From assembly GCA_031267895.1 (NCBI GenBank), contig JAIRYF010000016.1, forward strand, positions 1-45,921: a stretch of 45,921 bases of DNA, read 5' to 3'. This document shows, piece after piece, positions 1-45,921 of the stretch. How positions within the stretch are numbered: the stretch's first letter is position 1; each line of letters opens with the position of its first letter. The notes beneath the pieces are model-generated. The model did not search any database, was not told the origin of the DNA, and saw nothing but the letters and a program-made list of their open reading frames with translations. The DNA comes from Candidatus Methanoplasma glyptotermitis (GTDB lineage Archaea > Thermoplasmatota > Thermoplasmata > Methanomassiliicoccales > Methanomethylophilaceae). A program made the translations under genes and the position numbers.

Positions 1-8
1 TTATAAAT
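1..8 (+). promoter_or_regulatory. TATA box of the C39 remnant
   Basis: The sequence TTATAAAT is centred about 24 bases ahead of the GTG at 28. That spacing fits a transcript beginning at or next to the start codon, as in several other genes here. The upstream BRE lies outside the window. Confidence 0.5.
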
Positions 9-27
9 ACGTAGTAATACGTCTTTC

Positions 28-599
28 GTGAGATTTCCTCATATTGAACAGCATGATTCTTCCGACTGCGCAGCAGCGTGTATAGCAAGCATGTGTTCAT
101 TTTACGGAAAAGAAATTACAATTGTAAAGCTGAGAGAATTGCTTGGTACGGATATCTCCGGAACCTCTGTACGGGGAATAGCAGAGGCACTGGGAAAGCT
201 GGGATTCAAGCGAAAGCCGTCAGGGCGGATCCTGAATCGTTCAAAGAAGACTTTACGCTTCCGGCCGTGGCCCGCATTGTCAGAAAGGACGGAACGGCAC
301 ACTATGTCGTTGTCTGTTTGATAAAGAAAGGCGGAAAAATGAAGATAATGGATCCTGCAACAGACGGAATTCAGAAAACAACCGTCGGAGAGTTTTACGG
401 AGATTTCGACGGCGTTCTCGTTATGGCTGTTCCCAATGAGGAATTCGTCACAGGCAAAGAAAGATCCAAAAGCTATTTGGTTTCACAGAAGTCTGCGAAG
501 CATCGGCATCACTGTCGGCCGGCAATGGTTATAAATGGCATTGTGTTGCCCGTATCGGACTCAAAATATGAAAACAAAGAGATCGCCGTCGCAGCTTGA
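28..599 (+). pseudogene. frameshifted C39 peptidase (ABC exporter N-terminal domain) remnant
   Basis: The reading frame from the GTG at 28 gives the start of a C39 double-glycine leader peptidase, the domain at the N-terminus of peptide-exporting ABC transporters. It has the oxyanion-hole Gln (residue 8) and the catalytic Cys (residue 14, in SSDCAAAC). The frame breaks after LGKLGFK near 210. The rest of the domain continues one frame over, with the catalytic His in GTAHYVVV and Asp in IMDPATDG, and ends at a TGA at 597-599. Adding one G between 210 and 211 restores GFKAKAVRADPESF, so the lesion is a single-base deletion or a sequencing error. No transmembrane or ATPase domain follows, so the gene is also truncated. 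Its last ~70 bases contain the promoter of the next gene. A functional stand-alone C39 protein is possible only if the frameshift is an error. Confidence 0.7.
529..536 (+). promoter_or_regulatory. TATA box of the archaeosine gene
   Basis: TTATAAAT lies 32-39 bases ahead of the ATG at 568 and predicts transcription from about 558, leaving a leader of about 10 bases. It overlaps the alternative upstream ATG at 535, which argues for the 568 start. Confidence 0.5.
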
Positions 600-1584
600 A
601 GCATGCTGGAAAGAAAAAGATCTGATAGCCGGCGCAGTATCTGATGCGATGGTGATAATAATGCGTACTAATGGATGCCGCTGGGCGAAAACGGGCGGTT
701 GCAGCATGTGCGGATACCGTCAGGCATCTATTCAGAACGTGACGGAGGATGATCTGAACAGGCAGGTTGACGAAGCCCTCTCCAAATACAGCGGGGAGCC
801 TTTCGTCAAAATCTACACATCCGGGAGTTTTCTCGACGAGGGGGAGATCCCGCATGCGACAAGGGAAAGGATACTCGGGGAGTTCTTGGACTGCGGGAGG
901 ATACTGTTCGAGAGCCGTCCGGAATTCGTTACATCCGGCATCCTCAGCGAACTTCCGAAGAATGTGACGATAGCACTGGGACTCGAGAGCTCGGACCCGG
1001 ATGTGCTCAGGGTTTCAATTAATAAGGGATTTTCGCCGGAAGACAGCAAAAGGGCAGGTATGCTGATTAAGGAAGCAAATCTCGGTGTCAGAACATATCT
1101 GCTGTTGAAACCACCTTTCCTGACGGAATCGGCGGCCATTGAAGATACTGTTAATTCGGCGATGTTCGCGGACAGGTTCTCGGACGAGATCTCGATCAAC
1201 CCCCTGAACATACAGCACGGGACTTACGCCGAGAGACTCTGGAGATCCAGCGATGTAAGACCGCCGTGGATATGGTCACTCATCGAGGTTCTTAAGAGAC
1301 TGTCGGGCAATGTCGGCGCAAGACTTATGTCATCTCCGTCGGGAGGTGGGTCCTCAAGAGGGGCTCACAACTGTGGCAGATGCGACTTGGAAGCACTTGA
1401 TGCAGTTGAGAAGTTTTCCTTCTCCCAGGATACGAAGGACCTTGACATAAAGTGCGAATGCATCGATTCTTGGCAAACATATATTGAATCGGAAAAGATA
1501 CTGGGTACGGCAGCGGACCTTGACAGAGGGTTCGACGGCGACCTTGCACTGGGATGTGAAAAAGATGGCAGAATACGATATTAA
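568..1584 (+). CDS. archaeosine biosynthesis radical SAM protein RaSEA
   Basis: 338 residues. RaSEA works with ArcS to convert the preQ0-lysine adduct at position 15 of archaeal tRNA to archaeosine (established for the family). The signature is visible: NGCRWAKTGGCSMCGY near residues 35-50, with Cys37, Cys45 and Cys48 as candidate ligands of the radical [4Fe-4S] cluster, followed by a TIM-barrel-like stretch with KIYTSGSFLDEGEI. A further GAHNCGRC motif lies near the C-terminus. I chose the ATG at 568 over the one at 535 because the TATA box at 529-536 covers the latter. The gene ends in TAA and overlaps the DUF5611 gene by 20 bases, so the two are probably co-transcribed. Confidence 0.88.
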   Translation: MKTKRSPSQLEACWKEKDLIAGAVSDAMVIIMRTNGCRWAKTGGCSMCGYRQASIQNVTEDDLNRQVDEALSKYSGEPFVKIYTSGSFLDEGEIPHATRERILGEFLDCGRILFESRPEFVTSGILSELPKNVTIALGLESSDPDVLRVSINKGFSPEDSKRAGMLIKEANLGVRTYLLLKPPFLTESAAIEDTVNSAMFADRFSDEISINPLNIQHGTYAERLWRSSDVRPPWIWSLIEVLKRLSGNVGARLMSSPSGGGSSRGAHNCGRCDLEALDAVEKFSFSQDTKDLDIKCECIDSWQTYIESEKILGTAADLDRGFDGDLALGCEKDGRIRY

Positions 1585-1891
1585 AAAGGGCTGGTTCAAG
1601 AACATAGACGGGGGCCTTCTGGAAAAAATGATGAAGGAAACATTCGGAAATGTTTCTGCGGAAGGAGACGTGCTTGTATCCTCTTACGGAGTCCTGAAGA
1701 GCATATCCGTCAGAATTGTCGACAAGAATGTTCTTGAGGTCGTCACCGCAAACAAATCGGGCAGCATGGCGGATGCCGAGATCATAGACAGCAAAAGAAG
1801 ACTGAATATGTTCGTCGAAAAAGCGACGGGTTTTGACGCGAAAGCCCGCATGAAACGGGCGCAGGCAAAGGCCAAAAAAGGCGATCTCTGA
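1565..1891 (+). CDS. DUF5611 family protein
   Basis: A 108-residue small protein beginning MAEYDIKKGWFKN, which I place in the methanogen/Thermoplasmata DUF5611 family by its start, size and pattern; the function is unknown. It alternates predicted strands and helices, and its tail is basic (KARMKRAQAKAKKGDL), which could bind nucleic acid. The ATG at 1565 lies inside the end of the RaSEA gene. A longer frame exists upstream from 1484, but it would overlap RaSEA by 100 bases and its extra residues look non-coding. Overlap with a tRNA-modification gene hints at an RNA-related role, but that is inference from context only. Confidence 0.75.
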   Translation: MAEYDIKKGWFKNIDGGLLEKMMKETFGNVSAEGDVLVSSYGVLKSISVRIVDKNVLEVVTANKSGSMADAEIIDSKRRLNMFVEKATGFDAKARMKRAQAKAKKGDL

Positions 1892-1901
1892 GACCGCATT
1901 G

Positions 1902-1914
1902 TTTCTCTTTTTTT
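1902..1914 (+). terminator. T-rich terminator after DUF5611
   Basis: TTTCTCTTTTTTT begins 10 bases after the stop of the DUF5611 gene. Archaeal RNA polymerase terminates at T-runs of this kind without needing a hairpin. Confidence 0.5.
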
Positions 1915-2353
1915 CGCAGGCAGGCCGTGCTCAGTATTCTGAATGTCCAGTATTGCCAGCCGATAGCCTCTTCGATAGACCTGCATAGGTTTTTCACGAC
2001 CGCAACATTGTTTATGTCACTGGTATGTAAAAATCATCTATGCTTTGCTAGAAGCATGCAGTGAGAGCCGATGCGTATACGCCATAGGATACGGGCACAC
2101 ATATACACTTGCATGGTGACATCCTCTCTTGTCCAGGGGTAGCAGACCGAGCGCAGACAGAACACAGTATTCGCCGAGGTCTTGGGAGTATCAGGGAAGA
2201 TAACGATTGAATCCTCTGATCTGAGTTCGACACGTGATGTTTTGATATTGTGTGAGAGCTGAGGATTTACCCAAAAATCCATATGAAACCTACATCTAAT
2301 TATATCGGCAACACCATCCTGCCTCCGCGCGGGCACTAAAGTATCCGCTAAAT
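1915..2353. other. intergenic stretch with no recognised gene
   Basis: About 440 bases with no convincing coding frame on either strand; the short frames lack family resemblance and sensible composition. I looked for tRNA, SRP RNA and RNase P RNA landmarks and found only weak partial resemblance around 2130-2155 (CCAGGGGTAGCAGACC), which is not enough to call an RNA. A weak TATA-like AATTATAT near 2297 could serve the downstream gene. Confidence 0.5.
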
Positions 2354-2360
2354 AAGGAGG
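2354..2360 (+). promoter_or_regulatory. strong Shine-Dalgarno ahead of the ATG at 2369
   Basis: AAGGAGG sits 8 bases before the ATG at 2369. It is an excellent match to the archaeal anti-SD, but it serves a 15-codon frame and not the long gene that starts at 2397 in another frame. Confidence 0.6.
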
Positions 2361-2368
2361 AATAAAAC

Positions 2369-2416
2369 ATGAAGAGAGAGAGGGGCGGTAGCACCGATGA
2401 CCGTGGAAAGGAGTAA
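2369..2416 (+). CDS. possible 15-residue leader peptide
   Basis: The ATG at 2369, behind the best SD of the region, opens a frame encoding MKRERGGSTDDRGKE and ending in TAA at 2414-2416. It overlaps the start of the 361-residue gene (ATG 2397) by 20 bases in a different frame. It could be a translated leader that couples initiation of the next gene. Alternatively the real N-terminus of that gene is here and one base has been gained or lost between 2369 and 2414. There is no similarity to use, so this rests on the SD and spacing. Confidence 0.3.
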   Translation: MKRERGGSTDDRGKE

Positions 2417-3482
2417 GAACATATCGGCGGTTATTGTTGCCGCTGCCGTGATTGCGATGATCGTAATTGTGGCTGTATCTGCCACTTCACCTCGCGACCC
2501 AGCAGCGGAGTATCCCATCGGGGGATACGGGGCAGTGGATTTCACGGATGCAGACGTATATGCCGTCGGGCTTTCAGATTATAACATCCGCGGATGGCTT
2601 GCCGGCAGCACAAGCCATGTGACATACGCGGATGAATTCGGAGCCGTTCCGGCCGGCAGTATAGCCGTGGTGAATTCTGGCTTGATCAAGGATTACGGCA
2701 CCCCCTCCGTGAAGGCGGAAATAGAGAAACTCACAAAGGCCGGAAGTCCCGTCATAGCTCTTGACGGCGTTCGCTTGGGGTACGCATCCGCCAGCGGGAT
2801 ATGCTACAATGCGCAGACAGGGGAGAAGTATATCTACACAGCAGAGACGTTCGAACAGAAGGACGCGTTAATCCGCGCCTACAACTGGGCTGTCTCTTCT
2901 CTCCTTGTGCAGACGGACGGAGACATGGATTTCGGATATTATTCCGTACAGAATATTCCTCTCGGACCGACAGTCCACGTGTACGGTGACAAAGAAGGAC
3001 ATTACGGATGGCTGAGCGTTTACTCTGAATACAGCGAGATACTGTACGGACGCGATGACGGCAGCAGCCAATATTTCATAAATCACAGCATAACCGTGAC
3101 ACCGAAAAGCAGCGATTTCTGCGCATCGGGTTCCGAAGTCAAAAGCGTTTACGACGGCAACGGAGAATTTAAAGGCCGTGTCAACGACTACTACCCCACC
3201 ACCGGAGTATACACCTACAATGGCAGAGAACCGGTGCAGATCCTCGACCACTCGAATTTCGGAAAAGAACTGTTCGATGTCGAATTTACATCCCCGTCGC
3301 CAGAACTTGCCGAGAAAGGATTCCCTGCGGACTCGTATGCAGTTATACATCTGAACGGAGGAGAATATTCCGGATACACCGATTACTATGCGGTGTTTGC
3401 GAATGCGTATAAACACTCCGATACAGAAAAGATCGAATTCGAAATATTCACGGATGTCGGCGCGTTTGCGCCGAGACTCTGA
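2397..3482 (+). CDS. orphan membrane-anchored extracytoplasmic protein
   Basis: 361 residues, not recognised. An N-terminal hydrophobic segment (about residues 9-28, rich in V, A and I) after a short charged start predicts a signal peptide or membrane anchor, with the rest outside the cell. The exterior part is acidic and rich in Tyr, Gly and Ser, alternates short strands, and contains a potential N-glycosylation sequon (NHS). Phrases such as AGSIAVVNSGLIKDYGT and AGSPVIALDGVRLGY suggest an alpha/beta segment near residues 85-130. The ATG at 2397 lacks its own SD. The strong SD upstream belongs to an overlapping 15-codon frame, so the start is uncertain. It has no operon partner. A surface or adhesin-like role is only a guess from its location signals. 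Confidence 0.7.
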   Translation: MTVERSKNISAVIVAAAVIAMIVIVAVSATSPRDPAAEYPIGGYGAVDFTDADVYAVGLSDYNIRGWLAGSTSHVTYADEFGAVPAGSIAVVNSGLIKDYGTPSVKAEIEKLTKAGSPVIALDGVRLGYASASGICYNAQTGEKYIYTAETFEQKDALIRAYNWAVSSLLVQTDGDMDFGYYSVQNIPLGPTVHVYGDKEGHYGWLSVYSEYSEILYGRDDGSSQYFINHSITVTPKSSDFCASGSEVKSVYDGNGEFKGRVNDYYPTTGVYTYNGREPVQILDHSNFGKELFDVEFTSPSPELAEKGFPADSYAVIHLNGGEYSGYTDYYAVFANAYKHSDTEKIEFEIFTDVGAFAPRL

Positions 3483-3501
3483 ACCGCAGTCTGAACAAAT
3501 A

Positions 3502-3523
3502 CCCCGCCGTTGCTGCGGCGGGG
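3502..3523 (+). terminator. GC-rich hairpin after the extracytoplasmic protein gene
   Basis: CCCCGCCG, a 6-base loop TTGCTG, then CGGCGGGG form a perfect 8-bp stem 20 bases after the stop at 3482. No T-run follows directly, so it may stabilise the mRNA 3' end rather than terminate. Confidence 0.55.
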
Positions 3524-3845
3524 GACCCTTCCGTTTACAGCTTCAAATGCTTTCGGAAATCCAATCCATTCGGGTTGTCTGAATATATTTTCTGAACTCA
3601 AAAGTAACAATAAAGAACAAGAACCGCCATCCTGTACCCGGATTGTGAACAAACCCGGAATCAATGCCTGCTGTATTAGCTGGATCAATGCCCACCATCC
3701 GGCTGACGGCATCTCCGATCAGCCGTATATGCTCTGCACAGCAGCAAAACAACTCTTCCCCGCAGCAGTCAGCAGATGCCATCCCATTAGGCGTATCACG
3801 GCGGAAGGACCGGCACCTGCGAGCGCAGTTTATCAAGCAACAGGC
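3524..3845. other. intergenic stretch with no recognised gene
   Basis: About 320 bases. Several frames stay open on both strands, but none has a plausible start signal or a recognisable product, and they exclude one another. I see no RNA gene or repeat here. Confidence 0.4.
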
Positions 3846-3853
3846 TTTAAATA
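3846..3853 (+). promoter_or_regulatory. probable promoter of the ribosomal superoperon
   Basis: TTTAAATA is the best TATA box ahead of uL3 and predicts a start near 3875. The uL3 ATG is at 4045, so the leader would be about 170 bases, long for this genome, and it contains a 49-codon frame at 3891-4040. A second, weaker candidate (CTATACC near 3862) would start transcription at the ATG of that frame. Confidence 0.45.
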
Positions 3854-3890
3854 GAAGCCGACTATACCACTTTCAGATCGGACATGCTGT

Positions 3891-4040
3891 ATGTCTGACC
3901 AGACGCAACGGGCAATGCTGCGGCACCCCACTTTCACTCATGTCGAGATTTTCGAGATGAATATGGCGTCACGGTCGGATGTTGAGATGTGTCCGTCAAT
4001 AAGCCGCGAGGTTAGCGAAGACACCCTCGCAGGAATGTGA
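3891..4040 (+). CDS. possible small protein upstream of uL3
   Basis: An ATG at 3891 opens a 49-residue frame starting MSDQTQRAMLRHPTF and ending SREVSEDTLAGM, with TGA at 4038-4040, four bases before the uL3 ATG and in another frame. The TATA boxes just upstream fit its start, and its composition is acidic with no obvious bias. It could be a real small protein, a translated leader that couples to uL3, or chance. No family is recognised. Confidence 0.35.
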   Translation: MSDQTQRAMLRHPTFTHVEIFEMNMASRSDVEMCPSISREVSEDTLAGM

Positions 4041-4044
4041 ATAA

Positions 4045-5043
4045 ATGTCACAGAGGAGACGCCCAAAAAGAGGATCCAGGGCATTCGGCCCCAGGAAGAG
4101 AGCACAGTCGCAGACCCCAAGGTTGGACTCGTGGCCCGAGATCAGCGGATCGCCAAAGATACAGGGATTCGCAGGATACAAAGTCGGGATGACACATGCA
4201 TTCGTCGTCGATAAGAGAGCAAAGAGCACAACATCCGGCATGGAACTCCAGATACCCGTAACGGTTATCGAAGTGCCGCCGATGAGAGTGGCTGCAGTTA
4301 GATTCTACGAAAGCAGCATCACGGGACTCAAAACATCGGGAGAGGTCTGGGCAAAAGATCTCGACCCTCTTCTCTCAAAGAGGCTCAGCGTGCCGACGAA
4401 CCACGACGAATCATCATTCGAGAGGTATGACGGACTCGACACAGAAGATGTCCGCATACTCGCATACACTCAGCCGAAAAAGATATCGGGAGTTCCCAAA
4501 AAAGTTCCCGACCTTATGGAACTCAGAATCGGCGGCGGACGGATCGAGGACAGAATCGTATATGCAAAAAGCATTCTGGGGAAGGAGTTTGCAGTCACCG
4601 ATTTTGCAGCGGAAGGCGCACTCGTGGATGTTATCGCTGTCACCAAAGGAAAAGGATTCCAGGGAGTCACCAAGAGATGGGGTGTCAAGCTGCTTTCGCA
4701 CAGAAACAGCAAACACCGCCGCGGCATCGGCAACCTCGGTCCGAAGAGACCCGGTTACGTCAGGAGCACGGTTCCGGGTTCTGGTCAGATGGGATACCAT
4801 CAGAGGACCGAATTCAACAAAAAGATCATAAAGGTCGGATCCGACGGAGGGGAGGTCAACCCCAAAGGAGGCTTCATCAACTACGGAGAAGTGAGGAACG
4901 CATACGTTCTGATACACGGGTCCGTTCCCGGACCGGCAAAGAGACTGATAAGGTTCAGGGACGCGACGAGGATGCCCAAAAAGGCCGACGTATCCGTCGC
5001 AGATGTGACATACATCTCGACCGAATCGAAACAGGGGGCATGA
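4045..5043 (+). CDS. rpl3: 50S ribosomal protein uL3
   Basis: 332 residues, normal for archaeal uL3, which helps nucleate early 50S assembly and reaches the peptidyl-transferase centre. The very basic start (MSQRRRPKRGSRAFGPRKRA) and the signature GKGFQGVTKRWGVK (about residues 204-217) are visible, as is the central loop around QMGYHQRTEFNKKI that approaches the catalytic centre. It is the first ribosomal gene of the + strand superoperon. Its SD is weak (AGGAATG at 4031-4037), and a small frame ends four bases upstream, so initiation may depend on coupling. uL4 starts four bases after its TGA. Confidence 0.97.
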   Translation: MSQRRRPKRGSRAFGPRKRAQSQTPRLDSWPEISGSPKIQGFAGYKVGMTHAFVVDKRAKSTTSGMELQIPVTVIEVPPMRVAAVRFYESSITGLKTSGEVWAKDLDPLLSKRLSVPTNHDESSFERYDGLDTEDVRILAYTQPKKISGVPKKVPDLMELRIGGGRIEDRIVYAKSILGKEFAVTDFAAEGALVDVIAVTKGKGFQGVTKRWGVKLLSHRNSKHRRGIGNLGPKRPGYVRSTVPGSGQMGYHQRTEFNKKIIKVGSDGGEVNPKGGFINYGEVRNAYVLIHGSVPGPAKRLIRFRDATRMPKKADVSVADVTYISTESKQGA

Positions 5044-5047
5044 TTGA

Positions 5048-5818
5048 ATGGCACAGACAAACGTTTATTCTGTAAAGGGAGAAGTCTCCGGAACCATCGA
5101 TGTCCCCGAAGTATTCTCGTCTGAGTACAGACCCGACATAATCAAAAAGGCGATCCTGGCCGCCGCAGCCAACAAAAGGCAGCCGTACGGACCTGCCGCG
5201 AGAGCTGGTATGAGACACTCGGTGAGCACATGGGGAAAGGGAAGAGGTGTGGCTCGCGTCCAAAGACTTCACGACGGGAAAAGAGCTACAGAGTCTCCGA
5301 ACAATGTTACCGGAAGAAGAGCACATCCGCCGCGCCCGGAGAGGATATGGGACCAAAAGGTCAACAGGAAAGAACTGAAACTGGCCCGCTTTTCCGCGGT
5401 AGCGGCAACAGGCTGTGCCGACTGCGTCAGAGGACGCGGGCACCAGTTCGACGATTCTGTTTCGTTCCCGATAGTGATCGAGGACGGATTCCAGAACATG
5501 GCAGCGACCTCCGAGATCGGCAGAGTCCTTGACAGCATCGGCATAGGTTACGATGTCGAACGTGCTAAAGAGGGCCGCAAGATACGTGCCGGAAGAGGAA
5601 AGATGAGAAACAGAAAGTACAGGACTCCTGTATCCGTTCTCATAGTGGTTTCCGACAGAGACGTACCGGTGTTCAAAGGAGCATCTAACCTTCCTGGAGT
5701 GGAGATCGAGTCGGTAGGTACGCTCAGTGCGGGCATACTTGCGCCCGGAGGAGACGCAGGCAGACTCACAGTATACACCGAATCAGCCATGGCAAAACTG
5801 GGAGAGTGGATACAGTGA
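5048..5818 (+). CDS. rpl4: 50S ribosomal protein uL4
   Basis: 256 residues, archaeal/eukaryal length. uL4 binds 23S rRNA domain I, and its extended loop lines the peptide exit tunnel. The loop region is recognisable as the basic stretch from AGMRHSVSTWGKGRG to RRAHPPRPERIW (about residues 58-100). The C-terminal half has the expected fold with RAGRGKMRNRKY, then LIVVSD and NLPGVEI. The ATG at 5048 follows the uL3 stop by four bases. Its own stop overlaps the GTG start of uL23. Confidence 0.97.
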   Translation: MAQTNVYSVKGEVSGTIDVPEVFSSEYRPDIIKKAILAAAANKRQPYGPAARAGMRHSVSTWGKGRGVARVQRLHDGKRATESPNNVTGRRAHPPRPERIWDQKVNRKELKLARFSAVAATGCADCVRGRGHQFDDSVSFPIVIEDGFQNMAATSEIGRVLDSIGIGYDVERAKEGRKIRAGRGKMRNRKYRTPVSVLIVVSDRDVPVFKGASNLPGVEIESVGTLSAGILAPGGDAGRLTVYTESAMAKLGEWIQ

Positions 5819-6096
5819 AACAGAGCGATATACTCATCAGACCGTACGTAACGGAAAAGACACTTAATTTGCTGTCCGGTACCCCCACCCAGAAATTCAG
5901 GGACGGCAACAAGATAGAGTTCATAGTACACAGACAGGCCGGTAAGATCGATATCAAGGCCGCCTTCGAGGAACGCTTTGAAGTGAAGGTCGATCACGTA
6001 TGGACCAAAATACAGAAAGACGGCAAACATGCCATCATCAAGCTCGCGGAAGGTTATTCAGCAGAGGATGTCGGGATGAGAGTCGGAGTATTCTGA
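5815..6096 (+). CDS. rpl23: 50S ribosomal protein uL23
   Basis: 93 residues. uL23 sits at the exit of the peptide tunnel and is the docking point for SRP and the translocon. The start KQSDILIRPYVTEKTL and the motif NKIEFIVHRQAGKIDIKAAFE are typical. I chose the GTG at 5815, which overlaps the uL4 TGA by four bases and has the SD GGGAG at 5800-5804, ten bases ahead. The GTG at 5806 is too close to that SD. The slightly longer loop (SGTPTQKFRDGNK) is the only unusual part. Confidence 0.95.
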   Translation: MKQSDILIRPYVTEKTLNLLSGTPTQKFRDGNKIEFIVHRQAGKIDIKAAFEERFEVKVDHVWTKIQKDGKHAIIKLAEGYSAEDVGMRVGVF

Positions 6097-6105
6097 GGCG
6101 ATCGA

Positions 6106-6795
6106 ATGGGAAAGAGATTGATTACACAGAGAAGGGGACGCGGAGGATCACACTACCGTTCCCCGAGTCACAGACACGTGGATGACGTTAGGCTCCCCCA
6201 GTTCGATGAGGGAGTAGGCACGATAAAGGACCTGATCCAGGCACCCGGAAGGACAAGCCCTCTCGCAGTCATCGACTTCAACGGAGTCACGGACTACCAG
6301 CTTGCTGTAGCCGGAACAAAGGTCGGACAGAAGGTGTATGTGGGCAGCGACAAAACGGTTGCCGGAAACATAACCAGCCTGTCTAAGATACCCGAGGGAA
6401 CAGCCGTGCACAACATAGAGGCAAACCCGGGTGACGGAGGCAAATACGCCAAGACTGCGGGATCTTCAGCGACCGTCGTGAGCAGAGGCGAGAAAGTCAT
6501 GATACTCATGCCTTCCGGATCCATGAAGGAATTCAACCCCTGCTGCCGTGCGGCGATAGGGATCATTGCGGGCGGCGGGAGAGGCGACAAACCGCTCGCC
6601 AAAGCCGGAAAGAACTGCCTTACGCTGAGGTCAAGATCAACCGCCAACAAGAAGGTCAGCGGAGTAGCGATGAACGCAGTCGATCACCCCCACGGCGGAG
6701 GAAGTCATCCTCACGTAGGAGGACCGAACTGTCAGAAGAGGACCGCATCGCCGGGACAAAAGGTGGGTTTCCTGCCTAAGAAAAAGAGGAAGTGA
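6106..6795 (+). CDS. rpl2: 50S ribosomal protein uL2
   Basis: 229 residues. uL2 bridges the subunits and contacts the peptidyl-transferase centre. The decisive signature MNAVDHPHGGGSHPHVG lies near residues 188-204, with the conserved His-rich loop intact. The SH3-like and OB-like halves are of standard length for archaea, and the C-terminus is basic (GFLPKKKRK). An SD (GAGGCGAT) precedes the ATG at 6106, and uS19 starts six bases after the stop. Confidence 0.97.
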   Translation: MGKRLITQRRGRGGSHYRSPSHRHVDDVRLPQFDEGVGTIKDLIQAPGRTSPLAVIDFNGVTDYQLAVAGTKVGQKVYVGSDKTVAGNITSLSKIPEGTAVHNIEANPGDGGKYAKTAGSSATVVSRGEKVMILMPSGSMKEFNPCCRAAIGIIAGGGRGDKPLAKAGKNCLTLRSRSTANKKVSGVAMNAVDHPHGGGSHPHVGGPNCQKRTASPGQKVGFLPKKKRK

Positions 6796-6801
6796 TTCCG
6801 A

Positions 6802-7263
6802 ATGGCAAAGAAGATTATCGCAGGATCGGCAAAAGCCACCAGAAGGAGATCCAGAAAGAAGGCATCGGCAATTCAGGCAAGGAGGAAAAAAGAGTTCCTT
6901 TACCGCGGATTCACGATGGAAGAACTCCTTAAAATGTCCTTTGACGAGGTTCTCAGCATTCTCCCTTCAAGGGCAAGGAGGACCTATCTCCGCGGCCTCA
7001 ACTACGAACAGCAGCTGCTGTTCGACAAACTGAAGGATGCCGAAGGACCGGTCAGGACGCACCGCAGGGATCTGCCGATCATACCCCAATTCGTTGGGAA
7101 GACAGTAAGCATATACAACGGAAAAGAATTCAAGAATGTCGAGATAAAACCCGAGATGATCGGGTGTTTCATCGGAGAATTCGTACTTACGAGGAGAACG
7201 CCTCAGCACTCCGGACCCGGAGTCGGTGCGACGAGGTCTTCGAAGTTCATGCCGCTGAAGTGA
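6802..7263 (+). CDS. rps19: 30S ribosomal protein uS19
   Basis: 153 residues, the long archaeal/eukaryal form with an N-terminal basic extension (KATRRRSRKKASAIQARRKKE). The signature PGVGATRSSKF is near the C-terminus, preceded by IGEFVLTRRTPQHSG. uS19 lies in the 30S head and forms a complex with uS13 near the A site. It is the fifth gene of the superoperon, and the spacing to uL22 (12 bases) carries the SD TGAGGTG. Confidence 0.96.
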   Translation: MAKKIIAGSAKATRRRSRKKASAIQARRKKEFLYRGFTMEELLKMSFDEVLSILPSRARRTYLRGLNYEQQLLFDKLKDAEGPVRTHRRDLPIIPQFVGKTVSIYNGKEFKNVEIKPEMIGCFIGEFVLTRRTPQHSGPGVGATRSSKFMPLK

Positions 7264-7274
7264 GGTGTTGAGGA

Positions 7275-7730
7275 ATGGCTACAAACAAAGGTTACACAAC
7301 GGCATCCGATCCGGACATCTCCGCAAAGGCTCTTGCCAAAGACCAGCCCGTATCTCCCAAGTTCGCACGCGAGGTTGCAGGAATGATACGCGGCATGAGA
7401 ACCGAGAAAGCGGTCTCGGCACTTGAGGAAGTAATAGCACTCGAACGGCCGGTTCCCCTGAAACGGTACAACAAACGCGTATCCCACAAGAAAGGTGTCG
7501 GACCCGGAAGATACCCCATCAAGGCATCAAGGGCAATATTGGCAGTCGTGAGGAGCGCGATGTCTAATGCAGAGTACAAAGGACTCGATGCATCGAATAT
7601 GGCCATATCCACGATAACCATCGCAAGAGGTCAGACCATTCCGGGGCACATGCCCAGGGCACACGGAAGGGCCACGCAGTGGAATCAGGAGACCGCCAAC
7701 ATAGAAGTGATAATAGAGGAGGTTGAGTGA
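7275..7730 (+). CDS. rpl22: 50S ribosomal protein uL22
   Basis: 151 residues, typical of archaea. uL22 contacts all 23S rRNA domains, and its beta-hairpin lines the exit tunnel with uL4. The hairpin is recognisable from PGHMPRAHGRATQWNQETANIEVIIEEVE at the C-terminal end, given here in two parts: PGHMPRAHGRATQ, then WNQETANIEVII. The N-terminal helix region reads FAREVAGMIRGM. Its TGA overlaps an alternative GTG of uS3, but the SD within its last codons serves the ATG at 7733. Confidence 0.95.
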   Translation: MATNKGYTTASDPDISAKALAKDQPVSPKFAREVAGMIRGMRTEKAVSALEEVIALERPVPLKRYNKRVSHKKGVGPGRYPIKASRAILAVVRSAMSNAEYKGLDASNMAISTITIARGQTIPGHMPRAHGRATQWNQETANIEVIIEEVE

Positions 7731-7732
7731 TC

Positions 7733-8434
7733 ATGGCATCAGAGAGAAAGTTCGTTGCCGAAAACATACGCAGGGTTCTGCTCAAAGAATATCTCATGAA
7801 AGAAGTCAGCCGCGCCGGTTTCGGGGGACTAGACATCCAGAGAACTCCCATGGGAACCCGTGTCGTGCTCACGACCGAGAGACCCGGACTGGTAATCGGA
7901 AGGCGCGGTCAGACAATCAAGAACCTGACCGTAGCAATAGAAGACAAATACGGCTTTGAGAACCCGCAGATAGAGGTTCAGGAGGTCGCCAATGCGAGTC
8001 TGAACGCACAGATAATGGCAGAGAAACTGGCATTTTCCCTGGAAAGAGGATGGCATTTCCGCAGGGCAGGGCATTCCACCGTCCGCAGAGTTATGGATGC
8101 GGGGGCCCGCGGCTGCCACATCATTGTAGCGGGCAAACTTACCGGACAGAGACACAGGACCGAGAAGTTCAAAGAAGGTTACATAAAATTCTGCGGCGAA
8201 CCCAGAGATCTGTTCGTCGAGCGCGGGTACGCGGTTGCGAAGCTCAAGATGGGCGTTATAGGGGTAACCGTTGAGGTAATGAGGCCCGATGCGAAACTTC
8301 CGGCCGATACAACAATCCTGAGCAAAACCGAGGCAGCGGCAAAGCTTCCGGACCTGTTCGGAGAGGCAGCGGCAGAGGTGCCGGTACCAGAGAACACCGA
8401 AGTGCAGACTGTCGCAGAAGAGGAGGTCCTTTGA
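7733..8434 (+). CDS. rps3: 30S ribosomal protein uS3
   Basis: 233 residues with an N-terminal KH domain, including the GRRGQTI loop (GLVIGRRGQTIKNL near residues 44-57) that contacts 16S rRNA, and a C-terminal uS3 domain with GARGCHIIVAGKLTGQRHRTEK. uS3 forms part of the mRNA entry channel and its helicase activity. The tail after about residue 200 is acidic and Ala-rich, as in other archaea. The start is the ATG at 7733, behind GGAGGT at 7718-7723; the GTG at 7727 is less well placed. Confidence 0.96.
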   Translation: MASERKFVAENIRRVLLKEYLMKEVSRAGFGGLDIQRTPMGTRVVLTTERPGLVIGRRGQTIKNLTVAIEDKYGFENPQIEVQEVANASLNAQIMAEKLAFSLERGWHFRRAGHSTVRRVMDAGARGCHIIVAGKLTGQRHRTEKFKEGYIKFCGEPRDLFVERGYAVAKLKMGVIGVTVEVMRPDAKLPADTTILSKTEAAAKLPDLFGEAAAEVPVPENTEVQTVAEEEVL

Positions 8435-8637
8435 TGGCATTGCTAAAGACCGGTGACATACGAGAAATGAGCGCAGAGGAACGCAACGAGAAGCTCAAAG
8501 AACTCCGCAACGACCTCATGCACGAGAGAGGGATATCGGCAATGGGCGGGGCACCATCCAACCCCGGTATAATCCGCGCCGTAAGAACAAATATCGCCCG
8601 CATCCTGACCGTTCAGAATGAGGAGGAAAAAGTCTGA
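8434..8637 (+). CDS. rpl29: 50S ribosomal protein uL29
   Basis: 67 residues, a two-helix protein next to the tunnel exit. The motif EMSAEERNEKLKELRNDL is the standard uL29 start, and the tail RAVRTNIARILTVQNEEE is also typical. The ATG at 8434 shares one base with the uS3 stop and has the SD AGGAGGT upstream; a TTG at 8431 is in frame but less likely. Its last base is shared with the next start codon. Confidence 0.93.
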   Translation: MALLKTGDIREMSAEERNEKLKELRNDLMHERGISAMGGAPSNPGIIRAVRTNIARILTVQNEEEKV

Positions 8638-8936
8638 TGGCCGATATATGCCCTGTGTGCGGATTGCCCAAAGAACTCTGCATGTGCGAAGAGATCGCAC
8701 GCGAGCAGCAGATGGTAAGGATATCCGTGGACAGCAGGAGATACGGCAAAATGGTCACAGTGATCGACGGCATTGACGAGAACGACATTGACGTAGAGGA
8801 CCTGGCCAAACAACTGAAAGTGAAGTGCGCCGCCGGCGGAGCGTACAAAGACGGACGCATCGAGCTTCAGGGAGATCACAAGAAAAAAGTCAAAGCCGTG
8901 CTGGAAGAAATAGGATTCCGCACAGAAGTAAGATAA
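8637..8936 (+). CDS. translation initiation factor aIF1 (SUI1/YciH family)
   Basis: 99 residues. aIF1 binds the 30S P site and monitors start-codon pairing. The SUI1 core is clear (VTVIDGIDENDIDVEDLAKQL, then KCAAGGAYKDGRIELQGDHK, where the KxGG loop is conserved). The N-terminus has a small zinc-binding knuckle, CPVCGLPKELCMC, found in the archaeal YciH-type proteins. The position between uL29 and Rnp1 is the standard archaeal arrangement. It is one of the few genes here that end in TAA. Confidence 0.93.
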   Translation: MADICPVCGLPKELCMCEEIAREQQMVRISVDSRRYGKMVTVIDGIDENDIDVEDLAKQLKVKCAAGGAYKDGRIELQGDHKKKVKAVLEEIGFRTEVR

Positions 8937-8937
8937 G

Positions 8938-9192
8938 ATGAACAGGAGCGATTTCATGAGATCAGAACTCATTGGACTGGACGTGGTAGTGCTGTCAGCC
9001 CCATACTCGGGAATTTCCGGGAAAGTGGTAGACGAGACGAAGAACACGTTCACCATCTCATCGGCCGGAACTGAAAGAATGGTACCGAAACCAGGCAGTG
9101 AGTTTAGGTTCACTTATGAAGGCGGACACATGGACATCAGAGGCACAGACATACAACACCGACCAGAGGACAGAATAAAGAAGGTTAGGTGA
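8938..9192 (+). CDS. rnp1: ribonuclease P protein component 1 (Rpp29/Pop4)
   Basis: 84 residues, an Sm-like beta barrel protein subunit of archaeal RNase P, which matures the 5' ends of tRNAs. The recognisable core is ELIGLDVVVLSAPYSGISGKVVDETKNTF, shown here in pieces: ELIGLDVVV, YSGISGKVVDETKNTF, and MVPKPGSEFRF. It lies between aIF1 and uS17, as in most euryarchaea. It starts two bases after the aIF1 stop; an internal ATG at 8956 (MRSELIGL) is an alternative start. Confidence 0.9.
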   Translation: MNRSDFMRSELIGLDVVVLSAPYSGISGKVVDETKNTFTISSAGTERMVPKPGSEFRFTYEGGHMDIRGTDIQHRPEDRIKKVR

Positions 9193-9198
9193 AAGAAA

Positions 9199-9531
9199 AT
9201 GACAGCAAAAATCAGAAACATTGGAATTGATGTGGTCCCCCCCACATCCGAATGCAGCGACCCCAATTGCCCGTTCCACGGCAGCCTTTCGGTCAGGGGA
9301 CAGATCATCGACGGAGTTGTTGCGACCGTAAAAATGAACAAGACGGTCGTGGTAGAGCGCAATTATTTGAAATATCATAAAAAATACGAGAGATACGAGA
9401 AGAGGTCCAACAGGTACCCCTCCCACGCATCCCCCTGCCTCGGACTGAAGGTCGGCGACCGCGTGAGGATCATGGAGTGCCGTCCGATATCCAAAACAGT
9501 ATCTTTCGCAGTCATAGAGAAAAAGGAGTGA
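9199..9531 (+). CDS. rps17: 30S ribosomal protein uS17
   Basis: 110 residues. uS17 is an OB-fold primary 16S binder. The archaeal N-terminal extension with CSDPNCPFHG is present. The OB core reads GVVATVKMNKTVVVERNYL, then HASPCLGLKVGDRVRI and RPISKTVSFAV. The start follows the Rnp1 stop by six bases, with SD GTTAGGTGA. Confidence 0.95.
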   Translation: MTAKIRNIGIDVVPPTSECSDPNCPFHGSLSVRGQIIDGVVATVKMNKTVVVERNYLKYHKKYERYEKRSNRYPSHASPCLGLKVGDRVRIMECRPISKTVSFAVIEKKE

Positions 9532-9537
9532 TCTGGA

Positions 9538-9936
9538 ATGAAAGGAATCTCTGGGAGACAGACAAGAGGACTTCAGAACGGATCCCGCCTTGACGTGATC
9601 GATAACAGCGGTGCCAAGGTGATCGAGATCATCACCGTCCCCGGATACCACGGCGTTGCCAGAAGGGTCCCGTCGGCAGGCATCGGGGATCTTGTGATAG
9701 CATCGGTCAAAAAGGGGACTCCGGCTATGAGGAGACAGATTGTTTTCGCCGTTATAGTCCGTCAGAGACGCCCGACCAGGCGCGCGGACGGAACTATGGT
9801 GTACTTCGAGGATAATGCAGCCGTGATCGTCACGGAAACCGGCGAGACCAAAGGTACCGATATAAAGGGTCCTGTGGCAAGAGAATCGGCAGACAGATGG
9901 CCGCGTATAGCGGCCACAGCCAACACTATAGTGTGA
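9538..9936 (+). CDS. rpl14: 50S ribosomal protein uL14
   Basis: 132 residues, archaeal length. uL14 binds the sarcin-ricin side of 23S rRNA and contacts 16S rRNA at an intersubunit bridge. The signatures SRLDVIDNSGAKVIEI (here NGSRLDVIDNSGAKV) and RADGTMVYFEDNAAVIV are unmistakable. An SD (AAGGAGTGATC) precedes the ATG at 9538. Confidence 0.97.
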   Translation: MKGISGRQTRGLQNGSRLDVIDNSGAKVIEIITVPGYHGVARRVPSAGIGDLVIASVKKGTPAMRRQIVFAVIVRQRRPTRRADGTMVYFEDNAAVIVTETGETKGTDIKGPVARESADRWPRIAATANTIV

Positions 9937-9947
9937 GGTGAAATAAG

Positions 9948-10322
9948 ATGACAAGCAGCAAAGCAGGAGTACAGAGAAAAGTACAGGCAAACGCTCCCTC
10001 ACATGTCAGGAGGAAGATGCTCTCGGCGCACCTGAGTGCCGAACTCCGCGGACAATACGGAGTGCGCACCGCCAGGGTCTGCAAAGGAGACACGGTTGCA
10101 ATAGTGCGCGGCGACGAGGATGTCCGAGGGACCGAGGCAAAGGTCCTTGAGGTCTTCACGAACACAGGCCGCGTGTCGGTGGAAGGAGTCACAATAAATC
10201 AGGCCGACGGTACCGCAACGGTCCGCCCGGTACACGCATCCAATCTGATCATAACCAAACTCAACTCGGAGGATCAGTGGAGGATCGATTCGCTTTCAAA
10301 GAAGAAGGAGGCTAAAGAATGA
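9948..10322 (+). CDS. rpl24: 50S ribosomal protein uL24
   Basis: 124 residues. uL24 is an assembly initiator with a KOW motif, seen as VCKGDTVAIVRGDEDVRGTEAKVLEV near residues 44-69; in pieces, CKGDTVAIVRGDEDVRG. The archaeal N-terminus (KAGVQRKVQANAPSHVRRK) is longer than in bacteria. The stop overlaps the eS4 ATG by four bases. Confidence 0.95.
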   Translation: MTSSKAGVQRKVQANAPSHVRRKMLSAHLSAELRGQYGVRTARVCKGDTVAIVRGDEDVRGTEAKVLEVFTNTGRVSVEGVTINQADGTATVRPVHASNLIITKLNSEDQWRIDSLSKKKEAKE

Positions 10323-11026
10323 GCGACCATATGAAGAGATTAGCCGCACCCAGAACATGGCCCCTTAAGAGGAAGGTCTCGGTCTGGGCGACGAAACAGT
10401 CCCCGGGAGCGCACTCACTGGAAAGCGGTATGCCCGCAGTGGCGGTGCTCAGGGACATGATAAAGATTTGCGACACGGCAAAAGAGGCAAAACGTATAAT
10501 CAGCAACCGCGGAGTCTTCGTTGACGGCACGGCCGTCAAGAATCCTAAAGCATCTATCGGCCTGATGGACACTGTCTCCATACCCGCAATGGGACTCAAT
10601 TACCGCATGCTCCTGACGGACAAGGGAAAGCTTTCGCTTGTACCTGTATCGGAAGACGAAGCGAAATGGAAACTCTGCAGGATCGAAGGTAAAACGAAGG
10701 TCAGCGGGGGGAAAATACAGCTCAATCTGAGCAGCGGAAGGAACATAATCCTGGATAAGAACATGTACAAATCCGGGGATACGCTCAGAATAAACACGGC
10801 AGACCAGACGGTTCTTGACAGCTACGCCCTGGCCGACGGTGCGTCCGCGCTCATTATAAGCGGTGCGCTTGCCGGAAAAGTGTATACCGTCGCTGACTGC
10901 GTGACAGTGAAAGGCCCATCGGATAACATCGTCAGATTCCAAAGCGGAACAGAAACTGTGAAGAGAAATGTGTTCGTAATCGGTTCCTCCAAGCCGGAAA
11001 TCAAGCTGCCGGAGGCATCCGAATGA
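10319..11026 (+). CDS. rps4e: 30S ribosomal protein eS4
   Basis: 235 residues, the archaeal/eukaryal eS4 (distinct from uS4). It begins MSDHMKRLAAPRTWPL, followed by an S4-type RNA-binding motif (CDTAKEAKRIISNRGVFVDG, near residues 51-70) and a C-terminal KOW-containing region (ISGALAGKVYTVADC). The ATGA overlap with uL24 and with the following uL5 start is typical of this operon. Confidence 0.95.
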   Translation: MSDHMKRLAAPRTWPLKRKVSVWATKQSPGAHSLESGMPAVAVLRDMIKICDTAKEAKRIISNRGVFVDGTAVKNPKASIGLMDTVSIPAMGLNYRMLLTDKGKLSLVPVSEDEAKWKLCRIEGKTKVSGGKIQLNLSSGRNIILDKNMYKSGDTLRINTADQTVLDSYALADGASALIISGALAGKVYTVADCVTVKGPSDNIVRFQSGTETVKRNVFVIGSSKPEIKLPEASE

Positions 11027-11532
11027 ACGCAACCAGACAGATACACGTGGACAAGGTTACCGTGAATATCGGCGTCGGAGAGGCCGGAGAGAGACTGGTC
11101 AAGGCTCAGAAAGTCCTTGAGATGGTTACCGGACAGAAATCGGTGCAGACAATATCCAAGAACGTGAACAGAGACCTCGGCATACGTGTGGGAATGCCGC
11201 TCGGATGCAAGGTCACTCTGAGGGGGGACACCGCCGAAGAATTTCTTCAGAAATCCCTTCCGATAAGAGAAAGAAAGATCTACGAATATTCTTTCGACAG
11301 AGAAGGCAACATGTCCTTCGGAATATCCGACTATACGGATTTTGAAGGCATGAAATATGATCCGGAGATAGGAATATTCGGTATGGATATCAGCGTGGTC
11401 CTGAGAAGGACCGGGAACAGGATCACTCAGAGGGCACTCCTCCGAAGGAGGATACCCAAAAGCCACCGCGTAGGCCGCGGCGAGGCGATCCAGTACATGA
11501 AAGAGAACTATGACATAGAGGTGGTCGAGTGA
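11023..11532 (+). CDS. rpl5: 50S ribosomal protein uL5
   Basis: 169 residues. uL5 belongs to the 5S rRNP in the central protuberance and contacts P-site tRNA. Typical segments are [20 protein letters not shown] at the start, [20 protein letters not shown], and the C-terminal [16 protein letters not shown]. The ATG at 11023 overlaps the eS4 stop. The TGA overlaps the GTG start of uS14. Confidence 0.96.
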
Positions 11533-11675
11533 AACCAAAGAAACAGTTCGGCAGAACGGTCGGATGCACCCGCTGCGGACGCAGGAGGGGCATCATCAGG
11601 AGATACGGAATGCACCTCTGCCGCCAGTGTTTCAGGGACGTGGCCCCGGAACTGGGATTCAAGAAATATTCGTGA
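11529..11675 (+). CDS. rps14: 30S ribosomal protein uS14 (zinc-binding form)
   Basis: 48 residues, a short gene starting with GTG at 11529 that overlaps the uL5 TGA. The zinc ribbon is complete: CTRCG, then CRQCF 18 residues later, between a basic start (KPKKQFGRT) and the end ELGFKKYS. This is the compact archaeal/eukaryal C+ uS14, placed in the 30S head near the decoding site. It sits in its standard position between uL5 and uS8. Confidence 0.95.
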
Positions 11676-11685
11676 GGTGTAAAGA

Positions 11686-12075
11686 ATGCAGAGCGATCCA
11701 CTTAACGACGCGATGTGCGTCATGAAGAATGCAGCAGCCAATGGAAAGAGCGAATGCACAATCCAGCCATCATCTAAACTTATCGGCCGCGTGCTGAAGG
11801 TTATACAGGACCACGGATACATCAGCCAGTTCGAGTACATAGAAGACGGCAAAGCAGGCAAATTCCGTATAATGATGGAAGGGGCCATAAACAACTGCGG
11901 TGTAATAAAGCCCAGGTATTCGGTCAAAGCAAATGAAATTGAAAATTTCGAGGCGAGGTATCTGCCCGCTCAGGATTTCGGTGTCCTTATACTTACGACC
12001 ACTGCCGGAGTGATCACACAGGACCGTGCCAAAGAACTTGGCATAGGCGGAAAATTATTGGCATACATTTACTGA
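11686..12075 (+). CDS. rps8: 30S ribosomal protein uS8
   Basis: 129 residues. uS8 binds the 16S central domain and is a known translational repressor of spc-type operons in bacteria. The start DPLNDAMCVMKNA and the C-terminal signature LTTTAGVITQDRAKELGIGGKLLAYIY (ending GGKLLAYIY) are diagnostic. A good SD, GAGGTG, sits at 11675-11680, six bases ahead of the ATG. Confidence 0.95.
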   Translation: MQSDPLNDAMCVMKNAAANGKSECTIQPSSKLIGRVLKVIQDHGYISQFEYIEDGKAGKFRIMMEGAINNCGVIKPRYSVKANEIENFEARYLPAQDFGVLILTTTAGVITQDRAKELGIGGKLLAYIY

Positions 12076-12084
12076 GGAATACAG

Positions 12085-12636
12085 ATGACAATAGCAGGGA
12101 AAATCGAAAGCACCATCGCCATCCCCGATGGGGTGTCCGTCGGAATGAACGGCAACACCGTGACGGTCAAAGGACCAAGGGGTGAATTGAGCAGAAACTT
12201 TGCGTACCCCCGCATTATCATTGCCATCGGAGAGGGAGTGGTCAGCGTAAGCAGTGAGTACCCCCGAACAAAGGACAAGGCAATGGTCGGAACCTTCGCG
12301 GCTCACATAGGCAACATGATAAAAGGAGTTACCGCGGGTTTCACCTACACATTGAAGGTTGTGTTCTCCCACTTCCCGATGAAAGTGGCAGTGAAGGACA
12401 ACCGCGTAGAGATAAACAACTACTTGGGAGGACATGCCCCCAGATACGCCGATATAGTCGGAGGGTGCAAGGTCAAAATCAGCGGTGCGGATGTCACCGT
12501 GGAAGGAAACAGCATAGAAGCATGCGGACAGACTGCAGCTAACATCGAGAGAGCGACATCCAGGCTCGGGTTCGACAAAAGGACATTCCAGGACGGAATA
12601 TACATAGTCCATAAATCACACAAGGTGAAAGAATGA
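12085..12636 (+). CDS. rpl6: 50S ribosomal protein uL6
   Basis: 183 residues with two repeats of the uL6 fold, near the factor-binding GTPase centre. Visible pieces are PDGVSVGMNGNTVTVKGPRG in the first repeat, GFTYTLKVVFSHFPMKV, and RLGFDKRTFQDGIYIV at the end. It follows uS8 by nine bases and overlaps the eL32 start by four. Confidence 0.96.
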   Translation: MTIAGKIESTIAIPDGVSVGMNGNTVTVKGPRGELSRNFAYPRIIIAIGEGVVSVSSEYPRTKDKAMVGTFAAHIGNMIKGVTAGFTYTLKVVFSHFPMKVAVKDNRVEINNYLGGHAPRYADIVGGCKVKISGADVTVEGNSIEACGQTAANIERATSRLGFDKRTFQDGIYIVHKSHKVKE

Positions 12637-13304
12637 GCGTAAAGACACTGACGGATCTTCCAGGCCTCAAAGAGGATAACGTCCCGGAATTGGAACAGAT
12701 AGGAATATCATCTGTGTCGGAGCTCAGGGATGCCATCTTTGACGACGCCAGGGTGAAAGAAGTAATAAAGAATCTATCGGGAGTAGGGCCGAAGACAGTC
12801 GAGGGCTGGAAGGCGATATTCAGCGGGAATATGCCGGAGGCCAAAGCCGCCAAGAAAGAGGTCGAGATAGTAGAAGAGAAAACCGAGGTCGGAGAATACA
12901 CCGTGAAGGCTAAGCCGGAACTCAGCGACGAGACCGCCGACGCACTGGCCAAGAGGGCCGTGATCTCGGGGCGCAGACCCGCATTCAAAAGACAGGAATG
13001 GTTCAGATACTCCAAACTCGGAGAGAAATGGAGGAAACCGAAAGGAATACATTCCAAGATGAAGAGAAGGCTGAAGAGACGTCCGCCGATGGTTGACATC
13101 GGGTTCAGGGGACCGGTATCGGTCAGAGGACTTCACCCCTCGGGATTCGAGGAAGTGCTTGTATACAATGTGGAGGGGCTTGACGGCATAGATCCGAAAG
13201 CGCAGGCGGTCCGCATAGGCGGCACCGTAGGCACAAAGAAGAGGATCGCCATCGAAGGCAGGGCAGCCGAACTGGGCATAAGGGTCCTCAACAGGATGGT
13301 GTGA
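12633..13304 (+). CDS. rpl32e: 50S ribosomal protein eL32 with N-terminal HhH extension
   Basis: 223 residues. The eL32 core starts around residue 105 (RPAFKRQEWFRYSKLGEKWRKP) and carries PPMVDIGFRGPVSVRGLHPSG. The first ~65 residues form a helix-hairpin-helix-like domain (LTDLPGLKEDNVPEL; LSGVGPKTVEGWKAI), followed by an acidic linker. Comparable N-terminal extensions are known in other euryarchaeal eL32 proteins such as those of haloarchaea. The start overlaps uL6, and the stop overlaps an alternative GTG start of eL19. Confidence 0.94.
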   Translation: MSVKTLTDLPGLKEDNVPELEQIGISSVSELRDAIFDDARVKEVIKNLSGVGPKTVEGWKAIFSGNMPEAKAAKKEVEIVEEKTEVGEYTVKAKPELSDETADALAKRAVISGRRPAFKRQEWFRYSKLGEKWRKPKGIHSKMKRRLKRRPPMVDIGFRGPVSVRGLHPSGFEEVLVYNVEGLDGIDPKAQAVRIGGTVGTKKRIAIEGRAAELGIRVLNRMV

Positions 13305-13306
13305 AC

Positions 13307-13765
13307 ATGGATCTCAGAAACCAGAGAAGAATGGCTGCAGAGGCCCTCAAATGCGGTGAAAACAGAGTCTGGATGAACCCGGACAGACTTGAGGATGTCG
13401 AGGACTGCATAACCCGTTCGGATATCAGGATCGCGATCGGCTCGGGATTGATTAAAGCAAAACCCAAGCAAGGTACATCCAAAGGAAGGAAGAGATACGC
13501 GGCCGAACAGAGGGCCAGCGGAAAGAGAAAGGGTCCTGGCAGCAGGAAAGGAACAGCAAACGCACGCGTTCCCGACAAGCGCAGGTGGATAGCTATAATC
13601 AGACCTATCCGCGACGAGCTGAAGACCCTGAGGGCCGAAGGTAAAATACCCCCGTCGGTCTACAGACTCTACTACAGAAGGGCCAAGGGAGGAGTTTACA
13701 AATCCCGCAGGAACCTCAGGCAGCACATGACTGCCGCAGGCCACCTGAAAGAGGAGGAGATCTGA
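13307..13765 (+). CDS. rpl19e: 50S ribosomal protein eL19
   Basis: 152 residues from the ATG at 13307 (MDLRNQRRMAAEALKCG). A GTG at 13301 would add two residues, but the SD-like GGATGGTG fits 13307 better. Diagnostic segments are ENRVWMNPDRLEDVEDCITR and GSRKGTANARVPDKRRWIA. eL19 is very basic and contributes to an intersubunit bridge in archaea and eukaryotes. Its last base is shared with the uL18 ATG. Confidence 0.94.
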   Translation: MDLRNQRRMAAEALKCGENRVWMNPDRLEDVEDCITRSDIRIAIGSGLIKAKPKQGTSKGRKRYAAEQRASGKRKGPGSRKGTANARVPDKRRWIAIIRPIRDELKTLRAEGKIPPSVYRLYYRRAKGGVYKSRRNLRQHMTAAGHLKEEEI

Positions 13766-14265
13766 TGGCGACAGGACCAAGATATAAAGTTGCATTCAGA
13801 AGAAGAAGAGAATGCCGTACCGACTATTACGCCAGGAAGAAGCTCCTCAGGAGCGGAGAATCCAGGGCGGTGGTAAGGAGATCCAACAGGAACGTTACCG
13901 TCCAGTTCATCGATTTCGATATGGCCGGAGACAGAATCAGGGCCGCGGCAACGACCGGAGAACTGCGCAAGATGGGTTGGGAGTACTCGTGCTCGTCCAT
14001 CCCGGCTGCGTACCTCGCCGGTTACCTCGCGGGCAAGAGAGCGTTAAAGAGCGGTATAGAGTATGCCGTTCCGGATATCGGTATGCAGAACCCGAAACAC
14101 GGAGGAGTGCTCTTCGCAGTCGTGAAAGGCATGGCCGATGCGGGCCTTGAGGTCCCGCACAGCGAAGATGTGCTTCCCTCGGAGGACAGAATCAACGGTA
14201 AGCATATCAACGGCAATATCGAGGCTGCAATGAGCAGCATGAAGAAAAAGATGGAGGCTGAGTGA
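13765..14265 (+). CDS. rpl18: 50S ribosomal protein uL18
   Basis: 166 residues, the 5S rRNA partner of uL5. The archaeal features are the start GPRYKVAFRRRRECRTDYYARKK (given in two parts: GPRYKVAFRRRRE, CRTDYYARKKLL), then SRAVVRRSNRNVTVQF and AYLAGYLAGKRAL. The ATG at 13765 follows the SD GAGGAGGAG. One base separates its stop from the uS5 ATG. Confidence 0.95.
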   Translation: MATGPRYKVAFRRRRECRTDYYARKKLLRSGESRAVVRRSNRNVTVQFIDFDMAGDRIRAAATTGELRKMGWEYSCSSIPAAYLAGYLAGKRALKSGIEYAVPDIGMQNPKHGGVLFAVVKGMADAGLEVPHSEDVLPSEDRINGKHINGNIEAAMSSMKKKMEAE

Positions 14266-14266
14266 A

Positions 14267-14944
14267 ATGGAGTGGATCCCGAAAACAAGACTGGGACAGA
14301 TGGTCCTCAATGGCGAGATCACGACCATGAGCGGCGCACTGGAGACGAGGCTGCCTCTCCGCGAGGCAGAGATAGTGGACATACTCCTTCCTGATATGAA
14401 GGATGAGGTCATAGACCTCAACATGGTCCAGAGGATGACCGATTCCGGAAGGAGAGTGAGGTTCGCGGTGACCTGTATAGTCGGCAACGGCGACGGGTTC
14501 ATCGGCATAGGAAGAGCCAAAGGCAAAGAGGTCGGTCCGTCCATAAAGAAGGCGATAGACAACGCCAAACTCAATATCATAGAGGTTAAGAGAGGCTGCG
14601 GATCATGGGAGTGCGGCTGCGGACAGCCCCATACCCTTCCGTTCGAGGTGGTCGGCCGCACGGGATCCGTCACGGTGTCCCTGAAACCCGCACCCCAGGG
14701 GATATCTCTGGCTGTGGGAGATGTCGCCAAGAGTCTCCTGACGCTTGCCGGCGTGAAAGACTCCTGGGGATTCGCCACCGGCAACACCAAAACAAAAGTC
14801 AACTATGCCATGGCAACATTCGAGGCACTCAAGATGACAGCCCGCATGAGAATAACAGACGAACAGGTTCTGAGACTGAACATAGTCCCGGGTCCTATCG
14901 GGATAAAGTTCTCTGAAACCGATGTCGGCCAAGGGGAGGAGTGA
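14267..14944 (+). CDS. rps5: 30S ribosomal protein uS5
   Basis: 225 residues, archaeal length. uS5 helps decoding fidelity and sits at the mRNA entrance with uS3. The double-stranded RNA-binding-like N-terminal fold reads RVRFAVTCIVGNGDGFIGIG, and the C-terminal fold reads GVKDSWGFATGNTKTKVNYA, the usual archaeal signature. Its last bases (AAGGGGAGGAG) contain the strong SD for uL30. Confidence 0.96.
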   Translation: MEWIPKTRLGQMVLNGEITTMSGALETRLPLREAEIVDILLPDMKDEVIDLNMVQRMTDSGRRVRFAVTCIVGNGDGFIGIGRAKGKEVGPSIKKAIDNAKLNIIEVKRGCGSWECGCGQPHTLPFEVVGRTGSVTVSLKPAPQGISLAVGDVAKSLLTLAGVKDSWGFATGNTKTKVNYAMATFEALKMTARMRITDEQVLRLNIVPGPIGIKFSETDVGQGEE

Positions 14945-14946
14945 AC

Positions 14947-15411
14947 ATGGCATACGCAGTCGTACGCGTTCGCGGACAGCCGGATGTCAACAAGGACATA
15001 AAATACACAATGGAGCTGCTCGGCCTGACCCGAGTCAACCATTGTGTGGTGGTTCCGGAGAACTCGTCTACAAAAGGCATGCTGCAGATGGTAAAGGATT
15101 ACTGCACATGGGGCGAGATCGACGGGGAGACCCTCTCTGCGATGATAAAGACACGCGGAAAGACGGCCGGAGACAGAGACATAACCGAAGACTATCTCAG
15201 AGAGAAGACAGAGTTCGGAAGTGTCGAAGAACTCGCAAAGGCAATGATAGAAAGCGACTACAGGATGAGGGATATGGAAGACGCAAAACCGGTCTTCCGT
15301 CTGCACCCCCCCATAAAGGGATACGAAGGCAATAAACGTTCGTTCGCGAACGGAGGGGCCCTCGGATACAGGGGAAAGGAGATCAACGACCTCATCAACA
15401 GGATGCTCTGA
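14947..15411 (+). CDS. rpl30: 50S ribosomal protein uL30
   Basis: 154 residues, the long archaeal/eukaryal uL30. It starts MAYAVVRVRGQPDVNKDIKY, followed by LLGLTRVNHCVVVPE, and its C-terminus reads RLHPPIKGYEGNKRSFANGG, as in other archaea. The ATG at 14947 lies seven bases after GGGGAGG; the upstream GTG at 14941 is too close to it. It is co-transcribed with uS5 and uL15. Confidence 0.94.
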   Translation: MAYAVVRVRGQPDVNKDIKYTMELLGLTRVNHCVVVPENSSTKGMLQMVKDYCTWGEIDGETLSAMIKTRGKTAGDRDITEDYLREKTEFGSVEELAKAMIESDYRMRDMEDAKPVFRLHPPIKGYEGNKRSFANGGALGYRGKEINDLINRML

Positions 15412-15421
15412 GGTGGAATTG

Positions 15422-15844
15422 ATGCCAAGCAGAACTAAGAAGATGAGGGGATCAAGGACCCACGGTCGTGGGAAAAAGGCAGGCCGCGGAGCCGGGCTCA
15501 TCGGCGGCCACGGACAGGCGGGTCTTTCTAAGACAGGTAAAATGTACATGCTCAAATACGACAGAGACCACTTCGGAAGGCACGGATTCAAGAGGCCTCA
15601 GTGCGTGGTACGGGCGAACAGCACCATTAACGTAAGCGAACTCAGAGAGCAGATCGAGCGTTTCGTATCCATGGGATTCGCGGTCAGAGAAGGGGATACG
15701 TATAATATCAACCTCACCAATGCGGGTATCGATAAGTTACTCGGGAACGGCAGCATAGGTATACCGGTCAACGTTACCGTTTCCCAAATTTCGGCCAAGG
15801 CCCGCGAGAAAATCGAAGCCTCGGGCGGAAGCGTAGCAGAGTAA
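15422..15844 (+). CDS. rpl15: 50S ribosomal protein uL15
   Basis: 140 residues from the ATG at 15422 (MPSRTKKMRGSRTHGRG). The GTG at 15413 lies within the SD GAGGTGG and is unlikely. The glycine-rich N-terminal arm KKAGRGAGLIGGHGQAGLSK is typical; it threads into 23S rRNA. The C-terminal domain carries NVTVSQISAKAREKIEASGG. It ends in TAA, 22 bases before SecY, which is the standard neighbour. Confidence 0.95.
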   Translation: MPSRTKKMRGSRTHGRGKKAGRGAGLIGGHGQAGLSKTGKMYMLKYDRDHFGRHGFKRPQCVVRANSTINVSELREQIERFVSMGFAVREGDTYNINLTNAGIDKLLGNGSIGIPVNVTVSQISAKAREKIEASGGSVAE

Positions 15845-15866
15845 AGATATCTAGGAGAAGATTGGG

Positions 15867-17405
15867 ATGGAAGAACAGCCTAGCTTGTTGTACAAGGTAA
15901 AGCCGATAAGCGACAAGCTCCCTGCGGTCAAGCGTCCTGAAGGCCATGTGCATTTCAGGACCAAGATGATGTGGGTCGTGGTCATACTGGTCATCTATTT
16001 TGTGATGACCAATGTATACCTTTACGGCCTGGACCAGGCCGAGTCGCTGGACCTGTTCGCACAGTACAGGACCATCATGGCGGGAGCTTCGGGAACGATT
16101 TTACAGTTAGGCATAGGACCCATAGTCACTGCCTCGATCATAATGCAGCTGTTTGTCGGAGCCAAGATAATAAAATTGGATCTGACCAGCAAGAATGACA
16201 AAGCCTGTTATCAGTCTGTCCTCAAGCTGCTTGTGATCGTGATGATAGTGGTGGAGGCGGTGCCTCAGGTCTTCGGGTTCCTGATACCGTCCTCGTCTTT
16301 CGAAGCATCGTGGGGGTCCGGCGGAGCGAGGCTGCTGATAATACTGCAGCTTTGCGTGGGGTCCTACTTGGTATTCCTGTTCGACGAAGTGATATCCAAA
16401 TGGGGTATCGGCAGCGGAATATCGCTGTTCATAGCGGCAGGTGTCGCGCAGTCGGTGTTTACCGGAGCTCTGAATTGGTACCCGGTGACGGCGGGCCAGG
16501 CCATGAGCCTGTCCAATCCGCCGGCGGGGACGATACCCAAAGCCATATATGTGCTGTTCAACACGTCATCCGAAGAGATGGCCAACGGCGGTTACGAACT
16601 GGTGTTTTTGGGAGAACCCAATCCTATGATTGCGCTTATAGGGACGGTGCTGATATTCCTGCTGGTGGTGTACATCGAGTCCACCCGCATAGAACTGCCG
16701 CTGTCCCACGGAAACGTGAGAGGTGCGAGAGGCAGATATCCGATCAAACTGATGTATGCAAGCAACATACCCGTGATTCTGATGTCTGCACTGCTTGCCA
16801 ACGTGAGTATGGTGGCGCTTCTGCTGTACAGTAACGATTTCCTCAGCAGCATACCTTTCCTCGGCCACAATAGTTCAATAGGTTATTTCGAAAGCGGAGG
16901 CACCAGTGCTGTGGGCGGTATCGCGTGGTATCTCTCGGCACCCACCGGAGTGACCAGCTGGCTTATGCCTGTCCTGAACCCTCTGAGCTACGGCAACGGA
17001 CATACAGTCCTGCAGAATATGGGCCACGTACTGGTATACGGCACAGTGATGATCATGGGTTCGATAATGTTCGCGAAGTTCTGGGTGCAGACCACGAATC
17101 TTGGATCGGACGCAGTTGCGAAACAGATACAGAAGAGCGGTATGCAGATACCCGGGTTCCGAAGGGATCCGAGGGTACTCAGGAGAGTGTTAGAGAGATA
17201 CATCCCTACCGTTACGATCATATCCGGGGCAATGATCGGTGCACTGGCTGCCGGAGCGGATATGATCGGCACCACGGGCCATGCCACAGGTACCGGTCTG
17301 TTGCTGGCGGTGGGTATCCTGATACATTTCTACGAGGCCATAGGGCGCGAGCAGATGATGGAAATGAATCCGGTCATGAGAGGATTCTTCGGCAAGGAGG
17401 ACTGA
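15867..17405 (+). CDS. secY: preprotein translocase subunit SecY
   Basis: 512 residues forming the central pore of the Sec translocon in the cytoplasmic membrane. About ten membrane segments can be read, the first being MMWVVVILVIYFVMTNVYLYG (about residues 34-54; core WVVVILVIYFVMT). The plug and pore region AGASGTILQLGIGPIVTASI is conserved, and the cytoplasmic loop before TM7 includes RIELPLSHGNVRGARGRYPIK, whose basic residues contact ribosome and SRP receptor. An SD (TAGGAGA) lies at 15852-15858. It follows uL15 as in other archaea, but the adenylate kinase gene that often comes next is absent. Confidence 0.97.
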   Translation: MEEQPSLLYKVKPISDKLPAVKRPEGHVHFRTKMMWVVVILVIYFVMTNVYLYGLDQAESLDLFAQYRTIMAGASGTILQLGIGPIVTASIIMQLFVGAKIIKLDLTSKNDKACYQSVLKLLVIVMIVVEAVPQVFGFLIPSSSFEASWGSGGARLLIILQLCVGSYLVFLFDEVISKWGIGSGISLFIAAGVAQSVFTGALNWYPVTAGQAMSLSNPPAGTIPKAIYVLFNTSSEEMANGGYELVFLGEPNPMIALIGTVLIFLLVVYIESTRIELPLSHGNVRGARGRYPIKLMYASNIPVILMSALLANVSMVALLLYSNDFLSSIPFLGHNSSIGYFESGGTSAVGGIAWYLSAPTGVTSWLMPVLNPLSYGNGHTVLQNMGHVLVYGTVMIMGSIMFAKFWVQTTNLGSDAVAKQIQKSGMQIPGFRRDPRVLRRVLERYIPTVTIISGAMIGALAAGADMIGTTGHATGTGLLLAVGILIHFYEAIGREQMMEMNPVMRGFFGKED

Positions 17406-17406
17406 A

Positions 17407-18084
17407 ATGCCGAACCCGGGAAGTCCTCAGACAATGCAGCAGAACACGCCGCCTATGCCAAAAGGCACCATGATCGGCATGCTTATGACTCTGATGATAA
17501 TGATGGTCGTCATGATGTTCAGGGACCCCATAGGACAGGGACTGAACTATGGACTCTTTATCATCGATTTTGGCGGCAAATGGCCTGTGTTCACCCTCAT
17601 AATCGCCGGCCTCATAATGATAACTCTGAGCACAGTCATAAGATCATTTATGACTGACTTCGTCAGCCAGGCAAAGAGCCAGAGCATACAGAGCGAATTC
17701 AACAAAGAGATGCGCCAGGCGAGACTTGAAAATAACCTCTACAAAATGAAGAAACTCCAGGAGGAACAGCCCAAGATGATGGCGAAATCCATGGACTCAA
17801 GCATGAAAATGATGAAGGCCATGCCGATAACCATGGTCGTCGTCATACCGATTTATGCATGGGTCTGGTTCTTCCTTGACAACACAGTTCCTCCCGAACT
17901 GCTGACAGTATCTCTGCCCTGGGGACAGGTGTACCTTCTGGATACGCTCTGGTTCCTTCCGATATGGATCGTCATCTACACCATGATTAGCCTTCCGATA
18001 GGCCAGCTCGAGAATAGGGTCGTCAGGTATTTCCTGCTGAAAAAACGCCTGAAAGAACTGGACAGCATCGAAAACAAGAGCTGA
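17407..18084 (+). CDS. EMC3/TMCO1-like (DUF106) membrane insertase family protein
   Basis: 225 residues. It belongs to the archaeal DUF106 proteins, which are related to the Oxa1/YidC/Alb3/EMC3 insertases. It has an N-terminal membrane segment rich in Met (MIGMLMTLMIMMVVMMF), a second segment (FTLIIAGLIMITLSTVI), a long cytoplasmic coiled-coil (about residues 95-135, KEMRQARLENNLYKMKKLQEE), and further segments near residues 140-160 and 175-200. The arrangement SecY-DUF106-Cmk is conserved in euryarchaea and supports a role in co-translational membrane insertion. It starts one base after the SecY stop. Confidence 0.9.
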   Translation: MPNPGSPQTMQQNTPPMPKGTMIGMLMTLMIMMVVMMFRDPIGQGLNYGLFIIDFGGKWPVFTLIIAGLIMITLSTVIRSFMTDFVSQAKSQSIQSEFNKEMRQARLENNLYKMKKLQEEQPKMMAKSMDSSMKMMKAMPITMVVVIPIYAWVWFFLDNTVPPELLTVSLPWGQVYLLDTLWFLPIWIVIYTMISLPIGQLENRVVRYFLLKKRLKELDSIENKS

Positions 18085-18088
18085 CGAT

Positions 18089-18622
18089 ATGAGGGTCACG
18101 ATAAGCGGTCCTCCCGGGTCTGGAAAAACCACCGCGTGCAGAAAACTCTCCGAGAGACTTGGCATCAGGGCCGTGGTCTTCGGAGAATTTTTTCGTAAAC
18201 TTGCCAAAGAGAAAGGCATGACCCTTGCGGAGTTCAGTGCCCTGGCCGAATGCGATCCGTCTATTGATCAAACTATCGATTCGATGATATTGGACACTGC
18301 GGGACACGATCATGATATAATTTTAGAATCGAGGCTTTCGGCGCACATGCTGACGAAAAACGGCATACCCGCATTCAAAGTTTATCTTGACGCGAGTCCC
18401 GAAGTGAGGATGGAAAGGGTGGGCGTGAGAGAGGGTGAGAGCCGGGAAGATGTCTGCCGCCACACTGTCGAGAGACAGTCATCAGAAGCAAAACGTTACA
18501 AAATGTACTACGGCATAGATATAGAGGATAGAAGCATATACGATCTGATCCTCGACACGGATGATCTTGATCCGGATCAGGTCGCGGACAGGATCCTCAA
18601 AGCTATAGAGGAAAATACGTGA
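18089..18622 (+). CDS. cmk: cytidylate kinase (archaeal type)
   Basis: 177 residues. It phosphorylates CMP/dCMP to the diphosphates using ATP. The P-loop GPPGSGKTT is at residues 7-15, the NMP-binding part includes GEFFRKLAKEKGM, and the lid-like portion includes VRMERVGVREGESRED with conserved arginines. The length matches the short archaeal family. It overlaps cbf5 through a GTGA junction. Confidence 0.93.
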   Translation: MRVTISGPPGSGKTTACRKLSERLGIRAVVFGEFFRKLAKEKGMTLAEFSALAECDPSIDQTIDSMILDTAGHDHDIILESRLSAHMLTKNGIPAFKVYLDASPEVRMERVGVREGESREDVCRHTVERQSSEAKRYKMYYGIDIEDRSIYDLILDTDDLDPDQVADRILKAIEENT

Positions 18623-19617
18623 TAATCAAGGACCCGAACACCCTGCCGGATAAATGGGGCAAGAGACCTTCGGACAGGTCGACGGGAGAACTGCTCCGTG
18701 CGGGTGTCATCGCATTGGACAAGCCGTCCGGGCCGACATCCCATCAGGTCACGGCATGGGTCAGGGATGCTGTTCACGCGGAAAACATAAGTCACGGCGG
18801 GACACTCGATCCGTATGTCAGCGGAGTCCTCCCGATATGTCTGGGCAGGGCCGTGAGACTCACAGATATCGTTCTTTCGTCAGACAAAGAATACGTATGT
18901 CTGATGGTGCTTCACAGAGATGTTCCCGAAGACAGGGTGATCGGTGTTATGAAGAAATTCACGGGCAGGATTTACCAGCTCCCTCCGGTAAGATCGGCTG
19001 TCAAAAGACAGCTCAGGATAAGGACAGTCAGAGAACTGGAGGTCCTTGAGGTAAAAGGGAGAGAGGTTCTGTTCAGAGTATCATGCGATGCCGGCACGTA
19101 CATCAGGACACTGTGTACGGACGTGGGCGAGGCACTCGGCTGCGGGGCAAACATGACAGAACTCAGACGCACCCGTTCCGGTGTGATGAATGAATCCGAT
19201 GCGGTTTCTATGCACGACATAAAAGATGCATACATATTCTGGCAGCAGATGGGCAGAGAGAGCTGGCTGAGAAGCATGATACTGCCCATAGAGGTTCTCG
19301 CCGAGCCGCTTCCAAAAGTAATAGTCAAGCCGACTGCAGTGGATGCAATATGTCACGGTGCGGATCTGAACATCGGGGGCATACACATGCTGGACGAAGA
19401 CATAAGAAAGAATTCTCTCGCTGCGCTTATGACGGCAAGAGGCGAGCTTATAGCAATCGGCAAAATGATGATGTCCACCTCAAAAATAATGTCTTCGGAA
19501 CACGGGAAGGCGGTTGATGTCGACAGAGTGCTCATGGAAAGGGGACATTACCCCAAGATGTGGAAATTCTCCACGGACCTCAATGAACCCGGAGCACCCG
19601 ATGAAAACCGCTATTAA
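18619..19617 (+). CDS. cbf5: tRNA/rRNA pseudouridine synthase Cbf5 (TruB family)
   Basis: 332 residues. Cbf5 is the catalytic subunit of H/ACA RNPs and can also form pseudouridine 55 in tRNA. The catalytic Asp lies in GGTLDPYVSG (about residues 59-68), after the IALDKPSGPTSHQV motif. A C-terminal PUA domain begins near residue 233 (KVIVKPTAVDAICHGADL). The GTG at 18619 overlaps the cmk stop and has AGAGGA ahead. It ends in TAA and closes the superoperon. The eL34 and eL14 genes found around cmk and cbf5 in many euryarchaea are absent. Confidence 0.95.
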   Translation: MIIKDPNTLPDKWGKRPSDRSTGELLRAGVIALDKPSGPTSHQVTAWVRDAVHAENISHGGTLDPYVSGVLPICLGRAVRLTDIVLSSDKEYVCLMVLHRDVPEDRVIGVMKKFTGRIYQLPPVRSAVKRQLRIRTVRELEVLEVKGREVLFRVSCDAGTYIRTLCTDVGEALGCGANMTELRRTRSGVMNESDAVSMHDIKDAYIFWQQMGRESWLRSMILPIEVLAEPLPKVIVKPTAVDAICHGADLNIGGIHMLDEDIRKNSLAALMTARGELIAIGKMMMSTSKIMSSEHGKAVDVDRVLMERGHYPKMWKFSTDLNEPGAPDENRY

Positions 19618-19642
19618 TCGACAATGATATCACCCGGCAACT

Positions 19643-19978
19643 ATGAGACTGCTAAGAGACAGAGTTCTGGTATTCCAAAAAAAAAATCTGGCGATAGGGG
19701 AGTTCGATCCGGACGCGGAAGGATTCTACAGGAATGTGATGGCCTTCAGCTTCACCGTGAAGAAGAAAAAGATTCTGCGCGTGACCGTCAGGTCAGATAT
19801 CCCCGTCGACATAGCCATAGCGGACGAAGGCGGATCGTCGATCGCACACAAGCAGATGATGACCGACGGGGAACTGTCTGTTCCGACCGGCGGCAACAAA
19901 GAGATGGGGCTGTTTATAGGAATATGTCCGGGAGACAGAGCTCTCGTTAACGCTGAGATCTGGATGGAAAGACAATGA
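19643..19978 (+). CDS. unknown protein, partner of the downstream membrane protein
   Basis: 111 residues, not recognised. After a short charged start it is mostly predicted beta strand, in an alternating pattern (VMAFSFTVKKKKILRVTVRS, then IPVDIAIADEGG, and AEIWMERQ at the end). This resembles a small beta-sandwich or lipoprotein-like exterior domain, but no signal peptide is visible. It overlaps the following polytopic membrane protein by ATGA, so the two are coupled and probably act together. A TATA-like CTATTAATC at 19611-19619 is about 27 bases upstream and would give a leaderless message. Confidence 0.6.
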   Translation: MRLLRDRVLVFQKKNLAIGEFDPDAEGFYRNVMAFSFTVKKKKILRVTVRSDIPVDIAIADEGGSSIAHKQMMTDGELSVPTGGNKEMGLFIGICPGDRALVNAEIWMERQ

Positions 19979-21087
19979 GCATGCATATAGAGAGGGGCAG
20001 GAACGGAGACTTCTGGGCCAATCGGCTGCCGGACGGAATGTCTCTGACAAGGAGGTCCGATATCTGTACCGCAATCGCCGCCTGTATAACCTTCGCCGTG
20101 TCCCTGATCTACGTATTGCATGTCGGGGTAAAGTCAGGATCGCCGTTCTACAACGAAATGCATCTGCTGGCCATGCCGTTTTTCGTTTGCGGGCTTATAT
20201 TCTATATCCGATCCGAATACCGGATTTTGATAATACTGGCCGCCATCGCAGCTATATCCTGGTTAACGGGAATACAAGAGACATTGGTGTTCCTGATATT
20301 ATTCCTGATAATCGGAGCGGCCGGTACGGTATCGCTCGTAGACGCAGTACAGAGAGCCATGTTTTACGGAATACTTAGGTCCATAGAATACGCGAATGTG
20401 AAGAAAAAACTCTCATTCACGGACAAAATAATCATATTCCTGTTCAATGTCCCCGAAGATCTGGATACAAGAAACATAACAATGGATTATGAACTCAGAA
20501 GAACGAAGATACCGTGGAAAGAGGTGTGGAACTCGACATCTCTGGGCCTTATGGTCGGAATGTTCGTGTGGATATATATATCCATGAATCCGACATTTAT
20601 GAATCTCAGTTCCGAGAGTTCGGTCCCGCTGTTCATGTTCACTCTTATATTATACATACCCCTGCTTGTTATGCCATGGTCGATATTCAGATCGCTCAAC
20701 GTGAGGATCGAAACGAATTACAGAGAATTCAGAGTGTACAACGGCATAAGAGCAACTCTCCAGCGAATGGCAGTTCCGGTCATTGCAGCATTCTTTTTCG
20801 TTCTTGTAGCGATAAATACTTCCGATCTGCACACGGTTCTGTTCTACATCATTTTATCTGCGGTCATGATCGTGGCCACCCTCACGGTGACATCGATACT
20901 GTATTATTGGGTGTTCGAAGCCGTTACGATCAATGATATAGTCTCCAAATGGAAGATGTTCAGACCTGTGCCCATCTTCGTAGGGCTGGAAGACACAGAG
21001 AAGAAGCATCCGCGGGACGAACTGCCCGGAACTCCGAAAAGAGATAAAAGCGATTTCGGGAAGCTGACACTCCCCGGAGATAAATGA
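19975..21087 (+). CDS. unknown polytopic membrane protein
   Basis: 370 residues with about eight hydrophobic segments: roughly residues 30-50, 64-78, 84-104, 106-126, 190-209, 219-241, 269-285 and 289-316. A soluble stretch at about 127-188 contains a charged region (EDLDTRNITMDYELRRTKIPWKEVWN), and the C-terminal tail is hydrophilic (KKHPRDELPGTPKRDKSD). No family is recognised. The gene is translationally coupled to the 111-residue gene upstream, and the pair lies right after the ribosomal superoperon. Its stop is 26 bases from that of the convergent gene. Confidence 0.65.
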   Translation: MSMHIERGRNGDFWANRLPDGMSLTRRSDICTAIAACITFAVSLIYVLHVGVKSGSPFYNEMHLLAMPFFVCGLIFYIRSEYRILIILAAIAAISWLTGIQETLVFLILFLIIGAAGTVSLVDAVQRAMFYGILRSIEYANVKKKLSFTDKIIIFLFNVPEDLDTRNITMDYELRRTKIPWKEVWNSTSLGLMVGMFVWIYISMNPTFMNLSSESSVPLFMFTLILYIPLLVMPWSIFRSLNVRIETNYREFRVYNGIRATLQRMAVPVIAAFFFVLVAINTSDLHTVLFYIILSAVMIVATLTVTSILYYWVFEAVTINDIVSKWKMFRPVPIFVGLEDTEKKHPRDELPGTPKRDKSDFGKLTLPGDK

Positions 21088-21113
21088 ACAGAATACCTGC
21101 CCGCAACAATCGG

Positions 21114-21653
21114 TCACAGGAAATCCGGATTGGCTCTGCCTCTCGAGTCCAGAGATTTTATGATCGGCTTGAACACTTCCGCAGACGATATCCCGGATGT
21201 CTTGTTCAACCCTATCAGTTCCGGTTCTTTGCTGTTTGTTATTATGATCTGATATCTCTGTTCCGCATCTCCCGCTGAAACGAAAGGACACTCGGCTTTC
21301 CTAGCGATATCCAGGACTGCATCGGCCATCGTTTGTATATCCTCAGGACTGAGGTCATCCGGGACGGTTATGAAGAATGAATTCTCTTCTGTCTCGCCGT
21401 TCAGCAGGAACATTACTTCAGACCTTTCCATAAACTCCCTGAATCTGCTCCCCTCTTCACTGTCTCCAGAAAGTGCCACAAGCATTCTCTTCGCGGTGCT
21501 AGGTATATCTACGTAGATCGTCTCGGCACCAAGTATCTTCCACATGGCAACAGGGAAGCCGTTCGGATAATTAAGCGATTCCTCCCGCCTGACTGTGTTC
21601 GGCATATTGCTTCCATAATGCACTGGTCTTCCGTTGCATATCTGTCGCGGCAC
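21114..21653 (-). CDS. unknown soluble protein
   Basis: 179 residues if it begins at the ATG at 21653, which lies about 26 bases after a TATA-like ATATTTTATC (21675-21684, minus strand) and so could be leaderless. The ATG at 21605 (MPNTVRREESLNYPNG) gives 163 residues and is also possible. The product is acidic and soluble, and alternates strands and helices: AKRMLVALSGDSEEG, NSFFITVPDDLSPEDIQTMA, QRYQIIITNSKEPELIGL. It has no membrane segment or recognised motif. Confidence 0.55.
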   Translation of the reverse strand: MPRQICNGRPVHYGSNMPNTVRREESLNYPNGFPVAMWKILGAETIYVDIPSTAKRMLVALSGDSEEGSRFREFMERSEVMFLLNGETEENSFFITVPDDLSPEDIQTMADAVLDIARKAECPFVSAGDAEQRYQIIITNSKEPELIGLNKTSGISSAEVFKPIIKSLDSRGRANPDFL

Positions 21654-21757
21654 TGCGGCACACTTTCAGCGGATGATAAAATATGCCTGACGCAGACGAA
21701 TGCCGTATCACCATGGCGGCCGGCCGGAAGAGCGGAGTTTCTCATTATATTCCTTTG

Positions 21758-22181
21758 TCAGTTTCCGCGCATCGTAAACCTGCCAGACAAAGTATGCCAC
21801 CAGCATGCGATTGCCAGCACAAAGATTAACACAACAGCAGTGAACCCATCGGCATTATTGTTAATCAGAATGAGAAGCGGAATTATAATTGCAACGGGAA
21901 CGATGAACCATCCTCCGAACAGTATTGCAAGTCCTCTTCCGAGTCTTCCCGCATATATCTGTCCTACGCCCATAAAACCGATGAGTCCCAAAAACACTCC
22001 CAGAATAGTAGCGAGCGTTACGTTCTTCTCCGTATGGTACAGAGCATTTATGTTCTGTCCGTGGCCGCCGTCATGGTACTGATTCCCGCAGGACTCATCT
22101 GAAACCTGACGGAATCCGCAGAAGGGACAGAATTCCCCCCCCCCCTGCGACCTCCTCTCCGCAATTTTTGCAACAAGGCAT
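21758..22181 (-). pseudogene. zinc-ribbon/TM2 membrane protein, interrupted at an 11-G tract
   Basis: Read from the ATG at 22181 (minus), the gene starts MPCCKNCGEEVAGG, half of a zinc ribbon. It then meets 11 consecutive G residues (22135-22145) that shift it into a frame ending soon after. With ten G residues the frame continues EFCPFCGFRQVSDESCG, completing the zinc ribbon (CKNC, CPFC). After a His/Gly-rich linker it enters a TM2 domain: VFLGLIGFMGVGQIYAGRLG, a GWFIVPVAIIIPLLILI helix, and a last helix to TGA at 21758-21760. The full product would be 140 residues. TM2 proteins with N-terminal zinc ribbons are common in archaea and of unknown function. The gene may be phase-variable, mutated, or misread at the homopolymer. 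Confidence 0.75.
22135..22145. repeat. homopolymer tract of 11 C (G on the coding strand)
   Basis: Eleven consecutive C residues within the zinc-ribbon codons of the minus-strand TM2 gene. One unit fewer restores the frame. It is the longest homopolymer I noticed in the window. Confidence 0.9.
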
Positions 22182-22312
22182 GATATTACCGCTGCGATGG
22201 AGGTTTATCGTGTATATGTATATACCTGCCTTAAGGAAACCGGGTTTGTTCAGACTGATTGATGGCTCTGAAAATGTCTGCGCCGAATCACACATAGAGA
22301 ATTTATGCATGC

Positions 22313-22341
22313 ACCCTGAAATCAACTGTCGAACTCAGGGT
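22313..22341. repeat. inverted repeat upstream of trpS
   Basis: ACCCTGA (22313-22319) and TCAGGGT (22335-22341) form a perfect 7-bp inverted repeat with a 15-base loop, in the 277-base gap between the TM2 and trpS genes. It could be an operator or part of a short structured RNA. Its position, well ahead of the likely promoter, does not say which. Confidence 0.35.
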
Positions 22342-22458
22342 ACACGGGACACGGCAAAGACTCTCGCCGGCCATATGCATTTCCGTATCGGTTTGGGACC
22401 TGTTTCCCTAGAAAGCTTAAAGACAAAGCTTTACTTCTCCGTGTCAAGGTCATTTGAG

Positions 22459-23580
22459 ATGGCGGATGATTTCAGAGTCACTCCCTGGGAGGTGAGCGGA
22501 GACATAGATTACGATCTCCTCATGGAACGCTTCGGCACGGCACCTATAGACGGTGCTCTGCTGGAAAGAATCGGTGGATACGGTGAACTGCACCCTATGC
22601 TGAAAAGAGGCATATTCTACACCCACAGGGATTTCGGAAAGCTGCTGGACGAATATGATAAAGGGAATAAATTTGTACTCTACACAGGAAGAGGTCCGTC
22701 CGGACACACACACCTCGGACACTTGATGCCATGGATCTTCAACAAATGGATTCAGGATACTTTCAAAACAAAAATGCTGTTCCAGATGACCGACGACGAG
22801 AAATTCCTTTTCAAGGATCTTACTCTTGGAGACACCAGGTCTCTGGCATACGAGAATGCTTTAGACTTCGCCGCTCTGGGATTCGATCCGGAGATGACCA
22901 AAATAATTCTGGACACTGAAAACATAAAGACTCTTTATCCGATAGCACTCAAGGTTTCCAAAAAGGTCACATTTTCCACGGCCAAAGCCGTCTTCGGGTT
23001 CGATAATTCGACGAATATCGGATCTATATTTTTCACTGCGATACAGGCCGCACCTGCCTTCCTGCCCACGGAGGCAGAAGGCAGACAGGTTCCGTGTCTC
23101 ATTCCGTGCGGAATAGATCAGGACCCGCACTTCAGGGTCGCGCGGGACGCCGCTCCCGGCTTGAATTACCCAAAGCCAACGATGCTCTACTGTAAAATGT
23201 TCCCGGGTCTCGGAGGAGGCGATAAGATGTCGTCATCGGATGGGTTCGGTACTATCTATACGACCGATTCCCCAAAAGAAGTCAGGAAGAAAGTGGGCAG
23301 AGCATTCACCGGAGGGTGTGCAACGGTGGAGGAACAGAAAGGGAACGGCGGAAACCCCGAAGTGTGTGCGATTTTCAAATACAATTATTTCATGTTCGAA
23401 AAAGATGACGGCAAGATCAACGAGCTTGCCGACAAGTGCAAAGGAGGCGGAATCCTCTGCGGAGAATGCAAGCAGATACTCACAGAGAAGATCAACGTAT
23501 TCCTTGAGCGGCATCAGGCGAAGAGAGAGGAAGCTAAAGAGGTCATCGGCAGCATGACATTCGGCGGATTCGAATGGTGA
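22459..23580 (+). CDS. trpS: tryptophanyl-tRNA synthetase
   Basis: 373 residues, class I, charging tRNA-Trp. The HIGH-type motif is GRGPSGHTHLGH (about 78-88) and the KMSKS motif is KMSSS (256-260). GIDQDPHFRVARD near 218-230 is the archaeal/eukaryal tryptophan-binding signature. An open frame runs about 290 bases further upstream, but its residues do not resemble the family. The ATG at 22459 gives the expected N-terminus and sits about 40 bases after a TATA-like CTTAAAG. It is followed four bases later by pheS. Confidence 0.96.
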   Translation: MADDFRVTPWEVSGDIDYDLLMERFGTAPIDGALLERIGGYGELHPMLKRGIFYTHRDFGKLLDEYDKGNKFVLYTGRGPSGHTHLGHLMPWIFNKWIQDTFKTKMLFQMTDDEKFLFKDLTLGDTRSLAYENALDFAALGFDPEMTKIILDTENIKTLYPIALKVSKKVTFSTAKAVFGFDNSTNIGSIFFTAIQAAPAFLPTEAEGRQVPCLIPCGIDQDPHFRVARDAAPGLNYPKPTMLYCKMFPGLGGGDKMSSSDGFGTIYTTDSPKEVRKKVGRAFTGGCATVEEQKGNGGNPEVCAIFKYNYFMFEKDDGKINELADKCKGGGILCGECKQILTEKINVFLERHQAKREEAKEVIGSMTFGGFEW

Positions 23581-23584
23581 TCAG

Positions 23585-25096
23585 ATGGAGATTACAGACG
23601 GACTCGGTTATAATGAAAAAAAACTTCTGATCGCACTTGACGGTCTCGGGGGGTCTGCATCGCCCGCGGACATCGTAAGGTCGGGGGACTTCTGCCTTGA
23701 GGTTGAGGTAATGGGGGCGGCATCGTGGCTCGCCATTAAAGGTCTGGTGACTGTCAGAGAAGACACGGAGAAATTCTTCGAGCTGTCCGATAATACGGCG
23801 GTCGAAAACGGATTGCCGGAAAGACGCGCTCTGAATATCATCGGATCATCCGGAGGGAGACTGGATATGGACCTCCTGTCAAAAGAGATGCCAGCCGGAG
23901 AAGATAAGATAGCCATAGGATGGCTGAAGAGGAAAAAGCTTGCCGACATAGTCACGGAAGATATATCCAAATTCATTGTGCTGACCGATAAAGGCAAATC
24001 GCTGACAGGATCAAAGACAGAGGATGAGCTGCTGCTTGAGAGGATGGCCGCCGGTCCGATATCAGAAGGCGATGCCGATCCGCAGATTCTCAGGGACCTG
24101 AAGGGGAGGCAGGGAATGATTCGGGAGAAGACGGTCGCAGAGAGAATCATAATGCTCACCGACATCGGCAGGGAGGCAATCTCTTCCGGAATAGAACTGA
24201 CAAAAGAAATAACCGACATCACAGACCGCCTGATACAGAGCGACGAATGGAAGACAGCTCAGTTCAGGAAATACGATGTCGGAATATTCGCTCCCGTAAC
24301 GACTCCCGCAAAAAGACATCCCCTGACGAGACTGGGGAACGAGATAAGACAGCTGTTCACGAACATGGGATTCGTTGAGATGTCTTCCGAGTACGTCCAG
24401 CCGGCATTCTGGAACCTCGATGTGCTGTTCACGCCGCAGGACCATCCTGCAAGAGATATTCAGGATACATTCTACCTCGACTGTCCGTGCAGGATTGATC
24501 TCAGAGACAGGGAACTTGTGCAGAAGGTCAAAGATATCCACGAGAACGGCGGAAGTACGGGGTCAACGGGATGGGGAGGGGTCTGGAGCATAGAGAAAGC
24601 CGAAGCGGCACTTCTCAGAACCCACAGTACGGTCAGCAGCATAAGGTACATCGCCGAGCACAATGATGCACCTCAGAAGGCATTCTCGATTTCCAGAATA
24701 TTCAGAAAAGAGTCTATAGATTCCACACATCTCCCGGAGTTCACCCAGATAGAAGGCATAGTAATAGACGAAAATGGGAATTTTGATATGCTTATATCGA
24801 TGATCAAGGAATTCTATGCCAGGATGGGGTTCGACAGAATAAGAATAAGGCCGGCATACTTCCCATACACGGAACCTTCTCTCGAAGTCGAAGTCTTCTT
24901 CAACGGAAGGTGGATGGAACTCGGCGGTGCCGGTATATTCAGGCCCGAAGTAACCGAGCCATTCGGAGTCAGACACCCTGTTCTCGCGTGGGGATTCGGG
25001 TTCGAAAGACTGGCCATGCTGAAATGGGACATCAAAGATATCCGGGACCTTTATATTTCGGATATAGACGACCTAAAGAAAAATGCGATAATCTGA
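23585..25096 (+). CDS. pheS: phenylalanyl-tRNA synthetase alpha subunit
   Basis: 503 residues, the archaeal/eukaryal alpha chain of the class II heterotetramer. The N-terminal third is a set of winged-helix-like DNA/tRNA-binding modules (about 1-170). The catalytic core holds motif 2 (SRIFRKESIDSTHLPEFTQIEG, in pieces ISRIFRKESID and HLPEFTQIEG) and motif 3 (GFGFERLAML near 473-482), plus ELGGAGIFRPEV for Phe binding. No pheT lies next to it, so the beta subunit is encoded elsewhere. Its TGA directly abuts that of the convergent regulator gene. Confidence 0.96.
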   Translation: MEITDGLGYNEKKLLIALDGLGGSASPADIVRSGDFCLEVEVMGAASWLAIKGLVTVREDTEKFFELSDNTAVENGLPERRALNIIGSSGGRLDMDLLSKEMPAGEDKIAIGWLKRKKLADIVTEDISKFIVLTDKGKSLTGSKTEDELLLERMAAGPISEGDADPQILRDLKGRQGMIREKTVAERIIMLTDIGREAISSGIELTKEITDITDRLIQSDEWKTAQFRKYDVGIFAPVTTPAKRHPLTRLGNEIRQLFTNMGFVEMSSEYVQPAFWNLDVLFTPQDHPARDIQDTFYLDCPCRIDLRDRELVQKVKDIHENGGSTGSTGWGGVWSIEKAEAALLRTHSTVSSIRYIAEHNDAPQKAFSISRIFRKESIDSTHLPEFTQIEGIVIDENGNFDMLISMIKEFYARMGFDRIRIRPAYFPYTEPSLEVEVFFNGRWMELGGAGIFRPEVTEPFGVRHPVLAWGFGFERLAMLKWDIKDIRDLYISDIDDLKKNAII

Positions 25097-26335
25097 TCAG
25101 TCGAAGCGAACGTCTCTACCATTCCTGATATTTTTGGTCAGAGCTTCTATTTTCTCCTTGGTCCTGTCTTTCCTTGATACTCTGGCAGCTTTGCTCAGAT
25201 AACTGAGTGCTTCATCCTTCTTACCCACATCGTAGGCTATACCTGCTCTGAGAAGCAGTATCTCGTCTATCCTGGACGCGTCATTGTTATCCGAAAGAAC
25301 CTCGCAGGAAGAATTCAAAAAAGCTGAGGCCTCGCCGTGTCTCTTCATTCTGAAGAGACATTTTGCTGCGATGAGCGCGGCTCTGGACGATGGATTCTCA
25401 CCAAAGAGGCCCGAAGCAATGCCGAACCCCCTCTCCGCATCGCCCGAGAGCATATATGCCTCGGCCCTTATCAGGTCGGCATCGGGTGTGAGGAAGTCTG
25501 CGATGATATCTGCACACGCGAGTGCATCGCCTATGTCTCCGCAGTCCAAAGCCACTTTTGCTCTTATATTATACACGGGTTCCGCATACTTAGGTATAAT
25601 CGTCATATTTTTGGCCGTCATCAGAAGATCTTCATTGGAGTTCTCGAGGAAACCTTCGGATTTTCTCAGCAGAAGCTTACAGGCTTCGGTATTCCTTCCA
25701 GCCGAGACCAGATGATAGAATCTTTCCTGATCGTCGTCGCCGTTGTCAACCCACCAGTCGGCCGCGCGGCTGTGCCAATTTCTTACCTTATCCGGATCGG
25801 CCAGCGACAGATATTTCTCGCGGACGCTGTTAATTATGCAGGTCATCCCGTAGAAATCTGCAGGTATCACTCCGGTATTGGTATCCGGCAGCGTCTTCCT
25901 CGGTATCGGAACTCTGAATACACATACCAATCCGAATGTTTCTCTGTCCTTCGCACTGAGGCTCTCCCACATTATCCCGGGATCGCATCTTTTCATGTCA
26001 AGCAGCGTATCTACGACTATACCTGTCGACTCGAACCTCTGTCTGAGCATCTCCGCCTCGGATACTCCGTCGGGCAAAAGATAATATGCCTTTCTCTTGG
26101 CACCGGCCCCTTTTATGTGTGCCAGCCAATCATCTACCTTATTGGTCTCTTTGAGTTTCTTCAGTTCAAGCGAGGCATGGGCTCGGGATATACCGAGTAC
26201 CGATGCTATACCGTCCTGGGTGAGATCGAAAGGTACGTTGAACATCTCGTTCGGATTCATGGCGGGAAATCTGCTCAGGTGCAGCAGCGCCCTTTCCCTG
26301 ATGGTCGCGTTACATATGGACACGGACACGTGCAT
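25097..26335 (-). CDS. winged-helix/TPR-repeat protein, probable regulator
   Basis: 412 residues. The N-terminus (about 1-75) is a winged helix-turn-helix: IRERALLHLSRF, then DLTQDGIASVLGISRAHASLELKKL with an evident recognition helix. After a middle region, residues from about 190 to the end form helical pairs typical of TPR repeats (CGDIGDALACADIIADFL, LIAAKCLFRMKRHGEASAFL, RIDEILLLRAGIAYDVGKKDEAL). This HTH-plus-TPR layout is widespread in Thermoplasmata, and its ligands are unknown. The start at 26335 lies about 27 bases from its TATA, so it is leaderless. It is divergent from dtdA with interlaced promoters and convergent with pheS. Confidence 0.75.
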   Translation of the reverse strand: MHVSVSICNATIRERALLHLSRFPAMNPNEMFNVPFDLTQDGIASVLGISRAHASLELKKLKETNKVDDWLAHIKGAGAKRKAYYLLPDGVSEAEMLRQRFESTGIVVDTLLDMKRCDPGIMWESLSAKDRETFGLVCVFRVPIPRKTLPDTNTGVIPADFYGMTCIINSVREKYLSLADPDKVRNWHSRAADWWVDNGDDDQERFYHLVSAGRNTEACKLLLRKSEGFLENSNEDLLMTAKNMTIIPKYAEPVYNIRAKVALDCGDIGDALACADIIADFLTPDADLIRAEAYMLSGDAERGFGIASGLFGENPSSRAALIAAKCLFRMKRHGEASAFLNSSCEVLSDNNDASRIDEILLLRAGIAYDVGKKDEALSYLSKAARVSRKDRTKEKIEALTKNIRNGRDVRFD

Positions 26336-26343
26336 TGGGTGGA

Positions 26344-26368
26344 GATTTATATCTTATTCGATATAGTG
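26344..26368. promoter_or_regulatory. interlaced divergent promoters of the HTH/TPR gene and dtdA
   Basis: On the + strand GATTTATATC (26344-26353) is centred 27 bases ahead of the dtdA ATG at 26376. On the - strand the TATA in CACTATATCG (26368-26359) is about 28 bases ahead of the ATG at 26335. Both transcripts would be leaderless, and only 40 bases separate the two starts, so the polymerases compete and one bound regulator could affect both genes. Confidence 0.55.
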
Positions 26369-26375
26369 CCGGTAA

Positions 26376-27224
26376 ATGACGGAAAAAAAGAGACTGCTGG
26401 TATGCAGCGAGGCTGACATACCGTCCGTTAACATGAAAGACAGACTCATCATGAAAAGAGAATGGGAGGACCTCGGATACAGCGGCAGAGATCGCTTCCT
26501 CACGAGCGGAGACCTCGTGATTATGATAACCCCCGATCTCCACATCCGAATGGAGGATCTCGACGGGAGAACAGACAAAGCAGGTCTGCGAATCGAAGAG
26601 GTGATATTTATGTCAAAACATTCCGCGACAAGCGGAGAAGCGGCACTGACAGTTCACCCCATCGGAAACTATCGTGATAACAGACTCGGAGGCCGCGAGA
26701 GGACTTTGGTCAGGTCCAGCCCGGCCCTGATGACGGATGCGCTGAGAAAAATATAGATGTACAACTGCCTTACCGATTTTAAAGTATGTTTCGAGGTGAC
26801 ACATCACGGTCCGTGGCTGGATAAACCGACATTTTTCATAGAGATAGGGAGCGATGAACGGAAATGGGGCAGCATAGAGGCGGCGGACATTCTGTCAAGA
26901 GTTCTGCTGGACATTGAATCTAACGAGTACTGCTCGGCAGTGGGCGTTGCGGGCGGACATTATGCACCGAGGTTCACAGAAATTGCGCTGAAATTTAAGA
27001 TAAACTTCGGTCATATGATACCGAATTACCATATCGAAGGAAGCAGTGACGAAGACATCATCAGAATGATCGGAGATGCATGCAGCGCATCAGACACAAA
27101 GCTTGTCTACATGCACAGGAAATCCCTGAAGAGTCCCGAGGAGAAGAGGATATCGGATCTGGCTGTATCGGCGGGATTCGAATTGATATCCTCATCCTGT
27201 CTGGAACCTATCAGCGGGAACTGA
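26376..27224 (+). CDS. dtdA: D-aminoacyl-tRNA deacylase (DTD2/DtdA) with in-frame TAG at codon 127
   Basis: DTD2 frees tRNA from D-amino acids in archaea and plants. Two halves lie in the same frame, separated only by TAG at 26754-26756. Residues 1-126 carry SKHSATSGEAALTVHPIGN (79-98) and LGGRERTLVRSSPALM. Residues 128-282 carry EVTHHGPW (140-147), FFIEIGSDERKW and GGHYAPRF (193-200). All are hallmarks of one DTD2 protein of about 280 residues, and neither half is a complete enzyme. The TAG is followed directly by ATG, with no SD before it. In pyrrolysine-using archaea TAG can be read as sense, so a single Pyl-containing protein is the simplest reading. Alternatives are a nonsense mutation or a split protein made by reinitiation. 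It ends in TGA and overlaps the convergent UMP kinase gene by 14 bases. Confidence 0.85.
26754..26756 (+). other. in-frame TAG codon, candidate pyrrolysine site
   Basis: The TAG lies between LMTDALRKI and MYNCLTDFK in dtdA, in what should be a helix-to-strand segment of DTD2. It is the only TAG in stop position of any recognisable gene in this window; the others end in TGA (most) or TAA. Confidence 0.6.
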
Positions 27225-27900
27225 CGTATGTCCCACGTATCTCTTTGCCGAGTATGGCATTTCTGAGTTCGGAGATGTCTCTCCCGTCGACGATAAGAAT
27301 ATCGATCTTCTCTTCCTTTGCGATCTTTATGCCCAAAGGATCGAATACGCTGGATTTTCCCGCCCCGTGCTCGGAGTATACTATCTTACTCAGCTCGTCT
27401 ATGGTCATAGCGGAAAATCTTTCGGCACCGGGGTTTTTTCTGGGATCGTCAGAGTACACGGCCTCCACAGAAGTGGCGTTTACGATCCTGTCTGCATGCA
27501 TCTCCCTTGCAACCATTGCGGCAACGGCATCCGTTGTGTGTCCAGGTGCGGTTCCTCCCATCACAACTACATTGTCCGGCGAAGACCTCTCGGAGGCATC
27601 TTCAGCCGTCAGCGGTATGTCGGCCGAGGAAAGATCGCCCAGCGATATCGCCAGAAGCTGGGCATTGAGCCTTGTCACGCCTATGCCCAGCATGTCAAGT
27701 TGATACGTGGTGCCTCCGAGTTCTTCTCCCGTTACGGTGTAGTATCTTGCGATTTTCCCTCCGCCGCATACGATAACCATCCGAACATCTTCCGAGACCT
27801 TTCCGATCATCTCGGCCAGCCCCTTCATGTACGCTGAATCTTCATTACCGGGTATAAGTACAGATCCGCCGACGGACACGACCACTTTTTCCTTCTTCAT
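27211..27900 (-). CDS. pyrH: uridylate kinase (archaeal PyrH)
   Basis: 229 residues of the amino-acid-kinase fold, converting UMP to UDP. It starts MKKEKVVVSVGGSVLIPG with the glycine loop, then MVIVCGGGKIARYY, the archaeal LTAEDAS region, VVMGGTAPGHTTDAVAA for UMP binding, and NATSVEAVYSDDPRKNP for ATP binding. I chose the ATG at 27900; an in-frame ATG at 27927 is ahead of the predicted transcription start (about 27910) and is unlikely. It is divergent from aRF1 across 55 bases and overlaps dtdA tail to tail. Confidence 0.92.
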   Translation of the reverse strand: MKKEKVVVSVGGSVLIPGNEDSAYMKGLAEMIGKVSEDVRMVIVCGGGKIARYYTVTGEELGGTTYQLDMLGIGVTRLNAQLLAISLGDLSSADIPLTAEDASERSSPDNVVVMGGTAPGHTTDAVAAMVAREMHADRIVNATSVEAVYSDDPRKNPGAERFSAMTIDELSKIVYSEHGAGKSSVFDPLGIKIAKEEKIDILIVDGRDISELRNAILGKEIRGTYVSSR

Positions 27901-27908
27901 CGCCAATA

Positions 27909-27940
27909 CTTTTATAGGAATGCGCAATTGAGATAAATAT
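27909..27940. promoter_or_regulatory. interlaced divergent promoters of pyrH and aRF1
   Basis: The + TATA TTTTATAG (27910-27917) predicts a start near 27940 and a 16-base leader carrying the SD GGTGG (27945-27949) for aRF1. The - TATA within ATATTTATCT (27940-27931) predicts a start near 27910 for pyrH. Each core promoter lies inside the transcribed side of the other. Confidence 0.55.
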
Positions 27941-27955
27941 TATTGGTGGAACAAG

Positions 27956-29188
27956 ATGAGTGACGCTAACGCTCTGGATAGAGCAAGATATGACTTCAAG
28001 AAGGCTATGCAGGAGATAACATCATACCGAGGCAGAGGGACAGAGCTCATATCTGTCTACGTACCCAATTCAAAGATGATCTTTGATGTCATGGCATATC
28101 TCAGAGAAGAACAGTCGCAGGCATCCAACATAAAATCCAAATCAACGATGAAAAACGTCACCGGTGCCATCGACTCCATAATGTCCAGGCTGAGAACTTA
28201 CAAGAACGCACCGCCGAACGGGCTGGTCATATTCTGCGGGGAGGTGCCGCGTGCGGGAGACCAGACCAAAATGGTCCAGTATACATTGGAACCTCCGGAA
28301 GAAATAACAACATTCCTGTACAGATGCGATTCGGAATTCTTCACAGAACCTCTGAATGATATGCTTCTCGACAAGAGATCATACGGACTCATTACCATCG
28401 ACAGGAAAGAGGCCACTCTCGGTCTGCTTTCCGGAAGCAGGATATCTGTTCTGAAACACTTTGATTCGCTGGTTCCCAGCAAACACCATCAGGGCGGTCA
28501 GTCATCCGTGCGTTTTGAGAGACTCATAGAGATTGCGGCTCATGAATTCTACAAAAAAGTAGCCGATAACGCCACCGAAGTGTTCCTGAACAGACCGGAA
28601 CTGCAGGGAATAATCGTCGGGGGTCCGGGTGCGACCAAGGATTTCTTTGTGAAGGAAGAATACCTTCATCATGAACTCAGAAAAAAGGTCGTGAATCCGC
28701 TGTTTGATACCGGCTACACAGACGAATCGGGACTCAGGGAACTTGTAGATGTCGCGAAGGATACCCTGACGGACATCCAGCTCACTGTGGAGAAAGGGTA
28801 CATGCAGAGGCTTTTCGGGGAGATCAGAAAGCCGGACGGAGGTCTGTCAGCATACGGCGAGGAGCAGGTGAGGGCGGTCACGGAGGCCGGAGCGGCTGAT
28901 GTGCTTCTGCTTTCGGAGTCGCTGAACCGATACAGAGTGGAAACGGAATGCGGTTCAGGCCACACAACAAAGGCTACGGTGTCCGACCCTGACGGAAAAT
29001 TGCTCTGCCCGGAGTGCGGACAGCCCGCCAAAGTGCTGTCGCAGACAGATCTCATCGATGATTTCTTCGAGATCTCGGAAGGATTCAATACAAAGGTGCA
29101 GCTCATCTCGGGAGATTCGGAAGAAGGAGATATGCTTCTGAAGGCATTCGGAGGAATAGCCGCAATTCTAAGATACCGGGTGGGATGA
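27956..29188 (+). CDS. peptide chain release factor aRF1
   Basis: 410 residues. aRF1 reads all stop codons in the A site and triggers hydrolysis. The stop-recognition motifs are intact: NIKS at 58-61 and YxCxxxF as YRCDSEF at 122-128. The catalytic GGQ is at 180-182 (KHHQGGQSS, with Gln where Arg is more usual before GGQ). A C-terminal mini-domain has Cys and His residues (CGSGHTTK, CPECGQ), as in archaeal aRF1. Nothing in these motifs suggests loss of UAG reading, so any amber readthrough here would compete with termination. The SD GGTGG sits six bases ahead. The stop overlaps the first possible start of argS. Confidence 0.95.
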   Translation: MSDANALDRARYDFKKAMQEITSYRGRGTELISVYVPNSKMIFDVMAYLREEQSQASNIKSKSTMKNVTGAIDSIMSRLRTYKNAPPNGLVIFCGEVPRAGDQTKMVQYTLEPPEEITTFLYRCDSEFFTEPLNDMLLDKRSYGLITIDRKEATLGLLSGSRISVLKHFDSLVPSKHHQGGQSSVRFERLIEIAAHEFYKKVADNATEVFLNRPELQGIIVGGPGATKDFFVKEEYLHHELRKKVVNPLFDTGYTDESGLRELVDVAKDTLTDIQLTVEKGYMQRLFGEIRKPDGGLSAYGEEQVRAVTEAGAADVLLLSESLNRYRVETECGSGHTTKATVSDPDGKLLCPECGQPAKVLSQTDLIDDFFEISEGFNTKVQLISGDSEEGDMLLKAFGGIAAILRYRVG

Positions 29189-29190
29189 TC

Positions 29191-30906
29191 ATGGACATCC
29201 GACAGAAATTCGAGGATGATGTGGATGCTGCAGTGAGCGGAGCCCTGAATAAAATAGGGGCACCGTGCCTGAAATTCATTAAAGAGGTTTCGGATATGGC
29301 TGATCTGGCCGTGCCGTGTTTCACCATGTCGAAAGAACTGAAAGCAGATCCGAAGGATATCGCCGAGAAACTGGCAGCCCACATAGAACCGTCCGGCCTC
29401 ATAACCTCCGCCATCGCACTCAACGGCTACCTTAATTTCACCATGGATGAGGCTGTACTGACCGAAGAGACTCTGAAGAAAATACTGACAGAGGGCAGCG
29501 GATACGGCTCAATGCCGAGAAATGGGATAAAAATCAATATAGAGCACACATCCACGAATCCTACAGGACCTATACACGTGGGAAGGGCGAGAAACCCGAT
29601 AATAGGAGATACCCTTGCGAGGTCTCTGATAAAGTGCGGGTACGATGTTCAAACCGAATACTACGTGAACGATGTTGGGAAGCAGGTCGTAATACTCGCA
29701 TGGGGCGTGAAGAATATCCGGAAAGATTCTGTCACGGAAGAGGAGAGAAACAAAGCAGATCACAAACTCGTCGCATACTACCGCGAAGCGAACAGACGCA
29801 TGGAAGAAGACGATAATGTCAAAGAGCAGATATCGGAAATGCTCAGAAAATTCGAGGACGGCGACAGGAACATAATAAACGATATCAGACAAACCGCAGA
29901 GGTTATGCTTGACGGCCTGAAGGAGACACTTTCGGACATCAACGTGGAGATTGACAGATACACTTGGGAATCAGACTTCGTTATTGACGGGTCTGCAAAA
30001 GATGTGGTCCGCAGACTCAAAGAATCCAAATATACGGGCCGGACGGAGGACGGAGCATGGTACATAGATCTGAAGGATTTCGGCATACAGGGCAAGAACA
30101 CCAAATTCACATTCACCAGATCGGATGGTACGACTCTGTACACAACGCGGGACCTGGCATACCATCTGGATAAGTTCAAAAGAACAGACAGGGCAATAGA
30201 TGTCCTCGGCGAGGATCAGAAACTCGGTTCCAAACATCTGTGTTCGGCACTGGGGATACTCGGAAGCAAGAATATCCCGGAGGCCATGTTCTATTCCTTC
30301 GTGTCACTCCCAGAGGGCAAAATGTCCACGAGGAAAGGAGTCGTCGTCTATCTGGACGATCTTATCGACGAAGCCGTCAGCCGGGCATTGGAAGAAATAA
30401 GGTCCAGACGCAGCGACCTACCGGAAGACGAGATGCACAGTATTGCCCGGAAGGTCGGCATCGGGGCGATAAGATACAATATTGTCAGGGTGCATCCGGA
30501 GAAACAGCTTGTCTTTAAGTGGGACGAGGCTCTTAATTTCGACGGGAACAGCGGACCGTACATTCAGTATGTTTACGCAAGAGCCGGCAGTATACTCAGG
30601 AAAGCCGGGAAGTACGAATTCGATACGGATCCGAATATGCTCGCTGATGAGTACGAAAGGGCCTTGATAAGAATACTTTCGAGGTTCGGCGGCACGGTGA
30701 GAGAAGCCGGAGAAGAAAAACGCATTCATGTGTTGCCCGCATACGGCCACAAGGTGGCCGTAGCATTCAACCAATTCTACTCAGCCGTACCGGTGCTGGC
30801 GTCCGACGGGAACAGGAATGCCAGACTGACATTGGTTGAATGTACCAGGACAGTTCTGAGAAATGTCCTGGACTGTCTGGGCATAGAATATCCGGAGGAG
30901 ATGTGA
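29191..30906 (+). CDS. argS: arginyl-tRNA synthetase
   Basis: 571 residues, class I. The N-terminal Add1 domain (about 1-100) is followed by the signature EHTSTNPTGPIHVGRARNPI, where the HIGH box reads HVGR instead of the usual HVGH. The KMSKS equivalent is KMSTRKG near residue 373. The C-terminal DALR anticodon-binding domain includes YVYARAGSILRKAGK and ends in NVLDCLGIEYPEEM. The start at 29191 (MDIRQKFED) is favoured over the ATG at 29185 by its distance from GGTGG (29179-29183). Its stop shares a base with the GNAT gene. Confidence 0.93.
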   Translation: MDIRQKFEDDVDAAVSGALNKIGAPCLKFIKEVSDMADLAVPCFTMSKELKADPKDIAEKLAAHIEPSGLITSAIALNGYLNFTMDEAVLTEETLKKILTEGSGYGSMPRNGIKINIEHTSTNPTGPIHVGRARNPIIGDTLARSLIKCGYDVQTEYYVNDVGKQVVILAWGVKNIRKDSVTEEERNKADHKLVAYYREANRRMEEDDNVKEQISEMLRKFEDGDRNIINDIRQTAEVMLDGLKETLSDINVEIDRYTWESDFVIDGSAKDVVRRLKESKYTGRTEDGAWYIDLKDFGIQGKNTKFTFTRSDGTTLYTTRDLAYHLDKFKRTDRAIDVLGEDQKLGSKHLCSALGILGSKNIPEAMFYSFVSLPEGKMSTRKGVVVYLDDLIDEAVSRALEEIRSRRSDLPEDEMHSIARKVGIGAIRYNIVRVHPEKQLVFKWDEALNFDGNSGPYIQYVYARAGSILRKAGKYEFDTDPNMLADEYERALIRILSRFGGTVREAGEEKRIHVLPAYGHKVAVAFNQFYSAVPVLASDGNRNARLTLVECTRTVLRNVLDCLGIEYPEEM

Positions 30907-31403
30907 TGGAGATCCGGCAGATGAAACTTAAAGATGCCGAGAAAGTCAGAGGACTAGAACTTTCATGTATCCGGGAATATTTCGCGGAAACTATCGAGAA
31001 TAATTGGGATGATCTCCCCAAAGAGTGGAAAGACAATCTGGGTGCAAGCAGTGCTAACCATTTCGGCTCCTACCTGGGAGACGGCCTCAGTTTCGTCGCG
31101 GAGGAGGACGGCGAAATATACGGATTCATCTTCGCAAAGATACTGGAACATGTATTCGACGTCAGCAAACTGGTGTGGATAGAGAACATGGGTGTCCATC
31201 CGTACGCCAGACGGAATGCGGTAGGATACAGACTCCTCCGGGAAACTCTCAGGAAAGGCAGGGAGATGGGTGCGGAAGCGGGCCATAGTATGATACAGTC
31301 CGGAAATGCACCGTCGATAATGCTTCATAAGAAGATAGGTTTCTTCATGGACAGAAGAGAAGTCGCACTCTTGGATCTCAAAGATCCGAAATTGAAACTC
31401 TGA
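30906..31403 (+). CDS. GNAT family N-acetyltransferase
   Basis: 165 residues. It begins MEIRQMKLKDAEKVRGLE, the usual first strand and helix of the fold. The acetyl-CoA-binding motif A reads WIENMGVHPYARRNAVGYRLL (about 95-115; core VHPYARRNAVGYRL), where Ala/Val replace some of the usual glycines. The end MLHKKIGFFMDRREVALL is typical. The substrate cannot be told. The ATG at 30906 shares one base with the argS TGA and has GGAGGAGATG upstream, so it is co-transcribed with argS; a role in protein or tRNA-related acetylation is possible. Confidence 0.85.
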   Translation: MEIRQMKLKDAEKVRGLELSCIREYFAETIENNWDDLPKEWKDNLGASSANHFGSYLGDGLSFVAEEDGEIYGFIFAKILEHVFDVSKLVWIENMGVHPYARRNAVGYRLLRETLRKGREMGAEAGHSMIQSGNAPSIMLHKKIGFFMDRREVALLDLKDPKLKL

Positions 31404-31647
31404 GAGAATACGGGACCATGCCGCGAAGCGGCCGGAAATCACTCAGATAAGCATTCCGATATGATTTCGGCAGACTCACATGTTCAGTGTAAATGATTCA
31501 GCCGTAAACAGCATGCGGATCAGCATAAGCTTTCCTGTCAAATTTTATCAAATCAAAAATCAGTTGCCGAACTCAGGATTAAAGCCAGAACAGCCTCCGG
31601 ACCCTGCTGATTGCACACATATCCTTAGAAATATGTATAATTTTCGA
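31404..31647. other. intergenic stretch between the GNAT and RbkR genes
   Basis: About 245 bases before the rbkR control region. A 5-bp hairpin GCCGC-GAA-GCGGC just after the GNAT stop may mark its 3' end. The rest is AT-rich, with no coding frame or RNA I can support. Confidence 0.4.
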
Positions 31648-31680
31648 CATAGGGTACGTTTAAATTCTCGGTGTCCTATG
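31648..31680. promoter_or_regulatory. rbkR promoter flanked by an inverted repeat (probable operator)
   Basis: CATAGG (31648-31653) and CCTATG (31675-31680) form a perfect 6-bp inverted repeat with partial extension inward (8 of 10 positions). It is centred exactly on the TATA box TTTAAATT (31659-31666). The TATA is 26 bases before the GTG at 31688, so the message is leaderless. RbkR proteins are known DNA-binding regulators of riboflavin genes, so this is a likely self-control site. Confidence 0.6.
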
Positions 31681-31687
31681 TGTACTT

Positions 31688-32344
31688 GTGGACTCCAAGT
31701 ATACATTCGCATTAAGGAAAATCGCGCTGTTGGGAGGAATGGATGACTATGTTGTCCTGTCATCAAGAGAGTTAGGTGACGCCTTAGAAATGAGTCAACA
31801 GTCCGCTTCTAAGAGAATACTGGAACTTCTCGACGAAAAATTGATAACGAGGGACCTCGGTGCAAGGAAACAGCGCATAAAACTCACTCCGAGAGGCGTG
31901 GATGAGTTAAAGCAGGAATACAGCGAATACAGAAGGGTCTTTGAAGTTAACGATCAGATAACTCTGCACGGCACAGTGGTTGACGGACTCGGAGAAGGCA
32001 GATACTACATCTGCCAAGAAGAATATATGAATCAATTCGAAACGAAACTCGGTTTCAGACCCTTTGAAGGCACCCTAAACGTAACCGTGGACAAAGAAGA
32101 CCTGAACAAACTGGACATAATACGCAGCACATCCGGTGCCGTCATCGAAGGATTCATGACCGACGGAAGAACATTCGGCAGAGTGATCGCACACAGAGCA
32201 AAGATCAAGAATATCGACTGTGCGATAGTTATACCGGAGAGGTCGCACTACGACAGTACCATAGAGATCGTCTGCCAGTATCACCTGAGACGGACCCTGA
32301 GCATAGGCAACGGAAATCACATCGAAATCAAAGTGAAAATCTGA
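31688..32344 (+). CDS. rbkR: riboflavin kinase/transcriptional regulator RbkR
   Basis: 218 residues in two parts. Residues 1-90 are a winged helix (RELGDALEMSQQSASKRILELLDEKLITRDLG). Residues about 95-218 are the archaeal CTP-dependent riboflavin kinase barrel, with ITLHGTVVDGLGEGRYYICQ at its start, GFRPFEGTLNVTVD, and HYDSTIEIVCQYHLRRTL near the end. The kinase makes FMN, and the fused regulator controls riboflavin genes in several archaea (established for the RbkR family). It starts with a GTG (MDSKYTFALRKI) on a leaderless message. It is convergent with purQ; the two stop codons are adjacent. Confidence 0.93.
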   Translation: MDSKYTFALRKIALLGGMDDYVVLSSRELGDALEMSQQSASKRILELLDEKLITRDLGARKQRIKLTPRGVDELKQEYSEYRRVFEVNDQITLHGTVVDGLGEGRYYICQEEYMNQFETKLGFRPFEGTLNVTVDKEDLNKLDIIRSTSGAVIEGFMTDGRTFGRVIAHRAKIKNIDCAIVIPERSHYDSTIEIVCQYHLRRTLSIGNGNHIEIKVKI

Positions 32345-33157
32345 TCATCCGAGTCTGTCGACCACGGATCTGAATATCTGCAGTCCGTCGCCTTCTCCGC
32401 CCGGGCAGTTTCTTGTCCAGTCCGGGTGGGTGAATCTTGTGACCACTCTCTCTGGATGCGGCATCATCCCCATGACATTGCCTGCCGGGTTGCATATGCC
32501 GGCGATATCCGACTCCGAACCGTTTGGATTCCATGGATACTCCGCTTTGCCGCCGTCATCTCTGACATATCTGAAAACCACCTGGTCATTTTCCTCAAGT
32601 TTCCGAATGAAATCCAGATCCCTGCTCATAAGTCTGCCCTCCGCATGCGCGGACGGTATCATCATGAGCTTTCCTCTCTCAACGGAGGATGTAAAAATGC
32701 ACCTCCCTCCGTTATCATTTCTGACAACTGTGGGTCTGCATTCAAACCTTCCGGAATCATTCGTATACAGAGCAGCAGTCGGTACCGGCGACATTGTACC
32801 GTCTAATGCGGGGAGAAGACCGAGTTCGACAAGTACTTGGAATCCGTTGCACACTCCGAGCACTGGCTTCCCGTCTTCCACAAACTTCTTTACGTCGCGG
32901 CCCAATGCGCTCTTAATCCTAGCGGCAAATATCGCTCCCGCACGTACGTAGTCCCCGGCCGCAAATCCTCCGGGAAGTGCCAGGATATCATAATCTTCCA
33001 AATTCCTCTTCATTTCGGGGAACGTTTCTCCGGTCAGCTGTTTCAGATGCACCTTCTCGGCCTGTGCCCCTGCCATGCGGAAAGCATCGGCCATCTCATC
33101 CTCGCAGTTAGTTCCTTCTATTCTCAGGACACATACTCTAATCTCCTCCGGTTTCAT
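32345..33157 (-). CDS. purQ: phosphoribosylformylglycinamidine synthase, glutaminase subunit
   Basis: 270 residues, class I glutamine amidotransferase that supplies ammonia to PurL in purine synthesis. The nucleophile Cys lies in GVCNGFQVL, and the His/Glu pair lies in MMPHPERVV. The oxyanion strand reads ILALPGGFAAGDYVRAG. The ATG at 33157 (MKPEEIRVCVLRIEG) overlaps the purL stop by four bases. It is last in the purS-purL-purQ operon. Confidence 0.95.
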   Translation of the reverse strand: MKPEEIRVCVLRIEGTNCEDEMADAFRMAGAQAEKVHLKQLTGETFPEMKRNLEDYDILALPGGFAAGDYVRAGAIFAARIKSALGRDVKKFVEDGKPVLGVCNGFQVLVELGLLPALDGTMSPVPTAALYTNDSGRFECRPTVVRNDNGGRCIFTSSVERGKLMMIPSAHAEGRLMSRDLDFIRKLEENDQVVFRYVRDDGGKAEYPWNPNGSESDIAGICNPAGNVMGMMPHPERVVTRFTHPDWTRNCPGGEGDGLQIFRSVVDRLG

Positions 33158-35484
33158 GATCCGCCCCCCATTGCCGACCATATAGGATCATTCCAGGCCT
33201 TCCTCATCTCCCTGACCGGAAGATCAACCCCCGCCTCTGTCATAATCAGCGACGGTCCGCCGATCGATCCGATATCCTCCGCATCATCTCCCATTACAGC
33301 CCCGAACGCAGCGACATTCTTTCCGTCCACCTCCGCCAGCCATCTTGAATTGCTCTCGGAGTAGAGCATGCGCCTGATACCTATTCCGTCAGATCTCAGG
33401 TTTATGCAGGCTCCCGTATCTCCCGAGATGCACATCTCTGCAACTGCCACGGCCAGGCCTCCGTCCGAACAATCGTGGCAACTCAGCACCAGACCTTTGT
33501 CCATAACCTCAAGGAGTCTGTCCATCAGCCTCTTCAAAGAGACGATATCGACTCCTGGGACATCGCCCCGCTCTCCTCCGAATTTACGGAACAGCAGCGA
33601 CCCCCCCATTTCGTCTTTCGTTTTGCCGATCAGGAATATACGGCTGCCTTCTTTTTTCAGATCCGCCGTGACTGCTTTTCTGACATCGCCGATCAGTCCG
33701 CATCCGACTATCATAGGAGTCGGAAGAATACCCATTCCGCCCGATGCTTCGTTGTAGAGACTGACATTGCCGGACGGTATGGGGATATTGAGTCCCCTTG
33801 CTATGTCTCCTATTCCTCTGACAGCCTCCCTGAACTCTCCCATCCTCTCCGGTTTCTCGGGATTGCCGAAGTTGAGACAATCGGTGAACGCATTGGGTCT
33901 GGCTCCCACTGCCACAATATTGCGGCACGCCTCATCTATCCCCGACATACCGCCCTTGTAGGGATCAAGTGCGGTGAACCACGGATTGCATCCCGCGGCC
34001 ACCGCCAGCCCTTTCATGCTGCCGTGCACCGGGAGCAGAATGGATGCGTCTCCGGGTCCCGTCATGTTCAGTTTTCCAACCATGGGGTGTACGGCCGTGG
34101 CTGCCCTGACCTCGTGGTCATACTGCCTTATGGCCCATTCTTTCGAGGCCACATTCGGATCCGACAGCAGAGTGAGTATTACTTTGCCGTCATCCGGCAG
34201 TTCAGGGAACTTTTCGCCTTCTTTCGTAGAGACCTCCGGCAGTATGTAAGGTCTGTCGTATATCGGTCCGCCGGTAAGGAACTCCAAGTCCATATCGAAG
34301 ATCATCTCACCATTCCAGAACAATTTCATGCGGCGGGAATCAGTCGTCCTTGCTATCGGTACGGCTGAGACATCCCACATATCAAAAATTTCCAGCACCC
34401 TGTCCACATTCTCCGGTTTGCATGTGCACATCATACGCTCCTGCGACTCCGAGATCCATATCTCCCAAGGTGCCAGCCCTTCTTCTTTTAAAGGGACCTT
34501 TTCCAGATCCGCCTCTGCACCGCAACCGGCTGCCAATGCCATCTCTCCGACCGCACAGCTGAGTCCTCCTCCTCCCAGATCTTTCATTCCAGTAATCAGG
34601 TGTTTCCCGTTGACTTCCAGACATGCGTGTATCACCGGTTCCTTCGTTATCGGATCGCCGAGCTGAACCGAACCCCTTGAATCACCGTCGGATGTTGCGG
34701 TCAGGTCCCGGGATGCAAAATTCACTCCATGTATGCCGTCCCTGCCTGTGCGACCGCCAATCAATATCATGACCTCGCCGGGACCGCCCGCATAATTCAA
34801 TGCCAGATCCTTCTTTTTGACTATACCCAGACACCCTACGTTGACCAAACAGTTGCCTGTGTATCTCTCGTCAAAGAATATCCCGCCGGTTACCGTCGGG
34901 ATCCCGCACCTATTCCCATAGTCTCTTATCCCGGAGACAACACCGCCAAGCAGGTATCTGGGGTGCTTCACACCGGGCGGTATATCTGCAGTCATGTCAA
35001 TAGGGCCGAAACACAGCGGGTCCGCGAGACCTACAGGCTGCGCCCCCATGCATACCACATCCCTCAATATCCCTCCGATACCGGTCGCCGCTCCGCCATA
35101 CGGTTCTATCGCGGACGGGTGATTGTGGCTCTCCACCCTCAGGGCATAGCCGTGATCGTCATCAAACACCATTACTCCCGCATCTCCTCTGGAAAGAACA
35201 TCTTCGCGATCTATACCGAAAACAAATTGTTTCAGTATAGATTTGGAACTTTTGTAACAGCAGTGCTCGCTCCAGGCCTGTCCCAGTGCCTGCAGTTCGA
35301 CATCGGTCGGGTTCCTTCCTTCTTTGGAAAAGTACCCCTTCGCGGCCTTCATTTCATCCATTGACAGTCCCAGACTCAAATCGGACGATATCCTTCCGAG
35401 GTCTTCATCATCCGATGAAAGAATATCAATGTCATAGAGATCGAATGAAACATTTCTTTTGGCCATCAATCCTTTCGCGGACAT
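33154..35484 (-). CDS. purL: phosphoribosylformylglycinamidine synthase II
   Basis: 776 residues, the small (archaeal/Gram-positive type) PurL that converts FGAR to FGAM with ATP and ammonia. The conserved AWSEHCCYKSSK is near residues 69-80, and the duplicated AIR-synthase fold is seen in HNHPSAIEPYGGAATGIGG and again in KGGMSGIDEACRNIVAVGA. An ISESQERMM motif is present. The ATG at 35484 has GGTGAGATG ahead of it, but MAKRNVSF at 35466, behind AAAGGA, is an alternative. Gene order with purS and purQ makes the three-subunit enzyme complete. Confidence 0.96.
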   Translation of the reverse strand: MSAKGLMAKRNVSFDLYDIDILSSDDEDLGRISSDLSLGLSMDEMKAAKGYFSKEGRNPTDVELQALGQAWSEHCCYKSSKSILKQFVFGIDREDVLSRGDAGVMVFDDDHGYALRVESHNHPSAIEPYGGAATGIGGILRDVVCMGAQPVGLADPLCFGPIDMTADIPPGVKHPRYLLGGVVSGIRDYGNRCGIPTVTGGIFFDERYTGNCLVNVGCLGIVKKKDLALNYAGGPGEVMILIGGRTGRDGIHGVNFASRDLTATSDGDSRGSVQLGDPITKEPVIHACLEVNGKHLITGMKDLGGGGLSCAVGEMALAAGCGAEADLEKVPLKEEGLAPWEIWISESQERMMCTCKPENVDRVLEIFDMWDVSAVPIARTTDSRRMKLFWNGEMIFDMDLEFLTGGPIYDRPYILPEVSTKEGEKFPELPDDGKVILTLLSDPNVASKEWAIRQYDHEVRAATAVHPMVGKLNMTGPGDASILLPVHGSMKGLAVAAGCNPWFTALDPYKGGMSGIDEACRNIVAVGARPNAFTDCLNFGNPEKPERMGEFREAVRGIGDIARGLNIPIPSGNVSLYNEASGGMGILPTPMIVGCGLIGDVRKAVTADLKKEGSRIFLIGKTKDEMGGSLLFRKFGGERGDVPGVDIVSLKRLMDRLLEVMDKGLVLSCHDCSDGGLAVAVAEMCISGDTGACINLRSDGIGIRRMLYSESNSRWLAEVDGKNVAAFGAVMGDDAEDIGSIGGPSLIMTEAGVDLPVREMRKAWNDPIWSAMGGGS

Positions 35485-35488
35485 CTGT

Positions 35489-35728
35489 TCATCTCACGGT
35501 GACACTGAAATTATGTATTACAGGGTTAGCGAGAAGTTTTACACACATATCTTCCCCGCACTTCTTCGCCTCACCGGCGGGCATGTCCAGGCTTATCTCA
35601 AAAACCTTGACGGCCTTAACGTCCGTAACTCCTTTGAACCCAAGCGACTCAAGCGTTTTTTTTGTGTTGTTGCCCTCGGGGTCCGCAACTCCTTTCTTAA
35701 GATCGATCCTGATATCAATGACTGCCAT
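35489..35728 (-). CDS. purS: phosphoribosylformylglycinamidine synthase subunit PurS
   Basis: 79 residues, the small scaffold that joins PurL and PurQ. The ferredoxin-like pattern is evident: IDIRIDLKKGVADPEGNNTKK, LESLGFKGVTDVKAVKVFEI, then VKLLANPVIHNFSV. These are quoted in short pieces but run continuously. It is the first gene of the operon and is probably leaderless. The purL ATG follows its stop by four bases. Confidence 0.93.
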   Translation of the reverse strand: MAVIDIRIDLKKGVADPEGNNTKKTLESLGFKGVTDVKAVKVFEISLDMPAGEAKKCGEDMCVKLLANPVIHNFSVTVR

Positions 35729-35751
35729 CGGCTGGTGTATCGCGCGCGTAT

Positions 35752-35759
35752 AGTTAAAT
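35752..35759 (-). promoter_or_regulatory. TATA box of the purSLQ operon
   Basis: ATTTAACT on the minus strand is centred about 27 bases ahead of the purS ATG at 35728, in the 45-base gap after the trmI stop. The purine operon is therefore separately transcribed from a leaderless start, although readthrough from trmI is possible. Confidence 0.5.
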
Positions 35760-35773
35760 GTTATACCGGACCG

Positions 35774-36550
35774 TCAGTTTTTCGCTGCTCCGGATACCTT
35801 CCTTCCGAAAATAAGGTACCCTGTATGGCCCAGTGTTTCGAAAGACGGTCTCACGCCTCCGGGATGGACTTCGAGACCGCGCTGTATGTTTTCCAGTGCG
35901 TATATCTCTGCAAATCCTTTTTCTCTCATGGCCAAAACAGTCTTCTCTGCCTGATTCATATTCGGAACGTACGAGCATATACGTCCTCCCTGCCTGAGAC
36001 TGCAACACAGATTATCCAGAGCCAGCCATGGGTCCGGCATGTCTGTTATCAGCGCATCGGCGGTTACGTCTGCCTTTATATTCCTCGCATCGCCGATTGT
36101 GTACTCCCAATACCTATCCAATCCCGTACGTCTTATGTTCTTCATGGCACGTTTTACATTGTCCTCTTTGAATTCCAGCGTATGGACCTTTCCCGAGGGC
36201 AAGATCGCATTCAGGAGAGCCGTGGTCAGTCCTCCTGATCCGGCTCCCACTTCCAACACGGTGTTTCCGGATCTTATGTCACAGTTGAAAAGTATAGTGG
36301 CCGCGTCCTTGGGACAGATTATCTGTGCCCCCCTGTCCAGGGATTCCATGAGTTCTTTGGTTCCGGGCCTGAATACAAAATATTCTTTTCCCGCTATACT
36401 GAGACAGGAGCCGTCATCCAAGTCTCTGAACCTTGATCCGTCAACCGTCCCCAGCGACGCTATCTTCAGCATCTCGTACGATATTCTGATCCATATCCTA
36501 TTTCCGGACCGGTCGGCGAGATATACCGTTTCGCCTTCAAGGAGTGTCAT
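35774..36550 (-). CDS. trmI: tRNA (adenine-N1)-methyltransferase TrmI
   Basis: 258 residues. It methylates A57/A58 of the T loop in archaeal tRNA. An N-terminal beta-rich domain (about 1-65) precedes the Rossmann methyltransferase: motif I VLEVGAGSGGLT (98-109), acidic motif II TLEFKEDN, and the catalytic DMPDPW at 170-175, characteristic of the TrmI family. The ATG at 36550 lies six bases after the proS stop, behind GATGTGAT. It forms an operon with proS and prs. Confidence 0.92.
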   Translation of the reverse strand: MTLLEGETVYLADRSGNRIWIRISYEMLKIASLGTVDGSRFRDLDDGSCLSIAGKEYFVFRPGTKELMESLDRGAQIICPKDAATILFNCDIRSGNTVLEVGAGSGGLTTALLNAILPSGKVHTLEFKEDNVKRAMKNIRRTGLDRYWEYTIGDARNIKADVTADALITDMPDPWLALDNLCCSLRQGGRICSYVPNMNQAEKTVLAMREKGFAEIYALENIQRGLEVHPGGVRPSFETLGHTGYLIFGRKVSGAAKN

Positions 36551-36555
36551 GGTTA

Positions 36556-37956
36556 TCACATCGTGCGTGCAGCCAGCACAGTCCTGTCTGCATCTTTCCC
36601 GCATATCATGCATCTGCCCTCGTATCTTTCCGGCAGATACGGTGTCCCGAGAATCTTGAGACCGTACGTATCCTCAAACTTATGTCCGCATTCCTCGCAG
36701 CCGCACCATCCGAATTTCAGGATTTTTCCTTCGGATATGCGGTCCGGCGAGTCGATCTCTTCCATTTTTGACATATGAGACATCTCCGCTTTCTCTCTGA
36801 GCGATGCTGATATCATGCTCAGAAGAAGTTCTGCGCCCGGGGCCACGCTTTTCAGGCTGATCGTGCCTTTTTCCCCGGTGTCCCTCCTTGCGAACGTTAC
36901 TACGCCATTCTCGATGTCCCTGCCTCCGATTTCGAGTCTCAGCGGGACACCTTTTATTTCCCAGTCGTAGTATTTGCTTCCGGGCCTTGCATCTCTGTCA
37001 TCAAGTTTTGTTCTTATGCCGCAGACGGATAATTCCGCCGCCAGCGCACGGGCGGCTTCTGTCACCTGCTGGCGGTTGTCTTTGGATACTATCGGTATTA
37101 CCACAGTCTGGAACGGTGCTATGTCCGGGGGCATTATCAGACCTTTATCGTCGGAATGCATGCCTATTACAGCCCCGAGCAGCCTCTCGCTCATACCGTA
37201 TGTTGTCTGATGAACATGTTTGTGTTCGCCGTTCTCATCTTCATACGTAATCTCATACGGCTCCGAAAAGTTCGTGCGATACTGATGTATCGAACCTATC
37301 TGCAGGGTCCTGCCGTTGGGCATGACAGTATCGATCCCAATCGTGTAATATGCTCCGGGGAACTTGTCCCAATCCGTCCTGACCGAGAGGAAGTAAGGCA
37401 GGCAGAGACTCCTTGCTATCTTTGAAAGAATATCCACATCCTCTGCAATCTGCCTCTGTGCATCCTCTTCCGACACGTGGCATGTGTGCGACTCGAAAAA
37501 GTGTATCTCTCTCACCCTCATGAACGCCCTCGTCTGTTTCGTTTCGTAACGGAACGTGTTCACGATCTGATAAACCTTCAACGGGAGATCATGATGTGAT
37601 CTTACCCAGAGTGCAAACATAGGATACATGGCGGTCTCGGATGTCGGTCTCAGAACAAGTTTCACATCCAGTTCATTCAGTCCCGCATGCGTCACCCAGT
37701 AGACTTCTGAATCGAACCCCTTAATGTGTTCTTTTTCTTTCTTGAACTCTGTCTCCGGGATCATCAGAGGGAAACAGACCTCGTCGTGTCCGGTCGCATC
37801 AAGTTCTTTCCTAATGAAACCGTCTATGTTGCTCATGGCCTTCCAGCCATACGGGGTCCAGACATTCATCCCTTTTACCGGATATCTCTTATCGGAAAGG
37901 TTCGCTTTTTCTACGATATCCAGATACCAGTCGCCAAAGTTGTCTTCCTTCTCCAA
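36556..37956 (-). CDS. proS: prolyl-tRNA synthetase (archaeal/eukaryal type)
   Basis: 466 residues, class II. It begins EKEDNFGDWYLDIVEKANL and has the motif 2 region RPTSETAMYPMFALWVRSH followed by NTFRYETKQTRAFMRVREI. The anticodon-binding domain starts near residue 280. The C-terminal zinc-binding domain has CGCEECGHKFEDTYG and RCMICG. The insertion domain of bacterial ProRS is absent. The start is a TTG at 37956, with GGTGAT immediately upstream; no ATG in frame fits. It lies four bases after the prs stop. Confidence 0.94.
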   Translation of the reverse strand: MEKEDNFGDWYLDIVEKANLSDKRYPVKGMNVWTPYGWKAMSNIDGFIRKELDATGHDEVCFPLMIPETEFKKEKEHIKGFDSEVYWVTHAGLNELDVKLVLRPTSETAMYPMFALWVRSHHDLPLKVYQIVNTFRYETKQTRAFMRVREIHFFESHTCHVSEEDAQRQIAEDVDILSKIARSLCLPYFLSVRTDWDKFPGAYYTIGIDTVMPNGRTLQIGSIHQYRTNFSEPYEITYEDENGEHKHVHQTTYGMSERLLGAVIGMHSDDKGLIMPPDIAPFQTVVIPIVSKDNRQQVTEAARALAAELSVCGIRTKLDDRDARPGSKYYDWEIKGVPLRLEIGGRDIENGVVTFARRDTGEKGTISLKSVAPGAELLLSMISASLREKAEMSHMSKMEEIDSPDRISEGKILKFGWCGCEECGHKFEDTYGLKILGTPYLPERYEGRCMICGKDADRTVLAARTM

Positions 37957-37960
37957 ATCA

Positions 37961-38821
37961 TCACCGCTTATCGTTCAGTGCGTCAGATATTATCTCCGCA
38001 ACAGATATGTGCGAGACTTCATTCTCCAGCGTATTGCAGCACAGCACAGCCTCCAGAGCATTTCCGGTGAGCCTCTCGAGTGCATTGTTAACGAACAGCC
38101 CATGCGTGCATGCGACGGACACACTGCTCGCACCCGCCTCCTTAAGAGCATGTTTAGCTGCAACTATCGTCCCGCCTGTTGATATCATGTCATCGACAAT
38201 TAGAATATTCTTCCCTTTGCAGTCCATCCCCGCCGGAGATATTCTGACCTCGGAACCGGACAGCCGGACCTTCTCCAGATGATCGTACGGAACCTCCATC
38301 ATCTCTCCAATTGCTTTGGCCCTGTCTTTGGCCCCGACATCCGGCGAGAGAACCAAATCTATGTTCTTTCCTGTGAAGTGGCCGGCGATAGCCGGTGCCG
38401 CCTTCAGGTCGGTGTGCGGGCATTCAAAATAATCAAGTATCGATTCTTTGTGGATGTCCACGGTGAGTACGCGATCGCACATCATACCCAGATGTTTCGT
38501 CATGACCTTGGCACTTTCCGGCTCTCCGGGTCTGAACGCCCTGTCCTGTCTGGCATATCCAAAGTACGGAATTACGATCGTCGTATGCCTGGCACCCAGT
38601 TTCCTAACCGCATCCTGAAGCAGAAACATCTCGATGAGATTCGAATCGGGGTAGGTGTTCTGAACTATCACCACATCGTCATTCAGAGATCCATTGTCTA
38701 TCCTTGTGTAGCACTCGCCGTCCGGGAACCTTGTGGTCGCCGCCTGCACATATGTGCATCCGAGTATGTTCGACATCTCTTTGGCAAGATCTCTGGAAGA
38801 CGATCCTCCGACTATTATCAT
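37961..38821 (-). CDS. prs: ribose-phosphate pyrophosphokinase
   Basis: 286 residues, the short archaeal PRPP synthase, which makes PRPP for purine, pyrimidine and histidine synthesis. The ATP-binding flexible loop reads PYFGYARQDRAFRPGEP, the catalytic His region LTVDIHKESILDYF, and the PRPP-binding loop LIVDDMISTGGTI (about 206-218). It heads an operon with proS and trmI, and the purine operon that uses its product lies just beyond. The ATG at 38821 is leaderless behind an AATTATAATA box. Confidence 0.94.
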   Translation of the reverse strand: MIIVGGSSSRDLAKEMSNILGCTYVQAATTRFPDGECYTRIDNGSLNDDVVIVQNTYPDSNLIEMFLLQDAVRKLGARHTTIVIPYFGYARQDRAFRPGEPESAKVMTKHLGMMCDRVLTVDIHKESILDYFECPHTDLKAAPAIAGHFTGKNIDLVLSPDVGAKDRAKAIGEMMEVPYDHLEKVRLSGSEVRISPAGMDCKGKNILIVDDMISTGGTIVAAKHALKEAGASSVSVACTHGLFVNNALERLTGNALEAVLCCNTLENEVSHISVAEIISDALNDKR

Positions 38822-38840
38822 GCCTCCTTAATTCGCCTGG

Positions 38841-38878
38841 TATTATAATTACATGCGCCTCCTGGCAAACTTTTTATC
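38841..38878. promoter_or_regulatory. divergent promoters of prs and the DUF357 gene
   Basis: On the - strand AATTATAATA (38850-38841) is about 25 bases ahead of the prs ATG at 38821. On the + strand TTTTTATC (38871-38878) is about 27 bases ahead of the ATG at 38902. Both messages would be leaderless, with back-to-back TATA boxes 20 bases apart. Confidence 0.55.
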
Positions 38879-38901
38879 ACCGCGATCGTATTGACGGCGG
38901 A

Positions 38902-39195
38902 ATGCGGAACATCGTTACGGAAGAGAAGATCGACAGATATCTGGAGATAACCAAGAAGGCACTGGGTAAGATAAAAATCGCGGCCCCTGAAAGATCATAC
39001 AACAGAAAACTTGCCGATGATTTTCTGAATATGGCTTCATCATATTACAGCGATGCCAAGCATTTCCGCGAATCGGGAGATCTGGTCACGGCGTTCGCGG
39101 CCGTGAACTACGCCCACGGATGGCTGGACTGCGGTGCCAGAATCGGACTCTTCGATGTAGAAGGCGACGATTCGCTGTTCACCCTGTTCGAATGA
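38902..39195 (+). CDS. DUF357 family protein
   Basis: 97 residues, an all-helical small protein with the family pattern TEEKIDRYLEITKKALGKI, then LADDFLNMASSYYSDAKHFRESG and AFAAVNYAHGWLDCGARIGLF (quoted in parts). The function is unknown; members are widespread in euryarchaea. The frame is open further upstream, but the family N-terminus and a TATA 27 bases before the ATG fix the start at 38902. It overlaps the convergent pantoate kinase gene by 17 bases. Confidence 0.88.
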   Translation: MRNIVTEEKIDRYLEITKKALGKIKIAAPERSYNRKLADDFLNMASSYYSDAKHFRESGDLVTAFAAVNYAHGWLDCGARIGLFDVEGDDSLFTLFE

Positions 39196-40036
39196 TGCGG
39201 GCCGGTTCTCCCGTCGATGCCGTGCTGTATGTCTCTGCATTCCCCAATATTTCTTTCGCTTCTTTGACAGGAGCATCTATGAATATACTATTGCCCAGCA
39301 TGCACATGGCAGAACTTATGCCGTTACATTCCAGAAGTCTGATGGCATCGGATACGGCGGATACTCTGAGACCCGCATCGGACGAAAACCTGTTAGAAAC
39401 TCCGAAAAGCAATCCTTTCGCCATGCCATTCCGAAAATCGTGCATCGCGGTGCTTCCCGCAGCCGAGATTCTCTTTAGCCTGTTCTCGTCCCTCAGCACT
39501 TCCCCGGTGCTTATCTTCGGTCCAAGCACAGCCAGAGTCATATTCCTGAATTCCAGCCCTGTATCGATAATTTCTCCTGCCGGCGGAAGTCCTTCCGTGA
39601 CACGCAGGGGAACATCTCCTTCGTGCATAAGGCCGGCAACGTCTCCCAGTCCTCCCCCGCAGATAACTTCTGCAGAATGAGCTGCCGAAAACGCTGCGGC
39701 TCTGCTTTCTCCCGCCGTTTCGGCAGCACACAGTGCTGCGGCGACAGCCCCGGATGCGCTCATTCCGAATCCCTGCCCCATCGGCAGATCGCAGTGCACA
39801 TCCACTTCGAAGTTGCGGCCGGGTGCCAGAATACTCAGAACATGTCTTGTGACCTCTGCCGTATCTTCTACGCCATTGATCATGACCCTGGTACTGCCTA
39901 TAATCTCATCCGTATGCACGGTTGTGCCATTCCTGAGCCTTATCCCTGCACCTTTTGATCCGCTCCTCAGTATGTCGTGAGAACGAACCGGGTCGAAGAA
40001 ACATGTTATGTGCGCGGGGCAGAAAGCCGAGATCAT
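39179..40036 (-). CDS. pantoate kinase (archaeal GHMP family)
   Basis: 285 residues. Archaea make 4'-phosphopantothenate from pantoate with this kinase plus phosphopantothenate synthetase (established for the family). The start SAFCPAHITCFFDPV is characteristic. The GHMP ATP-binding loop reads DLPMGQGFGMSASGAVAAAL (about 83-102), and GGGLGDVAGLMHEG (about 127-140) is typical. It overlaps coaBC by ATGA, placing two CoA-pathway genes in one operon. Confidence 0.93.
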   Translation of the reverse strand: MISAFCPAHITCFFDPVRSHDILRSGSKGAGIRLRNGTTVHTDEIIGSTRVMINGVEDTAEVTRHVLSILAPGRNFEVDVHCDLPMGQGFGMSASGAVAAALCAAETAGESRAAAFSAAHSAEVICGGGLGDVAGLMHEGDVPLRVTEGLPPAGEIIDTGLEFRNMTLAVLGPKISTGEVLRDENRLKRISAAGSTAMHDFRNGMAKGLLFGVSNRFSSDAGLRVSAVSDAIRLLECNGISSAMCMLGNSIFIDAPVKEAKEILGNAETYSTASTGEPARIIRTG

Positions 40037-41223
40037 AATATTTCCGCGCAGTAGTTCAGGATCTCGTCGGATACTTCGGCCTTGGTGCCGGTTATGTTCT
40101 TTGAAGATCCTTCAGTGACCAATATCGCCGAAGACGTGGACCTTCCGGCATCATCGATATCATTAGCCACAACGGCTTTGAGGCCGTATTCTCTCATCCT
40201 GCTTCCGGCCTTTGCTTCGAGTTCGTCAAGACTCAGTCCGGATTCCGCTTTGAATCCAATCACATTCCTGCATTTCCTGCGGATCAGAGGGAGCACTTTC
40301 GGAACGGGTTCGAGTTTCACGTCGAACGGCTTGTCGCTTGGTATCTTTCCTTCTCTCTTCTCCTCAGGCGTGAAGTCGGCCAGGGCTGCAGGCATGATCA
40401 CCAGATCGTGATCTATCCCGCCGACCATGTCCGTGAGTTCGGAAACCGCGGAAAATCTTCTTATTTTCAGGAAATCCGGGAGTGCAACACTGCACCCCCC
40501 CATCCACAGTTCCACATCGGCACCTCTCTCGAACGCACGCTGTGCCAGCGCAACAGACATCTGCCCGGTGGATCTGTTAGTTATGATCCTCATGGAGTCT
40601 ATCGGTTCTTCGCTCCTTCCTCCGATCACAAGAATACGGCGGCCGGAAAGGTCATTTTTGGATAACATCCGTATCGCCCATGATACAATTTCGTCTTTCG
40701 AGGCGGCTCTGGCCCTCACGCCGTCTCTGTGGGGCCCTATTACATGAACTCCCCATCCGGCAAGCCGTTCCAGATTTTCGGACACTGCCGGATTGTCGAG
40801 CATGAATTCGTGCATAGCGGGGGCAACTGCAACAGGCGTGCTGCCTCCGAGCGCGATCGTCGCCATGGATGTTACCGCTGTGTCATCTATCCCCAGGGCA
40901 ATCTTGGAGATTGTGTTGGCTGTTGCCGGGTAGACTAAAAAAAGGTCTGCGGCGGACATGCTTCCCAGGTGGGTTACGTGCTCTGTCCGGCCGGTCAGTT
41001 CGATTATCGGTTTCGTTCCAGATGCGAATTCTATTGCATCCGGCGCAACCAATTTCGCCGCAGCAGGGGTCATCGCCGGTATCACTTTCGCTCCGTGTCT
41101 TATCAGTTCCCTTATAACATGGAAACATTCGGTCGCGGCTATACTCCCGGTTATACCGAGAACGATCGTTTTGCCTCTCAGCCTGCTGCTCTTCTCACAG
41201 TATATCTCTTCTGACGGGTGCAT
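40033..41223 (-). CDS. coaBC: bifunctional phosphopantothenoylcysteine decarboxylase/phosphopantothenate-cysteine ligase
   Basis: 396 residues. The N-terminal CoaC flavoprotein (about 1-185) contains LGITGSIAATECFHVIREL, the catalytic-His region EHVTHLGSMSAADL, YPATANTISKIALGIDD, and APAMHEFMLDNPAV in place of the usual PAMNxxMW. The C-terminal CoaB starts at ILVIGGRSEEPIDSMRIITN and has TGQMSVALAQRAFERGADV and KPFDVKLEPVPKVLPLIR. The ATG at 41223 shares a base with the tmk stop and has AAGGAG upstream. Confidence 0.95.
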   Translation of the reverse strand: MHPSEEIYCEKSSRLRGKTIVLGITGSIAATECFHVIRELIRHGAKVIPAMTPAAAKLVAPDAIEFASGTKPIIELTGRTEHVTHLGSMSAADLFLVYPATANTISKIALGIDDTAVTSMATIALGGSTPVAVAPAMHEFMLDNPAVSENLERLAGWGVHVIGPHRDGVRARAASKDEIVSWAIRMLSKNDLSGRRILVIGGRSEEPIDSMRIITNRSTGQMSVALAQRAFERGADVELWMGGCSVALPDFLKIRRFSAVSELTDMVGGIDHDLVIMPAALADFTPEEKREGKIPSDKPFDVKLEPVPKVLPLIRRKCRNVIGFKAESGLSLDELEAKAGSRMREYGLKAVVANDIDDAGRSTSSAILVTEGSSKNITGTKAEVSDEILNYCAEIL

Positions 41224-41816
41224 CAAATCTTCTCCTTAAACTCCTTGATCACTCTCTCCGCAATCGCATTCTGATCTTCTTCGGCATCGATCACCATGAA
41301 ATCAAACTCACCGGCGAGTCTGAGGAACTCTTTCCTGACATTGCCGAGGTATTCGGATTCCTCAAATTTACTGGTCATCTCCCGATTCTCGATCCTGCTG
41401 AGGCCTTTTTGGGGATCGATATCCAAAAGCACAGTCAGATCGGGCGTTATCATTATCGGCCTGTTCAGATTTATAAGCCATTCGCGGTCAAGCGTTTCCC
41501 CGTTCAGTCCCGATGACTGATAGGCAACGGTTGATGCAAAGTACCGGTCGCATATGACGATAATATCTTTTTCGATAAGTTTCGATATTCTCTCGGTATG
41601 TACGGCACGGTCTGCGACAAAGAGCAATGCCTCCGCCTTCTGCGATATTCCTCTGACTCCGCCTTCTCTGATGAAACTTCCGATTTCGTCGTGAGTAGGT
41701 TCCTGCGTGACAGCCGTACTGTATCCGTCTTCGGCGAGATGTTCTCCGATCATCTTGCACAGCGTAGATTTCCCCGCTCCGTCTATGCCTTCGATGACCA
41801 GAAACCCGCCTTTCAG
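41223..41816 (-). CDS. tmk: thymidylate kinase (start uncertain, possibly CTG)
   Basis: 197 residues if translation begins at CTG 41816, giving MKGGFLVIEGIDGAGKST, the normal family N-terminus with the P-loop GIDGAGKST. The SD GGGGAG lies nine bases ahead. No ATG, GTG or TTG exists in that region in frame. The nearest are ATGs at 41894 and 41909, which would add about 26-31 atypical residues (MCCWKGCRPKQSVLKAGND) and overlap the Toprim gene by about 56-71 bases. Other landmarks are TQEPTHDEIGSFIRE, LFVADRAVHTERI and DRYFASTVAYQ. It makes dTDP from dTMP. It overlaps coaBC. Confidence 0.9.
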   Translation of the reverse strand: MKGGFLVIEGIDGAGKSTLCKMIGEHLAEDGYSTAVTQEPTHDEIGSFIREGGVRGISQKAEALLFVADRAVHTERISKLIEKDIIVICDRYFASTVAYQSSGLNGETLDREWLINLNRPIMITPDLTVLLDIDPQKGLSRIENREMTSKFEESEYLGNVRKEFLRLAGEFDFMVIDAEEDQNAIAERVIKEFKEKI

Positions 41817-41838
41817 GAACTCACTCTCCCCGACCGTA

Positions 41839-42252
41839 TCATTTCCTGCCTTTAATACAGATTGTTTCGGGCGACAGCCTTTCCAGCAGCACATCCAGGG
41901 ATTCCACATCCTTGATGTATTTTCTGCACAGGAAGGACAGCCTTGCTCTCAGCCCGCTGTCATATTCTGACCCGAGCGATGAGAGCTGACGTTCCAATTC
42001 GCGGGCTATCGTACCTCCTCTGCGGTCCCAGTCTGTCAGTATAACCGCTCTGTTCCCGTGTCTGTATACGTACTCGGCGGCCTTCATCGGCCCGCCCTCC
42101 GACTGTATCATGAACATGTCTCCGGTTATTCCCACGGATTCGAGTGCCTTTCTGTCCTTGAGTCCCTCTACCAAGATAACATGGTCTGCGGACAGTTCGC
42201 CGAGTTCATCCAGGACCTTCTGTACCTCGGCGAATCTTTCATCATCGTTCAT
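41839..42252 (-). CDS. small Toprim-domain protein (UPF0292-like)
   Basis: 137 residues, a stand-alone Toprim domain. The conserved Glu is in HVILVEGLKDRKAL (about 24-37), and the DxD-like acidic pair is in VILTDWDRRGG (about 70-80). These coordinate metal in topoisomerase, primase and RNase M5-type enzymes. The family is common in archaea and its role has not been settled; the RNase M5-like architecture makes RNA processing possible. It overlaps the DUF167 gene by 11 bases and precedes tmk. Confidence 0.88.
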   Translation of the reverse strand: MNDDERFAEVQKVLDELGELSADHVILVEGLKDRKALESVGITGDMFMIQSEGGPMKAAEYVYRHGNRAVILTDWDRRGGTIARELERQLSSLGSEYDSGLRARLSFLCRKYIKDVESLDVLLERLSPETICIKGRK

Positions 42253-42544
42253 CGAGTTCCCTCAGTTTTGAGATTATTGTCCCGGGATCGCCCTTCAGAA
42301 AGACCGTTTTCTGTCTGCTCGTGTGCCCGGAAATGACCTCTGCCTTCGAATCGGTCATTCGGGACAGTATCTCTTCGACTTCTCTGTTCGCCTTTCCGTC
42401 CAGCGGAGGAGACTTGACCTTCATGATCAGCCTGCTCCTCCACTCATCAATTCCTTCCACGCCGGATCTGCCGGATCTCGGGGACACCAGCACATCAGCC
42501 TCGACACCTTGGTCTCTTGCCCTGATAACATCCTCGATACGCAT
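42242..42544 (-). CDS. DUF167/YggU family protein
   Basis: 100 residues from the ATG at 42544 (MRIEDVIRARDQGVEADVLV). The family signature is KSPPLDGKANREVEEILSR, with the end SRQKTVFLKGDPGTIISKL. YggU-like proteins are small alpha/beta proteins of unknown function. A TATA at 42574-42582 predicts an 8-base leader and rules out the in-frame ATG at 42574. It heads the operon DUF167-Toprim-tmk-coaBC-pantoate kinase. Confidence 0.87.
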   Translation of the reverse strand: MRIEDVIRARDQGVEADVLVSPRSGRSGVEGIDEWRSRLIMKVKSPPLDGKANREVEEILSRMTDSKAEVISGHTSRQKTVFLKGDPGTIISKLRELDER

Positions 42545-42573
42545 ATCTGATCTGTACGTTATCAACCGCAACA

Positions 42574-42582
42574 TATTTTATC
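42574..42582 (-). promoter_or_regulatory. TATA box of the DUF167-to-pantoate kinase operon
   Basis: GATAAAATA on the minus strand (42582-42574) predicts transcription from about 42552, eight bases ahead of the ATG at 42544. The five genes behind it overlap or abut, so this is probably the main promoter for tmk, coaBC and pantoate kinase. Confidence 0.5.
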
Positions 42583-42662
42583 GGTCGGGTTGACACCGTC
42601 TCCTTGATCGCGATCCCGGGATGAAGCAAATCTGATCTCATCGGAATCGTGTGAATAAAACC

Positions 42663-42669
42663 ATATATC
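42663..42669 (+). promoter_or_regulatory. TATA box of the GINS gene
   Basis: ATATATC, preceded by an A-rich BRE-like AATAAAACC, is centred 26 bases before the ATG at 42692, predicting a leaderless message. Confidence 0.5.
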
Positions 42670-42691
42670 GACACGAAATAAGGGATTGCAG

Positions 42692-43411
42692 ATGCTGAGG
42701 AACTCCGACCCCATGTCATTCGAGGATCTAGGTTCGATATACCGTATGGAGAAGAAGTCTCCCATGCTGTCCGCGGTCAGGAGAGATCTTTATTCAGCAG
42801 TTGCCGGCCTGATAATAGACATCAGGTCGGAGTATGAGAAGCATCTGTCTGCCGATCCGGAGTCGATAATCTGCGAGGGAGTCAACCAACGCAGGAAGAA
42901 AGCGATATCGATGTCAAAAGAGATAACAGAGATCAGGATGAGTAAGATCGCGTCCCTGGCACTCATGGGTGCCAGAGGGGGACAGAATGTGCTCGATCAT
43001 CTGACGCCCGAGGAGAAAGAGTATTACGAAAATATCCTGAACATCTCCAGAAGACATGTAAACATAGTGGACAGACTCAGCGGAAAAAGAAAATTCGAGA
43101 TTCCCGAGATCGATCCTGAACCTGTCCGGTCTAAAACAGCCGAACCCATGCACGCCATGGATGAGATCGCTGTCGAAGATACCGCAGATCCAAGTCACAC
43201 TGAGGAAGAGGTGCACGCACTGCCTCCTGCCAAAGAATATCCCATGGACAATGAGGCGGTCGTGATAAGGATACTTGAAGATCTTCCACCGTTCTCCGGT
43301 CCCGAAAGAAATTACAAACTTTGCAAAGAGGACATTGTCAGAATGCCAAAGGCAATGGCCATGGCACTTGTGAACCGAGATAAGGCTGTGATCGTCAGCC
43401 CCGGACCCTGA
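42692..43411 (+). CDS. DNA replication complex GINS subunit (Gins51-like)
   Basis: 239 residues. GINS links MCM helicase and Cdc45/RecJ at the archaeal fork. The helical A domain carries SAVRRDLYSAVAGLIIDIRSE and KEITEIRMSKIASLALMGARG, which is typical for archaeal GINS. An acidic, Pro/Glu-rich linker (about 130-195) precedes a small B domain (AVVIRILEDLPPFSGPERNY; KLCKEDIVRMPKAMAMALVNRDKA), the order of the Gins51 type. The start at 42692 is supported by the TATA; a TTG at 42686 is less likely. It overlaps the convergent MBL gene by 17 bases. Confidence 0.87.
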   Translation: MLRNSDPMSFEDLGSIYRMEKKSPMLSAVRRDLYSAVAGLIIDIRSEYEKHLSADPESIICEGVNQRRKKAISMSKEITEIRMSKIASLALMGARGGQNVLDHLTPEEKEYYENILNISRRHVNIVDRLSGKRKFEIPEIDPEPVRSKTAEPMHAMDEIAVEDTADPSHTEEEVHALPPAKEYPMDNEAVVIRILEDLPPFSGPERNYKLCKEDIVRMPKAMAMALVNRDKAVIVSPGP

Positions 43412-44156
43412 GAGTCCTCGTATCGCCGCCGAACTCAAGGCAGTCGATGTACATTCTTTTCATTCCCGATATCTCCGCAACCGTGTCTCTTGCCAGATCC
43501 GGGATGTTGTTCGTCTTGCTGAGATGAGCCAAAAAGATCTGTCTGCCTTCCCTCATGGTCCTGTTTATGGCACCTGCGCAGTCTGTGTTCGAGAGATGCC
43601 CCATATCGCTGGCTATGAGCCTTTTGAGATACAGAGGGTACGGGCCTTCCGCAAGCATCTTTTTATCATAATTTGATTCAATGACGGCAATATCCGCTTC
43701 CTCAAGCGCATGTTCGACTTGAAATGTGAGCTTACCCGTATCGGTCGCAACAAGCACCTTCTTACCTTCTGCCTCAACCAGGAATGCATTCGGTTCCGCC
43801 GCATTGTGGGATGTCGGAAGAGGCGTTATGTTCATACTTCCAACGCAGAACGACTCCATAGTCCTGATCTCAGCATATTCGACATTGCCTACGCTGCTGC
43901 ATTCGAATGTCGCCCTGTTGCACATGACCGGTATGTTGAATTTTCTTGATACGACTCCGACGCCCGCAATGTGATCGGAGTGTTCGTGTGTCACGAGCAG
44001 AGCTTTCAGTGCCCTCGAATCGACGCCTTCCTGCCCCATCAGTCCCGTTACTTTTTTGCCGCTTATGCCTGCATCTATCATCACAGCTGTGTCATCATGC
44101 TGTACAACGGTGCAGTTCCCGTCGCTTCCGCTCGCAAGAACGTGGACTTCGAACAT
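43395..44156 (-). CDS. MBL-fold metallohydrolase (YycJ/WalJ-like)
   Basis: 253 residues. It begins EVHVLASGSDGNCTVVQHDD, which matches the YycJ/WalJ branch of the metallo-beta-lactamase fold. The metal ligands are in THEHSDHIAG (about 56-65), with further His and Asp residues in SHNAAEPNAF, VATDTGK and DMGHLSN. Related proteins are nucleases or phosphodiesterases, and the substrate here is unknown. It follows the CBS gene by six bases with the SD TGAGGA, so the two form an operon. Confidence 0.87.
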   Translation of the reverse strand: MFEVHVLASGSDGNCTVVQHDDTAVMIDAGISGKKVTGLMGQEGVDSRALKALLVTHEHSDHIAGVGVVSRKFNIPVMCNRATFECSSVGNVEYAEIRTMESFCVGSMNITPLPTSHNAAEPNAFLVEAEGKKVLVATDTGKLTFQVEHALEEADIAVIESNYDKKMLAEGPYPLYLKRLIASDMGHLSNTDCAGAINRTMREGRQIFLAHLSKTNNIPDLARDTVAEISGMKRMYIDCLEFGGDTRTLRVRG

Positions 44157-44162
44157 AGGTCC

Positions 44163-44693
44163 TCAGACCTTCTTCTTGTAAATATAGAATATTATATCCG
44201 ATCTGGACAGAATCCCCACTAACACTCCCTGCTCAAGAACAGGCATACGGTTAACGTTGAGCCGCATCATCTTCTTCAGAGCCTCAACTATCTTCTCGTC
44301 CGGAGATGTCGCAAGAATGCTCCTGACCATCACATCTTCCACCTTCATCTCTGATATTGTCCTATTCGCATCGGCGAGAACAGTATCGGTGGTATCACCA
44401 TCCATAGGCAGGCTGAGAAGTGATCGGGAATTCATATCCATATCCAGTTTATCCTGATATTTCAGGATGAGATTCAGAACATCATTCTCGGTTATCATTC
44501 CGATGACATGGTTCCTGTTATCGACCACCGGCGCACCGGTGACGTTGTCTACCGCAAATTTTATCGTCGCGCGTTTTATGGTATCTGTCGGCTTGACCGT
44601 CAAAACCTGAGTGGTCATTAGATCCCTGACCCGGAGTTCCTTCATCAGGTTCTGGATATGCCCATGAAGATATATGCGTTTGGATTCGCACAT
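44163..44693 (-). CDS. CBS-domain pair protein
   Basis: 176 residues with two CBS repeats: VRDLMTTQVLTVKPTDTIKRA to GMITENDVLNLIL (about 22-78), and VEDVMVRSILATSPDEKIVEAL to VGILSRSDIIFYI (about 117-172). Such pairs bind adenosyl ligands and sense energy state. The first ~16 residues (MCESKRIYLHGHIQNL) are not part of the repeats. An alternative start at 44645 would remove them, but the promoter at 44726-44733 fits 44693. It is co-transcribed with the MBL gene. Confidence 0.88.
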   Translation of the reverse strand: MCESKRIYLHGHIQNLMKELRVRDLMTTQVLTVKPTDTIKRATIKFAVDNVTGAPVVDNRNHVIGMITENDVLNLILKYQDKLDMDMNSRSLLSLPMDGDTTDTVLADANRTISEMKVEDVMVRSILATSPDEKIVEALKKMMRLNVNRMPVLEQGVLVGILSRSDIIFYIYKKKV

Positions 44694-44725
44694 TGCCGTA
44701 TGGCACCAAGTCCCAAACAGACAGT

Positions 44726-44733
44726 TTTATTTA
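44726..44733. promoter_or_regulatory. shared TATA element between the CBS gene and tRNA-Lys
   Basis: TTTATTTA reads as a TATA box in both directions. It lies about 26-29 bases ahead of the tRNA-Lys 5' end (44759) on the + strand and about 37 bases ahead of the CBS ATG (44693) on the - strand. Confidence 0.45.
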
Positions 44734-44758
44734 CAATAATGCAATCAAGAGGTCTGCG

Positions 44759-44832
44759 GGGCCTGTAGCTCAGCTAGGTAGAGCGATCGACTCTTAATCG
44801 ATCGGCCAAGGGTTCGAATCCCTTCAGGCCCG
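44759..44832 (+). tRNA. tRNA-Lys (anticodon CTT)
   Basis: The full cloverleaf can be folded by eye. The acceptor is GGGCCTG with CAGGCCC plus discriminator G. The D arm is GCTC/GAGC. The anticodon stem is ATCGA/TCGAT with loop CTCTTAA, so the anticodon is CTT (44793-44795), reading AAG. A five-base variable region precedes the T arm AAGGG-TTCGAAT-CCCTT. CCA is not encoded, and there is no intron. TTTT follows at 44834-44837. The genes on its 3' side look foreign, so the 3' half may have served as an integration site. Confidence 0.97.
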
Positions 44833-44833
44833 C

Positions 44834-44837
44834 TTTT
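44834..44837 (+). terminator. T-run after tRNA-Lys
   Basis: TTTT begins two bases after the discriminator base of the tRNA, a usual place for termination of an archaeal tRNA transcript. Confidence 0.4.
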
Positions 44838-44952
44838 CCAGACTGGACGAGCCTATTTTTGGCAATTCGGAGAACCGCAAGATTTTCATCCGGTCTTTCA
44901 GAAATTTGAACGTCGCGGAACCAATCGATCCGCAATCCGGGGGGTGCCCCGA

Positions 44953-45423
44953 ATGACTGCGATAAGCTCGGCGGAACGCATCATAAAGATCATCTCGGCC
45001 TGGAATAAAAAAGGAATAAAATCCATCTATGCCGACAAATCCGAAATATACTTCATCGATAAGAAAGGTCATTCCGATCTCTCGGTATCCGGCCCTAACA
45101 TAAACGGCCCGGCTATCTGCTCTGTGCTTGGCCTGGAGGCTAAATCCTTTGAAGACATAGTATGCAGTCCGCGTGAATTTTCACCGGCCGCACAAATCAC
45201 ACGTCTCAACCGCGGCTATCTGATGCGGGCACTCGACGCAATGAACGGATGCGACGAAATTGAAATTATCGTTGAAGATCTCTCGCTCACAAGGATATCC
45301 GGCATACTCCATGATGATACATACATCATATCATACATCTCGCCTCTGATCTGCAATGATTCAGCAGACGACCGCAAGACCGCAGACGGCAAGCCGATTT
45401 GTGAAGAGGAGGCGGAATCGTGA
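44953..45423 (+). CDS. unknown protein of a possible integrated element
   Basis: 156 residues from the ATG at 44953 (MTAISSAERIIKIISAWNKK), six bases after the SD GGGGTG. A GTG at 44944 lies inside that SD. No family is recognised. Alternating strands are visible: IKSIYADKSEIYFIDKKGH in the N-terminal half, and CDEIEIIVEDLSLTRISGIL with DDTYIISYISPLI near residues 100-133. The last pattern recalls the edge strand of a sliding clamp, but that is a weak impression. The C-terminal 25 residues are acidic. The gene is 120 bases after tRNA-Lys, has no relative among neighbouring families, and is coupled by GTGA to the next frame. Confidence 0.55.
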   Translation: MTAISSAERIIKIISAWNKKGIKSIYADKSEIYFIDKKGHSDLSVSGPNINGPAICSVLGLEAKSFEDIVCSPREFSPAAQITRLNRGYLMRALDAMNGCDEIEIIVEDLSLTRISGILHDDTYIISYISPLICNDSADDRKTADGKPICEEEAES

Positions 45424-45921
45424 CCGCAATCAAGATAACACAGACCGCCGATAGCGGCGGTAAGAAATATGAACGCTGGGCATCAGAATTTTTGGATTTA
45501 CAGCTCCATCATGCCCGGCGTTCGCCTCTCGATTCCTTGAGTTTCCTAACCGCAAAGGCTATTCCGTGCGATAAGCTGGAAAACTCTTCGGATTCCACGC
45601 CTGCCCTTAAAAAATCCATCAAGTCTGGCGATAAACTAATTGTCAGTTTTTCCTTCTTTTCCCTTACCATGTATGGGAAATACTTACCGATTCAATTAAA
45701 TATTTCCCAGGGTTATTCCTACCTAGTAAGGAAAATCCTTACAGGAGCTGTAAAAAATGGAAAAATCAACTCAAACAGCGCAAGCTATGAACGCCCCGAC
45801 ACACCTGGATGTCATCTCGGACACCTGGGAGATCAGGGGATCGGACGGCAAGGCCACAACGTACGTTCGGGTAACCGTGGAAATATCCCCATTGGTCACA
45901 GACGCAATCAGAGACCGCCTG
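45420..45921 (+). CDS. open frame running off the window end, uncertain
   Basis: A GTG at 45420 overlaps the stop of the previous gene (GTGA) and opens a frame with no stop up to the window end. It begins MTAIKITQTADSGGKKYERW and is plausible protein for about 75 codons. Beyond about 45650 it crosses a TATA box, repeated CTTAC motifs and the start of another gene in a different frame, so its far part is probably not translated or is chance. A frameshift before 45650 or a short real gene with a hidden stop is possible. The product is not recognised. Confidence 0.25.
   Translation, partial: MTAIKITQTADSGGKKYERWASEFLDLQLHHARRSPLDSLSFLTAKAIPCDKLENSSDSTPALKKSIKSGDKLIVSFSFFSLTMYGKYLPIQLNISQGYSYLVRKILTGAVKNGKINSNSASYERPDTPGCHLGHLGDQGIGRQGHNVRSGNRGNIPIGHRRNQRPP
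45444..45461. repeat. perfect 6-bp inverted repeat
   Basis: ACCGCC, a 6-base loop GATAGC, then GGCGGT lie 21 bases after the stop of the 156-residue gene. This could be its 3'-end hairpin, which would count against the GTG frame being a real gene. Confidence 0.4.
45658..45742. promoter_or_regulatory. promoter with four CTTAC motifs and palindromes
   Basis: The TATA box TTAAATATTT (45696-45705) predicts a start near 45727, 30 bases before the ATG at 45757. Around it are CTTAC at 45663-45667, 45683-45687 and 45738-45742, and its complement GTAAG at 45726-45730. The first two are exactly 20 bases apart. GTAAGG-AAAAT-CCTTAC (45726-45742) is a perfect palindrome at the predicted start site. TTTCCC (45658-45663), GGGAAA (45675-45680) and TTTCCC (45703-45708) form further inverted pairs. 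This looks like an operator cluster, or iterons, for a DNA-binding protein. Confidence 0.6.
45757..45921 (+). CDS. unknown protein, N-terminal part only
   Basis: An ATG at 45757 opens a frame for 55 residues to the window end: MEKSTQTAQAMNAPTHLDV, then SDTWEIRGSDGKATTYVRVTVEISPL and DAIRDRL (quoted in parts). The SD AGGAG (45743-45747) is well placed, and a TATA with operator-like repeats precedes it. It is not recognised. The strand pattern YVRVTVEIS after a Trp-containing start suggests a small DNA- or protein-binding domain. The controlled promoter would suit a regulator or early gene of a mobile element. Confidence 0.6.
   Translation, partial: MEKSTQTAQAMNAPTHLDVISDTWEIRGSDGKATTYVRVTVEISPLVTDAIRDRL

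Follow-up and report, generated by a model that had tools for sequence, protein, structure and literature searches.

A D-aminoacyl-tRNA deacylase gene with an in-frame amber codon, probably read as pyrrolysine, in Candidatus Methanoplasma glyptotermitis

The dtdA locus and its amber codon

The window, i.e., the whole stretch of 45,921 nucleotides that was analysed, comes from a gut-type methanogen and carries a gene for the D-aminoacyl-tRNA deacylase DTD2 (dtdA), whose reading frame is interrupted by one in-frame TAG (Table 1). That a single DTD2 frame is split by this codon at residue 127 had been predicted earlier from the sequence, and the coordinates, the residue number and the motifs named on its two sides all proved correct. 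The two halves match consecutive stretches of the Pfam profile PF04414, with 55.6 bits for the 5′ half and 131.9 bits for the 3′ half, and the read-through product gives one match of 200.5 bits (cut-off 33.6) across the whole domain. The frame contains neither a second stop nor a frameshift, and the observation of a TAG within an intact DTD2 gene is confirmed. The genome is a draft of 1.72 Mb in 72 contigs with a completeness of 97.9%. Further dtdA copies lacking the TAG would have spoken against the original prediction; PF04414 has a single match in the whole genome, such that dtdA is a single-copy gene.

A TATA-box-like element, TTTATATC, precedes the gene at a distance that would be consistent with a transcript that is leaderless or nearly so. 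The gene for the release factor aRF1 is the second one downstream of dtdA, with a UMP kinase gene on the opposite strand between them. aRF1 is the competitor of tRNA-Pyl at TAG, and termination must compete with decoding to some extent. No PYLIS-like stem-loop was found 3′ of the dtdA TAG: the 110-nt stretch that begins there has a poorer fold than its shuffled versions (z = +1.86). This fits reports that such a stem-loop or other cis element is not required for pyrrolysine insertion (PMC8211752).

Table 1. Features of the dtdA locus and TAG-bearing or related genes elsewhere (G000 is the host genome)
Feature	Location	Strand	Details
dtdA, D-aminoacyl-tRNA deacylase DTD2	26376..27224	+	282 codons, TAG is codon 127, terminator TGA
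In-frame TAG, proposed pyrrolysine codon	26754..26756	+	From translation of the frame; column variable in 93 relatives
dtdA 5′ part	26376..26753	+	126 codons; PF04414 positions 4-58
dtdA 3′ part	26757..27224	+	155 codons and stop; PF04414 positions 65-204; holds THHGP and GGHYAPRF
ATG abutting the TAG, possible restart if the gene were split	26757..26759	+	From sequence; Met not among the common column residues of relatives
TATA-box-like element	26346..26353	+	23-30 bases 5′ of the dtdA ATG, read from sequence
aRF1 release factor gene	27956..29188	+	Ordinary NIKS motif (SNIKSKST), intact frame
tRNA-Pyl-like gene	L101 about 8047-7978 (G000:C35)	minus	Read by eye
Bacterial-type AspRS	L119:2541-4349 (G000:C14)		TAG at 2856; Glu in G016; no ATG after TAG
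Unnamed protein	TAG at L175:14318 (G000)		Histidine-rich start, no Pfam match; Tyr in G016
Repeat protein	TAG at L185:16316 (G000)		SLETVTI repeats; sister repeats have Gln or Leu
NifH/CfbC-like gene, G016	L148:4897-5670		Two in-frame TAGs
Neighbouring CbiX gene, G016	L148:4065-4847		One in-frame TAG
Second DTD2 with in-frame TAG, G060	L038; G060:C62:13505-15404		TAG near the C-terminal part

Conservation of DTD2 and variability of the TAG column

All of the 40 DTD2 columns that are conserved at 97% or more are intact in this gene, 16 of them before the TAG and 24 after it. When dtdA is compared with that of a relative (G016), the differences at the three codon positions amount to 0.18, 0.17 and 0.60. 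In either half, changes at third positions are three- to fourfold more frequent than at the first two. Given these codon-position differences and the lack of any changed column among the 40 conserved ones, the frame is not a product of chance. The constraint persists in both halves on the branch that leads to the TAG-bearing dtdA, and this terminal branch is, again in both halves, somewhat longer than those of its sisters.

The codon itself sits in a variable stretch that conserved blocks flank on both sides. In an alignment of 94 DTD2 sequences from the family, its column has an entropy of 3.06 bits and contains Ser (22), Val (21), Ala (15) and Lys (12), along with Gln, Arg and others; members of the genus have Ala, Ser, Val or Asn there. 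Codons one step away from TAG (TCG, AAG, CAG and TCA-type neighbours) are common in it. A TAG occurs in this column in no other gene of the 94, and it is likewise absent from this position in the remaining 137 DTD2 genes of the order. An alignment of dtdA across Methanomassiliicoccales had been suggested as a check; the family alignment shows sense codons, including those for Lys and Gln, and not a conserved TAG. A TAG column conserved among relatives, as in MtmB, would mark a functionally selected Pyl residue, and such conservation was not found for DTD2.

The known DTD2 structures 1YQE (AF0625) and 2GFQ (PH0006) come from full-length relatives whose alignment with dtdA extends over the TAG and places a standard residue opposite it (in 1YQE about Arg125, as judged from the alignment). 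A structure predicted from five sequences (mean pLDDT 49) has a helix at residues 116-130. Taken together, this low-pLDDT model and the 1YQE alignment lend weak support to a placement of codon 127 that would be compatible with a helix end.

Each of the 74 well-assembled genomes from the order has DTD2. Its halves were not found as separate genes in any relative; each of the other 137 genes gives one continuous match, which in one case ends at a contig end. Stops within the conserved domain occur in two of the 138 DTD2 genes, both times as TAG (TAA 0, TGA 0) and at different places. The second case comes from another genus of the family (G060), where the TAG lies in the residue context KDAC-TAG-ATGTK, in a column that is mostly Glu in relatives, and is followed by GCA, not by ATG. 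Apart from the one in dtdA itself, this TAG is the sole stop within the domain in the DTD2 genes of the order. Both genomes with a TAG-bearing DTD2 carry pylS, which is also present in 75 of the 102 genomes of the family; with so few cases, a link between the DTD2 TAG and pylS is suggestive only.

Pyrrolysine machinery and TAG usage in the genome

The search for pyl genes in the same genome, which the original prediction had recommended, was successful. Contig C35 carries a complete cassette in which PylS (283.9 bits), PylB (452), PylC (337) and PylD (209) all score above the NCBIfam cut-offs, together with the corrinoid activase RamA (701). The contig also has two mtmB genes with one in-frame TAG each, and two more TAG-bearing frames that we take to be mttB and mtbB. 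Just upstream of pylS lies a tRNA-Pyl-like gene, GGGGGACGGTCTGGGACCAGTAGGCCTCTAAAGCTGAACCAGCGGGGTTCGATCCCCCGGTCTCTCGCCA, with a CUA anticodon. ARAGORN and Rfam made no call for it; tRNA-Pyl is known to be unusual in Methanomassiliicoccales (PMC3941956).

Terminators were examined in a 678-kb sample of the host genome, which was compared with 800 kb of sequence from the relative G016. The 154 coding-confirmed genes of the host end with TGA (122) or TAA (32) and never with TAG, and the same holds for G016 (TGA 123, TAA 50, TAG 0; n = 173). Internal stops were surveyed by a codon-position filter and a codon-usage scan, both set against shadow frames and sequence 5′ of true starts. In-frame stops in real genes proved to be TAG: inspected by eye, the TAA and TGA cases were, apart from a few ambiguous ones, shadow or antisense frames, upstream extensions and junctions between tandem genes. 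AlaRS is a poor control in this context, because the model fits few of these genomes.

Besides the methyltransferases and dtdA, the genes of the sample with an in-frame TAG are those for a bacterial-type AspRS, an unnamed protein and a repeat protein. In the TAG-bearing genes other than dtdA, including the DTD2 gene of G060, the TAG is not followed by an ATG. None of the 86 remaining matches to the bacterial-type AspRS in the family has an in-frame TAG. The TAG of this AspRS is not taken as proof that the Pyl system is essential, since the genome also has an archaeal AspRS-type gene that is free of TAG (G000:C29).

Reading of the codon and its significance

The dtdA TAG is very probably read as pyrrolysine, giving a full-length DTD2, and was probably gained in a near-neutral manner. 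The codon would have arisen by a point substitution in a variable, permissive column, and tRNA-Pyl(CUA) would insert pyrrolysine at codon 127, at whatever efficiency, to yield one protein of 282 residues. The genome would tolerate the TAG in dtdA because it decodes this codon constitutively and does not depend on it for termination. Of what had originally been proposed, Pyl decoding is well supported by the cassette, by TAG-bearing mtmB and the presumed mtbB and mttB, by the fact that no sampled gene ends in TAG and by the other TAG genes. The idea that chiral proofreading is tied in some special way to pyrrolysine supply is unsupported, as conservation of the codon would be expected and is lacking: a TAG at this position occurs in this genome alone, and its column is variable.

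One point against pure read-through is the ATG abutting the TAG, which it leaves as an unexplained coincidence and which had earlier prompted the idea of a split protein; the presence of an ordinary aRF1 and the somewhat long branch are others. Translation would then stop at the TAG and restart at the adjacent ATG, and the subunits of 126 and 155 residues would assemble into DTD2. The abutting codons make this possible, relatives do not commonly have Met in the ATG column, and the break falls between conserved blocks; furthermore, a stop followed by a nearby Met is seen in many tandem genes here, but with TGA. A terminating TAG would be exceptional where TAG ends none of the 154 other sampled genes, none of the other DTD2 genes among the 138 of the order is split there, and the other in-frame TAG genes, that for the G060 DTD2 included, lack an ATG at this place. 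A split gene is a poor fit to these observations, and we consider it unlikely.

Less likely still is a switch, in which charged tRNA-Pyl would give full DTD2 through the TAG-ATG, whereas its lack would give two halves or too little enzyme. If true, tRNA proofreading would follow the Pyl (methylamine) state of the cell. The one point that speaks for such a regulatory link is the dependence inherent in the codon itself.

A recently formed pseudogene with a chance TAG might be suspected from the privacy of the codon and the somewhat long branch, but is highly improbable with 40 intact conserved columns, no second stop or frameshift, codon-position bias retained in both halves, and dtdA being the sole copy of a gene that all 74 well-assembled genomes of the order possess. 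A sequencing or assembly error at the TAG, conceivable in a draft of 72 contigs, is just as improbable, since errors would produce TAA and TGA as well, and an independent TAG exists in the DTD2 of G060.

Pyrrolysine in a DTD2 would be decoded by the same cassette as in MtmB, MtbB and MttB, but there the residue is conserved and catalytic, whereas the DTD2 position is variable. A closer counterpart is the tRNA-His guanylyltransferase Thg1, a pyrrolysine-containing protein of Methanosarcina (Heinemann et al. 2009, cited by PMC8211752 and PMC3639795). As far as these citing papers describe it, Thg1 likewise serves tRNA quality in a methanogen that decodes Pyl, and its in-frame TAG, which is private and stands where the protein tolerates it, is explained by neutral evolution; it differs in being another enzyme from another archaeal order, and pyrrolysine in DTD2 is a prediction from sequence. 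Within the same order, the study of 'Ca. Methanomethylophilus alvus' by Borrel et al. (2014, PMC4153887) gives TAG as only 1.6% of terminators, compared with none of 154 in our sample, and lists 16 predicted Pyl proteins besides the methyltransferases, which it reads as stable mutations in a suppressing background; DTD2 is not named in the accessible text of its Table 7. In view of the Thg1 precedent and these in-frame TAG genes of the order (PMC4153887), the DTD2 TAG is of a known kind, i.e., a new example of known drift and not a new mechanism. None of the literature matches listed treats DTD2 and pyrrolysine together.

If the codon is read in this way, a tRNA-proofreading enzyme joins the predicted pyrrolysine proteins outside methylamine metabolism, and such enzymes would be broken into two pieces by annotation with the standard code. 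Drift would make ordinary housekeeping proteins, among them enzymes of translation quality, dependent on the Pyl system, and this dependence would make the loss of pyl genes hard in such lineages. The absence of TAG terminators from the sample and the further in-frame TAG genes point to a lineage in which TAG nears a plain sense codon. A paper from 2025 reportedly describes archaea in which every TAG codon stands for pyrrolysine. In the relative G016, the TAG-bearing genes include a NifH/CfbC-like gene and its CbiX neighbour, both of which may have a role in the synthesis of coenzyme F430 or corrinoids.

Follow-up and report, generated by a model that had tools for sequence, protein, structure and literature searches.

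A putative integrated element at tRNA-Lys

The window, as the whole stretch of 45,921 nucleotides analysed here is called, is an entire contig (C71) of a 1.72-Mb genome assembled in 72 contigs. A tRNA-Lys(CTT) gene, the presumed integration target, was identified by ARAGORN and Rfam (RF00005) at 44759..44833 on the plus strand, and was the sole match in the Rfam scan. It is overlapped by one copy of an att-like 70-bp direct repeat (44816..44885), the second copy of which (positions 4116-4185, 90% identical) is found elsewhere in this genome, on contig C52, just past a tyrosine integrase gene. The relatives retrieved are similar up to the tRNA or slightly further. From the repeat, the integrase and the end of similarity we infer that the final kilobase of the window belongs to an element integrated at tRNA-Lys, of which it is the left end, cut off by the end of the contig, in agreement with the integrated element that the first-pass annotation had suspected.

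The first ORF of the element (44944..45423, plus strand) encodes 159 aa, and its stop codon overlaps the GTG of a long open frame, here called the relay frame, that runs on the plus strand from 45420 to 45920, where it is cut by the contig end. Antisense within this frame lies a 53-aa ribbon-helix-helix (RHH) regulator gene (45509..45670, minus strand, stop codon included). Divergent from the regulator gene is a small gene, of which 55 codons (45757..45921, plus strand) precede the contig end; its relatives mostly have 62-79 aa. Two predicted operators, O1 and O2, with a TATA-like box between them, separate the divergent genes. No relative of the 159-aa ORF was found in its own genome, viral contigs, Pfam or PHROGs, and searches of the viral contigs with the small protein and the RHH alignment likewise returned no relatives. 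A search of genome contigs returned four loci, assigned to Methanomethylophilaceae, Candidatus Methanoplasma and Methanomassiliicoccales.

On C52, a 3926-aa repeat-rich ORF, adhesin-like by eye, is situated beyond the att repeat (L033:4658-16438, minus strand), and a 113-aa ORF near the integrase (L033:1616-1957, minus strand) is RHH-like by eye, with all of its Pfam matches below cut-off. A region of contig C54 (L044, bases 1-20000) encodes an integrase, a Zot-like ATPase and a PKD/Listeria-Bacteroides-repeat protein, and looks like another integrated element or provirus. It holds two tandem RHH/small-gene modules, whose operators and ribosome-binding site (RBS) copies differ between the two.

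A probable CopG-like regulator divergent from the small gene

The regulator gene was reached through C54, where a homologue of the ORF starting at 45757 (42% identity) faces a divergent 53-aa gene with weak Pfam RHH_1 similarity. Comparison of the C54 53-aa protein with 102 genomes of the family returned the minus strand of the window (45670-45509) with an E-value of 2e-8, and so revealed a 53-aa gene that had been overlooked. The two C54 relatives reach 14.6 and 14.4 bits against Pfam RHH_1, below the cut-off of 20.5. The structural model of the window protein has a mean pLDDT of 83.9, with helices at residues 15-26 and 33-52 and the beta strand unassigned in the monomer. Its top structural match is ParD2 (7b22; Z 6.3, rmsd 1.4, 47 aligned); it also matches CopG (2cpg; Z 5.0, rmsd 2.6, 45 aligned) and the plasmid copy-control protein ORF56 (2k9i; Z 4.5, rmsd 4.1, 52 aligned). 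The best structural matches are all RHH domains, so the model has an RHH fold of the CopG type, and a profile search of PDB sequences gave a near full-length match to CopG with an E-value of 0.039. An RHH fold leads one to expect DNA binding but does not demonstrate it. On sequence and model, the 53-aa protein is most likely a CopG-like RHH autorepressor of the adjacent sites.

For comparison between loci, 29 RHH loci were collected, 16 with a recognisable module and 13 without. Excluded from the module set were L065 and L066 (no matching leader), L070 and L080 (fragments), and L092, L094-L097, L103, L106, L107 and L110 (more distant relatives without an RBS copy); L098-L101 and other weak matches lie outside the analysed set.

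Repeats and predicted operators

The repeats that had been described for positions 45658-45757 are all present. CTTAC occurs at 45663, 45683 (20 bases apart) and 45738, and GTAAG at 45726; arms of the TTTCCC/GGGAAA type pair 45658-45667 with 45671-45680, and 45674-45686 with 45697-45709. The palindrome GTAAGG-N5-CCTTAC is found once in the window, at 45726-45742, and its true arms are 7 bp long (GTAAGGA-N3-TCCTTAC). When up to one mismatch was allowed, one further place was found in the 1.72-Mb genome, on contig C51. The density of the repeats, which had been taken as a signal, fared less well: the four copies exist, and this is the only site in the window with four CTTAC/GTAAG per 100 bp, but 101 of 512 5-mers (complements pooled) reach at least four copies in some 100-bp stretch of the window, and 99 of 917 100-bp windows hold a 5-mer with at least four copies. 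Since many 5-mers are equally dense, repeat density by itself proves nothing; the CTTAC repeats carry weight because their position is conserved in related loci. The TATA element reported between them was recovered as an AT-rich, TATA-like box at about 45695-45703. A sigma-70 style promoter scan gave no match at the repeat region, as expected for an archaeon.

O1 (45726..45742), the perfect palindrome with 7-bp arms, lies at the presumed start of the small-gene transcript, and O2 (45671..45687), identified by locus comparison, is an imperfect palindrome that touches the RHH start codon. The TATA-like box between them (45695..45703) is probably common to both promoters. Read in the direction of the RHH gene, the window has GTAAGGATTTTCCTTAC (O1), a 38-nt spacer, GTAAGTATTTCCCATAC (O2) and the RHH ATG, and the C54 copy has an identical layout, with GCAAGAATGATTCTTGC and GCAAGAATCTTTCGTGC likewise 38 nt apart. 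When the O1-O2 spacing was left free between 20 and 89 nt, 38 was chosen in 14 of the 29 RHH loci. With no spacing assumed, the best palindrome within 90 nt before the RHH start ended at 55 nt in 12 of the 26 loci counted (out of the 29), at 45 nt (shorter by roughly a helical turn) in 2 and at 57-58 nt in 4. The ten spacers compared all have an ATATTTA-like box, some 28 nt ahead of the RHH start. O2 is a clear copy of O1 (at least 12 of 17 positions) in only 6 of the 16 module loci and is degenerate elsewhere, so the second site is the weaker claim. This conserved geometry supports the prediction that O1 and O2 are operators of the RHH protein in an autoregulatory repressor switch. The repressor-controlled promoter suggested in the first-pass annotation likewise gains support from the divergent regulator gene that adjoins the sites and from the operator position kept in relatives.

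Codons 2-3 of the minus-strand RHH gene contain the CTTAC copy at 45663. A half-site-like GTAAGG/GCAAGG follows the RHH start codon directly, both in the window (45663-45667) and at L042:1755-1760, 20 nt from the first half of O2; it may be a third half-site, and codon constraint explains it equally well.

Regulator residues and half-sites vary together

Among RHH relatives of the order the position of the palindrome tends to be kept, but its sequence varies with the residues of the RHH beta strand. This relation was examined in 20 loci with a palindrome of at least 6 of 7, using as the middle contact position of the beta strand the residue that we take, from general RHH biology, to hold that place. 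Loci with T at this position have an xxAAG half-site in 9 of 13 cases, those with other residues in 0 of 7. When the middle residue was permuted, the observed difference was reached 16 times in 20000, a figure that, like the chance product given below for the relay frame, overstates independence because the loci are related to each other. ATCGGA is the half-site of all three loci with S, among them one that belongs to a different family of the order, and TCATGCA is that of both loci with T and A. Half-site similarity tracks overall RHH identity (Spearman 0.29, 25 loci), so common descent accounts for part of the covariation. The joint variation of beta-strand residues and half-sites supports a DNA recognition code.

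An inverted copy of the ribosome-binding site

The 11 nt directly before the small-gene ATG, GGAGCTGTAAA (45744..45754, plus strand), form the RBS region of that gene. They reappear inverted at 45507-45497, past the RHH stop codon, so that the plus strand at 45497..45507 reads TTTACAGCTCC, referred to here as the anti-RBS. RBS copies with other, locus-specific sequences are found on C54 (AGGATTGAAC) and at further loci (for example AGGAGTACCA, GAAGGACCAAC and TGGAGTGCTAC). When a short stretch per locus was searched in the 16 module loci, an exact copy of at least 8 nt (range 8-12) was present in 15 and of at least 9 nt in 14. The summed copy length was 163, and shuffling of partners gave at most 129 (0 of 200000 shuffles reached the observed value); matches of at least 8 nt to a non-cognate RBS occurred in 11 of 240 pairs. 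The mean RNA duplex energy was -18.3 kcal/mol for cognate and -11.3 kcal/mol for non-cognate partners, and by this energy the cognate partner was the best among the 16 in 14 of 16 loci. An RBS copy is also present outside the family, at L093. Inversion of the DNA between the two RBS copies was considered as a source of the arrangement and set aside, as the flanks of the copies differ.

The copy lies in the loop of a predicted hairpin, H1 (45471..45523), which on the plus strand presents the anti-RBS; a short GC-rich hairpin, H2, lies at 45444..45461. H1 is able to fold on either strand, and on the RHH strand a T-rich stretch often comes after it, which gives it the look of a terminator. Evidence on its functional strand is mixed. 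By energy the sense strand was lower in 6 of 16 loci. Counts of symmetric wobbles pointed to the RHH strand in 10 loci and to the small-gene strand in 5, wobble counts within the folded core stood at 8 against 5 for the small-gene strand, and core energies favoured that strand in 11 of 16 loci, with the core defined from the fold of the same strand. The minimum-energy fold of the window read-through RNA (45466-45765) lacked pairing between RBS and anti-RBS; a loop-to-RBS contact is a pseudoknot, which the program cannot represent. The anti-RBS hairpin may act as a second, RNA-level lock on the target gene.

A frame that may be conserved for being translated

The relay frame passes through the antisense of the RHH gene, the operators and the beginning of the small gene. 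A stop-free frame at fixed offset to the small gene was found over this course in 12 of 14 loci (the 16 module loci without L071 and L093), and the other two frames in the small-gene direction are closed by stops. Under a null in which the RHH and small proteins were randomly recoded and the spacers shuffled, the chance product was 10^-24, which is overstated because the loci are related. Start and stop overlaps were counted in 15 loci (without L093): the frame starts with ATGA or GTGA together with a Shine-Dalgarno match in 10 of the 15; among the 14 with sequence at its other end, 11 have a stop that overlaps the ATG of the following ORF. In archaea, overlaps of this type are known to indicate translational coupling (PMC6728339).

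Differences by codon position numbered 637/397/1091 in the RHH gene and 74/50/91 in the small gene. Mapped by hand onto the relay frame, these mean that the second position changes more than the first, or that the third changes least. This pattern is unlike that of a conserved protein, which suggests that the frame is kept for the act of translation, its product showing no sign of constraint. The model of the small protein (pLDDT 70.6) has two strands and a helix. A structure search with it gave weak matches only, the best being 2onf (Z 3.3, rmsd 4.1, 58 aligned), with levivirus coat proteins among the matches, and these provide no basis for assigning a function.

A possible two-layer switch and its alternatives

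These features are best accommodated, with a probability that we put slightly above even, by a two-layer lock in an element integrated at tRNA-Lys, in which the RHH protein acts on transcription and the anti-RBS on translation from read-through mRNA. Of the two palindromes, O1 is the better one and covers the start of the small-gene transcript; when bound there, RHH would shut off the small gene together with the genes that follow. At a higher level the protein would also occupy O2, which covers the start of the RHH gene, and so shut off its own gene. Read-through mRNA from the upstream operon would carry the anti-RBS in a hairpin loop and pair it with the small-gene RBS, and transcripts from the O1 promoter, which would have a free RBS without the complement, would be the sole source of small protein. 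The relay frame, with ATGA/GTGA-type overlaps at both ends, would let ribosomes pass the switch and reach the next gene. Three relatives have a gene of about 500 aa (with weak PHROG matches only) and an integrase near the module, so that the module could plausibly control excision or replication. The sequences themselves establish the genes, the sites and their conserved geometry, the joint variation of operator with RHH residues and of RBS with its copy, and the open frame; DNA binding, repression, RNA pairing, coupling and a role of the switch in the induction or replication of the element are predicted steps.

The same RHH switch could be combined with an anti-RBS that acts in trans. In that case a short antisense RNA, with its start within the relay frame, would show the anti-RBS in the H1 loop and block the small-gene mRNA, as RNAII does with repB in pMV158, perhaps giving immunity against related elements. 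The locus-specific complementarity across the RBS, its presentation in a hairpin loop and the pairing of an RHH repressor with an antisense RNA in pMV158 would all fit; by eye, however, the window has no convincing promoter directly upstream of H1, and we consider the trans version unlikely. Somewhat more doubtful is that the DNA layer alone is functional and that the RBS copy serves the RHH mRNA, for example as a 3' hairpin for a factor that binds the small-gene leader as well. Folding of H1 on the RHH strand, with its terminator-like T-rich stretch, speaks for such a role, but a protein factor would need a new specificity at every locus, so base pairing is the simpler account of the RBS covariation.

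A toxin-antitoxin pair, with an RHH antitoxin, a small toxin and an autoregulated promoter, is suggested by the adjoining small genes and by antitoxins such as ParD2 at the head of the structural matches. The genes are divergent rather than co-transcribed, however, and the small proteins scanned match no toxin family, which leaves this reading improbable. The origin iterons offered earlier as a second possibility for the repeats are very improbable. Two CTTAC copies do lie 20 bp apart, and related RHH proteins control plasmid copy number; against this, the repeats resolve into two palindromes that flank one TATA-like box at a conserved distance from the regulator gene, the end of the window (to 45921) holds no tandem array, and no Rep-like gene was recognised there.

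With the two-layer lock as the preferred reading, the loci may be members of a family of methanogen elements whose module combines a DNA code (RHH residues and operator) with an RNA code (RBS and distant anti-RBS) and nests the repressor gene antisense in a frame kept for translation only. Two copy-specific codes would make the modules orthogonal to each other, perhaps as immunity types. We hold this wider proposal tentatively, at a little under an even chance. If true, it would show how genes may be silenced in integrated elements of gut-type methanogens, in which few switches have been studied, and would provide a natural set of loci for comparing repressor residues with half-sites, as well as an archaeal RNA lock that can be tested. 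The open antisense frame also raises the general question of whether some frames are conserved for translation rather than for an encoded product.

Comparison with known systems

The components resemble those of systems described in the literature. In plasmid pMV158 (PMC4485353), CopG and RNAII form a comparable pair, a tiny RHH repressor and an RNA that prevents a neighbouring gene from being translated, the latter step being a prediction at the present locus. In the plasmid, copG shares a transcript with repB, and RNAII is encoded opposite its target region, to which it is complementary throughout; here the genes are divergent, and a separate short complement lies past the repressor gene, inside the open relay frame. 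In gene e of phage T4 and related read-through locks (PMC3014915), long transcripts hold an upstream strand that can cover the RBS and transcripts from a nearby promoter are without it. The window has a similar geometry, with the complement at 45497-45507, the RBS at 45744-45754, and the TATA-like box and O1 of the predicted promoter between them. The inhibitory structure in T4 lies at the initiation region itself, whereas here an antisense repressor gene and two operators (about 240 nt) separate the anti-RBS from the RBS, and the effect is predicted.

Small RHH proteins that act on inverted or tandem repeats are also described for archaeal viruses (SvtR, AvtR and F55; PMC5569661), and SvtR represses its own promoter (PMC5569661). 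These are viruses of Sulfolobus and Acidianus, and the excerpted text describes no RBS copy or relay frame for them. Every component thus has precedent, and the combination with locus-specific DNA and RNA codes seems new. Among titles and abstract openings of open-licence literature on these archaea, viral RHH operators and nested antisense overlap, no such module was found, which is weak evidence.

Two further observations concern the RHH loci themselves. L070 (G125:C136) and L080 (G065:C1) are RHH-gene fragments in which the 3' hairpin is kept and the upstream operator region is lost. L080 and L071, from two genomes, have the RHH gene and 3' region in common and differ in upstream sequence, a pattern that suggests recombination. 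Downstream of RHH genes at L042, two short ORFs (1113-1292 and 2009-2242, plus strand), on the strand opposite to the relay frame, have a common C-terminal pattern, APAGG...MTIV or ITIV...P, and are possibly another conserved nested gene.
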